From the IMG/VR virus record IMGVR_UViG_3300008113_000098, positions 1 to 49,062 of that record: DNA of 49,062 bases; one strand, written 5' to 3'. Of this stretch, positions 1 to 49,062 are shown piece by piece (the stretch's first letter is position 1; every line of letters starts with the position of its first letter). The notes beneath the pieces are model-generated. The model ran no database searches. It worked only from the letters and a program-made list of their open reading frames with translations, and had not been told where the DNA came from. Both the position numbers and the translations under genes were made by a program. Source of the DNA: a virus.

Positions 1-73
1 TAATACAACAACTACAACCCCTACTCCTACCCCTATACCTACTCCTACCTCCGCGCCTACCATACCCAACAAA
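1..73. other. Left-end pyrimidine-rich leader
   Basis: No gene is visible. The stretch is C/T/A-rich, with the 12-mer CCTACTCCTACC at 20-31 and again at 38-49. Positions 60-67 (CCATACCC) and 71-73 begin an inverted repeat whose partner is near the right end (48944-48967). Its reverse complement resembles the G/A-rich stretch at 48981-49003, so the window ends form an extended imperfect dyad if they are joined. Confidence 0.6.
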
Positions 74-123
74 CGCTTGGGAACCTAGGGAGTCCGTGGG
101 ATACCGTGGGAAACCATGGGAAC
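74..123 (+). repeat. Left array of five 10-bp iterons
   Basis: Five contiguous 10-bp units read CGCTTGGGAA, CCTAGGGAGT, CCGTGGGATA, CCGTGGGAAA and CCATGGGAAC, with consensus CCnTGGGAAA. The exact 10-bp period puts each unit on the same face of the helix, as expected for cooperative protein binding. A matching five-unit array lies in inverted orientation at 48904-48953. This may be a replication-origin or packaging-site element. The binding protein is unknown. Confidence 0.8.
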
Positions 124-156
124 CATTTTTATATTCTAGCTATGCAGGTTAGGCAC

Positions 157-185
157 TTGACTTCTGCAATGAAGTTAGCTAGCTT
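157..185 (+). promoter_or_regulatory. Possible weak sigma70-type promoter
   Basis: TTGACT lies at 157-162, and a poor -10 match, TAGCTT, follows 17 bp later at 180-185. The segment TTGACTTCT is identical to the start of the better promoter at 6463. The position just upstream of the first small genes is sensible, but the -10 is weak. Confidence 0.35.
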
Positions 186-224
186 CCCCTAAGTAGTACC
201 AAACCAAAAACAAAGGAGAAAGAG

Positions 225-407
225 ATGATTATTCTCTATCTCGAGAAGTGGGATATGCTTTCCATCTATTACTATAGAGGAAGGGATCTCTTCTGCATCG
301 ACATTTTCGATGAAGAAAATTTCAGCGATTCGATGTCAGCTCTCCGCGATTTCAAGGATGTTCGTAAGTTCTATTCTGACGAAATCATCCACGACGACAA
401 CCTCTAA
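225..407 (+). CDS. Small acidic protein, VRxF-IIHDD family, member 1
   Basis: This 60-residue protein has unknown function. The start is set by a strong Shine-Dalgarno site, AAAGGAGAAAGAG, directly before the ATG. The protein opens with MII, has an IYYY core strand near residues 14-17, and ends with VRKFYSDEIIHDD. The proteins at 5817 and 6026 share this layout: an MII start, an aromatic LxIYYY strand, then VRxF and an I(I)H(E/D)D end. It is therefore one of at least three paralogues. No transmembrane segment or enzyme motif is seen. It is acidic, soluble and probably made early. Confidence 0.8.
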   Translation: MIILYLEKWDMLSIYYYRGRDLFCIDIFDEENFSDSMSALRDFKDVRKFYSDEIIHDDNL

Positions 408-420
408 AAAGGAGAAAGAG

Positions 421-660
421 ATGATTACGATGATTGTAACTTCGGAACCCAGCTGGGAACTCAACATCTACGAGTACGATGAAGAGGGAAAAGTTGTATC
501 TCACTTTTGGTCAAACATCATTGACAAGTGGTTGACCACAACTTTCAATCCTGACTTCTTTCCGAATCTTGAGTATGTTCTTTCCTATAAGGAAAGATTG
601 GCCAAGCTCGGAGGAGAAGAGAAGTATACCATTCTTCACGTTGAATACGAGGAGGAATAA
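421..660 (+). CDS. Small acidic early protein
   Basis: This 79-residue protein has no recognised function. The ATG at 421 is chosen because it follows AAAAGGAGAAAGAG, nearly identical to the ribosome site of the gene at 225. An upstream extension to 310 would overlap that gene. The sequence has MITMIV at the start, an ELNIYEYDEEGK strand-turn like the IYYY strand of the 225 family, and an acidic end (HVEYEEE). It may be a diverged relative of the VRxF-IIHDD family, but the HDD end is absent. A strong inverted repeat and tRNA-Leu follow. Confidence 0.75.
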   Translation: MITMIVTSEPSWELNIYEYDEEGKVVSHFWSNIIDKWLTTTFNPDFFPNLEYVLSYKERLAKLGGEEKYTILHVEYEEE

Positions 661-670
661 ATCCTCATCA

Positions 671-700
671 TTATATACACCATTTTGAGGGTGTATATAA
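671..700 (+). terminator. Strong inverted repeat before tRNA-Leu
   Basis: TTATATACACC (671-681) pairs perfectly with GGTGTATATAA (690-700) across an 8-nt loop. Only a short TTT follows, so intrinsic termination would be weak. The hairpin ends 3 nt before the tRNA acceptor stem, so a role in processing the tRNA 5' end is equally likely. Confidence 0.55.
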
Positions 701-703
701 TTT

Positions 704-785
704 ACTCCCTTGGCGAAAGCGGTAGACGCGAGAGACTTAAAATCTCTTACCGTAAGGTGTGCGGGTTCGAGTCCCGCAGGGAGTA
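704..785 (+). tRNA. tRNA-Leu (anticodon UAA)
   Basis: This is a complete class II tRNA. The acceptor stem is ACTCCCT/AGGGAGT, and the D-arm contains GCGGTAGACGC. The anticodon stem AGAGA/TCTCT carries loop CTTAAAA, giving UAA, which reads UUA Leu codons. A long variable arm (ACC-GTAA-GGT) is present, and the T-arm is GCGGG-TTCGAGT-CCCGC. The discriminator is A785. CCA is not encoded (TTTT follows), so the end must be added by a nucleotidyltransferase. A nucleotidyltransferase-like gene lies next to it. Confidence 0.96.
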
Positions 786-858
786 TTTTCCTATAACCTC
801 TGTCTTCTATAATCCTTAGAAGATATGTTATATCAACTCTCTATAAAGAGAGGTAGTT

Positions 859-1266
859 ATGTTGGCTGCCGAAACTCAGCTTCTTAAGAATTTCCAGATT
901 CTCGACAACATTGAATATCCCGTGTATTCCACGGGATCAAGATTCTTCGGTTATTTCAGGGATTGCAGTGACTGGGATTTTATGGTGGATGAGCGGGCGA
1001 AAGATGAACTTCTTTCTCTCGGTTACAGCCTCATCGAAGATCCAGTCTATGCCGACGGCACAACAACTCTTGTTCTAGGGAAAGATAATTTCCACGTCCA
1101 GTTGTACAAAGAAGATGATCTGAAGATTATGATTGCAATAAGGAATGCAATCAGATCTAACACTTACATGTATCATCTCTACCTGAAGTTGGATAAGAAG
1201 GACAGGAAGATGTTTTGGAAAGGATTGCTTTCCCTGGAAAAAAACCTTTTCAACGTCGAAAAGTAG
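859..1266 (+). CDS. Nucleotidyltransferase-fold protein
   Basis: This 135-residue protein contains STGSRFFGYFRDCSDWDF around residues 24-41. It matches the pol-beta-type nucleotidyltransferase signature of a GS followed by D-h-D, where the two Asp residues bind metal. The expected third carboxylate strand appears as FHVQLYKE, with Gln where Asp is usual, so activity is uncertain. The C-terminal half (NAIRSNTYMYHLYLKL) is helical. An upstream hairpin, CTCTCTATAAAGAGAG, may partly hide the GAGAGG ribosome site. The gene sits between tRNA-Leu and a tRNA-like element, which suggests, but does not prove, a role on RNA ends. Other members of this fold modify proteins or small molecules. Confidence 0.75.
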   Translation: MLAAETQLLKNFQILDNIEYPVYSTGSRFFGYFRDCSDWDFMVDERAKDELLSLGYSLIEDPVYADGTTTLVLGKDNFHVQLYKEDDLKIMIAIRNAIRSNTYMYHLYLKLDKKDRKMFWKGLLSLEKNLFNVEK

Positions 1267-1269
1267 TGT

Positions 1270-1318
1270 AACGGTTAGAAGTTGGGTAGTATGGGAGGTT
1301 CGATTCCTCCCGCCGTTT
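1270..1318 (+). ncRNA. Compact tRNA-like element without anticodon arm
   Basis: AACGGT (1270-1275) pairs with GCCGTT (1312-1317). A perfect T-arm, GGGAGG-TTCGATT-CCTCCC, lies at 1293-1311. The two stacked stems total 12 bp, as in a normal acceptor/T stack. Between them is TAGAAGTTGGGTAGTAT, which resembles a D-loop including the GTTGG motif. There is no room for an anticodon arm. It begins 3 nt after the nucleotidyltransferase stop codon. It could be a minimal tRNA mimic, a processing signal, or the decayed remnant of a tRNA. Confidence 0.55.
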
Positions 1319-1324
1319 TAACTT

Positions 1325-1404
1325 TCTTAAGTCTGTTAGTATTAACGCCTCCGCTCCGCTCCGGCGAACTGCGCCCCTTCGGGAAAAGAGGAGGAGACTT
1401 AAGA
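1325..1404 (+). ncRNA. Structured GC-rich RNA hairpin
   Basis: TCTTAAGTCT (1325-1334) pairs perfectly with AGACTTAAGA (1395-1404). Inside are GC-rich sub-hairpins: CGCC/GGCG (1346-1349 with 1363-1366) and CCC-CTTC-GGG near 1375-1383. CCTCC and GGAGG segments could also pair. The GC-rich core differs from the flanking AT-rich DNA. It contains GGCGAACTGCGC, a motif related to the GC-rich element at 38533-38591. Function is unknown. Confidence 0.55.
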
Positions 1405-1476
1405 GATAGAAGTGTAGTATAAAGAATATATTTCACATCGGAAGTATATTCTATGTATCATCTTAAGGAGGATTTT

Positions 1477-1761
1477 ATGTTTGCAATCACGAGAGGAAAG
1501 GGATTTCATATTACCTTTCCGAACGGTTATGCCCTTTCTGTTCAGTTTGGTCCTTATAATTACTGTGAACACTACGATGTTCCTGACCCCTATGCTCCCT
1601 TGAATGTTTCCAAGTGGAGTTCTAAGGATGCCGAGATCGCAGTTATCAATCCCACGGGAGATCTTATTTCTCTTTCAGAAGGTGATTCATACTCAACCGT
1701 GAAGGGTTACCAGGGATCAGGTGAGTTCGCTTCGTTGGTTGCATACGTCTCCAATCTTTAA
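1477..1761 (+). CDS. Conserved-type phage hypothetical protein
   Basis: This 94-residue protein starts MFAITRGKGFHITFPNG and continues with YALSVQFGPYNYCEHYD. The K-G-F-H-I-T-F-x-N-G ... SVQFGxxNYC pattern recalls a small protein family I associate with phages. No function is known to me. The ATG at 1477 is preferred over 1453 because AAGGAGG sits 6 bp upstream of it. The protein is probably all-beta, with strands around the FHITF and SVQFG segments. It lies directly after the GC-rich hairpin RNA. Confidence 0.75.
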   Translation: MFAITRGKGFHITFPNGYALSVQFGPYNYCEHYDVPDPYAPLNVSKWSSKDAEIAVINPTGDLISLSEGDSYSTVKGYQGSGEFASLVAYVSNL

Positions 1762-1940
1762 CTTCTACTCTCATGCCAAACCTCATTCTTTCACGTTCAG
1801 CAAACAATAACATTCTAACTATCTCTGTGATGGACGGTGTGGCCGTCTGTCAAGAGGTATCGCCAGAGGTTACGCTAGCTGCCCTGCTGTCGTCATCCCC
1901 TCGCCGTCCCTTTCCCTTCTATTCTCTTGACCTCTGCCCC
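1762..1940. other. Gap with no convincing gene
   Basis: I see no supported gene here. A 61-codon frame from 1773 has no ribosome site and low-complexity codons. TTGACC (1927-1932) precedes the much better promoter that starts at 1941. Confidence 0.5.
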
Positions 1941-1969
1941 TTGACAAATCCGACCTAACGTGTTATACT
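1941..1969 (+). promoter_or_regulatory. Near-perfect sigma70-type promoter
   Basis: TTGACA (1941-1946), an exactly 17-bp spacer and TATACT (1964-1969) form the best consensus promoter in the window. Transcription should start near 1976. That places the long hairpin, the tRNA-like fold and then the gene at 2215 on one transcript. Confidence 0.88.
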
Positions 1970-1987
1970 AGGATCATGCGGGACCAC

Positions 1988-2028
1988 AACAAACATAAAA
2001 GTTTCTCACACATTCTTTTATGTTTGTT
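1988..2028 (+). ncRNA. 14-bp perfect hairpin at transcript 5' end
   Basis: AACAAACATAAAAG (1988-2001) pairs perfectly with CTTTTATGTTTGTT (2015-2028) over a 13-nt loop. It begins about 12 nt after the predicted start of the 1941 promoter. It could protect the 5' end or set off the adjoining tRNA-like fold. Confidence 0.7.
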
Positions 2029-2030
2029 CT

Positions 2031-2120
2031 ATCCCACGATAGGTTCCATAAGTTTGATGCGAAGTTTTTCTCTCCGGTTATCTTCGCTCCTTATGTCTGG
2101 TTCGATTCCAGAGTGGGATT
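2031..2120 (+). ncRNA. tRNA-like RNA with one long arm in place of D and anticodon arms
   Basis: The 7-bp acceptor stem is ATCCCAC (2031-2037) with GTGGGAT (2113-2119). A perfect T-arm, TCTGG-TTCGATT-CCAGA (2096-2112), lies directly before the 3' strand, giving the normal 7+5 stack. Between them, GATAGGTTC has a GG that could play the D-loop role. CATAAG pairs with CTTATG, and the inner GCGAAG pairs with CTTCGC, making one long arm with a 17-nt loop. No standard anticodon arm can be drawn. The layout recalls the tRNA-like domain of tmRNA, but no message part is present. Transcription from the 1941 promoter is expected. Confidence 0.65.
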
Positions 2121-2122
2121 TT

Positions 2123-2180
2123 CCAATCATCTCAAATCGGAGATAATTGGACAAATACTATAACACTTCCGTTATAGTAT
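2123..2180 (+). promoter_or_regulatory. Two hairpins in the 5' leader of the gene at 2215
   Basis: CCAAT.ATCTC (2123-2133) pairs with GAGAT.ATTGG (2140-2150), with one mismatch. ATACTATAAC (2155-2164) pairs perfectly with GTTATAGTAT (2171-2180) over the loop ACTTCC. No U-run follows, so these look like mRNA-stabilising or processing hairpins rather than terminators. Confidence 0.55.
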
Positions 2181-2214
2181 ATTTATCAACTCACTTATTT
2201 GTGAGGCTAGTATT

Positions 2215-2745
2215 ATGTCGTTTACTCTTGTTCCAAGCGGTAAGGGCGAAACTGCGAAGGGCGAAGCGAAGTTTTTCGAGTTTGCTGCTTCGAGTGTGAA
2301 GTCTGAGGATTATCCTCATCTTCCTGCTACTTCCGTTGGTGCTGGTGAGTCGAAGCGCAACGTTCCTGTTGTAAAGATTTCTCCCGCGTCAATTCTCGTT
2401 CGTCAGTATCTTTCGGTGGAAGATGCGAAGTCTAGCGCAGTTTCGCGTGGCATTACCGAAGATCGTTTCAACGAAGTTGTTCTTACGCTCATCAACGATG
2501 CGGAGCGTAACGATACGGTGAAGATTGTTCGTGCGCGTGTTTCGGATGCGAAGATTCTTCCGCCCGATGTTCTTGATCTCGCGAAGGATGCGGCAGAGGA
2601 AGTGAATATCTTCGCTGCTACTGAGCGCGGTGCTCGTGAAGGTGCGAAGGTCAAGCTTGACAAGATTACGGAACTCGCGAAGGCAAATGCGAACGACCCG
2701 GAAGCGATGGCTGCTGCAATTATGGCTGCTCTCGGCTTGAAGTAA
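2215..2745 (+). CDS. Probable highly expressed early protein, unknown
   Basis: This 176-residue protein has no recognised domain. GTGAGG upstream acts as the ribosome site. The message carries the strongest promoter in the window (1941) and several stabilising leader hairpins. Codon use is more biased (GCG, GAA, AAG and CGT rich) than in its neighbours, as in strongly expressed genes. The C-terminal third is Ala/Glu/Lys-rich and likely helical (EREGAKVKLDK-like stretch, then AMAAAIMAALGLK). Host takeover or nucleic-acid binding are open guesses. A hairpin terminator-like element follows the stop codon. Confidence 0.75.
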   Translation: MSFTLVPSGKGETAKGEAKFFEFAASSVKSEDYPHLPATSVGAGESKRNVPVVKISPASILVRQYLSVEDAKSSAVSRGITEDRFNEVVLTLINDAERNDTVKIVRARVSDAKILPPDVLDLAKDAAEEVNIFAATERGAREGAKVKLDKITELAKANANDPEAMAAAIMAALGLK

Positions 2746-2762
2746 AACAAGCAGGTAATGAT

Positions 2763-2816
2763 AAAGGTAGGAATGATCTAAGACTCACGTTAGAGTTACA
2801 GATTATTCCTGCCTTT
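2763..2816 (+). terminator. Hairpin between the 2215 and 2855 genes
   Basis: AAAGGTAGGAAT (2763-2774) pairs with ATTCCTGCCTTT (2805-2816), including one wobble, and extends inward through ATCT/AGAT. The T-run after it is short (CTCATTTCC), so it may be a partial terminator or an mRNA 3'-end stabiliser for the strongly expressed gene at 2215. Confidence 0.55.
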
Positions 2817-2854
2817 CTCATTTCCTTCAACGAACCCAAACCGGAAATTGCAAC

Positions 2855-3574
2855 ATGGATTTAACATCCATTCCTCCCGAAGCACTAGAAAGCCTAGTAG
2901 ATAATCTATCTCGAACGGCTCATCATGTCCTTCAATCCTATGCGAACGATAACGAAGTAGCTACTAACTGGCGTACTATCGTTTCGTTTCGTTTAGCTGA
3001 TAACGATCTATTTCACATTCAACGCACCGGATGTGATCTGTCTGTGATCTTTGTTAACGGTTATGAGTTTGCCTCTCTCGACAAGACTAATCGTGCACAG
3101 ATTGCGAAGTTTCGTTTTGCTGCATTCAAGGCTATCAAGCTTGCCGCTACACTTTCCGAAGCAGGCAATGCATTGATTACCGGGGATCTTGCGTATGCTA
3201 TCAATCGTGAACGCAAGCGTTTGCGTCGTGAGGTTATTTCTCATGGCTACAATGCTCTCGATGATAGGTACTTTACAATTGGTGGGACTCTGACTCTTAG
3301 TGATAAGTTGTCAGGCAGAACTCTTTCTGCTCCCATCAATTCAATCATTCCTCTGGAGTCTCAGCTTAGTTCTCTTAAGCATGCACTGTCTCTTATCATG
3401 CTTCAAGATTCAGAGACGGAAGAGATCATTGATCTCCTGGAAACTAAGCGTTATCATTCTTCTATTGTTGTAGAAGAGCCTCCTACTTCCTATACTATCT
3501 CTAGTGTAGGCGAGTCAGTCTCCACGCATGTAGAGTATCGTAACACAACCAATCACAACAATCTTTCCAGCTGA
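2855..3574 (+). CDS. Hypothetical protein, 239 aa
   Basis: I cannot assign this protein to a family. The N-terminal half is likely mixed alpha/beta, with an aromatic strand LFHIQRTGCDLSVIFVNGYEF around residues 52-72. A helical Arg-rich stretch (INRERKRLRREV) sits near residue 115. The C-terminal 50 residues are Ser/Thr-rich and probably disordered. The ribosome site is weak (CCGGA). It lies directly upstream of a small ORF and the SNF2 helicase, so it may belong to the same replication or repair operon. Confidence 0.7.
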   Translation: MDLTSIPPEALESLVDNLSRTAHHVLQSYANDNEVATNWRTIVSFRLADNDLFHIQRTGCDLSVIFVNGYEFASLDKTNRAQIAKFRFAAFKAIKLAATLSEAGNALITGDLAYAINRERKRLRREVISHGYNALDDRYFTIGGTLTLSDKLSGRTLSAPINSIIPLESQLSSLKHALSLIMLQDSETEEIIDLLETKRYHSSIVVEEPPTSYTISSVGESVSTHVEYRNTTNHNNLSS

Positions 3575-3582
3575 GGCCAATC

Positions 3583-3867
3583 ATGATGTATCTTTCTTTC
3601 ATTACTGAACGTTTCTCTTCCGATCCTTTCTTTGTTTCTCCTATTTCTGGTTCTCATCTCCCGAGAGAGGTTAAGTTGTGGATCGCAGCGGAACTCTATC
3701 GTAATACTGACTGGTTCTATGATTATGCCGACGGCCCTTCTTATCTCATCGGCAAGCGTAGCGTAGAGATTTTCCAGCAGGCTATGAAGTTGATGTTTCC
3801 TGACGACGTAGATCGTAAGGAAGTTCTTTCCACTATCGACACGAAAGGAGTAGCTTATGGAATCTAA
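3583..3867 (+). CDS. Hypothetical protein, 94 aa
   Basis: This small protein of unknown role has CTGAGG ahead of two adjacent ATGs (3583 and 3586). Its stop codon lies inside the start region of the helicase gene (11-bp overlap), which points to coupled translation. It contains an aromatic central segment (LYRNTDWFYDYADGPSYL) and a helix (SVEIFQQAMKLMF). It may assist the helicase, but this rests only on coupling. Confidence 0.7.
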   Translation: MMYLSFITERFSSDPFFVSPISGSHLPREVKLWIAAELYRNTDWFYDYADGPSYLIGKRSVEIFQQAMKLMFPDDVDRKEVLSTIDTKGVAYGI

Positions 3868-5575
3868 CATCACTACTCCAACGGAAACTCCTCGTGTTAT
3901 TCACGTGGACATTCGCAAGCAATCCAACACGCGAGTAGTTGTTACACTGGCTAAGGATATTACATTTCCTTACAGTTCGTTCAACGATTACCGCCACAAT
4001 CCTTTCGGCAATGGATTCAACATTCCACTAGAAGAGTCTCCGAATCTTTACACTCTTCTAACCAACGATTACCGACACCTTAACTTCACTATCGACAAGC
4101 ATACGAGTGAATTTATTGAGTCGGTTCTTAACCGTGAGCGCCAGTCATATGACTACGCAGTTGCAAACGATGCACCAGAAGTTAATCATAAGTTGGGACC
4201 AGTTACTCTCCGTCCTTTCCAAGCTGCTGCATTTCGTTATCTCAACTTCAATCAAGATAACAAGATCCTCGCTCTCGACATGGGACTAGGAAAGACTGCG
4301 GTATCTCTTAAGTTTGTAGAAGAGAATAACTACCGCACAATCTTTCTTACAAAGGCTGCTCTCGTAGCTAATCTAGATCGAGAGATTCGCAAGCTCACTA
4401 CGCAACGTCCTGTTATTCTTGGCGGACGTGTGCCGGATGAGACTTGTATGCGCGCACTATTCACGAAAGATTTCCGTTACTTCATTCTTAACTATGAGGT
4501 AGTGGGAACAGAACTAATCACAGAGAAGGATGGTAAAGAGATTATCTCGCATCCGTGGGCAGAACTCTTCAACACTTTATCTTCTGCCGGCATGCTAGAT
4601 TGTATTGTAGCTGACGAAGCGCATTCATTTAAGAACATGAAGGCTAAGCGAACCAAGGCTATTCTTAAGATGAATGCACCTCGCAAGCTTCCGATGACTG
4701 GTACTCCACTAGTTAATCGTTTGCCAGAACTCTTTCCTCTTCTTCACTGGATTGCACCCGAATCATTTCCTTCCGAGCAATCCTTTCTCAACACGTACGA
4801 TAATGGAAGTGGAGCGCCACGCAATCCAAAGCAATTGCAGAAGGCCCTTCTTCCATATATGTTCCGTCGTGCGAAGCGAGATGTTCTCACTGATCTTCCA
4901 CCGATCAATCGTCTAACACATACTGTAACTCTTTCTCCTCTTCATGCAGAACGATACAAGGCTGCATTGGATGGAGTATATAAGACGATTGATGGTGGCG
5001 AGATGGACATCAGTAATACTCTTGTCCAGCTTAATCGTCTTCGTCAGATTGTTGCAGACGCAAAGGCAGATCATGCAGTAGAGTACATTCAGAACTTTCT
5101 CGAAGAAACTGATGAGAAAATTCTGGTCTTTTCTAACTTCACTATGCCTGTCCGTCAGATTGCTGCGGAGATTGGATGTGATGTTATCTTCGGTGATGTT
5201 GAGATGGCCCGCCGGATGAAAATGGTAGACAAGTTCACAACTGATCCAGATACTCGTGTTCTTTGTCTGACTATTCCAACTGGACAAGAAGGACTCAACA
5301 TTACTGCTGCATCTACAATCTTCTTTAACGATCTTGCTTGGACTCCTAAGGATCACACACAAGCGGAAGCGCGTGCGTACGGTCGGTTGAATGACGTACA
5401 CGGTGCAACCGCTGTATATTGTGAGATCGAAAAGACAGTAGATTCTTTCATGAATAGTCTGCTCCAGTATAAGACTAAGATCATCGAGTCTGCTGTAGAA
5501 GGAACTAAGGAGTATGCACAAGCTCAACAGTCCATCATGATGGAAGTTGTTAACTACCTCAAGACTAATAGGTAA
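3857..5575 (+). CDS. SNF2/DEAD-like ATP-dependent helicase
   Basis: This 572-residue superfamily 2 helicase has a full set of motifs. These are Q-like LRPFQAAAFRYL, motif I DMGLGKT (near residue 141), motif II DEAH, motif III TGTPL, a motif IV region KILVFSNF, motif V TGQEGLNI, and motif VI as EARAYGRLND, where the usual QxxxRxxR is degenerate. The spacing and TGTPLxNRLPEL sequence place it in the SNF2-like group. The first 100 residues form a phage-specific N-terminal region. It probably remodels DNA or protein-DNA complexes in replication or repair. The ribosome site AAAGGAG is strong. Confidence 0.92.
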   Translation: MESNITTPTETPRVIHVDIRKQSNTRVVVTLAKDITFPYSSFNDYRHNPFGNGFNIPLEESPNLYTLLTNDYRHLNFTIDKHTSEFIESVLNRERQSYDYAVANDAPEVNHKLGPVTLRPFQAAAFRYLNFNQDNKILALDMGLGKTAVSLKFVEENNYRTIFLTKAALVANLDREIRKLTTQRPVILGGRVPDETCMRALFTKDFRYFILNYEVVGTELITEKDGKEIISHPWAELFNTLSSAGMLDCIVADEAHSFKNMKAKRTKAILKMNAPRKLPMTGTPLVNRLPELFPLLHWIAPESFPSEQSFLNTYDNGSGAPRNPKQLQKALLPYMFRRAKRDVLTDLPPINRLTHTVTLSPLHAERYKAALDGVYKTIDGGEMDISNTLVQLNRLRQIVADAKADHAVEYIQNFLEETDEKILVFSNFTMPVRQIAAEIGCDVIFGDVEMARRMKMVDKFTTDPDTRVLCLTIPTGQEGLNITAASTIFFNDLAWTPKDHTQAEARAYGRLNDVHGATAVYCEIEKTVDSFMNSLLQYKTKIIESAVEGTKEYAQAQQSIMMEVVNYLKTNR

Positions 5576-5577
5576 CC

Positions 5578-5814
5578 ATGTCAAACGATACCGAAGTTAC
5601 TCTCAAGGATTTCATTACTCAACTCCACCAAATCCTAGAGAGTTTTCCAAACGCAGTCGTACCTTTTGCTTCTGAATTCCGTATAGTTCTACAACAGAAC
5701 TTATTTGACAAGACTTCTAAACTTCCCCGTCTTGTCTATAATTATCAGGCACAGCAGGATAGAGATGCTGTCGTTGCTAGAAATCTTTCACTACAAAACC
5801 AAAGGAACTTTTAA
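5578..5814 (+). CDS. Hypothetical protein, 78 aa
   Basis: This small protein follows the helicase by 2 bp. The N-terminal half is a likely amphipathic helix (LKDFITQLHQILESF). The C-terminal half is polar and Gln/Arg-rich (QAQQDRDAVVARNLSLQNQRNF). No family is recognised. It ends 2 bp before the next gene, so it belongs to a tight run of small genes. Confidence 0.65.
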   Translation: MSNDTEVTLKDFITQLHQILESFPNAVVPFASEFRIVLQQNLFDKTSKLPRLVYNYQAQQDRDAVVARNLSLQNQRNF

Positions 5815-5816
5815 TC

Positions 5817-6029
5817 ATGATTATCATTCACGACCCTTACTGGAACACACTCGCTATCTATTATGTAGGAGAAGATGGATCTACCTATGTAGATAGAGAA
5901 AGGCCCAATGGAGAATGGGTTGACAAGACTCGCACATTTGATACACAAGAGAAAGTCCGCAGATACTTCCCTGTCTCTACTATTCACGAAGATGATTCAG
6001 ACACCATTCTAATCGAGGAGGAATCATGA
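5817..6029 (+). CDS. Small acidic protein, VRxF-I(I)HED family, member 2
   Basis: This 70-residue relative of the proteins at 225 and 6026 begins MIIIHDPYWNTLAIYYVG, has an acidic turn, and ends EKVRRYFPVSTIHEDD followed by an acidic tail. The shared signature is MII at the start, LxIYY at residues 13-16, and VR..F....IHxD near the C-terminus. It overlaps the next gene by 4 bp (ATGA), and that neighbour is also a paralogue, suggesting tandem duplication. Function is unknown. Confidence 0.75.
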   Translation: MIIIHDPYWNTLAIYYVGEDGSTYVDRERPNGEWVDKTRTFDTQEKVRRYFPVSTIHEDDSDTILIEEES

Positions 6030-6211
6030 TCATTCGATACTCAGTTACTTTTGAAGATCTCGTTCTCTATTACTACAACGAAAAGAAACAAGTAGTTAAA
6101 GACTACGCATATCTTAATCTTGTGTATGTAGAAGAAGGTTACAATTCATTGAGCGAAGTAAGAGAATTCTGGAAAGATTCTCAAATCATCCACGACGATG
6201 GAGAGGAATAA
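6026..6211 (+). CDS. Small acidic protein, VRxF-IIHDD family, member 3
   Basis: This 61-residue protein is the closest in layout to the one at 225. It opens MII.Y, has LVLYYYNEKKQVVKDY in the middle and ends SEVREFWKDSQIIHDDGEE. Translation is coupled to member 2 by ATGA overlap, with GAGGAG upstream as the ribosome site. The conserved IIHDD end suggests a metal- or partner-binding tip, but this is inference. It is likely a soluble early protein. Confidence 0.78.
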   Translation: MIIRYSVTFEDLVLYYYNEKKQVVKDYAYLNLVYVEEGYNSLSEVREFWKDSQIIHDDGEE

Positions 6212-6214
6212 AAC

Positions 6215-6424
6215 ATGAAAGAGTTTACCGTAGGTTTCTCTTACGAGACTAAGACTAGAGAGTTGAAAACTATCAATCTTTCCAAGGATGGTCAGTACAT
6301 AAGCATCACATGGGATGATTATCTTTCTCTTGTGGGTTCGGTTAATACGCATCTCAAACACGTAAGAGAAGAAAGGAATGTTATTTATGTTCAGCCTAAT
6401 CCAGGTGCGATAAACAAGCTATAA
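6215..6424 (+). CDS. Hypothetical protein, 69 aa
   Basis: This small mixed alpha/beta protein begins MKEFTVGFSYETKTRELK and has a beta hairpin, YISITWDDY. GAGAGGAATAAAAC is the ribosome site. It follows the paralogue at 6026 by 3 bp. It lacks the IIHDD ending, so I do not place it in that family. It is the last gene before the 6463 promoter. Confidence 0.68.
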   Translation: MKEFTVGFSYETKTRELKTINLSKDGQYISITWDDYLSLVGSVNTHLKHVREERNVIYVQPNPGAINKL

Positions 6425-6462
6425 ATGTTTTCCCCTGTCAGGACTGTCTACCTGTCAAGGGG

Positions 6463-6498
6463 TTGACTTCTACGGGCGGGTGTGTTATAGTGACACAC
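6463..6498 (+). promoter_or_regulatory. Sigma70-type promoter with overlapping inverted repeat
   Basis: TTGACT (6463-6468), a 17-bp spacer and TATAGT (6486-6491) form a good promoter for the gene run that begins at 6532. GTGTGT (6480-6485) and ACACAC (6493-6498) form a 6-bp inverted repeat around the -10 box. Its position suits an operator bound by a repressor. Confidence 0.8.
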
Positions 6499-6531
6499 AT
6501 GGTCCCCCCTACCCCACACTAGAATATAATC

Positions 6532-6795
6532 ATGGAAAACAAAGTCATACAACTTAATCTAAGCGAGAGAGAAGCAGAACTTTTGTATGGATTTTATATG
6601 GTTGGAATGGGGCAAGCTAATATGTTCTTTAGCACACAAGCTGGTACTATCTCTGGACAAGTTCTGAAAGATTCTTCTACTCTAGTTCGACATGGTATTG
6701 CTCACTTGCGCAACGGTGATTTCGATTCTGTACTAGATACCCTTAGCGACAAGATGGGACTACTTCATGACTGTTCTTGGAGCAAGGAGAATTAA
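6532..6795 (+). CDS. Hypothetical protein, 87 aa
   Basis: This small, mostly helical protein is the first gene behind the 6463 promoter. It opens MENKVIQLNLSEREAELLYGFY, which resembles the start of small helical regulatory proteins, but no DNA-binding motif is clear. No strong ribosome site precedes the ATG (AGAATATAATC). Its 3' end carries AAGGAG, the ribosome site for the GTG-started gene at 6798. Confidence 0.68.
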   Translation: MENKVIQLNLSEREAELLYGFYMVGMGQANMFFSTQAGTISGQVLKDSSTLVRHGIAHLRNGDFDSVLDTLSDKMGLLHDCSWSKEN

Positions 6796-6797
6796 TC

Positions 6798-6992
6798 GTG
6801 CAAACATTATTCCAGAGTGGTGACGCGCGCCTTAGATTCTTGATTAATCGTTATCCAGGAACCAAGCTCATTGCTTATATGGAACTGGAAGTAGAGGGAA
6901 ACGATCGTCACATAATGAACAGTGATGAAGATTTAGATTACCTCATTTCTTTCCTCATTCAAGTTAGATCCTATATTCGCGGGGAGTCATAA
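6798..6992 (+). CDS. Hypothetical protein, 64 aa
   Basis: The start is GTG at 6798, placed 7 nt after AAGGAG. An earlier start at 6777 would overlap the previous gene. The protein starts with (M)QTLFQSGDARLRFLINRY, is acidic and has no known domain. The 16-bp segment TAATCGTGCAAACATT over its start codon is repeated exactly at the start of the next gene (6990-7005), so both proteins share the first residues (M)QT(L/F). Confidence 0.65.
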   Translation: MQTLFQSGDARLRFLINRYPGTKLIAYMELEVEGNDRHIMNSDEDLDYLISFLIQVRSYIRGES

Positions 6993-6994
6993 TC

Positions 6995-7474
6995 GTGCAA
7001 ACATTCCTAACGTTTCCTTCATTCAAACTTACTGCTGCTTCTCTAGATGACAAACGTTTAGGCAAGCAACGAGTAGAGTGCAAGCAAATTCTAGAAACCA
7101 ATCGTGCTTATATTGCATATCAACACAAGTACACGCCTTACTCTACTCCACTAAATCTTGGATGGAAGAATCATCCCGCCGTTTTGATGTGGAGAAATTA
7201 CGATAGTATGTTAGCTCTTTACGGAGCTGCTATCTGTAACGAGTGGATCTCCAGGGGATTTAAGGATTCACTCAAACCTTTCTTTGATGAGATTGTAGCC
7301 TCCTCTCCACTAGATTATCCTAGATGGTTAACTGATGAGAAGATGTATAATCGTATCATCTTATCTCATCGTAGCTCTCTCGTCTTTAAGTTCCCTGAAT
7401 ACTATCAGTCTTTGTTTCCAGACTCTCCACCTAAGTATGGATATGTCTGGCCCCTTTCACCTCTAACAAATTAA
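6995..7474 (+). CDS. Pyrimidine-dimer DNA glycosylase-like protein
   Basis: This 159-residue protein carries SLDDKRLGKQRVECKQIL near residues 16-33, GWKNHPAVLMW near residues 56-66 and a following EWISRGF. These match the Pyr_excise/MSMEG_6728-type family related to T4 endonuclease V. The LGKQRVE segment and the GW.NHP..LMW box are its hallmarks. The likely role is excision of UV-damaged or otherwise modified bases from phage DNA in the cytoplasm. The start is GTG with GGGGAG upstream. The catalytic residue of T4 EndoV is its N-terminal Thr. Here residue 2 is Gln and residue 3 Thr, so chemistry is uncertain. Confidence 0.8.
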   Translation: MQTFLTFPSFKLTAASLDDKRLGKQRVECKQILETNRAYIAYQHKYTPYSTPLNLGWKNHPAVLMWRNYDSMLALYGAAICNEWISRGFKDSLKPFFDEIVASSPLDYPRWLTDEKMYNRIILSHRSSLVFKFPEYYQSLFPDSPPKYGYVWPLSPLTN

Positions 7475-7480
7475 CCTAAA

Positions 7481-7666
7481 ATGGATCCAACTTTATATGT
7501 ACTATTTATAGTGCTGGTTATCTTTGCAGCTTTCACTGCTTACACTACTGGTAAAGCAGATGGTCAGTCTCAACTACTTCAAGAACTAAAGAGAGTCGCA
7601 AAGACTTCTCCTAGTTCAACAATATATGATTACCTTTCCTCACGTCTTGGAAAGTATTGGACGTGA
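7481..7666 (+). CDS. Single-pass membrane protein, 61 aa
   Basis: Residues 5-22 (LYVLFIVLVIFAAFTAYT) form one transmembrane helix, followed by a polar tail of about 38 residues that is probably cytoplasmic. No lysis motif is seen. Its early-block location argues against a holin. It could alter the host membrane or superinfection, but this is only inference. Confidence 0.65.
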   Translation: MDPTLYVLFIVLVIFAAFTAYTTGKADGQSQLLQELKRVAKTSPSSTIYDYLSSRLGKYWT

Positions 7667-7691
7667 CTAACCTCTAACCTACAAACCTTAT

Positions 7692-8021
7692 ATGATTCTC
7701 TCAGATATCCGCCTGCTAGTTGGAATTCATGTAGGTCAGAAGGGATTTCCTCCTAGCATTATCGCACCAGTCATTAACATTCTGTCTCTCTTGGATGAGG
7801 AGTTAGTCTCATCCGCTTTCGTACCATCACCTCAACTAGAGAAAGAGGCCGAACGCTTGAAGAACGCAATCGTAGTTATGAACTATGATCCTTCCGATGA
7901 AGATGAGGATGACATCTCGGATGATCTGGCGTTGGATGATATGATGGCAGATGATGATGAAGAGGAAGATGAGGATGATAGCTTCCTTAATACACTAGAC
8001 GACGATGACGACGACGAGTAA
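7692..8021 (+). CDS. Protein with extreme Asp/Glu-rich C-terminal tail
   Basis: This is a 109-residue protein. Residues 1-65 form a hydrophobic, likely folded domain (ILSDIRLLVGIHVGQKGF...VINILSLLDEEL). From residue 66 to the end almost every residue is Asp or Glu, finishing LDDDDDDE. Such tails mimic DNA or RNA charge, or bind basic proteins such as SSB partners. No family is recognised. It overlaps the TSCPD gene by 17 bp, so the two may be co-translated. Confidence 0.72.
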   Translation: MILSDIRLLVGIHVGQKGFPPSIIAPVINILSLLDEELVSSAFVPSPQLEKEAERLKNAIVVMNYDPSDEDEDDISDDLALDDMMADDDEEEDEDDSFLNTLDDDDDDE

Positions 8022-8364
8022 TGTAGCATCTCTAATTCCTAACCAGCCTTACGAAAACTATACGTTCTCTTTGCCTACTCCAGATGGTGATGCAAACATC
8101 ATCATTATCGAGGAAGCAAATAGGATCGTACGAGTTGACATCATGATAGGTAAGGCTGGTTCTTCTGTTGCTGCATGGTGTAATGGATTCTCCCGCATGC
8201 TTTCCTTCGCACTATCTAAGGGAGTTCCACTAGATGATGTGATCGAAGAGCTTTCGGATATTGCTAGTGATCGCTTTCAATTTGCAGATGGAGTCCCTAT
8301 TCGTAGTGGACCCGAAGCAATGGCGATTGCATTCAAGAAGTATCGACTCTTAAAGAGAATCTAA
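8005..8364 (+). CDS. Stand-alone TSCPD-domain protein
   Basis: In this 119-residue protein, residues from about 45 onward (MIGKAGSSVAAWCNGFSRM, then ALSKGVPLDDVIEELSDI) match the TSCPD domain found at the C-terminus of adenosylcobalamin-dependent ribonucleotide reductases. No reductase catalytic gene is present in the window, so it may modulate the host enzyme or bind nucleotides alone. Only one Cys (AAWC) is present, so the usual Cys-rich end is lacking. The start overlaps the acidic gene upstream. Alternative short starts cannot be excluded. Confidence 0.75.
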   Translation: MTTTSNVASLIPNQPYENYTFSLPTPDGDANIIIIEEANRIVRVDIMIGKAGSSVAAWCNGFSRMLSFALSKGVPLDDVIEELSDIASDRFQFADGVPIRSGPEAMAIAFKKYRLLKRI

Positions 8365-8382
8365 TTCTCGGGGGCAGTTCTC

Positions 8383-8586
8383 ATGCTTAAAAGTAAGCAA
8401 GATGTAGATTACTACAAAAGGGTGTTGGGTTCCTCTCACATCGAGGAGAATCTTATTTTTCTTAACGAAGCTGTAACAGCCATTCTAGAGTATCTAGAAG
8501 CTTCCCTTCCCTGCGATCATGAAAAAGAATCGTGGGGGCTTCGGCCTAACGGCACCTGTAAACATTGTAAAGAGGATCTAACATGA
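8383..8586 (+). CDS. Small putative zinc-binding protein
   Basis: In this 67-residue protein the last 25 residues contain C-x-H and, after 13 residues, C-x2-C (CDHEKESW ... TCKHCKEDL), a plausible single zinc site. The N-terminal part is helical (EENLIFLNEAVTAILEYLEASL). The role is unknown. It overlaps the next ATG by 4 bp. Confidence 0.65.
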   Translation: MLKSKQDVDYYKRVLGSSHIEENLIFLNEAVTAILEYLEASLPCDHEKESWGLRPNGTCKHCKEDLT

Positions 8587-8873
8587 AGCTCTATACTCAA
8601 AACGAAATCGAAGCAGAATCTTCTCGACTATTAAACCAACTCAAAGAGACTAATCCTGATATTGATCTTCAAGATCTCTGTGCAATGCTTCTTTACGGTG
8701 CATCTTATATTCTCTATACGACAACCGATATTGAATCTTCTTCTTACGTAGCCAAGATTCTAAAGGATACTGCTTACGTTGGATATAAGTGGCTATCAAC
8801 TCCCTCCGGAAAGGAAACTAATGCCTCGGTATCTGAGTCCACGGAAAGCAGCGAAGTACAGGGAAGTAATTGA
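8583..8873 (+). CDS. Hypothetical helical protein, 96 aa
   Basis: This protein is mostly helical (QNEIEAESSRLLNQLKETNP) with a hydrophobic middle (CAMLLYGASYILYTTT) that is too short and polar to call a membrane helix. The Ser/Thr/Glu-rich tail overlaps the following gene by 53 bp. It is coupled by ATGA to the zinc-binding protein upstream. No family is recognised. Confidence 0.62.
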   Translation: MKLYTQNEIEAESSRLLNQLKETNPDIDLQDLCAMLLYGASYILYTTTDIESSSYVAKILKDTAYVGYKWLSTPSGKETNASVSESTESSEVQGSN

Positions 8874-9300
8874 GAAGATCGCACGTATCGTAGGATCTAA
8901 CAAGTATGATACATTTCTTGTTGAAGGTCCGAGAGATTCTACATACGACGATCTATGGACCATCCGTTCTACTCTCTTCTCTACTCACTCTTTCCGTTTC
9001 AAATTCAAGAAGCAATTTAACGGAGTGTGGGTAGAGATTCTCCCGCCATTCGATACATCTAATCCCATCATCAATCTAGATGTCTGGGATGGAGAGACAG
9101 TAGAACAAGAACTAAGTCGAGGAATGATTGCAACAAAGCTAATTCTAGATAAGCCTAAGAAGATTCGCTTTGTTCGCTCTTCGATTCTAACCGACAAGGA
9201 TCTAGATAAGCTGGCTCTGGTAGCTACATCTGCAAGTTATACCCTTCTCATTGACGAGAAGTTTCTTTCCTTCACGTACACGGAACCTACCGATGATTAA
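8821..9300 (+). CDS. Hypothetical protein, 159 aa
   Basis: The ATG at 8821 is chosen because GGAAAGGAAACTA precedes it. A longer frame from 8779 lacks such a site. The N-terminus is basic (MPRYLSPRKAAKYREVIEKI), followed by alternating beta strands (FRFKFKKQFNGVWVEILPPF). It overlaps the next gene by 8 bp (ATGATTAA). No domain is recognised. Confidence 0.62.
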   Translation: MPRYLSPRKAAKYREVIEKIARIVGSNKYDTFLVEGPRDSTYDDLWTIRSTLFSTHSFRFKFKKQFNGVWVEILPPFDTSNPIINLDVWDGETVEQELSRGMIATKLILDKPKKIRFVRSSILTDKDLDKLALVATSASYTLLIDEKFLSFTYTEPTDD

Positions 9301-9589
9301 GATTTTTGTTCCTAACTTCGTTGACTCGAACGATTATAGTGAAGCCGAGCAGCATGGAGAACTTATCTTCATGACTACTGGAGTCAACGTTCTTACTGCA
9401 CAACAGCTTCACAAGAAGTTTGCAACGTATATTGCACAAGCCAAGGATGGAGATATGCTTCTTCTCTCTGGTTCTAATCTCCTCTGTGCTACTGCATATG
9501 CGGAATGGGTGAAGCGTTTTCCTGGCACGCGAGACATTCTTGTTCATGATCGCAAGTGGGGTTATCGCCTTCACACTATTGTTGAGTAA
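9293..9589 (+). CDS. Hypothetical Rossmann-like small protein
   Basis: This 98-residue protein alternates strand and helix (MIKIFVPNFV, ELIFMTTGVNVLT, DMLLLSGSNLLCATAYAEW, TRDILVHDRKWGYRL), suggesting a small alpha/beta fold. It shows no nucleotide-binding motif. ATG 9293 overlaps the preceding stop codon, and its own stop overlaps the next ATG (TAATG), so it sits in a coupled gene chain. Confidence 0.65.
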   Translation: MIKIFVPNFVDSNDYSEAEQHGELIFMTTGVNVLTAQQLHKKFATYIAQAKDGDMLLLSGSNLLCATAYAEWVKRFPGTRDILVHDRKWGYRLHTIVE

Positions 9590-9786
9590 TGGCTAAGGTT
9601 AACCGCCACGTGGAATTGGAAGAGTCTCACATCATTGCCATTCGCAATAAGTTAGGAGCAGGTACATCTCTCTCCTATATTCTTAATGAGTTACTTTTCC
9701 ATCTTCATAACGTCTTACAAGAAGAAGATCTTAACGTCTCTCTTCTTCTTAAAGATGCGGCGGAACGTAGCAAAGAATCCCTCTAA
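9589..9786 (+). CDS. Hypothetical helical protein, 65 aa
   Basis: This all-helical small protein (VELEESHIIAIRNKLGAG, SYILNELLFHLHNVLQEED) is coupled by TAATG to the gene upstream. It precedes the Cas4-like nuclease by 11 bp. No known family or motif is visible. Confidence 0.62.
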   Translation: MAKVNRHVELEESHIIAIRNKLGAGTSLSYILNELLFHLHNVLQEEDLNVSLLLKDAAERSKESL

Positions 9787-9797
9787 TCTTCTTAATC

Positions 9798-10739
9798 ATG
9801 CTCACGCACGAACACAAGACTAAGAAGTTTCTTCCCATGTTCGAGAGAAAGGAAGCACTAATCAAGGATCATTCCGCAACGAAGCTCTTTAAGGAATGTC
9901 CGCGAAAGTATTTCCTTCGTATCGTAATCGGAAAGAAGCGAGAAGATCCAGCACTAAAGACTATCTTTGGTTTCGGTACGGCTGTTCATAGTTTGATGGA
10001 ACATCTGTATCTTACGAATGGCGATTTCAAGGCAGCTTTTACACAAGCCTTGCGACACTACAAGCCGCCAAAGATTGATGACAAGTTTGCCCATCTTGAT
10101 ATTGCAAGACTCTCTCAGACTTGTAAGTTGATGTACGAGTTCTGGCAGAAAGAGCAAGAGAACAAGATGGTAGAGATTGTAGGAATCGAACAACCCTTCA
10201 ATGTAACGTTACCAGATGGTACGCAGATTGGAGGAAGATTCGATCTTCTTTTTACCCGTAACGGAAGATTGTTAGTCCGGGATTGGAAGACTACGACTAA
10301 GCAAGCGGCTTGGTTTATTCCTTCTCTTAATCCTAACGATCAGCCTACTCGCTATACGTATGCGGCTTCTCGCTTGGCGGGATGGGGACCAGAGAATCTC
10401 ATTAAGGGCAAGGTAGATGGTGTAGAGTTTGTCATCATCGAGAACCAGAAACCTAACAAGTCTAACAATCATCCACCTAAAGTTGTTACGACTGTAGTTT
10501 CTAAGTCCATTCATGAGTTGCTCGCGTGGGAACGAGATCAGATTCATACCTACAAGTTGATTGATCTTTGTCGTACGTTAGATGTATGGCCCATGCATGA
10601 GAATAACTGTAGCTGGTGCGACTATGCTAGTGTATGTCGCCAACCCACCGAAGATTCAATGGCATGGGAACTTAAGAATAACTACGTTACTGAATTCTGG
10701 GATCACACTCTTGACGCAGACGAACGAGGAAAAGAATAA
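9798..10739 (+). CDS. Cas4/RecB-like PD-(D/E)XK nuclease with Fe-S cysteines
   Basis: This 313-residue protein shows the RecB/Cas4 layout. SATKLFKECPRKYFL supplies the first cluster Cys, and GFGTAVHSLMEHL the helix with the conserved H. GGRFDLLF and LLVRDWKTT supply the D and D-x-K active site. C-S-W-C-D-Y-A-S-V-C near the end supplies the remaining Cys ligands of a 4Fe-4S cluster. The activity is expected to be a 5'-3' DNA exonuclease making 3' overhangs. It sits two genes before the Sak4-like ATPase and SSB, forming a recombination set. Start alternatives are 9798 and 9837. Confidence 0.88.
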   Translation: MLTHEHKTKKFLPMFERKEALIKDHSATKLFKECPRKYFLRIVIGKKREDPALKTIFGFGTAVHSLMEHLYLTNGDFKAAFTQALRHYKPPKIDDKFAHLDIARLSQTCKLMYEFWQKEQENKMVEIVGIEQPFNVTLPDGTQIGGRFDLLFTRNGRLLVRDWKTTTKQAAWFIPSLNPNDQPTRYTYAASRLAGWGPENLIKGKVDGVEFVIIENQKPNKSNNHPPKVVTTVVSKSIHELLAWERDQIHTYKLIDLCRTLDVWPMHENNCSWCDYASVCRQPTEDSMAWELKNNYVTEFWDHTLDADERGKE

Positions 10740-10921
10740 TGAAGATCTCTGAGCTTATCGAAAATCTCCGACAGTTCAAGCGTGAGCATGGAGATGTGGT
10801 TGTTTATATCTATGATCCACACGATGCTGAATACGATCATATCGAGCTAGAGATCGAGCACTTTAATGTAGATGAACATGAAGGTGAGTCCGTTCTAGTT
10901 CTCTCAGCAGAGGAAGATTAA
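10739..10921 (+). CDS. Hypothetical acidic protein, 60 aa
   Basis: This small acidic protein begins MKISELIENLRQFKREHGDV and has a VVVYIYDP strand, a pattern common in small phage proteins of unknown role. It is coupled on both sides by TAATG overlaps to the nuclease and the Sak4-like ATPase, so it is probably made with the recombination set. Confidence 0.7.
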   Translation: MKISELIENLRQFKREHGDVVVYIYDPHDAEYDHIELEIEHFNVDEHEGESVLVLSAEED

Positions 10922-11769
10922 TGCCAAGACTTAACGAAATAGAAATCACAAATGCAATTCTGATGATGCTCTATGGTGCACCTGGAGTTGGTAAGACTCA
11001 CTTTCTAGGTAGCATGGGATCTCGCACTCTCATTCTAACAGATCTGAATGGAATGGCGACTCTCAAGAATCCAGTATTCCGTAAGCAATATCCGGACTGC
11101 AATCCTTTCGTAGAAGTAATCAATCAAGATAAGAATCCATCACTTGCGACAGCTTATGATGCGATGACTAACATCATTAATTCTTATCTGGAAAACAAAC
11201 TCGATGAGTTCGATAACATTGCCATCGACGATGTAGATTTCCTTCGCGCTTCTGCCATGAATAAGGCGGTGACTATTAACTTCAACGAAGGAAGGTCAAA
11301 GACTAAGACAAAAATCAAGGACTTTCATATTATCCTTCCTACTCAGGCAGACTTCGGTACAGAAATGGGACTAGTAGAGGGATTTATTTCTAACCTCGCT
11401 AGTGTCTGTCGAATCTTCAAGAAGAATCTTCTAGTCTGTGCTCATGAGAAGATCATCTACGAGAAGGATAAGAAGACTAAGGACGAGTATCCAGTTAAGT
11501 ACATTCCTCACTTTACTGGCAAGGCTGCACCCGAAGCATTGAGTAATGACTTTGATCTTGTCTTTAGGATGACGCGGCTTGGAAAGTTTCCATCCGTGAT
11601 CTATAAGTTTCAATGTCATCCTGACGAGAAGATTGCAGCAAAGGATCGTTACTCTGTATTCAAGACGATGGAAGATAACCTGAACTGGCCTAAGGTTGTC
11701 TCGCGTGTTAAGGCCAACATTCCCCCCGCGGAAACTTCCGCAGACTCTAACGAAGAAGAAGAGGATTAA
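10921..11769 (+). CDS. Sak4-like RecA-fold ATPase (recombinase)
   Basis: In this 282-residue protein the Walker A motif is YGAPGVGKTHF near residue 20, with Walker B-like NIAIDDVDFL near residue 100. The fold and size fit the AAA_24/Sak4 group of phage single-strand annealing or RecA-like proteins, which act with a phage SSB. The C-terminus is acidic (DSNEEEED), a typical protein-interaction tail. Genes on either side, a Cas4-like nuclease and an SSB-like protein, complete the set. Confidence 0.82.
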   Translation: MPRLNEIEITNAILMMLYGAPGVGKTHFLGSMGSRTLILTDLNGMATLKNPVFRKQYPDCNPFVEVINQDKNPSLATAYDAMTNIINSYLENKLDEFDNIAIDDVDFLRASAMNKAVTINFNEGRSKTKTKIKDFHIILPTQADFGTEMGLVEGFISNLASVCRIFKKNLLVCAHEKIIYEKDKKTKDEYPVKYIPHFTGKAAPEALSNDFDLVFRMTRLGKFPSVIYKFQCHPDEKIAAKDRYSVFKTMEDNLNWPKVVSRVKANIPPAETSADSNEEEED

Positions 11770-11772
11770 ATC

Positions 11773-12240
11773 ATGTCCGGTCCGTTCAATCCGCTCGCTG
11801 GCGATTTCCGCACTACTGGTTGGATCGCAGAAACGGGTGACTACAATCTCAAGATTGTTAAGGTAGAGTACAAGATGAGTGGCAATGATGCTCCGAAGCC
11901 TGTACTTACTTTCACTGTTGCCGTTGCTGATGGTCCTTTCGAGAACAAGCGTCCGTCTGCTATTCAGGTGTGGGAGCCCGAGAGTAATTATTCTCAGGCG
12001 GGCCGTGTTATCATGGCTGCGAAGGGTTACATTCCTGGAAAGCAGGATCAAGAGTTCGCTGCTGATAATCCTGATCTTGATTTGACTTTGGATTCCACCG
12101 ATCCTGACAATCTCAAGCTTGGTGCTGGTTACGAAGAGCTTGTGAGTTCTGTCTTTACTTGCACGCTTGGTCAGATTACCGGCAAGAAGGATGGCAAGAC
12201 TTACCAGACGTTCAAGAACATTCGTCCTCTCGGGGCCTAA
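11773..12240 (+). CDS. Single-strand DNA-binding-like protein (DUF669-type)
   Basis: This 155-residue protein opens with FNPLAGDFRTTGWIAETGDYNLKIVKVE and has beta strands PVLTFTVAVADGPFENK, then FTCTLGQITGKKDGKTYQTFKNI. This fits the DUF669 pattern of phage SSB-type beta proteins, with K/Y/F residues suited to stacking on DNA. GAGG upstream is the ribosome site. The gene is GC-richer and codon-biased, as expected for an abundant protein. It directly follows the Sak4-like gene. Confidence 0.7.
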   Translation: MSGPFNPLAGDFRTTGWIAETGDYNLKIVKVEYKMSGNDAPKPVLTFTVAVADGPFENKRPSAIQVWEPESNYSQAGRVIMAAKGYIPGKQDQEFAADNPDLDLTLDSTDPDNLKLGAGYEELVSSVFTCTLGQITGKKDGKTYQTFKNIRPLGA

Positions 12241-12253
12241 GCTCCTTTAGTTC

Positions 12254-12467
12254 CTAATAAGAAACACCGCACATTGGTAAAACCACACAAGAGATCGTAG
12301 TATCCAAGCTACTAACGGCTCTGCCAAATACGACCGATCACTGTGGTGAAAGTATAGTGGCGTTCAGGAAACAGTTTGTGGTGTCCTTCCGGCCTGTAAA
12401 GATAGCTTCGAGTTTAACTGCACTCGACTCACTTAGAAGCTTTCTACACTATACCCTTTCTTATTAG
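12254..12467 (+). ncRNA. Structured RNA / long 5' leader
   Basis: An 11-bp closing stem (CTAATAAGAAA 12254-12264 with TTTCTTATTAG 12457-12467) encloses about 190 nt with nested stems. These are GTATAGTG/CACTATAC (12352-12359 with 12447-12454), AGCTTC/GAAGCT (12404-12409 with 12436-12441), CGAGT/ACTCG (12409-12413 with 12421-12425), GATCG/CGATC (12293-12297 with 12335-12339), GTAG/CTAC and GGC/GCC. No ORF fits. I recognise no known class: tmRNA, RNase P, hammerhead and group I signatures are missing. It ends 16 nt before the ribosome site of the Acb2-like gene. Confidence 0.68.
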
Positions 12468-12493
12468 TCTTTCTTTACCTTCAAGGAGTCACT

Positions 12494-12715
12494 ATGGATA
12501 TCGAAACTCTCTTCACATATCATGCTCCGACTGAGCTACAGATTCAACAGCTTAAAGAAGTTCGAGAAGCTGGTAAGAATTTAGCTCGGATTATTATGCA
12601 CAACTGTCCTCCCGGTCCTGACCGTACAACTGCAATTCGCAAGTTGCGTGAGACTGTTATGACAGCAAACGCCTCCATTGTTGTTCCAACCGAAGCGACA
12701 AAGGAAAAGTATTAA
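12494..12715 (+). CDS. Acb2-like anti-CBASS cyclic-oligonucleotide sponge
   Basis: This 73-residue protein has LFTYHAPTELQIQQLKEVRE, then NLARIIMHNCPPGPDRTTAI and RKLRETVMTANASI. It matches the Acb2 helical-hairpin pattern YHxPT..Q....R.A, an I...CPP turn, AI.KL.E.VM.ANA.I. Acb2 proteins assemble into hexamers that sequester cyclic oligonucleotide signals, so CBASS effectors are not switched on. AAGGAG precedes the ATG. The long structured leader suggests post-transcriptional control. The family call is from memory of the sequence pattern. Confidence 0.8.
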   Translation: MDIETLFTYHAPTELQIQQLKEVREAGKNLARIIMHNCPPGPDRTTAIRKLRETVMTANASIVVPTEATKEKY

Positions 12716-12717
12716 TC

Positions 12718-12891
12718 ATGAACTCGAACGTAATCGCACTGATGTTTCAGCCAGGAACGAAGCGTCTCCGTAAACAGTGGATGAAAGCAAACAATATCTC
12801 TAAGAGAGAGTTTAGGGCTAAGGCTATTGCTTTCCTCCGTTCCAAGCGAAAGAACGACACTGGAATTGTACCTAAGAGCTTGCATTCCTGA
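12718..12891 (+). CDS. Small basic protein, 57 aa
   Basis: This 57-codon frame lies 2 bp after the Acb2-like stop, with AAAGGAAAAG upstream as a ribosome site. The protein is strongly basic (TKRLRKQWMKANNISKREFR and RSKRKN) and likely helical. It may bind nucleic acid. It fills the gap up to tRNA-Gln and reads without interruption. Confidence 0.65.
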   Translation: MNSNVIALMFQPGTKRLRKQWMKANNISKREFRAKAIAFLRSKRKNDTGIVPKSLHS

Positions 12892-12898
12892 AGAAGTT

Positions 12899-12969
12899 TG
12901 CCCTCTCGTCTAACGGCAAGACACTAGACTTTGGATCTAGGAATGATGGTTCGATTCCATCGAGGGTAA
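12899..12969 (+). tRNA. tRNA-Gln (anticodon UUG)
   Basis: This is a standard cloverleaf. The acceptor stem is TGCCCTC/GAGGGTA with one G-U pair, and the D-arm is GTC-TAACGGCAA-GAC. The anticodon stem CTAGA/TCTAG has loop CTTTGGA, giving UUG. The T-arm is GATGG-TTCGATT-CCATC, and the discriminator is A. CCA is not encoded. It would read CAA codons. Confidence 0.95.
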
Positions 12970-12990
12970 TTTCTCTAACAAGGAGTTTAT

Positions 12991-13254
12991 ATGTTACACT
13001 CTAAGATGTGGAATCCTAGGTTTAATGATCCCGAAGATCCAGAAAAGCCAAACAGATTCATTTGGTATTACAAAGGTTTCGATGACGAGTATGTTTTATG
13101 GGACAGGGAAACTAATGTAGAAGTTCTCTTGCCAAGTCAGTACATAAAAGAGCAGCAAAGATTACCCCACGAAACAGACACACAATTTATTATACGCCTT
13201 GTAAAAGAACTGCTTACTTTTAAGCAGATGAAGCAACTTCCACCTCCAACCTAA
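12991..13254 (+). CDS. Hypothetical protein, 87 aa
   Basis: AAGGAG lies just upstream of the ATG. The sequence has aromatic strands (RFIWYYKGFDDEYVLWDRETN) and a C-terminal helix (TQFIIRLVKELLTFKQMK). No family is recognised. It is the first of a run of small genes behind tRNA-Gln. Confidence 0.65.
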   Translation: MLHSKMWNPRFNDPEDPEKPNRFIWYYKGFDDEYVLWDRETNVEVLLPSQYIKEQQRLPHETDTQFIIRLVKELLTFKQMKQLPPPT

Positions 13255-13259
13255 ACTTT

Positions 13260-13616
13260 ATGACCACCAAGAAAAAGCCCGCTCGTGTCTCTTCTCCTAA
13301 TAACCCCGACCTCTTCTCTAATCTTGAGAAGCTTGATGACGAAGTATTGCAGCAAGTAGAGAGGAAGGTACAAGAGATTCGAGTCTCTCGCACGAAGAAG
13401 AATTTTCCCTTTACTGTTGGTCGCTATCAATATGTCTACGAACCTTCTCTTCAACAGTTGTTCTCTTTGAAGGATGATGGTCATCTATATCCAAGCTCAT
13501 ATCAATTTCTAGTTGATGTCGCTGTGCGTTCCACTTCTAATCGCGCGTTTCTCATTCGCAATCTCATCGAACACATGATGGGAATTCTCGGCCACCTTTC
13601 GAGGATTGCAGTATGA
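13260..13616 (+). CDS. Hypothetical protein, 118 aa
   Basis: The protein has a basic N-terminus (MTTKKKPARVSS), a coiled-coil-like segment (LEKLDDEVLQQVERKVQEI), then a mixed domain with an aromatic strand (GRYQYVYEPSLQQLF). It overlaps the next gene by 4 bp (ATGA). Its function is unknown. Confidence 0.65.
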   Translation: MTTKKKPARVSSPNNPDLFSNLEKLDDEVLQQVERKVQEIRVSRTKKNFPFTVGRYQYVYEPSLQQLFSLKDDGHLYPSSYQFLVDVAVRSTSNRAFLIRNLIEHMMGILGHLSRIAV

Positions 13617-13951
13617 CGTACATATTTCCAGCACAGGCAGGAGAAGTTGAGTTTGCAAAAACTCAAATCGCAAAGCTTATTCTTAAGTATATCCGCTTAG
13701 TGAGGAAGTCCAAGAAGTGGAAGAAGAATATTTTTTATCTACAGCGAAAGAATGCAAAGATGCACAAAGAAATTTACTCTTTGAATCAACTCTTGTCAGA
13801 TCCAACCATAATCTTCTTTATGACGAAGCTTTTAGCTAACATGGAATCTACTCGATACCACACCAAAGAACGAAACTCGACCATGCTTATAAAAGATTTC
13901 GAGATTCGTGATAACCTTTTGAAAGAAGCTAAGGATCGGGGGTGGCTGTGA
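13613..13951 (+). CDS. Hypothetical basic helical protein, 112 aa
   Basis: Long helices dominate (KTQIAKLILKYIRLVRKSKK, YLQRKNAKMHKEIYSLNQLL). The protein is basic and could form a coiled coil. It is coupled to its neighbours by ATGA at the 5' end and GTGA at the 3' end. No family is recognised. Confidence 0.62.
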   Translation: MTYIFPAQAGEVEFAKTQIAKLILKYIRLVRKSKKWKKNIFYLQRKNAKMHKEIYSLNQLLSDPTIIFFMTKLLANMESTRYHTKERNSTMLIKDFEIRDNLLKEAKDRGWL

Positions 13952-14109
13952 ATATCGAACGCATGTTACAAGACCATCTCTGGAATGAGATCCTCTCAGT
14001 AGAGTTGAAGATCGCAGAACATCTCAAAGAAGTTGATGCATTGAAGCTTCGCAAGGATAAGCTAGAACGTATCGCTTCCGCCGCTGAAATCCCTCACCCT
14101 GACGACTAA
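13948..14109 (+). CDS. Small helical protein, 53 aa, GTG start
   Basis: The frame starts at GTG 13948, overlapping the previous stop as GTGA, and ends with TAATG into the next gene. The sequence (M)NIERMLQDHLWNEILSVELK and HLKEVDALKLRKDKLERI is heptad-like and likely a coiled coil. A later ATG at 13963 is an alternative start. Confidence 0.58.
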   Translation: MNIERMLQDHLWNEILSVELKIAEHLKEVDALKLRKDKLERIASAAEIPHPDD

Positions 14110-14222
14110 TGAAAATTCTCCTCTTCCTTATGGCGGGCGCCCTGACTATCATGGTACTCGCCTTTGTTCTTATCCATAAGTATCTCAACACACGAGATGA
14201 GTATTGGTGGGGAGAACACTAA
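14109..14222 (+). CDS. Tiny single-pass membrane protein, 37 aa
   Basis: This TAATG-coupled frame encodes MKILLFLMAGALTIMVLAFV as one transmembrane helix, plus a short polar tail (HKYLNTRDEYWWGEH). Its size and context resemble small phage membrane peptides that modify the host envelope. It ends by TAATG coupling to the next gene, which supports its reality. Confidence 0.62.
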   Translation: MKILLFLMAGALTIMVLAFVLIHKYLNTRDEYWWGEH

Positions 14223-14485
14223 TGGGAATTCTGAATCATATCTATGAAATGGCTCAGAAGGATACCATTGCTCTGAATAGATTTAAGACGGCTGAATCTC
14301 TTAACTCTACCATGATGTACCTCTCTAACAAGAAGTGGATTCCTTCTCAGCTTCCTTTTGTTGAAGCACTCGTCAAGTTAATCGAGATTGAGAAGACCCA
14401 ACTAATCGAGTTAGGTTTGTACGAGCTTGCACATAACCACCCGGACTTTCAACAAGAGAAAGATGATAACTCTTCCCAAGAATAA
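14222..14485 (+). CDS. Hypothetical helical protein, 87 aa
   Basis: The start at ATG 14222 overlaps the preceding TAA. The protein is helical throughout (NHIYEMAQKDTIALNRFKTA, FVEALVKLIEIEKTQLIEL). It overlaps the GroES-like gene by 23 bp, so the two are probably co-translated. No family is recognised. Confidence 0.65.
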   Translation: MGILNHIYEMAQKDTIALNRFKTAESLNSTMMYLSNKKWIPSQLPFVEALVKLIEIEKTQLIELGLYELAHNHPDFQQEKDDNSSQE

Positions 14486-14867
14486 GGTAGCCGTAGCTTA
14501 CATCGGTGATCCGGAGAAAACAAAGAGTGGACTCTACATTCCAGACGTTGCCAAAGAACGAGCGGATCAGGGAATTGTTAAGTATATCGGACCAGAAGTT
14601 AAGGATATACAGATTGGGGACTATGTTGTATTTAGTGGATGGACAGGAACAGTCCTCCATATCGAAGGTGAAGGTGGACTTATCATTCTCCCCGAAGATC
14701 AAATCGAATGCAAGCTTCATCCAGACTCTACATCCATTTCAGGATTATATCACATGAGTCGTGAAGGTGGATTCTTCCCTGCAACTTACGAGTCCGCAGT
14801 AGACTTGATTCGCCAGCAGTATTGGGAACTTCCGCGCAAGCTTAACCTCAAGAATAGGAAGGATTAA
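14463..14867 (+). CDS. GroES-like co-chaperonin
   Basis: This 134-residue protein begins MITLPKNKVAVAYIGDPEKT, followed by KSGLYIPDVAKERADQGIVK, VKDIQIGDYVVFSGWTGTVL and EGGLIILPEDQIECKL. This reproduces the Cpn10 order: beta strand, mobile loop ending in a G-hydrophobic-x-P segment, V-G-D-x-V strand, and E-D-I end strand. The GroES domain takes about 90 residues. The remaining 45 form an extension rich in aromatic residues (GLYHMSREGGFFPATYESA). Like T4 gp31 it probably replaces host GroES on GroEL to fold a phage protein such as the capsid. ATG 14463 is chosen from the domain boundary and GAGAAAG upstream. Confidence 0.83.
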   Translation: MITLPKNKVAVAYIGDPEKTKSGLYIPDVAKERADQGIVKYIGPEVKDIQIGDYVVFSGWTGTVLHIEGEGGLIILPEDQIECKLHPDSTSISGLYHMSREGGFFPATYESAVDLIRQQYWELPRKLNLKNRKD

Positions 14868-14869
14868 AG

Positions 14870-15055
14870 ATGGTACTCTCCTACCAAACTCGCGCAAAGT
14901 TGTATGAAGTATTAAAGCTGAACAGAGATGCCTTAATGAGTAATACACACACCGAGGCTAGGGCTATGCTCATCGCGGCTAAACTTATTCTCTTGGAAGA
15001 GTTAATAAATGAAGACGCTGCCAAGGCAGAGCTACCTCCCGAAACGGAGACATAA
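14870..15055 (+). CDS. Hypothetical helical protein, 61 aa
   Basis: This small, mostly helical protein (TRAKLYEVLKLNRDALMSN, ARAMLIAAKLILLEELINED) has an acidic end. It follows the GroES-like gene by 2 bp. Its size and Leu/Ala-rich helices suggest an oligomerising small protein, but no family is known to me. Confidence 0.62.
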   Translation: MVLSYQTRAKLYEVLKLNRDALMSNTHTEARAMLIAAKLILLEELINEDAAKAELPPETET

Positions 15056-15057
15056 GG

Positions 15058-15309
15058 ATGAAACTCCTAGAAGGAAACGGATTTAAGTTCCTGGAAGTTA
15101 CTCTTGCATTAACCAACAGGAAGATTTACTTTAATACGAATTGCATCCTTGGTATAGAGGAGGATACCTCTGTCGCCGGAGCAGAACAACTCTATGTATC
15201 TCTTTCTCACGGTCCTCCATTTTTGATTAAAGGAACTCTAGCCCAGTTCTTCTCTACGCTCGGTTGCAATACCTTCACCGAACCCATCAACGGGGAGCTG
15301 CCTTTCTAA
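15058..15309 (+). CDS. Hypothetical beta-rich protein, 83 aa
   Basis: Predicted strands dominate (GFKFLEVTLALTNRKIYF, ILGIEED, EQLYVSLSHGPPFLI). It shares TAATG coupling with the MazG-like gene downstream. No domain is recognised. The placement suggests production with the nucleotide-metabolism enzymes. Confidence 0.6.
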   Translation: MKLLEGNGFKFLEVTLALTNRKIYFNTNCILGIEEDTSVAGAEQLYVSLSHGPPFLIKGTLAQFFSTLGCNTFTEPINGELPF

Positions 15310-15629
15310 TGCGTATCGCATCGATCCAAAAAGAAATCCATCGGACTGCAAAAGAAAAGGGTTGGTGGGATCTCCCGCGTAGCGACGGAGACTGCATTGC
15401 TCTCATGCATTCTGAATTGAGCGAAGCCTTAGAAGATATTCGGAATAGTAAACTTCGAATCTATTTCGAAGGTGACAAGCCTACCGGACTTCCAATCGAA
15501 CTTGCCGACTGTATCATTCGCATTCTTGACTACGCCGAAAAGCACTCGATTAATATGGAAGATGCACTTTACGCGAAGATGAAATATAATGAGACTCGTC
15601 CCTACCGACATGGAGGAAAAGCATTATGA
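15309..15629 (+). CDS. MazG-like NTP pyrophosphohydrolase
   Basis: This 106-residue protein has IQKEIHRTAKEKGWWD, then ALMHSELSEALEDIRN (the E-x-x-E type metal site) and ELADCIIRILDYAEKHSINM (the E-x-x-D pair), followed by KMKYNETRPYRHGGK. This is the compact MazG/dUTPase-2-like all-alpha fold that hydrolyses NTPs to NMPs plus pyrophosphate. In phages it may clean nucleotide pools or lower (p)ppGpp. It is coupled by TAATG upstream and ATGA downstream, next to the diphosphohydrolase-like gene. Confidence 0.85.
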   Translation: MRIASIQKEIHRTAKEKGWWDLPRSDGDCIALMHSELSEALEDIRNSKLRIYFEGDKPTGLPIELADCIIRILDYAEKHSINMEDALYAKMKYNETRPYRHGGKAL

Positions 15630-16075
15630 CCACCCCTCTAATTCCATTCTATACTTGTTCAGTTTGTTATAATAAGGATGCTTGCAGTAGCATTGGACGT
15701 TGTACACGAGATTTTTTAACTCCCTCATCCCTCAAAGAAGGAGTCAAGTTCGACTCAGATAAATTCTACCGTCCCGAACTAATCACTCCAGAATTTATCT
15801 TTGAGCTTTCGGGAGTTCTTGCTTATGGTGCAAAGAAGTACGAAGATAGAAACTGGGAAAAGGGAATGAAGTGGTCACGTCCTTTCGGTGCGCTCATGCG
15901 TCACTTATGGGCGTGGTGGCGAGGAGAAGATAAAGATCCCGAAACAGGATTCTCTCATCTGGCTCACGCTGCTTGTAATGTCATGTTTCTGTTAACATTC
16001 CAGTTACGTGGAAGCGGTACGGATGATAGGTTCTTTATCCTCACTTCACTACAAGAGAAGAAGAAAGATGAGTAA
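15626..16075 (+). CDS. dATP/dGTP diphosphohydrolase-like protein (DUF5664-type)
   Basis: In this 149-residue protein the core is KFYRPELITPEFIFELSGVL, AYGAKKYEDRNWEKGMKWSR, FGALMRHLWAWWRGEDKDPE and GFSHLAHAACNVMFLL, matching the phage dATP/dGTP diphosphohydrolase family. A Cys cluster in the first 30 residues (C-x2-C, then two more Cys) is extra and could bind zinc. Together with the MazG-like neighbour it would shape the dNTP pool ahead of the polymerase, whose ATG lies inside its last codons. No PurZ-like gene for modified adenine is present here. Confidence 0.82.
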   Translation: MTTPLIPFYTCSVCYNKDACSSIGRCTRDFLTPSSLKEGVKFDSDKFYRPELITPEFIFELSGVLAYGAKKYEDRNWEKGMKWSRPFGALMRHLWAWWRGEDKDPETGFSHLAHAACNVMFLLTFQLRGSGTDDRFFILTSLQEKKKDE

Positions 16076-17681
16076 CATTTCTTCTCGCAAGGTTTCTCAC
16101 ATTGGCCCACTAGACGCATCCATCTTTATTTTGGGTGATGCGCCAGGAGATGATGAGAACCTACAACAGATTCCCTTCGTAGGAAGGACAGGAGAATATC
16201 TTAATTATCTTCTCTCTTCCGTAGGAATTGACAGAGATTCCTGTCGTCTAGGTAATGTGGTCAACTATCAGCCACGTGGAAATGACTTCAAGCTTCTTCA
16301 CGGTTCTCCTCAACTTCAAGAAGGAAGAGTAGAACTTCTTACGTATCTCCGAGAACACACACCGAAGATCATTATTCCTATGGGAACTGAAGCTCTTCGT
16401 GCTTTAAGTTTGGGAGATAGTATTTGGAAGTGGCGAGGTAGTGTTCTTCGTTATGGTAGTTCTCTGGTTATTCCTACGCTTCATCCATCCGATGCCTTTC
16501 ACGATGGACAAGTTCCTCCTATTATCGAGTTCGATTTACGTCGAGCCAAGAGGGTATTAGAACATGGCTACAACACTCCTGTTCATTATTTTGATACGAA
16601 CCTTGAATTCTCTAGACTTGTCGACCTCCAATCTAAAGTTCGTGGGGCAAAATTTATCTCAGCTGACATCGAATCAATCAAAGGTACAACACATATACTC
16701 TGTATTGGATTCGCTACTTCAAAGTCAGATGCGTATTGCATCCGTAATGATTATCCTTTGGGTCAAGGCACTGATCCTGCTTTTCGTGCTGCTGTCCAAT
16801 CCATCCTGGATGCAGCAAATTCTATCACTTTTCATAACGGGCTCTTTGACACAGAGGTTCTGGATCTTAATGGTATTCATGTGGATCTAAAGAAGTATGA
16901 CTTCGATACCATGTATGCTCAACGTGTCATTGCTCCCGAACTTCCCATCGGACTAGACTTCTGTACTTCTATTTATACTGACGAACCTTACTACAAAGAT
17001 GAAGGCAAGGAAAACTCTACAAGATTTCGCGATACTCTTTGGGAATATAACTGCAAAGATTGTATTGTAACCTACGAGATTCGAGAGAAGCAGCAAGAGA
17101 TTTTCGATGCAGACGAACTGTTTAGAAATACATTTAAGTATCAGATGTCTCTCATTCCCGTCGCACGCCATATTAGTGGAAGTGGTATGCTTCCTGATAA
17201 CGAGCGGATCAATGAACTTAGAACGCATATCGAAAGCAAGCTAGAGAATTTCCGCACACTTCTTTATGGTATTAACGGAGCTTACTTCTTAACCTCCTCA
17301 CCAAAGCAAGTCATTGAATTCCTGCACAAGAAACTTGGCTTGCCGACGCGCAGCAACCGCGAAAATAAAGTCACAACAAATGAGGATGCGCTGGTATCTC
17401 TTGTTCACTATGCGCAAAAAGAAATGGATCTCCGAAAGACAGAGAAGTCAAAGCGCGAGTGGTTCTTCAAGCTCAGTGCTATCAAGCTTCTTCTCAAGGT
17501 TAGAGGCTACGAGAAACTACTTTCTTCTTATCTTAGCATTACTCCTTCTCCTGATGGCCGCCTGCGAAGTAGTTATAAAATTAGTGGAACGGAGACGGGA
17601 AGGTGGAGCGCGAGTAACTATGTGGATGGCAGCGGCTTTAACGCACAAACACTCCCACGAGAAGAGATCGAGGTAGAGTAA
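16068..17681 (+). CDS. DNA polymerase family A, fragment 1: UDG-like + 3'-5' exonuclease + thumb
   Basis: This 537-residue protein contains GDAPGDDE...IPFVGRTG at residues 23-42 and LHPSDAF, the motifs of a family 4-like uracil-DNA glycosylase domain. It lacks the usual four cluster Cys. A DnaQ-type exonuclease follows: ADIES near 195, HNGLFDTE near 255 and YNCKDCIV near 326. The thumb and first palm part end at ISGTETGRWSASN near 509 and NAQTLPRE. The chain stops before motif A, which lies in the gene at 17911. Start ATG 16068 overlaps the upstream stop. Fragments must assemble to make a working replicative enzyme. Confidence 0.9.
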   Translation: MSNISSRKVSHIGPLDASIFILGDAPGDDENLQQIPFVGRTGEYLNYLLSSVGIDRDSCRLGNVVNYQPRGNDFKLLHGSPQLQEGRVELLTYLREHTPKIIIPMGTEALRALSLGDSIWKWRGSVLRYGSSLVIPTLHPSDAFHDGQVPPIIEFDLRRAKRVLEHGYNTPVHYFDTNLEFSRLVDLQSKVRGAKFISADIESIKGTTHILCIGFATSKSDAYCIRNDYPLGQGTDPAFRAAVQSILDAANSITFHNGLFDTEVLDLNGIHVDLKKYDFDTMYAQRVIAPELPIGLDFCTSIYTDEPYYKDEGKENSTRFRDTLWEYNCKDCIVTYEIREKQQEIFDADELFRNTFKYQMSLIPVARHISGSGMLPDNERINELRTHIESKLENFRTLLYGINGAYFLTSSPKQVIEFLHKKLGLPTRSNRENKVTTNEDALVSLVHYAQKEMDLRKTEKSKREWFFKLSAIKLLLKVRGYEKLLSSYLSITPSPDGRLRSSYKISGTETGRWSASNYVDGSGFNAQTLPREEIEVE

Positions 17682-17914
17682 TGCAGACATCAGACATTCA
17701 CTTGCTTAAAGGCCATTTCAAAGTAAAGGAGTTTGATGATGGTTTTATCACCGTCTCTCAGCAACAGTACCTAGAGAATAGACAAATGCTCGGCTTCAAG
17801 GATTCTCACGAACTTTACGAATTTATAGATGAGCTTGCTAAAATTATTCCTCGACCGAAGAAAAGCGATCGCACTGATACTTACGTAGGTGAGAGATGGA
17901 AGTATGATCTATGA
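17681..17914 (+). CDS. Unknown ORF inserted between polymerase halves
   Basis: This 77-residue protein begins MQTSDIHLLKGHFKVKEFDD and has a C-terminal helix and a basic end (RPKKSDRTDTYVGERWKYDL). It starts by TAATG overlap with fragment 1 and ends by ATGA overlap with fragment 2, so all three are translationally coupled. It has no homing-nuclease motif and no intein or intron boundary sequence. It could help join the two polymerase subunits, or be a remnant of an insertion. Confidence 0.75.
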   Translation: MQTSDIHLLKGHFKVKEFDDGFITVSQQQYLENRQMLGFKDSHELYEFIDELAKIIPRPKKSDRTDTYVGERWKYDL

Positions 17915-18687
17915 GCAGAAAAATTCCCCTCCGTTCTATCATTAGAGCCCGCGATGGTTGTTCTCTAATCTCTGTAGACTTATCCGCCGCCGAGGCCTGG
18001 GTTGTTGCATATCTCGCAAGAGACTTAAATATGCAGCGAGAGCTTGCGAGTGGAGATCTTCACAAATATGCTGCATCAATTATCTTTCAAAAACCTACCA
18101 CAGAAATTACTAAGGAAGAGCGATATGTCGGGAAGAAAGGAAACCATTCACTTAACTATCGAACTTCAGCTGGAAAGCTCTGTGAGTCCATTAACAAAGA
18201 AGGCATTATTACGGTTTCTCTCCCTCAAACCAAAACATACTTCGAGCGTTGGCATAGCGCATTTAGCGTTCGAATGTGGTGGGCGGAAATTGATGATAAA
18301 CTTCGACGGGACCGAACACTCATCACTCCGTATAAGAGGAAGCGAATCTTCTTCGGACTCTGGAACGATGATCTACTTAAAGAAGCTACCGCATATGTTC
18401 CTCAGTCTACGGTAGCAGATCATATGAATGGTGCAGTCCAACCTGAACTTGGAATTGAAGGTGGACTTCTAACCATTTATCGAAACATCATTCTTCCCAG
18501 CAAAGAAGAAATTAGAATGATTCAGACGGCTCACGATTCGGTTGTTCTTGAATGCCCGCGACCGCTTATCTCTGAAATCTCAGAGCAGACTGTTTCTATC
18601 TTGAAGCGTCCGTTAGTGGTTGGCGGAGAAACCTTTACCATTCCGGTGGACTGTGACATCTATCCCGAACGATGGGGAGAAAAGTAA
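17911..18687 (+). CDS. DNA polymerase family A, fragment 2: palm and fingers
   Basis: This 258-residue protein begins with KIPLRSIIRARDGCSLISVD, the sequence expected right after the NLQ-P-R box that ends fragment 1. Motif A is DLSAAEA (D23, E28), motif B is R71-Y-V-G-K75-K-G-N-H79-S-L-N-Y83, and motif C is H208-D209-S210. The catalytic Asp residues and the fingers Lys are present, and the motif spacing matches E. coli Pol I (52 and 134 residues against 53 and 124). Position 762 of Pol I is His here instead of Phe, Tyr or Leu. Motif C has Ser in place of Glu. Confidence 0.9.
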   Translation: MSRKIPLRSIIRARDGCSLISVDLSAAEAWVVAYLARDLNMQRELASGDLHKYAASIIFQKPTTEITKEERYVGKKGNHSLNYRTSAGKLCESINKEGIITVSLPQTKTYFERWHSAFSVRMWWAEIDDKLRRDRTLITPYKRKRIFFGLWNDDLLKEATAYVPQSTVADHMNGAVQPELGIEGGLLTIYRNIILPSKEEIRMIQTAHDSVVLECPRPLISEISEQTVSILKRPLVVGGETFTIPVDCDIYPERWGEK

Positions 18688-19864
18688 TCTTCTTCCTAAC
18701 TCTGCTGGAGAGAGGAAGTTAGATGATTGGATTGCTTCTTTCGGTGAGTGGGCATTGCCTCGATGCGATGCACCAAAAGAATTTGTCTTCTGGTCAGCAA
18801 TCTTTGCTATCGCATCTGCGTTAAGAAAGCAAGTTAAGATTCCACAGAAACATTTAGGATCATGGGAATGTTATCCTCATTTATATATCAAATACGTTGG
18901 TCCTCCCGGAATGCGAAAGACGACCTCCATGATGGGATTTGCTAAGCCACTATTAGATCAAGTTCCTGCTCTTCGTTGCGGACCTACATATTTCACGAAA
19001 GAACTTCTGATCGAAGAGATGATTAAGTCTCCTGATTCTTCCATCTATCTTATGGTTGGCGAGTTCGGAGATCTCATGCAGAAGAATAAATCAGGCGAGA
19101 TGTACGACTTCCTCACTTCGATGCACGATAACAAGAAGACTCTTGAGATCGGCACGATGATGAGAGGTGTACAAGTTCTATCTAATCCCTGCTTGAATAT
19201 GTTTGCTGCTACAACTCCCGCGTGGATCTCAGAGAATATGTCAGCTGGTGTTGTTGGTGGTGGATATGCTTCACGAGTCATTCATGTTTATGCCGATCAG
19301 CTTAGAGAGCCGAAGCTAATCTATACTTCTACAATGAAAGAGCATAAGACAGATGAACTAGAACTTGCACTGATGAATGATCTTGTAGAGATCTCGAATC
19401 TAACGGGAGATTTTGACTTTGCTCCTGGCATGGAAGATCTTCTTAACGAATGGAATACTCGCCATGCCTCTTCTCCTTTAGTTGATCCCCGATTTGCCGG
19501 CTACCATTCCCGCAAGCCGATGCAGATTTTAAAGCTCGCGATGATTCGAAGCGTATCCCAACGTAACGATCTAATAATCAATGAGTCAGATTTTACATGG
19601 GCGGTAGGAGCACTAGAATCCACTGAACCTAAGCTAGCTAATATCTTCGGCGGCGTTGGCAAGAACGAATATATATTCGACATGGATGCGATCTCTGGTT
19701 ATGTTCTAACGAACCCAGGTGCATCACAGAAAGAGATCTATAACGTATTTAAGAACGTGGCTACGTATGATAAATTCTGTGAGCTACTTCGTGGTTGTGT
19801 TATGACAGGCGATTTAATCTATAAGAGCGAGAACGGAGAAACTACCTACTATCCTAACGACTAA
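18620..19864 (+). CDS. DUF3987-type helicase/primase-like ATPase
   Basis: The core LDDWIASFGEWALPRCDAPK, FVFWSAIFAIASALRKQV, then Walker A GPPGMRKTTS and Walker B-like YLMVGEFGDLM fit the DUF3987 group of phage and plasmid ATPases. These often act as the helicase part of primase-helicase proteins. The C-terminal 60 residues look like a winged helix (GASQKEIYNVF...). No ATG or GTG exists in frame ahead of the conserved core. TTG 18620 inside the polymerase gene is the nominal start, and the true start is uncertain. It is probably the replicative helicase partner of the split polymerase. Confidence 0.8.
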   Translation: MAEKPLPFRWTVTSIPNDGEKSNLLPNSAGERKLDDWIASFGEWALPRCDAPKEFVFWSAIFAIASALRKQVKIPQKHLGSWECYPHLYIKYVGPPGMRKTTSMMGFAKPLLDQVPALRCGPTYFTKELLIEEMIKSPDSSIYLMVGEFGDLMQKNKSGEMYDFLTSMHDNKKTLEIGTMMRGVQVLSNPCLNMFAATTPAWISENMSAGVVGGGYASRVIHVYADQLREPKLIYTSTMKEHKTDELELALMNDLVEISNLTGDFDFAPGMEDLLNEWNTRHASSPLVDPRFAGYHSRKPMQILKLAMIRSVSQRNDLIINESDFTWAVGALESTEPKLANIFGGVGKNEYIFDMDAISGYVLTNPGASQKEIYNVFKNVATYDKFCELLRGCVMTGDLIYKSENGETTYYPND

Positions 19865-19865
19865 C

Positions 19866-20291
19866 ATGAGATGCGATAACGTCTATAAAGGATGGAAAAG
19901 AAAGTGTCATACGAGACTTGAAGAATATTTTGGTAACTACGGTAGCATTTCTTATAGGTGTCCGCGATGTGCCTTAGTCGATCGAGGAAGATGTTGGAAG
20001 TGTGGCGATCTTAGATCTAAACCTTTATCAGCATTCTGCGATTCCTGCATAAAAGAGAAAGAAAGAAATAACCGAAGAAACTATGCACGAACCAAGAAAG
20101 GAAGAGAAGCTATCCTTCGCTACCGCAGAAGTGAAAAGTGTTTAGAGAACAAACGAGAATCAGCACGCAAGAGATACATAAGAAAGAAAAAGAAACTTAT
20201 TCGAGATATTGCATTTAAACTTGGATATTCTTCCATCCCCCGGCAAGAGCCTCCGATACAGAAGTCTGGATATAGTTGTGAGATAGAATAA
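19866..20291 (+). CDS. Zinc-ribbon, strongly basic protein
   Basis: In this 141-residue protein, C-P-R-C, C-W-K-C and C-D-S-C pairs in residues 35-60 suggest two zinc knuckles. A long Lys/Arg-rich helical tail follows (RYIRKKKKLIRD and similar). It is a likely nucleic-acid binder. The end of the protein overlaps the shared terminator. It is the last gene of the early strand. A role as transcription factor or endonuclease cannot be decided: no H-N-H pattern is seen. Confidence 0.68.
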   Translation: MRCDNVYKGWKRKCHTRLEEYFGNYGSISYRCPRCALVDRGRCWKCGDLRSKPLSAFCDSCIKEKERNNRRNYARTKKGREAILRYRRSEKCLENKRESARKRYIRKKKKLIRDIAFKLGYSSIPRQEPPIQKSGYSCEIE

Positions 20292-20338
20292 AAAAGGCCC
20301 CGCTTCCTCGATGTGTTGAGGGAGCAGGGCTTTTTTTA
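20290..20338. terminator. Bidirectional terminator between convergent blocks
   Basis: AAAAAAGGCCC-C-GCTTCCTC (from 20290) pairs with GAGGGAGC-A-GGGCTTTTTTT (to about 20338), making a GC-rich stem with A-runs and T-runs on each side. It works for both the + strand early block and the - strand late block, which stop within a few bases of it. Confidence 0.95.
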
Positions 20339-23300
20339 TTTTTGTTTCTTTTTTGTATCCCAGGCATCCAAGAACAATACAGTGTATTCCCGAATAGCCT
20401 TATTCAACTCATTGATTAGACTCCTCCTTTCCTCTGGAGTCATCATCTTATTCTCGTTAATCAGGTTAATCGCACTTCGCATTTCTTGTACTTCCTTTAG
20501 CCCTTCCGAAAACACCATTGCCTGTTCAAGATCATTCTTACGATTGTTGATGATGTTCTCTACGCGCCCCACATCACCCTTATTCTCTGCATCATTCAGC
20601 GAGTTAAGTACATCTGAATATTTGTTAGCCATGTCATAGAATCTATTCACACTTCCGATATTAGATTTATCCTGAGTCGGAAGAAACTTACCCATCACTG
20701 GAACATCTTCACTAGTCGGTGCAGTACGATCAGTAAGCTTTCGATCGGCATATGCTACTGCCTTGAAAGGTTCATTGGTAAGAAACGTACGCATAATGTC
20801 ATCCCAGTTTGCAGCAGGAATTCCAGTCTTATCACCCAAAGTTCTAGCCAATGTAGTGGTATTCTGGAATCGCTGATCTCCCGCCATTTGATTATTCGTA
20901 GCTCCTCCCGAAGGAATTAACCCTTCTCCCAAGCCAAGATACTTCTGCCCAAGAGTAGTATTAACTAGAGCCTGAGTAGAAAGAGGAAGAATATTAACAG
21001 CGGTTTGTCCCCAAATACCTTGCATCAATTGTTCGACTGCCTGTGGATTATTACCAAACATTTTATCTAGTACAGTCTCGACTCCTGTACCAAAAACTTG
21101 ACCATAAAGATATGGCTTAGGAATTCGGATGACGGGATTCTCCTCACCAAACCTCACATAGAAGTAATTCTCGCCTCCCTTACTTCCCCGCAGTTGTTGG
21201 ATTTCTGCGTCATCCTTCCCATAGTACCAGAGAGTTGCGGCGGGAATACCAATACCAGCTAATCCCTTCATTGCAACAAGCTCTGGATTATTTCGAACTT
21301 GTGTTGCAAACTTATCAGCAGATTGAATACCCATGTTCATGAATGCAGTAATACGCGCAGCACTCTGCATCTTAGAACCAATCTGTTGAGGATCTGCAAT
21401 CACCGCTCGGAAGATTCGAGCAGCCTCACTGTCACTTCCTCCCTTCTCAAACACGCGCATTGCTGCGCCCATACGAGAAGCCTGAGAAAGGGAAGCAGAT
21501 ATTTCTTCTAGCTTACGAAGAACACTAGGCATTTCATTTGCTGCTCGCCGCTTCATCTCCTCGAAAGAAGTAGCAGCAAATCCTCCAGTCGGTCCTACAT
21601 ATCTTCCTCCAATTCCACCGCCCGCAGAGAGAACGCGCTGATAAAGTTCTCCTTCATTATGTACTTCCTTAAGTCCCTTGATCGTATCAACGAAGAGAGA
21701 AACGGCTCCCTTTAATCCAGGCTTAACATTAGGATCATTAACATACACTTCGGCCATATCTCGCATAGGACCAAGAAGTGTCATGTCATTAACTAGAGAG
21801 AACAGTGTACGAGGAACACTCTCAAGCTTCTGTCCAATCTGCCCGAAGAATCCAAGTTCTGCCGGACCCTCAAATCCATTGAACATTTCCATGAAGTCAT
21901 CTCCGAACTGAATGGTAGACATCTTACCATCCTTGAGATAACTCACGGTCTTGCTTGACTTATCTACACTAGTAGATGCAATCAGATTTGCAACTTTCCT
22001 TGCAGCTACCTCATTCATATCAGGATTAGCTTTCTTTACAGCATCTAGCGTACGCTGTAGAATCTTTTGATTTGTCTCTACGATTCGAGCAGAGCTTGCA
22101 TACTTATCTTTATCTGCTGAGATAACATCATGAAGCCGTTGCCACATACGAGTCTTCTCTGTAGCAGCAATGGCAATCTGAGTATTTTCAATATGCTTTA
22201 CAACAGGATTAAATACTAGTTCGCTGCCGCCAGTTCTTCCGATTCGAAATCCAAATGGATCTCCTCTTCCTTGAAGTGCCCGCGCCGCAGGCGCATAATC
22301 AATCTTCATCCATTCATCTGCAACTTCATCACCAACGAGATCTCTCATATATTCTGCCATCATCTTGCTGCGAAGAAAGAACTCTTCACCCGCGGCAGCA
22401 ATATCAGGAGCTTCTCGCATAATTCTTTCCATCTCTTTCTGCCCCCATTCAGGAGTAAATCCAGGAATGGTAAGCTTAACACTAGCTCTTACATTAGGAT
22501 CGGCAGAATTTGCAAGCTGCTTTGCAATCACGTATCCATTGAGCTTAGCCAGACTCGCATCATCCGTACCAGACATCTCAAGAATAGCTTTCATTGACTT
22601 AACATCCTTACCGTCTATCTTTGCATTCACCCATTCACCAGTCTTCTTGTCTAGAAGCTTTGGCTGCACTTCGAGATTCTGATACACACGTCCATTGTTG
22701 CCGGAGAGAAGTAGAGACATATCATAAGGATCTCTAGCTTCTCCCGAACCAAAGATCTTAAGTGCTCCCTTATAATTAACATACTGCTCACGAGTTTTCT
22801 GAAACCAACCAGCAATAGAGCTATATGCGGAAGGGCTCTTGGGACGTTCTCCCGCAACCAGGGCTTCCACAGTTCCTAGCTTTGCATTGGGATCAAGACG
22901 AATAGGACCCTCGAAATCAATATTATCTTGCAGTCGTTGGAGTGCAGAAACAGTAGGAGTAGGTGAAGCCCAGTTATATTGAGGAAGCTTGATTCCTTCG
23001 ATCTTAGTTACAGAATCAAGAAGCTTATCGAACTGCTCTGTAGTGATAGCACCTCGATGCAGATTGTACATATTATCTGCAAGGTCAATGAGCTTCTGTT
23101 GTTCTGCCTCAAGAGCAGAAACATTAGTTACTGTAGGACCATCCACTTCCAGAGAGCGAAGAATCTTGTTTACATTTGAGTAAGACTTCTTGAGTTCGGT
23201 AGGTACGATAGCAGAATTAGAAACCGGATTCTTCTTGGTTCCAATAAATCCCGAACGAAAAAGCTTTGCTGCATCTTTAGCAGTTTGTCTAGCACCTGTA

Positions 23301-24031
23301 ACAGCCTGCTCAAATGCAACATTCATTGGATCGGGAGGAACCATATCTGCATTAAGAGAGTTTAACTTATATTGCTTTGCAGCTTGACTGAAAGCTCGTG
23401 CACCCATAATAGAATTTAATGCTGCTCCAATTCCTGCACCCGCAAGAGGAACCATACCTCCCGCATCTTCTGGAGTAGTAAGAGCAGTAGTAGCATAAGA
23501 CCCTGCAATTTCTGCTGGAAGAGAAGTAATGCCCGCAGCAATACCCTTCTGTACTGTACGATTAGAAGAAGCTAACTGAGAAATCTTTGCAGCAGTATTT
23601 GCAAACTTAGTACGAGCTAGGCTAGAAGTAATAGGATTGAAGATAGTCTTAGCTAGTGCTCCACCCACTACAGCAGAGGGAAGGACAGTTCCTACGAATT
23701 CAGCAGACTTTTCTCCAAAGGTATTAGCTGGATCGGATGCAAGATTCGCACGATGCTTATTAGCAGTCTCACGAAACCTATCCGAAATATCCGAGAAGAA
23801 ACTTCTCTCTTTGCCTAAACCTTCTGCAACTTTTCCAAGCCCACCGAAAACATTAGCTGCAATATCTCCCCCTCCTGCGACCGCGGCAGACACGCCACGA
23901 TCGAAGAGGGTATTCTTTTTTACGGGACTTGGAGAGGCTGCTGCTGCCAAGAAATCAGGATCAATTTCAGTTGTATCGTCTGCTGCTGCACGAAGAAAAT
24001 CTGGATCAATGGGTTGAAAAGGTAGAGTCAT
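20336..24031 (-). CDS. Large polyvalent protein, probable ejected internal virion protein (LPD38-like)
   Basis: This 1231-residue protein is the last late gene. The N-terminal 230 residues are Ala/Gly-rich with hydrophobic stretches (AAVAGGGDIAANVFGGLGKV, MVPLAGAGIGAALNSIMGAR). The middle is long and helical. The part around residues 720-1000 (TLFSLVNDMTLLGPMRDMAE, SADKFATQVRNNPELVAMKG) resembles LPD38-type large polyvalent proteins seen in podophage ejection proteins. It probably leaves the capsid with the DNA and helps it cross the periplasm. TAATG couples it to the gene upstream. Confidence 0.72.
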   Translation of the reverse strand: MTLPFQPIDPDFLRAAADDTTEIDPDFLAAAASPSPVKKNTLFDRGVSAAVAGGGDIAANVFGGLGKVAEGLGKERSFFSDISDRFRETANKHRANLASDPANTFGEKSAEFVGTVLPSAVVGGALAKTIFNPITSSLARTKFANTAAKISQLASSNRTVQKGIAAGITSLPAEIAGSYATTALTTPEDAGGMVPLAGAGIGAALNSIMGARAFSQAAKQYKLNSLNADMVPPDPMNVAFEQAVTGARQTAKDAAKLFRSGFIGTKKNPVSNSAIVPTELKKSYSNVNKILRSLEVDGPTVTNVSALEAEQQKLIDLADNMYNLHRGAITTEQFDKLLDSVTKIEGIKLPQYNWASPTPTVSALQRLQDNIDFEGPIRLDPNAKLGTVEALVAGERPKSPSAYSSIAGWFQKTREQYVNYKGALKIFGSGEARDPYDMSLLLSGNNGRVYQNLEVQPKLLDKKTGEWVNAKIDGKDVKSMKAILEMSGTDDASLAKLNGYVIAKQLANSADPNVRASVKLTIPGFTPEWGQKEMERIMREAPDIAAAGEEFFLRSKMMAEYMRDLVGDEVADEWMKIDYAPAARALQGRGDPFGFRIGRTGGSELVFNPVVKHIENTQIAIAATEKTRMWQRLHDVISADKDKYASSARIVETNQKILQRTLDAVKKANPDMNEVAARKVANLIASTSVDKSSKTVSYLKDGKMSTIQFGDDFMEMFNGFEGPAELGFFGQIGQKLESVPRTLFSLVNDMTLLGPMRDMAEVYVNDPNVKPGLKGAVSLFVDTIKGLKEVHNEGELYQRVLSAGGGIGGRYVGPTGGFAATSFEEMKRRAANEMPSVLRKLEEISASLSQASRMGAAMRVFEKGGSDSEAARIFRAVIADPQQIGSKMQSAARITAFMNMGIQSADKFATQVRNNPELVAMKGLAGIGIPAATLWYYGKDDAEIQQLRGSKGGENYFYVRFGEENPVIRIPKPYLYGQVFGTGVETVLDKMFGNNPQAVEQLMQGIWGQTAVNILPLSTQALVNTTLGQKYLGLGEGLIPSGGATNNQMAGDQRFQNTTTLARTLGDKTGIPAANWDDIMRTFLTNEPFKAVAYADRKLTDRTAPTSEDVPVMGKFLPTQDKSNIGSVNRFYDMANKYSDVLNSLNDAENKGDVGRVENIINNRKNDLEQAMVFSEGLKEVQEMRSAINLINENKMMTPEERRSLINELNKAIREYTVLFLDAWDTKKKQK

Positions 24032-25194
24032 TATTTAGCTCCTTGTAAGTTCCATGCAGCTTGCATACGACGAGCATAAGCTTGCTCAGTTTCTTGCGCA
24101 AGCCGAGGATTGGCCTGCTTCCATTTGGTAATCCACTGTTGCTTTGAACTCGTGGTAGGCTGAGTTTGTTGGGTTTGATTTGGAATAGAAGGCTTGCCAA
24201 AGAAACTACCGGGAGGAACATTCGGAGGAGGATCCAATGTTTCATTCTGAGGATTAAATGCTCCAGGATACTTGCCACCAAATTCCTTTTGAAGCATGAC
24301 TTGATAAGCATTTACCATTTCTTTGTGTTCCTGACGAGCCTCACCCAGGGCAGCCAATGCAGAATTATATTGCTCCGGTTGCATGGACTGTCCCGCCAAG
24401 CCCAAATCATTAAGAGCTTTTTGAGCAGCATTAATCTTTGCCTGTGCGTTATCTACGCCACGCTCCATGAATTGCAGACCTAAAAGTTTTTCTTCTGGTC
24501 CGCGCAGGCTAGACATTCGGAACTGTGCAGCTAATCCAACGCGCTGCTTATACAAATCAACTAAAGTATTAAAGGCAGGAGCAAGAGTTCTATCATTAGT
24601 AATGCGCTGTAGTTCTGGAGTTTCAATCTTTCCATTAACAAAGTCTATTACAGCCCGCTGAAGATTAATATTCTCTGTAGGATACTTAACCTTGAGAGTT
24701 CCCATAAGAGTATTGAACTCTTCCTTTTCCCGAAGTTCCATATCATTTAGTTTGATCTCCTGCTCATTCTTTCGAATATTACCCTTCTTCTCATCTACTC
24801 CTAAACCGAAGAAAGTTCCTTCTCGTTGAAGAGTAGTAGTAGACTTAGTTCCAGCTCTTCCCGCCATTCTTTCTTGAAGCTGCTCTGGCGTAAGAGTCTG
24901 TAGAAATTTATTAAGTTCTCGCTGATCCTTGAGTTGCTGTCCTTCCTCAATAGTACCAATACCACTCTTATCATAATTCTTGAATCCCATAGCTTTAGCA
25001 AATGCTTGCCGAGCCGTTGGATCCATATTAGAAATTTGTCCAATGAGAGTCGGATCTTGCTGGACCATCCTCTCGAACTTCTTTTGTGCTACATTGTCAG
25101 GCTGAATAAGAGCAGGAAGCTGAGCAAAAAGATTGGTAAATGCTCCGTTCTTGTTTGCTTCATCCCACCAACCGGGAAGATAAGAGATGGACAT
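24031..25194 (-). CDS. Probable internal virion protein
   Basis: This 387-residue protein is helical, with coiled-coil stretches (NIRKNEQEIKLNDMELREKE, GVDNAQAKINAAQKALNDLG) and a Pro/Gln/Thr-rich linker near residue 325 before a short basic end. The start is ATG 25194, overlapping the TAA of the preceding gene. A GTG five codons earlier is less likely. Its place between the Asn/Gln-rich protein and the 1231-residue protein suits a podovirus ejection set. No catalytic motif is seen. Confidence 0.65.
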   Translation of the reverse strand: MSISYLPGWWDEANKNGAFTNLFAQLPALIQPDNVAQKKFERMVQQDPTLIGQISNMDPTARQAFAKAMGFKNYDKSGIGTIEEGQQLKDQRELNKFLQTLTPEQLQERMAGRAGTKSTTTLQREGTFFGLGVDEKKGNIRKNEQEIKLNDMELREKEEFNTLMGTLKVKYPTENINLQRAVIDFVNGKIETPELQRITNDRTLAPAFNTLVDLYKQRVGLAAQFRMSSLRGPEEKLLGLQFMERGVDNAQAKINAAQKALNDLGLAGQSMQPEQYNSALAALGEARQEHKEMVNAYQVMLQKEFGGKYPGAFNPQNETLDPPPNVPPGSFFGKPSIPNQTQQTQPTTSSKQQWITKWKQANPRLAQETEQAYARRMQAAWNLQGAK

Positions 25195-26858
25195 TAGAAG
25201 GTTCTCCACTGGGCCATCGGAGCCATAGAACCTAGAGCATTCATATTACCAGTAGGAATATTAACAGGAGGCATCTGAGGAATATTACCTCCACCTCCTC
25301 TACCTCCAAACGGATTTCCACCGCCGCCCATAAGCCAAGCACTTCCAAGTTGACCCAGCATATTAGCTCCCTGAGCCCACGGAGAAGGCTGCGAAATAAC
25401 TTGAGCCTGTGGAGTGCCAAGAGCATTAGATTGCTGGAACCCACCAAAGAGCTGACCGAGCATACCCATCATATTAGAGTTACCGAGTGCGTTCATATTC
25501 ATACCAGAATTAATCAGGCTATTGAACATATTGTTATTCATTCCCATGTTCTGAGAATTCAGTTGATTAGTCCCCAAACCAAACTGAGCCATATTGTTTG
25601 CATTAGCAAGATTGAAATTATTCTGCATTCCTGCCATGCCCATTGCATTAGCGTTGTTATTCTGCATAGCATTGTTGTTAAGACCCGCCGCTCCAAGACC
25701 GAAGTTATTTCCCATCTGTTGATTCTGGAGATTGGCTCCAAGCATATTCATGTTAACATTATTCGTCTGTCCTGCATTAAACATAGACTGCTGATTGCCG
25801 AGACCAAGCTGTTCAAGATTCTGTCCACGCATCCCAAGTCCAGTAGACATATCTTGTCCGCGGCCTGCAACAGCAGCACTAGTCAAAGCATTAAGAGCAG
25901 AGATTTGATTCTGATTTCCCTGAATTCCGCCCTGCATATTTGCAATAGAAGTCTGAACATTCTGTCCGCGATTCTGCAAACCGACATTTGCCATTGCATT
26001 ACGGTCAGCAAGATCCTGTCCCATAAGTTGCATGGCTTGTCCGCGACGAGCAGAAGCATCTTGAGCTGCAAGTTCTGCATTCATATTAGACTCTGCAAAT
26101 TGTGCACCAGTGCCCAAACCTCCTGCACCTTCTGCACCGAATCGCGCACGCATATCTGCAACGGCCCGCATACGATTACGTTCCATCAAAGGATCCTGAC
26201 CTAACGTATCATAAGCTTGCCTAAAATCCATTCCCTGATTCATGTTAACTTCTGGTCCCGCACCAGCAGCACTAAACCCGCCACCCATATTAAGGTTATT
26301 AGAGCCACGGGAAATGAGATCATTAAGCGTTCCACTAAACCCACTATTAACTCCACCGAGATTCTGTTGCGTATTAAAATTAGCAGTAGCCGTATTTCCG
26401 AAACCACTCAAATCAGCCCTGCCAGTCATTCCCGCACCGAAGTTAGTGGGAAGCTGAGAAAGATTTGCACCAGCAAACTGCTGAGAATTGTAGGGATTCT
26501 GGAAATTAGTGGGAGCATTGAACTGGCTAGGATCTGCAAGTGCATTACGAAGTTGTCCGAATGCTCCACTATTGTCTTGAACCTGACCAGTCAATGCATT
26601 GTTGAATGCGTTACCGAAAGCACTTCCCGATTGTTGTGCGGGTTGGTTAGCGTTAGATTGCTGCTGACGGGACCAATTCTCGAAGTTTGTGTTAGGATTA
26701 TTTCTATCAAACTGCTGAAGAAATTGAGGATTTGCGGGAGAAAGCATAGGTGTTCCACCCCCGCCAACCGTTCGCAATTGTCCCAGAAGGAAGTTATTAA
26801 ATTCATCTGCAACTGGTGTTGCACTTCCTCCGCCTACTTGCCTAGTTCTTGCACCCAT
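25194..26858 (-). CDS. Asn/Gln/Met/Gly-rich repeat protein, putative ejection protein
   Basis: This 554-residue protein is of very low complexity. Residues 60-200 are N/Q/F/G-rich, and 290-450 are loose repeats around NxNMxGLGxQNxxMGN. The last 60 residues are Gly/Pro-rich (GGGGNPFGGRGGGGNIPQMP). A helical island (RNRMRAVADMRARFGAEGAG) sits near 230. Such N/Q/M-rich chains in podoviruses are often internal or pilot proteins packed beside the portal. AGAGGAATAAAAG is the ribosome site. A prion-like aggregating role is possible but unproven. Confidence 0.65.
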   Translation of the reverse strand: MGARTRQVGGGSATPVADEFNNFLLGQLRTVGGGGTPMLSPANPQFLQQFDRNNPNTNFENWSRQQQSNANQPAQQSGSAFGNAFNNALTGQVQDNSGAFGQLRNALADPSQFNAPTNFQNPYNSQQFAGANLSQLPTNFGAGMTGRADLSGFGNTATANFNTQQNLGGVNSGFSGTLNDLISRGSNNLNMGGGFSAAGAGPEVNMNQGMDFRQAYDTLGQDPLMERNRMRAVADMRARFGAEGAGGLGTGAQFAESNMNAELAAQDASARRGQAMQLMGQDLADRNAMANVGLQNRGQNVQTSIANMQGGIQGNQNQISALNALTSAAVAGRGQDMSTGLGMRGQNLEQLGLGNQQSMFNAGQTNNVNMNMLGANLQNQQMGNNFGLGAAGLNNNAMQNNNANAMGMAGMQNNFNLANANNMAQFGLGTNQLNSQNMGMNNNMFNSLINSGMNMNALGNSNMMGMLGQLFGGFQQSNALGTPQAQVISQPSPWAQGANMLGQLGSAWLMGGGGNPFGGRGGGGNIPQMPPVNIPTGNMNALGSMAPMAQWRTF

Positions 26859-26861
26859 CTT

Positions 26862-27413
26862 TTATTCCTCTTTGCTTGAAAGAAGTTCACGCCTGAGTAC
26901 GCCGTATTGCACGGCATCAAACCACTTCCCTTTCCAATACGAACAGGATCGCTTCCTACCTTCCAGCTTAAATCCAATTCGACTAACGAACTGAAATACC
27001 TTCTCGTTAACATAGCAAGGCAATGAAACGTTAAGGCGCTGGAAACTTGGAAACTCTTCAAACACGTGCCTCATCATCTCCACCGTAAGAGCTTCTCGTC
27101 CTTCGAGCTTACGATCAAAGAAGGTGAAGTGTGCATCTGCCTGTTCAGGGAAAATCTCTGTTAAATAGAATACTCCGACAAAATCATCCACGACCCAAAA
27201 GAGTCCTGTGGGATATGGATTGCCGTCCTTCGTAGTGAAGAAGTGTCTCATGAAGTCTTCGGGCGATTCTAGCTTCCTACCAAAGATCACAGGAAACTGA
27301 GAAGCCTTCTGCCAGAACTTCACAAGATTGTCGGAAGTAAACACAAGCGGATAGATATGTCGTGTAACAACTCCTTTCTTCTCGTTGCACACAACAGATA
27401 GAACTGGATTCAT
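26862..27413 (-). CDS. GNAT-fold acetyltransferase-like protein
   Basis: This 183-residue protein has GLFWVVDDFVGVFYLTEIFP, AHFTFFDRKLEGREALTVEM, FPSFQRLNVSLPCYVNEKVF, QFVSRIGFKLEGRKRSCSYW and then YGVLRREL. These reproduce the strand-helix order of GNAT enzymes, including the V-h-N-E-K-V-F segment and G-F-K-x-E-G near the end. The P-loop-like RxxGxG motif is altered (RKLEGREA). Genes like this occur inside podovirus structural blocks. The substrate is unknown. It overlaps the nozzle gene's stop codon by ATGA. Confidence 0.78.
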   Translation of the reverse strand: MNPVLSVVCNEKKGVVTRHIYPLVFTSDNLVKFWQKASQFPVIFGRKLESPEDFMRHFFTTKDGNPYPTGLFWVVDDFVGVFYLTEIFPEQADAHFTFFDRKLEGREALTVEMMRHVFEEFPSFQRLNVSLPCYVNEKVFQFVSRIGFKLEGRKRSCSYWKGKWFDAVQYGVLRRELLSSKEE

Positions 27414-28990
27414 GGGTTCTTGTCTTGGCCTGAGGTGGATGCTTCTAGTTTGTATTCGAGCCAGTGAAACTGTCCCGAAGAAGACCTAACTCTCCACTGA
27501 AATTCGTTTGCACGTATAAGTTTCGTTGCATAAATTCTAATTCGATTGAGTGTACTCTCGAAAGGAATAGTCTTCCATGGAATCCATGCAGTTCGACCAT
27601 TCTTTCTAAATTCAATCGTGAGACTTCCATTTCTAATAGGTCGAATCAACATCATCAACCTAGAAATTTCCAGGTCATCAGTTGAGTTTCGATATACCTT
27701 AGAAGTAAAGCAGAACTCACCTGAGCCTGCATCTACATCTTCTTCACTTCTAATGTCTCCATTAGTATATCCTATATGATTCTTTGGAGGTGTAGCAGCA
27801 ATCAGACCGATAGCTCCATAGTTAGCATTGGCAGCAGTAAGTTGTCCATAAGTTCCGGTCAGTTGTCCGTAAGTAAGTCGGGATGCTCCGCCGTCTACCG
27901 GATAATAACCATAAGCTCCTTCGATATCTTCATAGCTCCAAGACTTCGTAGAGAAGTTATAGAAGAATACGCGAGAGTTAGTGGAAGCAGTGGAAGGAAC
28001 AGTAAGAATGTAAGTCTCATTTGTCATATCATAAGATCCCCACACGAGATCATTAGAGGTAACTGCACTTCTCAATTCATCCTTGATAGGATCTCCAATC
28101 TCTTCTGGCCTACCACCGACTACATAGTTATAGACTTGATTCGTTCGTCTGTCGTACCAAGTAATACCACTCTTTGTCTGCGTAGCCGAACCTGGACAAT
28201 CACAGCCCAAATAATTAAATGCAGCTTGAAAGGCGAAGGGATTAGATGCTACGGGTCTTTTCGTGGCAGTCCATAGAGAACGCTCACGAAGAATAAGCAT
28301 AATAGAAGCAAATGCAAATAAGCCAGTAATTGGGTCAGCATAATCCGACTGAGCCTCTTGTAGTGGAGTAGATCCCGCAGAGATATCGTTGATGGGATTC
28401 CACTCTGTGAAATTAAAGTCTCCGCTCCAGCCAAGAAGAATGGGATTCGGAGAAGGGCCGGCGAGATTAGCAGCTACAATGCGATTAAAGAAGGCACAGA
28501 CGTAACGATACCTTCCCGCATTCCCCAAATTACCGTAGCTTGTGACAGTAGAATTCATTACCTGAATCGGATTAGCTCCATTGTTTGTAAAGATGAAATA
28601 GTCTTGTGCTGCGTCAGCAGTAGTGATGAATCTAATTCCATCTGTATTTGTTCCCGCAAGAGAGCCAGTTACTATTGAGTAGCTTCCTCCCGCATAGCGA
28701 TCTACCCTAGAACGAGAGAAGCGAAGTACGATGTTAGTCTTATCAAATCTCGCATACTCCGTGAACATCAGAATCGGAAGAGAATCGGGCTTGGTTCCTG
28801 GGATAAGAGTCTTACCCGGAGCCCGCATAGTATAATCTGCGCGAGTTCTTGCTCCACGAAGTTCTGTCGAGATTCCATTGGGAAGATCAGCGGGATCAAT
28901 ACGTGAGTTCATTCCTCCTGAAATTCTTGCTTCTGCTATTGGACTGATCGTAGGTAGTTCTACTTGAGTGGGAGGAACAATGTATCTCAT
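27410..28990 (-). CDS. Tail nozzle / DNA-stabilisation-type protein
   Basis: This 526-residue beta-rich protein has an N-terminal GGMNSRIDPADLPNGISTEL that resembles the start of P22 gp10/T7 gp12-like tail tubular proteins. Propeller-like repeats follow (IVTGSLAGTN, FTNNGANPIQVM, GWSGDFNFTEWNPINDI, ALRERSLWTAT). It sits after the fibre-like genes and before the GNAT and ejection genes, where the nozzle usually lies. TAATG couples it to the gene at 28990. Assignment is by fold pattern and order only. Confidence 0.62.
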   Translation of the reverse strand: MRYIVPPTQVELPTISPIAEARISGGMNSRIDPADLPNGISTELRGARTRADYTMRAPGKTLIPGTKPDSLPILMFTEYARFDKTNIVLRFSRSRVDRYAGGSYSIVTGSLAGTNTDGIRFITTADAAQDYFIFTNNGANPIQVMNSTVTSYGNLGNAGRYRYVCAFFNRIVAANLAGPSPNPILLGWSGDFNFTEWNPINDISAGSTPLQEAQSDYADPITGLFAFASIMLILRERSLWTATKRPVASNPFAFQAAFNYLGCDCPGSATQTKSGITWYDRRTNQVYNYVVGGRPEEIGDPIKDELRSAVTSNDLVWGSYDMTNETYILTVPSTASTNSRVFFYNFSTKSWSYEDIEGAYGYYPVDGGASRLTYGQLTGTYGQLTAANANYGAIGLIAATPPKNHIGYTNGDIRSEEDVDAGSGEFCFTSKVYRNSTDDLEISRLMMLIRPIRNGSLTIEFRKNGRTAWIPWKTIPFESTLNRIRIYATKLIRANEFQWRVRSSSGQFHWLEYKLEASTSGQDKNP

Positions 28991-29772
28991 TATCCCACCT
29001 TGATAGCTAGAAGGTTTGTTGCATTGTTGCCGTTCGCGTATGGAGCAGGAAGTTCCGGAATTACACTACAAGTTCCAGCTAAATCAGAAGTAGCCTGCAA
29101 AGTGAATGTAAGATTAGAAGCTATGGACACTATGCACGAGAGAGATAATGTATCTATATTTGGATTCTGGTTATGTAGAATTGACTGAGCGGAAGAATAA
29201 TTAGTAGTACCTTCTCGAATACGAGCTATTACCTGACAAGCGTTAGCAGAAGTATTACGGAAAGTAACTTGTCCCTTAATTAACCATGTACCAACAGTTA
29301 AGCTAAGAGATGCAATATTATAGTAGGTACCTGCTACAGCAATTACAACGGGTGTAGCTAGAACAGAAGAGAGAGGAGAGAGATTAGGAATTGGTGCACC
29401 TCCTTGTTCTCTCCAAACTCCCGCCGTGCGAACAAAGGCATACACCCGACCATTAGATAACAGAAGATTCGCACCCGAAGTGGTAAAAATATTGGGAGAG
29501 TTCTGAAGTGTAGTCTGTCCGTCTCCTACTACAATAATATACTGTCCTTCCTGTCCACCTACAAAATTAGTAACAGTAACAGGAATTGCATTGATGAAAC
29601 GAAGTCGAGTTAGATTTAATACAGAGGGGGTGGTATCTGATCGGGGAACTAACTCTAGAGGAGTTTCGGAGAGTTCTTCAAACTTAACGGGTCCTGCAAA
29701 CTCCACCGGATCTGCAATACGAATAGGCATTCCACTGGAGACTTCTAGTATTTCTCGGAAGTTATTAATCAT
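28990..29772 (-). CDS. Fibre-type structural protein
   Basis: This 260-residue protein is nearly all beta. Residues 140-250 (VVIAVAGTYYNIASLSLTVG, WLIKGQVTFRNTSANACQVI) look like a TNF/C1q-like jelly roll, a common trimeric tip of tail fibres. The first 60 residues may form the attachment stalk (IADPVEFAGPVKFEEL). It probably belongs to the short-tail fibre set. Confidence 0.6.
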   Translation of the reverse strand: MINNFREILEVSSGMPIRIADPVEFAGPVKFEELSETPLELVPRSDTTPSVLNLTRLRFINAIPVTVTNFVGGQEGQYIIVVGDGQTTLQNSPNIFTTSGANLLLSNGRVYAFVRTAGVWREQGGAPIPNLSPLSSVLATPVVIAVAGTYYNIASLSLTVGTWLIKGQVTFRNTSANACQVIARIREGTTNYSSAQSILHNQNPNIDTLSLSCIVSIASNLTFTLQATSDLAGTCSVIPELPAPYANGNNATNLLAIKVG

Positions 29773-30676
29773 AGTAGAGTACCTGCACTACGCCTTCAAA
29801 GCCAGGAGAAGTGGTTAGTCTTGGAGGAACAATAATAGGCAATCCGCCTTCTCCGTATTGATCGGGAAAGTCATTGTTAGTATCAAAACTACTATCATCA
29901 ATACTTAGCAGGATATCTGAATTTCTTCTTGCACCTGATTGTCGAATAATACCAGAAGTAGAATAAGCAGGAGAAGCAAAAATTCCACTCGTACTTGAAA
30001 CCGTCCCAGCCGAAGTCAATTCTACAGCATTATTACCAAGAATTTGATTAGCAGTGTTTCCCGCCGCATCTCTGCGAAGATAGGACACCCCTCCACTATC
30101 TTTATTTACTTTGTGAAAAAATGTACCGGCCGGAGGAACTATGTTAGTAAATCTTACACCAAAACTACCAAAGCCATAGTCTCCAGGAATATTACTTTCA
30201 TCACTTCCACTTCCTACTACTATCAGGTCACAGCGAGCCGGAACAGTATCAAAAGTAAAGGATCCAATTCCACGGTAGCGAATTCGCTGATAGCGTAAAG
30301 TTGTTAGCTGTACATTGCCTGACATAGCTATTTGAGTTCCCCTATTGCCAAACCCATCAGTGGAATAAACAGCAAGACGATAATGATGATTCTTTATGCG
30401 AGAAGTTAATGTAACATTACGTGGAAATGTACCTGACGTAGTAATAAACGAAGTGGCACTGGCATCATAACTATCCGCTGCTGTCGTAGAACCACCACGT
30501 ACAACAAGAAGATAACCAAATGTCCAGGAAGGAGGAGCAACAGGAAAAGTGACAGAAACGCTAAAGGTATTTCCATATGTAACTAGATCCGCTGTATCTA
30601 CTCCGGATACACTCTCTACAATAGAAGCGGAGCCGAATGTAGGAGGAATAACTCCGGGAATAATTCTAGCTAACAT
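29765..30676 (-). CDS. Putative virion/tail protein
   Basis: This 303-residue Ser/Thr/Gly-rich protein has a fibronectin-like first half (SVSVTFPVAPPSWTFGYLLV) and a Gly-rich end (SPGFEGVVQVLYYD), the latter typical of glycine-rich phage fibre tips. It overlaps neighbours by 8 and 11 bp within a tight late operon. No enzyme motif is visible. Confidence 0.58.
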   Translation of the reverse strand: MLARIIPGVIPPTFGSASIVESVSGVDTADLVTYGNTFSVSVTFPVAPPSWTFGYLLVVRGGSTTAADSYDASATSFITTSGTFPRNVTLTSRIKNHHYRLAVYSTDGFGNRGTQIAMSGNVQLTTLRYQRIRYRGIGSFTFDTVPARCDLIVVGSGSDESNIPGDYGFGSFGVRFTNIVPPAGTFFHKVNKDSGGVSYLRRDAAGNTANQILGNNAVELTSAGTVSSTSGIFASPAYSTSGIIRQSGARRNSDILLSIDDSSFDTNNDFPDQYGEGGLPIIVPPRLTTSPGFEGVVQVLYYD

Positions 30677-31193
30677 TGACGCCAGTGGCTACAATAGATC
30701 CAACAAGAACAGTAGGAGTATACGCGAACAAACCAATGATAGACATTCGGTTAGCTGTAGTGGTAAGAGCAGGAGTACCGAAGTTAACATTATTAGAGCT
30801 ACGAACACTAGCAGGAAACGTAAGAGAAAAGCCTCCCGTTCCATTCTGAAGAACGTAGAGAATATAGTTACGTCCTGCAACTGCATTAGTAAAGGTAAGA
30901 GTGCAGTTGGCAGTAAGAGTGATTAATTGTTGGTCTCCATTATTCCAGTTGATGTTAAGACTTGCCCCACTGTTACCCGCATTAAAGATAGGCGTACCGA
31001 CCTGTGCCCCTTGAATGGTGATAGTAGGACCGAGTTTTGTAGGAACAATGGGATCATCCACTGACATATCAATACCTAGAAAGTCATTGAACCTCTCTTC
31101 AATTGCTGCCTTGATCGCTCTCATATCATCGTCTACTGTGGCTGAACTTGCATCAGTAGGTTGAGTAGGATCAAAAGGAAACGTGTATGGCAT
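30666..31193 (-). CDS. Putative fibre protein
   Basis: This 175-residue protein starts PYTFPFDPTQPTDASSATVD, DDMRAIKAAIEERFNDFLG, a helix seen at the N-terminus of many phage fibre proteins. It continues as a Thr/Asn-rich beta region (LTLTANCTLTFTNAVAGRNY). It directly follows the adaptor gene. A trimeric fibre is likely. Confidence 0.6.
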   Translation of the reverse strand: MPYTFPFDPTQPTDASSATVDDDMRAIKAAIEERFNDFLGIDMSVDDPIVPTKLGPTITIQGAQVGTPIFNAGNSGASLNINWNNGDQQLITLTANCTLTFTNAVAGRNYILYVLQNGTGGFSLTFPASVRSSNNVNFGTPALTTTANRMSIIGLFAYTPTVLVGSIVATGVNVS

Positions 31194-31841
31194 TTAAGGA
31201 TACCTCTGTCTCAGGGGTCGAACTCCAACCATCCTATAATCTACAGTCTCACGGGCCTTCACTGTCTGTGCGGTAAGAGTGAGTTCATTCCTTTCGTTTC
31301 GAACCGCAGCAGACCTTTGATAATCTCCCTTCCGACGAAACACGCGAGAAGTTGCACCTAGAATAATATACTCATCCCAGACTTGAGGAACATTAACTCC
31401 TGCTACAGCAATATCAGCAAGAGTCCGGAGATAAGTGATACGGAAAGGATAAGCCTTATCGGGAATAGGAGAGAAGTAAATACTTCCACCGTACGAAGAA
31501 TACTTATCAGGAGTACCCCGAGCATAAACATTATCATTCTGGCCATCTAGAATCTGATCGTAATCTCTCTTGTCTACCGGAGTCCACTCATCTTCTACTT
31601 TGATGAAGACGGATACAAGAGAGTTAATATCAGAAGAAAGACCAGAAATAGAATAAGACTGAGTACCCGCGACAGTATTTGCATCGACCGTTGCCTCCTT
31701 CTCTTTGAACGCAACCTTGTCAGCAAGCTCCCACCAAGCGATATTTAGAAACCTGTCTAGAATTGTATCCGGCAAATCTATTTCATCCATCCCAGTTGTA
31801 GCCCGAACTTCATCTCGGAAGGTTTGAAGATTAAGGCTCAT
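31194..31841 (-). CDS. Head-tail adaptor protein
   Basis: This 215-residue protein has MSLNLQTFRDEVRATTGMDE and PDTILDRFLNIAWWELADKV as the helical start, QSYSISGLSSDINSLVSVFI as the strand, and IYFSPIPDKAYPFRITYLRT followed by a helical end. The pattern matches phage gp6/gp11-like adaptors that join the portal to the tail. It lies right after the endolysin in the late operon. Confidence 0.72.
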   Translation of the reverse strand: MSLNLQTFRDEVRATTGMDEIDLPDTILDRFLNIAWWELADKVAFKEKEATVDANTVAGTQSYSISGLSSDINSLVSVFIKVEDEWTPVDKRDYDQILDGQNDNVYARGTPDKYSSYGGSIYFSPIPDKAYPFRITYLRTLADIAVAGVNVPQVWDEYIILGATSRVFRRKGDYQRSAAVRNERNELTLTAQTVKARETVDYRMVGVRPLRQRYP

Positions 31842-31845
31842 GGAA

Positions 31846-32385
31846 TTATGTAGTAGAAGTGACTAGTGCTTGTGCATCATCTCGTGTAGAGAGTGTACGA
31901 AGTATCCACCCTCTCAAGAATCTTAGATTAAGTGCACGGTTCTCGGTGATACGAACATAAAAAACCACCCGCTCATCGGAATACTCATTGATTAAGTTGA
32001 GTAAACCTTTAGAACGAATGGCTTCTTCTAATGCACTAAAGCTTTTAGGTCCAAACTTGCCATCTACTGTAGTACCAATGACACGCTGTAGTGTTCGGAA
32101 TGCTTGAGTGATTCCTGCATTTACGGCGAAATCAAAATGGACAAGACCGAGAGCAAGAGGCATACGATCACAAAGACCATCCAACCAATAGTTACGATGA
32201 TAGATTTCCTCAACTTCTTCATCCGTGATATTCTTTACTGGTTGAAGTGGAAGCTTCTTGTTAGCACGGTAGGTATCATACGTACGCTGAATGATTCCCT
32301 TATTTGTAGCTCCGCCACGGTCAGCAGGATCATTTACATAACCCCCTTCGTGGCGGAGTACAATAGGGAGGATATCCTTAAACAT
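31846..32385 (-). CDS. GH108-type endolysin (N-acetylmuramidase)
   Basis: The N-terminus VLRHEGGYVNDPADRGGATN, followed by KGI, is the GH108 catalytic box, with Glu in HEGGY as the general acid. It continues through DEEVEEIYHRNYWLDGL and a C-terminal peptidoglycan-binding-like part (LQRVIGTTVDGKFGPKSFSA). At 179 residues it has the usual family length. AGGAGG precedes ATG 32385, and the ATG overlaps the stop of the membrane protein upstream (TGATG), so the two lysis genes are coupled. No signal peptide is seen, so release needs a holin. Confidence 0.92.
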   Translation of the reverse strand: MFKDILPIVLRHEGGYVNDPADRGGATNKGIIQRTYDTYRANKKLPLQPVKNITDEEVEEIYHRNYWLDGLCDRMPLALGLVHFDFAVNAGITQAFRTLQRVIGTTVDGKFGPKSFSALEEAIRSKGLLNLINEYSDERVVFYVRITENRALNLRFLRGWILRTLSTRDDAQALVTSTT

Positions 32386-32663
32386 CAATCCTCCTCTTCT
32401 TCCTCCCTTCGAGCTTCAAGACCCAAATGTCTTGCAAGCATTAACGAGAGGTTTTTGTTTTCCTTTTCTAGTGTTGCTACGCGTGAACGAATACCGTTCT
32501 TTCCTTCTGCCCCGATAAGCACAGTCTCTATTGTATTGATCTTTCTTCCCTGCTCTTCCTGCCTCTGATTAAATCGGAGAAGAATAGGAATGAGTAGAAG
32601 CTCTACGATGCGAACAATAGTATCAATGCTAGAGGCTGATGCTACTGCCGTGGGTTCCATCAT
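32385..32663 (-). CDS. Small membrane protein with coiled coil (spanin/holin candidate)
   Basis: Residues 14-31 (DTIVRIVELLLIPILLRF) form a membrane helix. A coiled coil (RSRVATLEKENKNLSLMLAR) and an acidic end follow. The gene is coupled to the endolysin. The layout suits an inner-membrane spanin or a haemolysin XhlA-like lysis accessory protein. It lacks the partner lipoprotein ORF expected inside or after Rz-type genes. Confidence 0.6.
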   Translation of the reverse strand: MMEPTAVASASSIDTIVRIVELLLIPILLRFNQRQEEQGRKINTIETVLIGAEGKNGIRSRVATLEKENKNLSLMLARHLGLEARREEEEED

Positions 32664-32922
32664 ACGATCTCACACTTTCTAAAGAAACTGATAAAGTTCG
32701 CTCGCTTCCCTTAGAGACTAATACTAACTCTACCATGACGAAGGTTTCCTCAATCTTAAACTCCATTCCGTCCTGAATAAGAAAGGACTGTGAAGTAGTC
32801 CGTAGCTCAAGAGATGAGTCTTTATGGTTGGAGATTACTCTCCAGTTACCTTTCTTAAGCAGAACGGAAGGAGAAGAAAGAGAAGCTGTTGGTTGAGCAC
32901 AAACAAATAGAGGCAGCTTCAT
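32629..32922 (-). CDS. Hypothetical protein in late operon, 97 aa
   Basis: This beta-rich protein (LLKKGNWRVISNHKDSSLEL, EFKIEETFVMVELVLVSKGS) has AAGGAAAAAC upstream as a ribosome site. It overlaps the membrane protein gene by 35 bp. It could be a small virion component. No family is recognised. Confidence 0.58.
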   Translation of the reverse strand: MKLPLFVCAQPTASLSSPSVLLKKGNWRVISNHKDSSLELRTTSQSFLIQDGMEFKIEETFVMVELVLVSKGSERTLSVSLESVRSYDGTHGSSISL

Positions 32923-32930
32923 GTTTTTCC

Positions 32931-33401
32931 TTAGCGGTGTGAGATCAGAATCTTGATCGTTTGCCCGGCAGCCGTTGCAGAACTCAGAGGCTTACCGACA
33001 ATTTGACCAGCGGTTGTACCTGCAATAACACGTCCCGCCGTAGCTGTGTCAGGAATAACACTAAAGTTTGTGCCGACGGTAATAGCACCACCAGCAACAA
33101 CATTAGCAATTCCAAACACCTGAACAAATACGCGCTGGTTAGCATTTGCAGCGGGAACGCCTGGACGATCAACCATGTTATCGTTCGTCAGCGCACCGCC
33201 AACTACGATGCCTACAAATCCAGCGTAGTTAGCCTGAGTTACGGACTTGTTAACAGTATTTGCAGCAGAGAAGAATACAGCATCACCCGTATTCAATGCA
33301 GCCGCTGCGGTGAACAGTTCTACAATACCACCAATCGCACCAGGAGCTTCATCCTGTCGGGTAGCATTGTTAGACAACCAAGGAAAGGTTGTTGGCCTCA
33401 T
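32931..33401 (-). CDS. Decoration-type capsid protein (second copy)
   Basis: This 156-residue protein is Ala/Gly/Val-rich and almost entirely beta. Segments such as LNTGDAVFFSAANTVNKSVT, YAGFVGIVVGGALTNDN, RVFVQVFGIANVVAGGAITV match DUF2190-like head-decoration proteins. A similar protein precedes the capsid gene at 34373, so the capsid is flanked by two decoration-like genes. GGAG is the ribosome site. Confidence 0.65.
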   Translation of the reverse strand: MRPTTFPWLSNNATRQDEAPGAIGGIVELFTAAAALNTGDAVFFSAANTVNKSVTQANYAGFVGIVVGGALTNDNMVDRPGVPAANANQRVFVQVFGIANVVAGGAITVGTNFSVIPDTATAGRVIAGTTAGQIVGKPLSSATAAGQTIKILISHR

Positions 33402-33436
33402 GGCAATCTCCTACGAAAGACATTGAAAAGTTGTGA

Positions 33437-34354
33437 TTAAGCCGGCGAAGCGCCGTACCAACCACGGTAGTTGTAGAAGTACAAGAAGAGACGCATACGG
33501 GCACGAACCTTAAACGTATCCGTATCAGGATCTTCCCAATCCTTCATCGACAGAGCAGAACGTACGTCGAAGTTACAATCGTTCAGACTCGGATCGAACA
33601 TGAAGTAACGAGTCGTGCTAGTCATGTAATGGTTGACTTGATACTGAATCTTACCAAGCTGACCCTTGATAGCATTCTCGTCATTGTTCGCGGTGAACGG
33701 CTCCATGTCCATGGAGAAGATCTTCCACGCATCCTGAATAATACCCTGATCGTTCGGAATGATGCATTTCTGAAGCTTGACGACAATCGGATCACCATTC
33801 TGGTCACGCATCTTACCAGCAAGATCCATAAGATTCGTAACACCAGCAATGGAGAAACCAACTTCAGTCGTCGGACGATTCGCAACAGTACCGCCACCCA
33901 TCAAAGTGTGAGCAGTATTGAGAAGCGAAAGACCGTCTTCACCAGCAAAGACAGCATTAGAAGTAGCGCCATCAAGGAAAGCTGCACCCTGATATTCTTC
34001 CGTCAGACGAGCAGCATTACCAAGATGCTTTGCACCAGTGTTAAGCTTGCCGTAGAAATCGTCTTCACGAGCGCGAAGAGTGATCGCATAGCCAGCCTTA
34101 AATTCACGATCGACAGCAGCCATCTTACGACCAACCTCGATCGGATCAAACGTAACAGGCTCACCATCGCCCGTAATGTACATACGATTCAGACCACGAA
34201 CCGTAGCCATTTCGATTTCGGGACGATCACGATTCTCACGCTTGAGGAAGAAACTCCACTCAGTTGCATGCTGCGTGTAAGAATCCCAGAACTCGCTGCG
34301 CAATCCAGGACGAAACGCAAGCGGGTTCAGATTACGAGTTACTGGACCGGGCAT
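33437..34354 (-). CDS. Major capsid protein
   Basis: This 305-residue protein has high expression signals: a clean AAAGGAGATATAAAG ribosome site and strong codon bias. Order supports the call: portal, scaffold-like, decoration-like, this gene, decoration-like. The sequence shows HK97-like features: an N-terminal charged arm (RNLNPLAFRPGLRSEFWDSY), a spine helix and E-loop region (AATVRGL-like, GEPVTFDPIEVGRKMAAVDR), and a C-terminal region ending KVRARMRLFLYFYNYRGWYG. No protease gene is seen nearby, so maturation may proceed without one. Confidence 0.8.
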   Translation of the reverse strand: MPGPVTRNLNPLAFRPGLRSEFWDSYTQHATEWSFFLKRENRDRPEIEMATVRGLNRMYITGDGEPVTFDPIEVGRKMAAVDREFKAGYAITLRAREDDFYGKLNTGAKHLGNAARLTEEYQGAAFLDGATSNAVFAGEDGLSLLNTAHTLMGGGTVANRPTTEVGFSIAGVTNLMDLAGKMRDQNGDPIVVKLQKCIIPNDQGIIQDAWKIFSMDMEPFTANNDENAIKGQLGKIQYQVNHYMTSTTRYFMFDPSLNDCNFDVRSALSMKDWEDPDTDTFKVRARMRLFLYFYNYRGWYGASPA

Positions 34355-34372
34355 CTTTATATCTCCTTTAGA

Positions 34373-34873
34373 TTAGAGCTGAGTCGTAGCGGACTCAATG
34401 AAACGGAACCACACGTTGTTGTTTTCCGTATCGATCTTCGTGATAACAACACGAGCAGTAGCACCAGTCTTCGCACGATCAACATACCAAACGCGACCAT
34501 GCTTCGTGATACCAAAGCCCGCCGTCATCACATCAGTAGCAACGGGAGCAACAACAACAGCAGAACCGCTTACAATCTTACCACGGAAAACATTTCCGTT
34601 CGCAAGTGCAACGGGAACATTTCGCGTACGCCACGTAACATTGGCGGGCTGATTTGCCATGTTAAAACCGGGGGCGTTATTCGTTCCTGCAAGTGCAACA
34701 CCGACAATTGTACCAGCAGCAGGGTCAGCACCCGAAGAAGCAACTTCACCGGCAGTAGCAATAAGAACTTCGCCTACATCAAAATCAGCGCCAGTGGTGT
34801 GATTATACTCCTGAATTGCTGGAGTACCATTTCCCGGCCCGTAAGCAGGACCGAAACCAAGTACCTGCGACAT
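34373..34873 (-). CDS. Decoration-type capsid protein (first copy)
   Basis: This 166-residue protein is Ala/Gly/Val-rich and beta-folded (ADFDVGEVLIATAGEVASSG, AAGTIVGVALAGTNNAPGF). It resembles the protein at 32931 and the DUF2190-type decoration family. AAGGAGTAAACG is the ribosome site. It sits directly before the capsid gene and probably stabilises the mature head. Confidence 0.65.
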   Translation of the reverse strand: MSQVLGFGPAYGPGNGTPAIQEYNHTTGADFDVGEVLIATAGEVASSGADPAAGTIVGVALAGTNNAPGFNMANQPANVTWRTRNVPVALANGNVFRGKIVSGSAVVVAPVATDVMTAGFGITKHGRVWYVDRAKTGATARVVITKIDTENNNVWFRFIESATTQL

Positions 34874-34876
34874 CGT

Positions 34877-35380
34877 TTACTCCTTCTTAGAAGGTGTTAG
34901 TGTAACTTCAAGTCCCTTAACATTTTCCACAGAAGAATCTGCGGTAACTTCATCGTATCCACCTTCATTCCGAATCGCAGCCATAAAGTCCTTATCAGCA
35001 CGCCGAGGATCAGCAGCACGAGCTGCCTTCTCTTCGGAGATTTTTTCAAGAACTTCATGCTTCCACTTCGGAATCGTATACAAACGTACATCCGCAATGC
35101 GAGGATTTCCTGCACCATCGGTATGTACAAATTTGCTCGAAGCTGCAAGTTCATCGTCAGGAATAAATCCCTTTGCAGTCAGTCGAGCGTGGGTAAGAGG
35201 ATCATCTTTGTGCCACTCATAGTGAATTCCCGGCGGAGCATCGGCTACTTGAAAGCGGTCAATAGTATGACTGCGATCAAGAACTTGAATCATACGCGAT
35301 GCGTAATCATCATACTCTTCACGCGAGGGAGGACGAACATTAGAGTCCGTCAAATTGATGTCGATCTTGCGCTCACTCAT
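34877..35380 (-). CDS. Hypothetical head-gene protein, 167 aa
   Basis: This acidic/basic helical protein lies between scaffold and decoration genes (EEYDDYASRMIQVLDRSHTI, IPKWKHEVLEKISEEKAARA). ATGA coupling to the scaffold-like gene suggests co-production. It could be a head-assembly accessory. No family is recognised. Confidence 0.62.
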   Translation of the reverse strand: MSERKIDINLTDSNVRPPSREEYDDYASRMIQVLDRSHTIDRFQVADAPPGIHYEWHKDDPLTHARLTAKGFIPDDELAASSKFVHTDGAGNPRIADVRLYTIPKWKHEVLEKISEEKAARAADPRRADKDFMAAIRNEGGYDEVTADSSVENVKGLEVTLTPSKKE

Positions 35381-36174
35381 TGGAAAGTAACCTCATCGGC
35401 TTCAAGGAACTTGAGGAAGTCTGCTTCTTGTCCTTCCTTATAACCAAGCTTGTTAGCCAAACGACGTTGCTGTTCAGTAAGCTTGATCTTTTCAGGAGCC
35501 TTTGTTCGAGGAGCGTTGTTAGGAACATTAGGAGGATTAGAAGAACGACGCACGGGAGGCTCGTTAGAGGGTGTGTTACTTGTAGCAGGAGCACCACTAA
35601 GAGCATAATTTCCAACAGCCATAATGGTTGCCATTCGAATATTAGCAGGAGTAGGATCAGCAGTACCTAGAATTTCCAAAACAGCTGGAGCAAGACCTTC
35701 CGCATATGCAGCTGCATTTGGATTGATAGCCGAAAGAACTTGAGGAAGTACACTATTTACAGTGCGAATACGTTGCTGATTCTTCTGTTCCTCAAGGAGA
35801 GGAGAAATCGTAGCAGAAAGCTTGTGATCGAGAAGACGTTCAAGAGCAGCAGACGGAGAGGTTTGAAAGTCTTCATCAGTAACAATTGGACGAGTTGGAG
35901 TATTCTGCTGAACCGAGCGAGAAACTCCTTCCATCTGCTGCTGAAGCTGCTGAAGCTGTTGCTGAAGAAGTTGATTCTGTCGTGTGGCGTTTTGGGCAAC
36001 CTGAGTAAGCATCCGAAGTTCTTCACTATCGGAAGAAGAATTATCTTCGGAATTAGGTTGAGAAGTATCGCCGCCTCCAAGATCAGAAGGATCTTGTGTA
36101 CCTTCTTGTGATTGGTTCGTGTTCGACAGATCGGTTGTGTCGTCCGTCTGCTGTTGAAAGTTCGGACCTGTCAT
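35377..36174 (-). CDS. Scaffolding-type protein
   Basis: This 265-residue protein has an acidic, Ser/Gln-rich disordered start (residues 1-50), then a Gln-rich coiled coil (QNQLLQQQLQQLQQQMEGV), a helical core, a Pro/Asn/Ser linker and a basic helix near the end (PEKIKLTEQQRRLANKLGYK). This order and the location between portal and capsid fit phage scaffolds, whose C-terminal basic helix contacts the capsid protein. Confidence 0.75.
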   Translation of the reverse strand: MTGPNFQQQTDDTTDLSNTNQSQEGTQDPSDLGGGDTSQPNSEDNSSSDSEELRMLTQVAQNATRQNQLLQQQLQQLQQQMEGVSRSVQQNTPTRPIVTDEDFQTSPSAALERLLDHKLSATISPLLEEQKNQQRIRTVNSVLPQVLSAINPNAAAYAEGLAPAVLEILGTADPTPANIRMATIMAVGNYALSGAPATSNTPSNEPPVRRSSNPPNVPNNAPRTKAPEKIKLTEQQRRLANKLGYKEGQEADFLKFLEADEVTFQ

Positions 36175-36388
36175 CTTTTAAAGCCTCTGCTAAGATAGTT
36201 AGAAGTCGCGTAACTGCTGAATAAGCACCTTGAGCTTTTCTTACCTCATCCCAATTGTCCAGAGAGGTTAGGGAGGTTAGGTAAGATGCTTGATGCGTTT
36301 GGAGCAAGGACAAGATTACTTTGGACTGAGGGAGCTGAAGGAGTTCCTTGAGTTGGGTTTCCTCCAACTTGGTTAGGGGTTTGGACAT
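36083..36388 (-). CDS. Small helical protein overlapping portal and scaffold genes
   Basis: This 101-residue frame bridges the gap between the portal stop (36246) and scaffold start (36174), overlapping both. The helical sequence TKLEETQLKELLQLPQSKVI, LQTHQASYLTSLTSLDNWDE, RLLTILAEALKDD resembles small helical proteins encoded after podovirus portals. No ribosome site is evident, so it may be read through coupling. The C-terminal 25 residues lie inside the scaffold frame and may not be meaningful. Confidence 0.58.
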   Translation of the reverse strand: MSKPLTKLEETQLKELLQLPQSKVILSLLQTHQASYLTSLTSLDNWDEVRKAQGAYSAVTRLLTILAEALKDDRSELSTADGRHNRSVEHEPITRRYTRSF

Positions 36389-38129
36389 TGCTAGGAACCA
36401 TGCTTGGGTTTATAAGGAATCGCTCAGGATTACGAATATCGAAGCTTTCCATGATATGCCGCATCGCAAGATTGGCACCCTCGAAGGCTTTCGTACTAAC
36501 CTGATTAAGCAGATCAGGATTTTGCATACCCTGTGCAAGAGTAATCAGATTGGTATAGTATTGCTGGAAAATACCAACCAGCTGTGTAGCATCCTGACGA
36601 TCCTTAAACTTGTTTTGATTCTGTCCCGCAAGGCGAATATCAACCAAGAGCTTCTTGCGGAAATAATCGAAAGGAGACTTGAGAAAAGTCTCAATCTCAT
36701 TTCCCTTGGGATTAAACATCAGACGGTCTACATCTGGGCCCCACTGAGCAAGAACTAAAAGACCGGAGTTAAGAGTCTCGTCACAAAGAGTGCGAATGTT
36801 CGAGTAAGAATAATCAAACTTTCGCGCGCTCTCTTGAACTCGGGCCATTTCAGATGTTGCTGTTCCAGGAGTACCAGCAGTAGGCATGCCTAAAGTAAGA
36901 TCATTCACACCACTTCTTTGCTGTGCAAAGATGATTACTTGATTCTCGTTGTTATAAGCAGAAGCCTTTACATCTCCCATCTCAAGAGTTTGGATGTCAT
37001 CCATCTCATCGACAAACCAAAACTTGCCAGGAAAGATAGGCTCATTCTCTTTGATGCTAGCATTGCGCTTGATTTTATACATTCGCATATTAGCAATCGT
37101 AGCATTATCGAGGCGCGTCCTGTGTTGTGCAGTTACCTCGTATTGAAACTGTTCATTTTGCTTTGCAAGTCCAATACCGTACCAGCGAAACTCTACAGGA
37201 AAGTAGACTGCTTTGTGATAAGGACGCCGAAGATCGGCATACCAGTTATTCCAAATGCCTACAATCTCCTGCATTTCCCGCTGATACAGAATAAAGAACT
37301 CTTCGTATCGACCTTCAACGATTTCCCAACAAGTTGAGATAGCGTAGAACTCGATCTCAAGAGGCCAACCGGAATCAGTCAGTGTAGTCTCTTTGACTGA
37401 ATCATTATACTTTGATGCATCATCTGTGTCTCGTGTACCTGGCGTAAACATATGTTCAAGTTTCTCATATGTACCTTCCATAAAGAATCCATCTTCTTCT
37501 CGCTGACGGATTTCATTAGGAGTAAGCCAGAACACCTTACCACACCAACGAGCATCTTGAATATCGGTACAATCGAAAGGCATCAAAAAGTTAGCAACAG
37601 GAACCGAATTAAATTCAGGGCCATTCTTGATGACCACTTCGAATTCCTCTTCTTTTCCGTCTGTGCTAACCCGCAATCCCTTCTTAGAAGAATAACAGTA
37701 ATTTACTTCTGTTACTCCCGTACCGAGCTTTTCGACCTCAAGAATCGCAGGTTCAATCTTTCTCTTGAACTCTCCACCCACCATGAACTCATCGTGAAGA
37801 TAACGCTCAAGCTCTGGTTCGAGTTCAGATTGTTCTGGATTCTTAATCTTCGCTGCAATATTTTGATCGTGCGCGAAGGCTGTTTGCATTGTGCGTGAAT
37901 GCACAGCTTCAAGTGCAATCGCAGTCAGTGGAATAATAATAGTGGATGCGCCCACAAAGGGGAAGGTAGCCACCTCTGTAGAAGGCTCTGCGAGGTAATC
38001 TGACTGATAGCGAATGAACTTATCAATAAGTTCTCCACGCTCAGCCAGATGATTTGTTAACTCTGTTTCTAACCACGAGACAATATCTCGATGTTGATCT
38101 TCTGTGAGACTTACGTGGCGGTTATACAT
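36246..38129 (-). CDS. Portal protein
   Basis: This 627-residue protein has the podovirus portal layout: a helical clip and wing start (LTEDQHRDIVSWLETELTNH), FVGASTIIIPLTAIALEAVH, a stem region FYAISTCWEIVEGRYEEFFI, RSGVNDLTLGMPTAGTPGTA near the tunnel loop and a disordered Pro/Asn-rich end (TPNQVGGNPTQGTPSAPSVQ). It forms the ring through which DNA is packed and released. The AAGGAAACTAG ribosome site is clear. The GIY-YIG gene overlaps its start by 19 bp. Confidence 0.9.
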   Translation of the reverse strand: MYNRHVSLTEDQHRDIVSWLETELTNHLAERGELIDKFIRYQSDYLAEPSTEVATFPFVGASTIIIPLTAIALEAVHSRTMQTAFAHDQNIAAKIKNPEQSELEPELERYLHDEFMVGGEFKRKIEPAILEVEKLGTGVTEVNYCYSSKKGLRVSTDGKEEEFEVVIKNGPEFNSVPVANFLMPFDCTDIQDARWCGKVFWLTPNEIRQREEDGFFMEGTYEKLEHMFTPGTRDTDDASKYNDSVKETTLTDSGWPLEIEFYAISTCWEIVEGRYEEFFILYQREMQEIVGIWNNWYADLRRPYHKAVYFPVEFRWYGIGLAKQNEQFQYEVTAQHRTRLDNATIANMRMYKIKRNASIKENEPIFPGKFWFVDEMDDIQTLEMGDVKASAYNNENQVIIFAQQRSGVNDLTLGMPTAGTPGTATSEMARVQESARKFDYSYSNIRTLCDETLNSGLLVLAQWGPDVDRLMFNPKGNEIETFLKSPFDYFRKKLLVDIRLAGQNQNKFKDRQDATQLVGIFQQYYTNLITLAQGMQNPDLLNQVSTKAFEGANLAMRHIMESFDIRNPERFLINPSMVPSNVQTPNQVGGNPTQGTPSAPSVQSNLVLAPNASSILPNLPNLSGQLG

Positions 38130-38491
38130 CTAGTTTCCTTATGGTAGAGATCGTAAATGAACCTCGCATGCTCCGACATTTGATCGTATGTTCGCTCTGG
38201 TACACCTTGCACAAATCTTTCAAAATCTTCCTTTGTGCTCATAGATGTCCAAACAAAAGCCTTAGTCATTCGTTTTAATGCTCTCTCTAATTCCAATGCT
38301 CTCCAGTAAAATCCCACCGGGCGTATAAACTGATACCAAATTTTTCCCGAAAGTCGAGATCTCTTTATGTGATCCCGTAAACGGTTACCAGGATTTGATG
38401 TAATTCCGATATAATAATCAGTACCATTCGAAAGAACATACAAGTACCAACCATCAGCTTTCCACTTTGAATATAGCTTGTTGTTTTTCAT
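38111..38491 (-). CDS. GIY-YIG endonuclease (free-standing homing type)
   Basis: This 126-residue protein has WYLYVLSNGTDYYIGITSNP and NRLRDHIKRS, a GIY-YIG core with Y..YIG and the Arg of the N-R-L-R-D-H segment. ELERALKRMTKAF supplies the catalytic helix with Glu. It is only one domain long, with no DNA-binding extension seen. It lies directly upstream of the portal gene and is preceded by a GC-rich hairpin block, as expected for a mobile gene that landed in the late operon. Confidence 0.83.
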   Translation of the reverse strand: MKNNKLYSKWKADGWYLYVLSNGTDYYIGITSNPGNRLRDHIKRSRLSGKIWYQFIRPVGFYWRALELERALKRMTKAFVWTSMSTKEDFERFVQGVPERTYDQMSEHARFIYDLYHKETRCITAT

Positions 38492-38532
38492 GTTGGACTA
38501 CCATGATAGTGAAGGGTTGGAGGATGTTAAGC

Positions 38533-38567
38533 GCGGCCCAGCGGGCCGCGGCTATTCGCCTTCGGCG
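38533..38567. repeat. GC-rich hairpin block upstream of the GIY-YIG gene
   Basis: GCGGCCC (38533-38539) and GGGCCGC (38543-38549) form a perfect hairpin, and CGCC-TTC-GGCG follows at 38557-38567. The block is far richer in GC than its surroundings and is followed by AACTGCAACTGCGC. The GGCG..AACTGC..GC wording also occurs in the structured element at 1346-1380. It might be a mobile hairpin repeat, an mRNA-processing stem or a pausing site. Confidence 0.6.
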
Positions 38568-38609
38568 TGGAACTGCAACTGCGCTGGTACGAAGAATAAT
38601 GATATTAAG

Positions 38610-38846
38610 TTAATCCTGATCTACCGAATAAACTGCAATCTCTCCATTTGGATCGTCCAATCGCATTCCTTCATAAAGAGACTTGATTAATGCTTGAGCG
38701 AGATCGCCCCGCAAGAAGAATACGGCTCCCGTAACCTGAGGAGTTCCCACATTATTAGTAATCTCGATGCGCATTTCGTTATTAATGAGGCGGGTGGGAA
38801 TCTCCAGAATGTCTACACGATTCCCTAGTTTGCGTGTGACTTTCAT
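38610..38846 (-). CDS. Hypothetical protein, 78 aa
   Basis: This beta-rich protein (NRVDILEIPTRLINNEMRIE, TGAVFFLRGDLAQALIKSL) of unknown role is ATGA-coupled to the next upstream gene. It precedes the GC-rich hairpin and GIY-YIG gene. No family is recognised. Confidence 0.6.
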   Translation of the reverse strand: MKVTRKLGNRVDILEIPTRLINNEMRIEITNNVGTPQVTGAVFFLRGDLAQALIKSLYEGMRLDDPNGEIAVYSVDQD

Positions 38847-39061
38847 GATTGGTTATTTGGAGGGCCGAAGAGAAGCTCAAACACTGGATAAAGATCTCGC
38901 ACAACGAATGTCTTGCGGAAGATCCACCAGCGAAGAGTAGTAAGCCTTCGTTCGGTATTCATGAAATACCATACCCAGAAGGACTTAGAGATGATCTCTC
39001 GAATAACACTCTCAAGAGATTCTTGTTCAGCTTCCTTTAGATCTAGTTCTCTTAGGATCAT
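38843..39061 (-). CDS. Hypothetical protein, 72 aa
   Basis: This small basic, aromatic protein (SFWVWYFMNTERRLTTLRWW) has a helical start (LDLKEAEQESLESVIREIIS). It overlaps the large polyvalent gene by 35 bp and the next gene by 4 bp. A membrane-edge role is possible from the Trp/Phe cluster, but no real transmembrane helix is visible. Confidence 0.58.
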   Translation of the reverse strand: MILRELDLKEAEQESLESVIREIISKSFWVWYFMNTERRLTTLRWWIFRKTFVVRDLYPVFELLFGPPNNQS

Positions 39062-40976
39062 CTTTCTTTTGTTGTGAGAGGAGGGAGGGAAGTCCCGCAG
39101 CTAGAAATGCGGCCCACAAGCGTTGACCATCCGTGAGGATTTTTTGTCGGGCTTCTTCGGGAACTGGAATGAAAGTGCCAAAGCTTTGGGGAGGTTTGTA
39201 TAAATTTTGAGCAGCAATTTTGTAATCGTTCATGAATGTATCTAAACCTACATTTGATACAGGATTCTCAGAGTTAAGTATATTTACAATTCTTCCCACC
39301 CCAGATCTACCTAATTGATCTAGAATTGAAGTCGGCTGACTTTCCATTGGATCAGTGCCCAAAGCATTCAGAATATTTCTGAAATCCATCTCATATCCTT
39401 CGGGGAGTGGTCCCGGAAGGTCTGGAACTGCATACTGCCTTGGACCAACCATCATTGGGTCTAAAAGATTTGAAACATCTCTGATAGTAGCCGGAACATC
39501 TGACATGATTTGCTGAGGAGCAGTTTCCACTCCAAACTGTTTCTTTAAATACTCCATTAATTGATTTGGAAGTTCTTTGTCGTAGAACTTTCTTCCTCCC
39601 TCCGGCATTCCCACGGCTTGAGATACTGCCCTACCAGTAGGGAATACAATTCCTTCGAGGTCCTTCTGGGATACTTCGTGTAAAGCTCTCTTCAAGAGGA
39701 GTTCTGACCACTCGGAATCTTTTTGAAAAGGTAAGGGAAGAACTCCTCCCGACCCTTCTGACTGTCCCACATACTGACCATACATATGATCTGCATCGTC
39801 AGCCTTTAGAAAAGCCTTTCTTAAATTATAGTCCAATTCTGTAGTTATTTTATCTTTTGGTAGTTTTTCGAGTGCATCTAAATTTTCTTGTGCTTTGTCT
39901 AGCCTAGACTTTAATCTCGCAGCTTCTTCAGGTAAAGCAGTTCCATCCGGAGAGAGATAACCAAAAACGCGGGCTAGTTGGTGAGGATCTGACTGGCCTT
40001 CCCCGAAGGCTAAAACTTTTTGCCCATCTAGTTCTCCCATTGCGCTTCTGAGCCAAGCAACTTGGTTTGGAATTCCAGAAAAGTGCTTTGGATTTTGCTT
40101 TAGCGTATGTTGTTCTATCCGAAGTTTTTGCTGTCCTATCTTACTCCTAACTACTTCCATGTCCCCTCTAATCAGCATCGCAGTTCCGAAATCTCTTGGA
40201 TCCCTTCTAGCTTCTTCCAATGCACCCCTCAAATCATCCAACTGATCTTCGAGTTTAGTAAGATTTTCTTGTGCTTTTGCTACGACTGCATCATCCGCAC
40301 TAGGAGCTCTCTTGGGAAGATTTGACTGAAAAATAGTTTCCTTGTAGGTATTGGGATCTATTTTAACTTTAGATCCAAAGTTAGGAAAATAATCTTCATA
40401 TTCCTTTTTTTGAATTTCGTCTAGTCTGACAGGATTCTCATTTGCGGCCTTCAATACTTCGTCGCTAGTGATGACACGATCTAAATTATTGTTTAAAAAC
40501 TTGTCGAGCCCTGTATGAGAAACTTCCCCTTGAGGAACATTCTTCTTAATGTGTGCCAACCACTGCTTTCCCTGGGCCTTTCCTGGGCCTCCAATCAGAG
40601 CAGCATTTAACCTAGAATAAAGATTGTCGAGAAAGTCTCCTGCGGCGGGGTAAGCGGCGACAGACTTAAAAGCTCTTCCTGTAGTTACCGCCATTGGAAG
40701 AGCCATATCTCCTACGATATCAAAGCTATTTTCTGCTGTAGGATTGGCTAGAAACTTCTTCCATGCTTCTTTCTGTGCAGTTCCCGCATCTTGAAAAGCC
40801 TTAGCTCCCTTTTGACTCTTCCTTCCAAGCTCCTGAATTGCTTGGATTAGAATATTTTGGGGAGGGGGCGGTTCAGGAGGAGGAGTGGGAGAAGTAGGAA
40901 GAGAAGAAAGAAAGTCACTGAATAGCTTCTTAGGAGGAGGTGGCTCTAAAGAGAAGGGGTTATTGTTATAGATCAT
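39027..40976 (-). CDS. Large polyvalent-type protein with FYD..LP domain
   Basis: This 649-residue protein has a Pro-rich N-terminus (PTPPPEPPPPQN), then helical regions. A domain around residues 325-500 has FGEGQSDPHQLAR, LPFQKDSEWSELLLKRALHE and KFYDKELPNQLMEYLKKQFG. This echoes the phage large-polyvalent wording EIQSDWHQ...PF...W..L..KR...FYD..LP. Such modules sit in proteins carried in the virion and ejected. ATGA coupling to the HNH gene is seen. A second large polyvalent protein is at 20336. Confidence 0.7.
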   Translation of the reverse strand: MIYNNNPFSLEPPPPKKLFSDFLSSLPTSPTPPPEPPPPQNILIQAIQELGRKSQKGAKAFQDAGTAQKEAWKKFLANPTAENSFDIVGDMALPMAVTTGRAFKSVAAYPAAGDFLDNLYSRLNAALIGGPGKAQGKQWLAHIKKNVPQGEVSHTGLDKFLNNNLDRVITSDEVLKAANENPVRLDEIQKKEYEDYFPNFGSKVKIDPNTYKETIFQSNLPKRAPSADDAVVAKAQENLTKLEDQLDDLRGALEEARRDPRDFGTAMLIRGDMEVVRSKIGQQKLRIEQHTLKQNPKHFSGIPNQVAWLRSAMGELDGQKVLAFGEGQSDPHQLARVFGYLSPDGTALPEEAARLKSRLDKAQENLDALEKLPKDKITTELDYNLRKAFLKADDADHMYGQYVGQSEGSGGVLPLPFQKDSEWSELLLKRALHEVSQKDLEGIVFPTGRAVSQAVGMPEGGRKFYDKELPNQLMEYLKKQFGVETAPQQIMSDVPATIRDVSNLLDPMMVGPRQYAVPDLPGPLPEGYEMDFRNILNALGTDPMESQPTSILDQLGRSGVGRIVNILNSENPVSNVGLDTFMNDYKIAAQNLYKPPQSFGTFIPVPEEARQKILTDGQRLWAAFLAAGLPSLLSQQKKDDPKRTRSKGS

Positions 40977-41347
40977 TCCTTCTTCTTCTCCTTTTTGTGA
41001 TGAAGGTTATGGCATCTCTTGCAAAGTAACTCACCATTGTTCACATCTAATGCACGAGAAGGATCATCATATACTCGTATCTTATGATGAACCTCTCTTC
41101 CCTTCTTGTCGCATCTTTGGCACATACCCCCCGCTCGCGACCTCACTTCCTCTAGAAAGGTTTGATACTCACACGTTTCGTAGAGAAGTTTCCTGTACTT
41201 GTTCCACTTCTTAAAGAACTCGGCGGGAGGTAGCCACTTCTTTTTGAGGCGAGTTAATGCTCGAATTATATTACTTGCCTTGATCTTCCGAACTCTTGTT
41301 CTTGGCAAGAGAAGGACCCACCACGGTGAGAAGGAGTCCCGCCACAA
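40973..41347 (-). CDS. HNH endonuclease
   Basis: The second half reads MCQRCDKKGREVHHKIRVYD, then NNGELLCKRCHNLHHKKEK. This is C-x2-C, the H-H of the active site, N, C-x2-C and H-N-x-H-H, a full HNH with its zinc pair. HNH proteins beside terminase genes assist genome packaging in many phages. The first 40 residues overlap the holin-like gene and depend on a TTG start at 41347. A shorter protein starting near 41270 is likely. Confidence 0.83.
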   Translation of the reverse strand: MWRDSFSPWWVLLLPRTRVRKIKASNIIRALTRLKKKWLPPAEFFKKWNKYRKLLYETCEYQTFLEEVRSRAGGMCQRCDKKGREVHHKIRVYDDPSRALDVNNGELLCKRCHNLHHKKEKKKE

Positions 41348-41504
41348 TAAGAATAGAAGTGGTGAGAGGGGAACCAGAAGAAGCTACAGCATTTACACAG
41401 GGATCACGAACATCAGCAGGAAGAAGAGAAAGAACGATACCTCCAAAACCAAGAGTACCACCGACAGCAGTAGTAGCACGAGTTTGAAGAAAGTTACGAG
41501 TCAT
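41271..41504 (-). CDS. Holin-like small membrane protein
   Basis: This 77-residue protein has two hydrophobic helices (AVGGTLGFGGIVLSLLPA and TTSILIVAGLLLTVVGPSLA) joined by a short loop, and a charged end (KNKSSEDQGK), the plan of class II holins. It is ATGA-coupled to TerL. The endolysin lies 9 kb away in the same late strand, so this is a candidate holin but not proven. Confidence 0.65.
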   Translation of the reverse strand: MTRNFLQTRATTAVGGTLGFGGIVLSLLPADVRDPCVNAVASSGSPLTTSILIVAGLLLTVVGPSLAKNKSSEDQGK

Positions 41505-43150
41505 CTAAAAATTCCTCCCTTATAGTTAGGTTGGCTAGAAGTTACCTTAGAATATCCCGTGATGGGATCTCTGGTTCTCTTGATATAATCTACTGCGGAC
41601 TCTCTCTTTTCTATCTCATCACTTCCAGCAGAAGCTCTCCAGAACTCAGGACCATAGGCCAGTGCATCTAACATATGGTACTCTTTAATTCCAGGAAACT
41701 GTCTAAACTGTCTTACAAGTTCTTCCTCACTCTCGTGCAGCCAGATTTGTCCATTCGCGAACCATGTAGCTAGACCTCGCACGCGATCTTCCTTGGACTT
41801 CTGCTTGGTCTTAGCAGGAATGATTCTGAAGTATTCTCCCTTAACTTGCTGCTCTCGTTGAATCCAATGACGAAAGAGCTGAGAGAATAGAACCTCTTCG
41901 ATAACAACTGCCCGCGGCTGCCACTTTCGGTTTAACTCGAAGATGAGATTAACCAGAGCAGGAGGTTGAAGAGGCTTCTGAATGGACTCTAGAATGAATG
42001 CCTTAGGATTTCTGTCGGAGTTTGTTCCAGTTACAACGATTCCACTATTTCCTTTGGTCGCTGGATCGACGAAGATTACACGATCAAGTTCTAACCAAGA
42101 CTGTGTAACCTGCCTTCCATCGACAGTTTCATAAGAGATTCTTCGATCTAAGGAATCCCACTTGATTCTCTTGTAGTACCTTTCCCAGTCACGATCAAAC
42201 TCTGCATCTCCCGCAAGAGGATCATTTAGATACTGAGAATTGTAAACAATGGCATTCTTCTGAAGAATCTTGAGAGTATGTTCTGGGAACTGTTCCGGAA
42301 AGATAGCTACCCGTCGATCCAGCTTTGGATTATACTCTACAACAGGTCTAATGTAACGGATAAGTTGTTCGTCATACACATCCATGATGTGCTTGTAGAC
42401 ATCATCGTGCTTGTATCGGGTTCCGATAAAGTCAATATGGTCGGTGGATGGAGTAAGCAGAAACGATTGTATGTTATCAATCCAAAGAATGGTGGCTTTA
42501 TGGACAGCTTCTGAGTCTCTAGCCTCAGCTCCGTAAATGTCATCGAGCTTGAGATAGTCATAGTGTCGTCCTTGTGCGCGCGTTCCTACACCCATTACAT
42601 CGAATGTAGGTTCTGCCCAGAAGCTTTGTCTCGGAAGCTCCAATTCTGTCTTATTCATTCTCTGGCTCTTTCCTGGAATACATTTAGGATAGAGAGCCAG
42701 AAGAAGAGGATTAGTTCTGAAATGAGATGTGATAGAAGTTAGAAACCTTGAGGCGTGCTCTTGACCTTCATGTGAGATTAGAATTCTAACCTCTGGTCCA
42801 AGATTTCTCGGATAAGGTTCATTGCCAATATCGTCAGGAAGTGCAATTTGAATTGAATCGCCGATCGTAGTAATAGTAGACTTATAGTGACCACGAGGAA
42901 GAAGAATCAAACGATACTGTTTCTTGCTAGTTCTTCGCATCCAAGTAGCGAAGTGTCCGTGTAAACCAGGAGAGAGTTTATTATACTTTAGAATAGTAGT
43001 GGTTAGAAAGTATAGGTCAGTCTTCGCTTTTCGTCGAAGAAGGTTAATCTTCTCCTGTCCCATCGCTGCTTGAATTGCTTCGGCTTCTTTCAGAGATGAG
43101 GTATTGTTCTGTAGTAGATCCATCAACTGTACCGGAGGATAGTTCGGCAT
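41501..43150 (-). CDS. Terminase large subunit (TerL)
   Basis: This 549-residue protein has the ATPase motif LLPRGHYKST (Walker A, R-G-H-x-K-S-T), Walker B YLKLDDIYG and coupling motif DFIGTRY. The C-terminal RNase-H-fold nuclease has VIFVDPATKG, AVVIEEVLF and LDALAYG, supplying the acidic metal ligands. It packages DNA into the head from the portal. The N-terminal start is uncertain: the ATG at 43150 lies well within the TerS gene, and 43123 is an alternative. Confidence 0.94.
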   Translation of the reverse strand: MPNYPPVQLMDLLQNNTSSLKEAEAIQAAMGQEKINLLRRKAKTDLYFLTTTILKYNKLSPGLHGHFATWMRRTSKKQYRLILLPRGHYKSTITTIGDSIQIALPDDIGNEPYPRNLGPEVRILISHEGQEHASRFLTSITSHFRTNPLLLALYPKCIPGKSQRMNKTELELPRQSFWAEPTFDVMGVGTRAQGRHYDYLKLDDIYGAEARDSEAVHKATILWIDNIQSFLLTPSTDHIDFIGTRYKHDDVYKHIMDVYDEQLIRYIRPVVEYNPKLDRRVAIFPEQFPEHTLKILQKNAIVYNSQYLNDPLAGDAEFDRDWERYYKRIKWDSLDRRISYETVDGRQVTQSWLELDRVIFVDPATKGNSGIVVTGTNSDRNPKAFILESIQKPLQPPALVNLIFELNRKWQPRAVVIEEVLFSQLFRHWIQREQQVKGEYFRIIPAKTKQKSKEDRVRGLATWFANGQIWLHESEEELVRQFRQFPGIKEYHMLDALAYGPEFWRASAGSDEIEKRESAVDYIKRTRDPITGYSKVTSSQPNYKGGIFR

Positions 43151-43664
43151 ACATCTGAGAAACTTCGAGGGCCTTATTAAGCCCGTCGGTAAGAGCAGAT
43201 ACTTGTTCAGGATTGCTAAAGATATTCATTTGAACATTAGTTTGATTTTGTGGAGCATTAGGAGAAGAAACTTCGGGAGTCTCGTACTTAGAGTAGATCT
43301 CGAATGCCTTTGCCGCCTTGTCGAAGAAAGCAAAGGGAGCCTTTTCGGCCAGATCATCGTTCGTAAGCAGAGCTTGCATCCTCTCGAAAGCAAGAATCTT
43401 TCCCTTCTTTACTGCATCTGGGAATGACTCCGTACCATTCTTAAGAATGTTTTGTTCGATCCTACTCAGAATTAGTCGAGCTTTCTTGGCCCGAACGATA
43501 TTAGCAATAGTCGTCTGAGCATAACCATACTTTTCAGATAACTGAGAAATAGTACGACCTTGGGCGTAATCTAATACGATGGAAGTGTGAATAGGCTTCC
43601 AGTTCTTCTCATACTGATTAGCGGCCCCGCCGTGATTCTTATCAAGCGTGCGGGTGATCTTCAT
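43044..43664 (-). CDS. Terminase small subunit (TerS)
   Basis: This 206-residue protein has an N-terminal helix-turn-helix (IVLDYAQGRTISQLSEKYGY, QTTIANIVRAKKARL) for DNA recognition, a helical oligomerisation region, then a Ser-rich end (ERSRSNSSSDGTGED). It is adjacent to and overlapping TerL. Residue order and length fit TerS, which selects the packaging site. The start lies two bases after the expected end of a disrupted small gene. Confidence 0.82.
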   Translation of the reverse strand: MKITRTLDKNHGGAANQYEKNWKPIHTSIVLDYAQGRTISQLSEKYGYAQTTIANIVRAKKARLILSRIEQNILKNGTESFPDAVKKGKILAFERMQALLTNDDLAEKAPFAFFDKAAKAFEIYSKYETPEVSSPNAPQNQTNVQMNIFSNPEQVSALTDGLNKALEVSQMYAELSSGTVDGSTTEQYLISERSRSNSSSDGTGED

Positions 43665-43702
43665 GTTAGCTCTTCTTAGAGTAGGGATTTACCTTGAGTC
43701 GC

Positions 43703-43795
43703 TTAGACATAGCGGAGATGCGCTTCTTGTTCGGAGATGCGCTTCTTGTTCGGTGTCATCTTTTGCTTCGGCTGACGAAGCTTTGCCTTAGGCAT
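43703..43795 (-). pseudogene. Small basic gene broken by a 19-bp tandem duplication
   Basis: The frame starts at ATG 43795, overlapping the tailspike stop (ATGCCTAA). It reads MPKAKLRQPKQKMTPNKKRI, S, then EQEAHLRYV and a stop at 43703-43705. Removing one copy of the adjacent 19-bp repeat (43713-43750) restores one frame, ending SAMSKRLKVNPYSKKS, with a stop at 43666-43668. That is 2 bp before TerS. The restored product would be a 37-residue, strongly basic protein. The 19-bp insertion is not a multiple of three. Confidence 0.75.
43713..43750. repeat. Exact 19-bp tandem duplication
   Basis: The unit CGGAGATGCGCTTCTTGTT occurs at 43713-43731 and again at 43732-43750 with no differences. Both copies lie inside the small basic gene. 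Slipped-strand replication or an assembly error could make it. Confidence 0.95.
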
Positions 43796-45503
43796 TGAAT
43801 AGGCTTTGCCGGGCTTTTTCATAGAACGTAACTCCTAGAAGAAAGATAAAATCCAACGAACGGAACTTACGACGACGGAAAAACCAGCCTCCTGAAGGAG
43901 ATCCAGCTTGAGGGGCCGACCCAGAAAACTCTCCTCCATTTACATCAATACCGTTTACATCATCTCCGTTTACCATACCTGATAGTGAGTTAGATGTGAA
44001 ACCTCCAGTTCGAAGAAGAACAAATACCGCGAACGTATTTGGTAATTGAGGTAGCGCACTCCACGCTTGAGGAGTTGGAGGAGTCTTTGACACCATAGGA
44101 ACAGTAAGACTCACACCTTGATATGTTCCCTGAAGTGTGGGAGTACCATTCGTAACCCAATCATAGATGTGATACAGAGCATAGCTATTTCCCGGAGCAA
44201 GGTAAGAACTCACATCCATGTTGACTGTGAAAGCTCCTGGATAATTCCAGACTGTAATCGTAGTTCTTTCAGGATTAAAGAGGCTATTAACATATTGAAA
44301 TTCAACTGCCGAAAACTGCCCGATAATGTGACTTGAGCTTGCATCGTATCCGGTATCTGACTGCCATTGAGCCAGATTACGCATCGTACTAGCTGGCAAC
44401 ATAATACGGGCATCGCCCGCATGAGCATATCTATTACGATTCCAGTTGTACTTGCTGTACGGGGATGGAGTAGGATCTAGTTGAACCATCGCTCTTCCCA
44501 ACATCCAAGGAAGAGAATCGTTACCCATCGTAACAGAATTATCAGTAAAGTCAGCACTAGCCCAGTTACCGAACCTTACTCTGCCTTGAGTCCTGACGTT
44601 ATCAACTTCAATGGGATGGGCACCTTCGTTCACATCCCCAAGCCACAAAGATAGTGGAGGCCCGGCCACACTGTAGTCATAAAAATTACTGTCTCTCATC
44701 CAGAGAGACGTATTAACCATATTAATGTGACCTTTCCTCGTATCCGCACCATCGCAAACAAAGTTAGGCTCGGGGTCGTATGTTGGCATTACAGGTAAAC
44801 CCGGATCGAAAAAGGTGCAACCGTCATACCTAAATCCAATCAGGTTGCTGTTTTCGTCCGTGCCGCCTAATTTACCGTTAGATGCAAAGTTACAAAATGA
44901 GACAAGACCTCTGACAACCTTGCGATCCGCAGGAAGATTGGGAGTTGCGGTGGATTGCATGTAGAATCCATGCCCATTTCCACGCAGCGTGCCAATCCAA
45001 CCGTTGTTATACACAATGCAATCGTGAGATTGGAAGCCGGGAGAAGGAGAAAATGAATCAAAGCCTCCTCCGAGATCATGCAAAATCACATTAATCTTTG
45101 TAACGTCTCGTGCAAGCGGACGAAAAGTTGCCTGGAATCTTGGTACATCCGTTCCGTTTGCTGGCTGAGTTGTAGCTGTACGACCAGAATCAAAGTCCCA
45201 AGTGAGTCTAAAATCTCTCCATACACTGCCTTGTGCCTCTACATTAAGATTTCCTCGGATAATGGGCATTTGCCAGGGCAGGTACGAAGCACCACGAAAT
45301 GTAACTCCTGCACAAGCAGTAACAGCAATACCTGTATAGGTCGGAGCACTTCCAAGTTGATACGACCCGCCAAGAATTATGACTACATCGCCACTTGTAA
45401 GAGCACCTCCGGCTCCGTTAAAAGCATGAGCAAGGGTCCACGGTTGAGAAAATGTTCCGGGATTTGCTGCGTTTCCCGTTGGGCTGACGTAGTAGGTAGG
45501 CAT
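43788..45503 (-). CDS. Tailspike with parallel beta-helix (polysaccharide lyase-like)
   Basis: This 571-residue protein starts YYVSPTGNAANPGTFSQPWT, the usual start of right-handed beta-helix lyase-like proteins. Beta-helix strands follow with many short turns (VTFRGASYLPWQ, VVRGLVSFCNFASN, MRDSNFYDYSVAG). The C-terminal 90 residues (VSLTVPMVSKTPPTPQAWSA, FFRRRKFRSLDFIFLLGVTF) may be the trimer end. It probably recognises and cleaves host capsule, slime or O-antigen. It sits next to the packaging genes, away from the tail block. Confidence 0.75.
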   Translation of the reverse strand: MPTYYVSPTGNAANPGTFSQPWTLAHAFNGAGGALTSGDVVIILGGSYQLGSAPTYTGIAVTACAGVTFRGASYLPWQMPIIRGNLNVEAQGSVWRDFRLTWDFDSGRTATTQPANGTDVPRFQATFRPLARDVTKINVILHDLGGGFDSFSPSPGFQSHDCIVYNNGWIGTLRGNGHGFYMQSTATPNLPADRKVVRGLVSFCNFASNGKLGGTDENSNLIGFRYDGCTFFDPGLPVMPTYDPEPNFVCDGADTRKGHINMVNTSLWMRDSNFYDYSVAGPPLSLWLGDVNEGAHPIEVDNVRTQGRVRFGNWASADFTDNSVTMGNDSLPWMLGRAMVQLDPTPSPYSKYNWNRNRYAHAGDARIMLPASTMRNLAQWQSDTGYDASSSHIIGQFSAVEFQYVNSLFNPERTTITVWNYPGAFTVNMDVSSYLAPGNSYALYHIYDWVTNGTPTLQGTYQGVSLTVPMVSKTPPTPQAWSALPQLPNTFAVFVLLRTGGFTSNSLSGMVNGDDVNGIDVNGGEFSGSAPQAGSPSGGWFFRRRKFRSLDFIFLLGVTFYEKARQSLFNA

Positions 45504-45515
45504 AAATTAAGCCTA

Positions 45516-46322
45516 TTATGGCAGACCAACAAGAATCGGTGCACGACGTGCATAATCAACTGCTGTGATCGCTCCTGTAGCTACAACAAAGTTACTTGTG
45601 CGGCATGCTGTGCCACGTTGAGAATTGATAGTAGCACCAACAGCACTACCAGCGTGCTCGCAAGCAGCAATTACGTTATCTGCTCCGATAATAAACCAAT
45701 CTCCCGCACGAACATAAACAGGAGCAAGCAAAGGAATTTCATGATAACCGTTTGCAGGACACGCAACAGATCCAGTGGTAGCAATACAGACAGTCGGATT
45801 GTTTCGTCCTTTCGGTCCACGAGCAAAGCCCAAAGAAATATTGCCTGATTGTGCTGTAATCACAACACCAATACTGCTCACGATCATGGGATTAGGAACC
45901 ATAATGCGATGACACATTGTCCAGTTGGCTAGTGGTGTGATAATTGCACCACCAATATTTAGATAGGGTGGCACCAAGCACACCATTCCCCAACCAAGAG
46001 GATCTTCAATAAGATTCAAAAGATCAGCAGTCGGACGAATCATAACACTGTCACCAGAAGCAAATGAATATGCAGTGGCTACAGTATCAGGACTACAAAT
46101 TTCTACCGCACGGGAAATACCAGTAAGTGTATCTGCTGTGCGTCCCGTCGCTTCCATCACTTCAATAGAAGTAAGAGAAATTATAGTAAATCTAACTGGA
46201 TTGGTTGCACTGGGAGTTCCGAAACGCGGCCCATGACCTGGCTGCAAAATAACAGAAGTATCTGTTGTATTGATGGGCGCAGCCAGAGTGGAACGTGCGT
46301 TGTTAAAAATCTGACGCGGCAT
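45516..46322 (-). CDS. Fibre-attachment-type protein
   Basis: This 268-residue protein begins ARSTLAAPINTTDTSVILQP, FTIISLTSIEVMEATGRTAD, TLTGISRAVE, a phrase found at the N-terminus of many virion fibre proteins (L..aI...dTsi.v...f..i......E...vTgr.gdtLTgi.R). The rest is beta-rich. GGAG precedes the ATG. It lies just before the tailspike gene in transcription order and may anchor it. Confidence 0.65.
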   Translation of the reverse strand: MPRQIFNNARSTLAAPINTTDTSVILQPGHGPRFGTPSATNPVRFTIISLTSIEVMEATGRTADTLTGISRAVEICSPDTVATAYSFASGDSVMIRPTADLLNLIEDPLGWGMVCLVPPYLNIGGAIITPLANWTMCHRIMVPNPMIVSSIGVVITAQSGNISLGFARGPKGRNNPTVCIATTGSVACPANGYHEIPLLAPVYVRAGDWFIIGADNVIAACEHAGSAVGATINSQRGTACRTSNFVVATGAITAVDYARRAPILVGLP

Positions 46323-46323
46323 A

Positions 46324-46521
46324 TTACTCCGAAGAGTTAGAGTTCAGAAAGCTCAGAGGAAAGACAATACCGTGAAATTTCTTAGGCAGCTTTCCAGGAC
46401 GCATATACAACTCTTGGATGGGACTTGTCTTCCCCACATCTAGTAAGCGATTCATAGCTGAAACTACGGAGATGCTTACCCGTCTCTTTCGTTTTGATAA
46501 CTCACTCGGGCTTGTTCGCAT
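46324..46521 (-). CDS. Small hypothetical protein, 65 aa
   Basis: The frame overlaps the lipoprotein gene's end by 46 bp and ends 1 bp before the next ATG. The basic start (MRTSPSELSKRKRRVSIS) and a Pro-rich region (YMRPGKLPKKFHGIVFPLSF) are visible. A start at 46455 would give 43 residues. The role is unknown. Confidence 0.5.
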   Translation of the reverse strand: MRTSPSELSKRKRRVSISVVSAMNRLLDVGKTSPIQELYMRPGKLPKKFHGIVFPLSFLNSNSSE

Positions 46522-47090
46522 CGTTGATTCACTTCCTCAACTTCTCGATCAGTCCATGAAGGATCAACTACAATAAGTACCTGTCCCGTGAAAACATTAC
46601 GAGCAAGACGACAAATGAACGTAGTATCTCCAACTGCAAGAGTCGCTTCCTTCATTCCGTTAGCCATTCGGCTAACCTCTACTGGAAAAGAATCTACAGT
46701 AAATGTCGTATCTACTCGAACGGAATCAACAGGAGGCGGAGAAGAATCTACGTTACGAAGAATGATCTGTGCCGAACGCGGAGGAGATTCAAGATTACGC
46801 CGGATTGAATGGATGGTAACACTCACGAAGAGTGTATCTCCGATTCGCGGCGTTGCATACCAAACAGTATCGGAAAGGTTCGTGGTGGTCTTGAATCCAT
46901 TGCGAAACCTCCAGATGACTTTATAGCTTTCAGCACAACCACGAGAATCACATGGCCGATTCCATGCAGCTACAACTCGCGTTGAATCTCCCTGCCGAAA
47001 AGAAGAAAGAGAGATTGCGTCGCTGGCTTTTGCTTCGATCTTCCCGCAAGAAGAAAGAAGAAAAGGAATTAAAAGGCAAAGGAATTTCAT
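46476..47090 (-). CDS. Phage-encoded lipoprotein
   Basis: In this 204-residue protein, residues 1-14 form a signal peptide (MKFLCLLIPFLLSS). The lipobox LLSSC is followed by GKIEAKA, so Cys would be lipidated after cleavage. Residues 25-120 look like a fibronectin-type III or immunoglobulin-like domain (RVVAAWNRPCDSRGCAESYK, VIWRFRNGF, LFVSVTIHSI). The mature protein would be on the periplasmic side of a membrane or at the cell surface. This fits superinfection exclusion or lysis timing, but neither is proven. No strong ribosome site is seen. Confidence 0.75.
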   Translation of the reverse strand: MKFLCLLIPFLLSSCGKIEAKASDAISLSSFRQGDSTRVVAAWNRPCDSRGCAESYKVIWRFRNGFKTTTNLSDTVWYATPRIGDTLFVSVTIHSIRRNLESPPRSAQIILRNVDSSPPPVDSVRVDTTFTVDSFPVEVSRMANGMKEATLAVGDTTFICRLARNVFTGQVLIVVDPSWTDREVEEVNQRCEQARVSYQNERDG

Positions 47091-47091
47091 G

Positions 47092-47474
47092 TTAGTTGTA
47101 AATTTCTTGGTAAGTGATATTAAATACGCGATCGGCGCCGACGGCTGCCGCCGCTACAAAACGAATAGCGAATGCCAAGACTAAACGATCATAATACAGG
47201 GATTTTGTTGCCGCCGGAACTTGCACATCCGCTAGAGGATTTCCGTCTTGGAGGTCGTTCCAGTTAACTCCATTTGGGCTTACTTGGATTCTCACGGTTT
47301 CGGGAAGACTCGCCGGAGAATGGATCATAATTCCCGCGGAACTTCCGTAACTTTGCCATGCGAGCAAAGGAAGTGAAGTTGTTTGTCCGACAGGAATAGT
47401 CAACGCAGAAGTGAAGTTGTTTGTCCGACAGGAATAGTCAACGCAATGCGCTGAACTCGACTAGTCGACATCAT
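47092..47474 (-). pseudogene. Late gene frameshifted by a 38-bp tandem duplication
   Basis: From ATG 47474, with GAGGAAAAA as ribosome site, the frame reads MMSTSRVQRIALTIPVGQTT, SLLR and stops at TGA 47400-47402. Deleting one copy of the 38-bp repeat restores a single 114-residue frame reading SLPLLAWQSYGSSAGIMIHS and ending at 47092. The duplication leaves TTG 47401-47403 overlapping the stop as TTGA, so restart could still make the downstream 103 residues. Function is unknown. The domain is beta-rich and probably a virion part. Confidence 0.75.
47370..47445. repeat. Exact 38-bp tandem duplication
   Basis: Two perfect copies lie at 47370-47407 and 47408-47445, each starting GAAGTGAAGTTGTTTG and ending AGTCAACGCA. 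The 38 bp is twice the 19-bp unit length at 43713, with no sequence shared. It interrupts the reading frame of the gene at 47092. Confidence 0.95.
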
Positions 47475-47562
47475 TTTTTCCTCGTTAAAGGTAAAGATAC
47501 TCCAGGTTTACGTAATATGATAGCACATTGGAGGAGATTTGGGAAGATGGCCACTGGTGTAT

Positions 47563-47619
47563 AATGTTAAAGAGAGTTAAAAGAATGTTAAAGAGAGTTA
47601 AAAAATAATGTTAAAGAGA
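47563..47619. repeat. Three tandem copies of a 20-bp-type unit
   Basis: AATGTTAAAGAGAGTTAAAA occurs at 47563-47582 and 47584-47603. A third truncated copy, AATGTTAAAGAGA, is at 47607-47619. Copies are AT-rich and lie upstream of the late block start. They may be protein-binding sites. Confidence 0.85.
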
Positions 47620-47784
47620 AGAATTTATTTTTAAGTTTTCCCATGGGGTTAGAAATTTTGTTAGAAAAATTATGGGAGAGGTGTAATTATCCTGGCGCCT
47701 CGCTGATTTCCCCCCTCCCCGGTATCTTAGCTCTTAACATCTCACCGCAAAGAATCACAGCACTAAGATATACAGAAGAAAGAA

Positions 47785-47966
47785 TCTCACTAGTGAGAGA
47801 TAGCAAGGGGAAAATGATAATGATAAATGATTATCAATTATCAATAGAAGGTGAGCAGGGCAATAGCTTAGTAGTGAGATACTTAGTAGTGAGATAGTTA
47901 GAGCTTATTGATAATGAATTATTATTATCTTTAGGGCAGGGGAGGGGATATCTTAGTAGTGAGATA
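47785..47966. repeat. TAGTGAGATA iterons with a palindrome
   Basis: The palindrome TCTCACTAGTGAGA sits at 47785-47798. CTTAGTAGTGAGATA occurs exactly at 47867-47881, 47882-47896 (back to back) and 47952-47966. The half-site TAGTGAGA is shared by the palindrome and the iterons. Surrounding DNA is AT-rich (TGATAATGATAAATGATTAT). This combination is typical of operators or replication origins. Confidence 0.85.
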
Positions 47967-48231
47967 CCTAACAATGTTATATTGAGAATGAGAATCAATA
48001 AGAAGGCGTCACCAAAAGTGGACAGTCGCTGTCCTATTTTGAGGACGGGCTAAGTTGTTATGTGACAACGAGTTACAGAATGTGGCATGAAATCGTGTCC
48101 TAAATAGTGTACATATTCATGGATGTGTATAAAGGTAAGTTGTTGGTATACATAGAGTTAACGTTTTCAGCTAGCTTGGCATGTGATGTGCATGGTAGGG
48201 CAGTGAGCGTGCCACCGTAGGGCGCGTGCTG

Positions 48232-48259
48232 TTTGACATAGGCTGGTTATGGGTTTGCG
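48232..48259. repeat. Left arm of inverted repeat around a single gene
   Basis: TTTGA, one differing base, ATAGGCTGGTTATGG (48238-48252), then TTGCG. It matches the right arm at 48742-48768 in inverted orientation with one mismatch and one extra base. The arms bracket only the gene at 48333. TTGACA within the arm looks like a -35 box, but no good -10 follows. Confidence 0.85.
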
Positions 48260-48332
48260 CGACACGCGCAATTCTCCCGTGCGCTGCATATTGTGGCCGG
48301 GAGCACCATACCAAAAAACCGGAGAAAGAACG

Positions 48333-48740
48333 ATGCCACGCAAGAGCAAGAAGAACGGCCCCCGCAAGACTCCGTCTCAGATTATTGAATCACTCACGCG
48401 GGAGAACGTTGCGGGTTGGATGAACGAACGAAAAGAGCTTGGCGAGAAGGTGAACGCTGTCGGAATGGCGATTGAAGCAATGATCGCTGCGAAGATGGAT
48501 GAATCGCACATCGAAAGCGTTCGCAAGACGGTAGCAGCAGGAGCATTCGAGAGGCTTTCGTATCTGGAAAACAACGTCAAGCGTGTTGCTCTGACGCTCA
48601 CTCGGATGTCAGGTTACAAACACTGGGAATCGCTGGTTTCCGCAAATCTGGAAATGATTCCCACCGCGACAGAGAAGGAACACAAAGCGAGACTTGCCGA
48701 AACTTTCGGCACGCAAGTTGCAAAGGATCTTCCGTACTAA
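48333..48740 (+). CDS. Hypothetical protein in an inverted-repeat-flanked cassette
   Basis: In this 135-residue protein the ATG 48333 follows CCGGAGAAAGAACG. Its N-terminus is basic (MPRKSKKNGPRKTPSQ), and the rest is helical with coiled-coil character (ENVAGWMNERKELGEKVNAV, EAMIAAKMDESHIESVRKTV). GC content is visibly higher than in the neighbouring DNA. It sits 73 bp inside the left arm, and its stop lies 1 bp before the right arm. It could be a cargo gene or a nucleic-acid-binding early protein. No family is recognised. Confidence 0.75.
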   Translation: MPRKSKKNGPRKTPSQIIESLTRENVAGWMNERKELGEKVNAVGMAIEAMIAAKMDESHIESVRKTVAAGAFERLSYLENNVKRVALTLTRMSGYKHWESLVSANLEMIPTATEKEHKARLAETFGTQVAKDLPY

Positions 48741-48741
48741 A

Positions 48742-48768
48742 CGCAATCCATAACCAGCCTATCTCAAA
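48742..48768. repeat. Right arm of inverted repeat around a single gene
   Basis: The core CCATAACCAGCCTAT (48748-48762) is the exact reverse complement of the left-arm core, and the repeat extends to CGCAAT on one side and CTCAAA on the other. It begins 1 bp after the gene's stop codon. Confidence 0.85.
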
Positions 48769-48770
48769 TT

Positions 48771-48826
48771 CACTCAAAAGTGAGATTTCCAAAGTAACGG
48801 AAGTCTCACTTTTGAGTGTTTCTTTT
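48771..48826 (+). terminator. Strong intrinsic terminator
   Basis: CACTCAAAAGTGAGA (48771-48785) pairs perfectly with TCTCACTTTTGAGTG (48804-48818). An inner TTCC/GGAA extension is present and TTTCTTTT follows. It ends transcription of the 48333 gene. Confidence 0.9.
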
Positions 48827-48903
48827 GATTTCATCTTTTCCTCTTTCAATACCAGCTATTTCGTCTGTTTCGTCTTTTTCGGGAATTTAATTTTACAATT
48901 ATT

Positions 48904-48953
48904 TTTCCCACGCTTTCCCAGGCTTTCTCAAGCTTTCCCCGGATTCCCAAGCG
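48904..48953 (-). repeat. Right array of five 10-bp iterons, inverted
   Basis: Read on the - strand the units are CGCTTGGGAA, TCCGGGGAAA, GCTTGAGAAA, GCCTGGGAAA and GCGTGGGAAA, a consensus GCnTGGGAAA with exact 10-bp period. The outer end (48944-48967) matches positions 60-83 as an inverted repeat of 24 bp with three mismatches. Origin or packaging-site function is inferred. Confidence 0.8.
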
Positions 48954-48967
48954 TTTCGCGGGTATGG

Positions 48968-49062
48968 CTCTCACAGTTAAGGAGGAAGAAGTAGAAGTAG
49001 AAGTGTAGTATTGTATGTTAGTAAATATATAGATATATATAGATATATATTAAGTATATATT
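48968..49062. other. Right-end purine-rich and AT-rich DNA
   Basis: No gene is present. A purine-rich stretch (GGAGGAAGAAGTAGAAGTAG, 48981-49000) is followed by TAGAAGTGTAGTAT (48998-49011), which also occurs at 1407-1420. The last 43 bp are almost pure A/T with TATATAGATATATATAGAT. If the window closes into a circle, this melt-prone segment lies between the two iteron arrays. Confidence 0.65.

Follow-up and report, generated by a model that had tools for sequence, protein, structure and literature searches.

A tRNA-shaped RNA with a single long arm in a phage leader and its armless counterparts behind phage genes: candidate cut marks for RNase P

Introduction

What does an RNA with the acceptor stem and T-arm of a tRNA, and with no anticodon arm, do in front of a phage gene? 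The question is raised by positions 2031 to 2119 (plus strand) of a 49,062-nucleotide viral stretch, IMG/VR record IMGVR_UViG_3300008113_000098, the whole of which we call the window. An earlier note, made from the letters alone, had placed a tRNA-like RNA at this locus with correct coordinates and had offered three roles, namely, a decoy for tRNA enzymes, a maker of the 3' end of a leader transcript, or a tmRNA-like relic.

Results

We looked into the fold of the element, all parts of which lie on the plus strand. The acceptor stem (ATCCCAC, 2031 to 2037, with GTGGGAT, 2113 to 2119) is paired at 7 of 7 positions, and the T-arm (2096 to 2112) consists of a T-stem paired at 5 of 5 positions (TCTGG, 2096 to 2100, with CCAGA, 2108 to 2112) and the T-loop TTCGATT (2101 to 2107). 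The T-stem adjoins the 3' acceptor strand directly (spacer of 0). On the 5' side, a D-loop-like linker, GATAGGTTC (2038 to 2046), contains GG and has no D-stem; it is followed by one interrupted arm (2047 to 2095) composed of an outer helix (CATAAG/CTTATG, 2047 to 2052 and 2090 to 2095), an inner helix (GCGAAG/CTTCGC, 2059 to 2064 and 2082 to 2087), and a 17-nt loop, TTTTTCTCTCCGGTTAT (2065 to 2081). The RNAfold minimum (-27.6 kcal/mol) is exactly this acceptor/T stack plus the single long arm, with neither a D-stem nor an anticodon loop, as the earlier note had read it in its perfect 7-bp acceptor, its 5-bp T-arm with a TTCGATT loop, and its one long arm without an anticodon arm. The folding energy has a z score of -3.2, and 0 of 200 shuffles were as low.

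The 7-bp acceptor, 5-bp T-stem, and TTCRANY T-loop of the tRNA family (RF00005) are thus all present, and the cloverleaf with a D-arm and a 7-nt anticodon loop is absent. Position 2120 is equivalent to the discriminator and is followed by UUU, CCA not being encoded; the phage's own tRNA-Leu and tRNA-Gln likewise have no encoded CCA. Neither ARAGORN nor Rfam made any call on the element, tRNA or otherwise.

We then compared the element among phages. It was found upstream of the same gene, encoding a 176-aa protein, in three IMG/VR phages (L001, L002, and L031/L161), whose versions of this protein are 84, 55, and 68% identical to that of the window. These three, plus two fragments with a 100% identical terminase, are the only relatives of the window phage found in IMG/VR, and GenBank phages gave no DNA match and no match to proteins neighboring the terminase. 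In the alignment of the four phages, which was trimmed by hand to equal length at the cost of the insertions, a single bulge, and some letters in loops, 99.0% of the cells are paired and 14 of the 24 pairs are changed on both sides, a result matched by 0 of 500 shuffles; structures slid along the same alignment were only 41 to 46% paired. Compensatory changes occur in every helix in the three relatives, so that the outcome named in the earlier note as a refutation, stems that do not covary, is the opposite of what was found. The probe sequence that retrieved L031 specified the arm loop and a portion of the T-arm and nothing else, so the search did not select for pairing in its acceptor or long arm. 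A first covariance model, from a MAFFT alignment missing the outer arm, was applied solely to search four records. The features kept in all four phages include the GG of the linker and, as the longest invariant stretch, TCTCCGGTT in the arm loop. Judged from these sequences, the element is genuine and conserved; its description as tRNA-like, single-armed, and yet no tRNA is upheld by its fold, by the silence of ARAGORN and Rfam, and by covariation.

The closest known plan is that of the tRNA-like domain of tmRNA, in which, beside the acceptor and T-arm, the D-loop has no stem and a single long helix replaces the anticodon arm. Unlike tmRNA, however, the element has no tag reading frame, no encoded CCA, and no ARAGORN tmRNA call, and it measures about 90 nt. 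An identity as tmRNA or tRNA was rejected on the silence of ARAGORN and Rfam; for tmRNA, moreover, the D-loop-like linker is separated from the T-arm by only ∼50 nt. The suggested tmRNA-like relic is not supported, given the same absence of a tag frame and a tmRNA call, and helices that are perfect and covary speak against decay.

We next consider the surroundings of the element. A sigma70-type promoter, TTGACA-17-TATACT (1941 to 1969, plus strand; 11 of 12 matches), is the top match within the 4 kb scanned, to which extent the earlier claim of the best promoter in front is borne out, and the same arrangement is present in L001, L002, and L161. Downstream of it, the 14-bp perfect hairpin of that note (hairpin 1, plus strand) lies at 1988 to 2028, ending 2 nt before the element. 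Counterparts of hairpin 1 with 11 to 19 bp and a different sequence stand at the same place in all three relatives; the promoter and the directly upstream hairpin thus keep their form while changing in sequence. The element lies 72 nt behind a stop codon, with the promoter in between. A small conserved protein (59 to 63 aa in the four phages) is encoded at 1737 to 1960, and its 3' end overlaps the promoter.

On the 3' side (plus strand throughout), the predicted folds are hairpin 2 (2123 to 2150), hairpin 3 (ATACTATAAC-ACTTCC-GTTATAGTAT, 2155 to 2180), and a small hairpin, CUCAC/GUGAG (2190 to 2206), that holds the Shine-Dalgarno (SD) motif GAGG and is also found in L002 and L161. The gene of the 176-aa protein follows (2215 to 2745); this protein has no Pfam or PHROG match, and its predicted structure has a pLDDT of 46. 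Hairpin 2 contains AATCGGAGA (2135 to 2143), which could form 9 bp, including one G-U, with the arm loop. The complementarity is kept in 4 of 4 phages, with AAACCGGA in L161 giving 8 Watson-Crick pairs in a shifted register, and a contact in cis between the arm loop and hairpin 2 is plausible.

These observations bear on a reading in which the element belongs to a structured 5' untranslated region controlling the 176-aa gene, with TCTCCGGTT pairing with AATCGGAGA and the docking of a tRNA-binding factor acting as the switch. The invariance of the arm loop speaks for it, as do the complementarity to hairpin 2, kept although the spacing grows to ∼300 nt, and the long ordered leader made of hairpin 1, hairpin 3, and the SD hairpin. 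The 9-mer complementary to the arm loop also recurs at other genes, where it forms the SD region (window 48317 to 48325; G001 12177; L031/G003, minus strand, 6302 and 5996), and pairing with the arm loop in cis or in trans is possible at these few early genes. However, near-matches to the complement number 18 in the whole window versus 16.5 expected by chance; a trans-acting anti-SD role is no more than suggestive and was set aside; with only four genomes, the complementarity could be inherited; and the armless copies described below are left unexplained. We regard leader regulation as possible and rather doubtful overall, and as a serious alternative for the focal copy because of its nearby 5' hairpin, its U at position 74, and its promoter-proximal place.

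A part of the picture that the earlier note had missed is an armless mini element (termed mini) in the same window and the wider class, spread over unrelated phages, to which it belongs. The window copy (1270 to 1317, plus strand) reads AACGGT-17 nt with GG-GGGAGG-TTCGATT-CCTCCC-GCCGTT and starts 3 nt after the stop of the open reading frame (ORF) at 859 to 1266. Further copies were found in the relatives (L001 at 3727, L002 at 3879, and L161 at 6317 and 6612); the plan in this clade is six acceptor pairs, 11 to 17 nt with GG, and six T-stem pairs, i.e., a stack of 11 to 12 bp, with TTCGATT or TTCGAAT as the T-loop. True tRNAs occupy the same early stretch as the minis in this clade. ARAGORN calls tRNA-Leu(UAA) at 703 to 786, in the early gene stretch, and tRNA-Gln(UUG) at 12898 to 12970, 7 nt behind a stop codon (both on the plus strand). 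Elsewhere in the window, DNA polymerase is encoded in two consecutive ORFs (16008 to 17681 and 17911 to 18687) that correspond to adjacent parts of phrog_17 (442 to 988 and 995 to 1233).

To survey the class, we used a strict descriptor (12 pairs, a linker of 7 to 20 nt, and a TTCRANY T-loop), a looser acceptor-arm-T descriptor having proved useless in tRNA arrays. On 120 viral contigs chosen with a short probe, the strict descriptor found 42 elements in 32 contigs, and six permuted loops found 0. As TGG and GGTTCGATTCC were prescribed by the probe for a single copy in each contig, the frequencies of GG and of the T-loop are inflated in these contigs, and as the descriptor demands 12 pairs, covariation of those pairs is no evidence. 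Among these genomes, G005, G006, and G007 also contain five, three, and four copies, respectively, that the probe did not fix. In total, the strict descriptor gave 67 minis at 49 loci, nearly all viral; among bacterial genomes, 40 probe matches included two perfect minis of standard form (L338 at 2400 and L348 at 5471), that of L338, a bacterial bin, standing among phage-type replication genes. Over TTCGATT loops, the longest possible stack has a second mode at 12 to 13 bp (23 and 25 cases), with only 3 cases at 14 bp, and over permuted loops the stack reached at most 10 bp. Rfam gave nothing at the gathering score and nothing up to an E value of 1 on four mini-bearing loci; the family RAGATH-36 was rejected, having matched the T-arm only (E = 2.5). 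T7, phiL7, HTVC010P, and SIO1 contain no armless copies; weak matches were one in T7, atypical, and two or three in P-SSP7, near its end and elsewhere. Acinetobacter phage ZZ1 was rejected as a carrier; a single intergenic gap beside a tRNA cluster (L322, 2924 to 3035) contains a pair of TTCGATT T-arms and no clean mini.

The position of the minis is far from random. The start lies between -8 and +14 nt from a stop codon in 44 of the 67 cases, versus 9.9% of random positions; the armless form is on the coding strand, typically 3 to 14 nt behind the stop and before the next ribosome-binding site, and often occurs many times per genome. In an alignment of five minis with a common linker, four pairs are changed on both sides, and four of the five stand 10 nt behind a gene of 407 to 432 codons, which in L250 is the major capsid gene (PF05065). 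Among 55 copies, 54 helices are distinct. A derivation from decaying tRNA genes or attachment-site fragments would agree with a linker, AGTTGGGTAG, similar to the tRNA D-loop, and the 3' halves of tRNAs, T-arm plus acceptor, do occur at phage attachment sites. Decay is nonetheless extremely improbable given that the acceptor retains its two strands and shows compensatory changes, that nearly every helix is different, and that a genome holds many copies.

The 3' flank, which never entered the selection, is also informative. Position 74 is C in 43 of 55 copies and never G, U75 is found in 38 of 55, and A76 is found in 29 of 55; the usual sequence after a mini is NCUA or ACG. The similarity of N-C-U-A to N-C-C-A, together with the location directly behind stops, that of the major capsid gene included, would suit a protection of mRNA 3' ends, in which the minihelix would remain attached to the upstream message, perhaps extended by CCA, and would block exonucleases, much like the tRNA-like termini found on plant virus RNAs. 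We consider this unlikely, as window positions 1 to 4000 contain no intrinsic terminator (GC-rich hairpin with a T-run) and a cut by RNase P at the 5' side would strip the element from the upstream message.

We then examined named phages of Mycobacterium smegmatis mc2 155, a standard laboratory strain. Indlulamithi, which was reached via a short-query search, Fowlmouth, MrMiyagi, Cuke, and Send513 contain 12 to 14 unannotated minis each, mostly 5 to 12 nt behind stops; in the latter four the distance is mostly 7 to 9 nt, and the counts include a few weak elements, with 0 or 1 for permuted loops. Neither Rfam nor ARAGORN calls any of these minis. In Indlulamithi, the coding strand carries all 13 elements, within the interval from 35,034 to 42,330. 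Among genes 40 to 57, every one of the 12 gaps that span 85 nt or more holds one mini and overlapping genes hold 0; one further mini is located where the annotated start of gene 53 is probably wrong, and the wide gaps after 43,046 and 43,438 have none. Some of the elements are single-arm minis with a linker of 33 to 35 nt, in which one hairpin arm stands beside the T-arm, the same plan as that of the focal element (Fowlmouth 36867 and 41033, MrMiyagi 37251 and 41417, Cuke 37984, Indlulamithi 38972, and Send513 43642). The arm is changed on both sides between Fowlmouth (TGATGCAA/TTGCGTCA) and Cuke (TAGTGCAA/TTGCACTA).

Discussion

The class combines an acceptor/T stack of 11 to 13 bp, a canonical T-loop, and a short GG linker in the place of the D-loop, with no D-stem and no anticodon arm. 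Minis have dropped the features needed for translation and kept those that RNase P recognizes. Model substrates made of acceptor, T-stem, and T-loop are cut by RNase P, with their 3' end paired through L15 (PMC11143913), and RNase P measures from the elbow, the D-loop appearing dispensable (PMC4919913). The best explanation, which we hold with moderate confidence, is that the elements are cis-acting tRNA mimics that serve as cut marks for host RNase P, and perhaps RNase Z, in polycistronic phage mRNA. The architecture is demonstrated by the sequences, and from it we infer cleavage. A mini would present RNase P with the features that this enzyme measures, namely, the elbow, an acceptor/T-stem stack of ruler length, and, for most lineages, a C74 to pair with L15; host RNase P would cut at the 5' side, RNase Z or exonucleases would perhaps trim the 3' side, and the polycistronic transcript would be parted between genes. 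The location of minis behind stops and of true tRNAs in the same stretch fits such punctuation, and the cut, itself putative, may matter for expression.

The focal copy has the ∼12-bp stack and the T-loop; against its cleavage by RNase P, for which a 3' RCC paired with L15 is preferred, its clade has U at position 74 and not the C of 43 of 55 copies elsewhere. Nor does it stand directly behind a stop codon. Hairpin 1, so close upstream, could hinder RNase P, and with so short a linker a true contact of D-loop and T-loop may be out of reach. Under the cut-mark reading, the long arm would be an add-on in a promoter-proximal leader, the loop of which may pair with hairpin 2 and tune the 176-aa gene. 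Of the roles first proposed, that of a 3'-end maker comes closest, in that processing by tRNA enzymes is retained, with cleavage as its predicted part. Decoy, stabilizer, and protein-binding roles would use the same fold as punctuation does. Phages counter tRNA-directed defenses, and a mimic that retains elbow and acceptor might divert tRNA-binding host factors or tRNA-attacking defense or toxin nucleases. We nevertheless find the decoy very unlikely, because a missing anticodon loop leaves anticodon nucleases without a target and because a decoy gives no reason for the repeated placement a fixed few nucleotides behind stops or for a dozen different copies per operon.

Among known systems, the working principle of the minis seems to resemble that of mitochondrial tRNA punctuation and of plant-mitochondrial t-elements, in which tRNA-processing enzymes read tRNAs, or folds resembling them, where genes meet in polycistronic transcripts. 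Sense-strand folds at gene borders are a property of the class, and the focal copy shares it only as a leader element. Those systems, however, belong to organelles, and their cleavage is proven, whereas that of the phage elements, which have no D-stem or anticodon arm, is predicted. The RNase P model substrates AT1 and pMini follow the same minimal plan and are efficiently cut in vitro (PMC11143913), but they are man-made and join the acceptor directly to the T-stem, whereas phage minis keep a GG linker. The C4 antisense RNA of phages P1 and P7 and Escherichia coli operon mRNAs are cut by RNase P (Hartmann 1995 and Li and Altman 2003, as cited in PMC11143913) and so are phage or intergenic substrates of the kind proposed here; they are, however, single cases without a recurring T-loop minihelix, whereas minis form a repeated family. 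Searches of the open PMC literature gave no phage precedent for punctuation by mini-tRNAs, and the family, which is widespread in phages, is apparently undescribed.

In a broader proposal, to which we give equal chances of being right or wrong, many unrelated tailed phages would use dozens of distinct mini tRNA mimics, set just behind stops, as dedicated punctuation, from which RNase P would produce single-gene messages, the armed versions adding regulation. If true, phages would have reinvented tRNA punctuation of the mitochondrial type with a signal pared to what RNase P measures, RNase P would be a general processing enzyme of phage mRNA, and minis would be natural minimal RNase P substrates. 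It would also account for the unannotated gaps of 85 to 100 nt in mycobacteriophage operons and correct wrong gene starts, examples being the annotated starts of gene 53 in Indlulamithi and gene 47 in Fowlmouth, each located within a mini or beside one. Overlaps between minis and annotated small genes or gene starts occur in L375 (663 to 711; Indlulamithi 40963) and L376 (Fowlmouth 34980, 35845, 39438, and 41715), so that several mycobacteriophage gene starts are probably misannotated. Finally, tall tRNA-like folds were seen in other phages, on the minus strand of L110 near 864 (12193 in the reverse complement) and on that of L191 at 4954 (G006 44954); with a 9-bp arm or a 96-nt insert, they are perhaps further armed variants.
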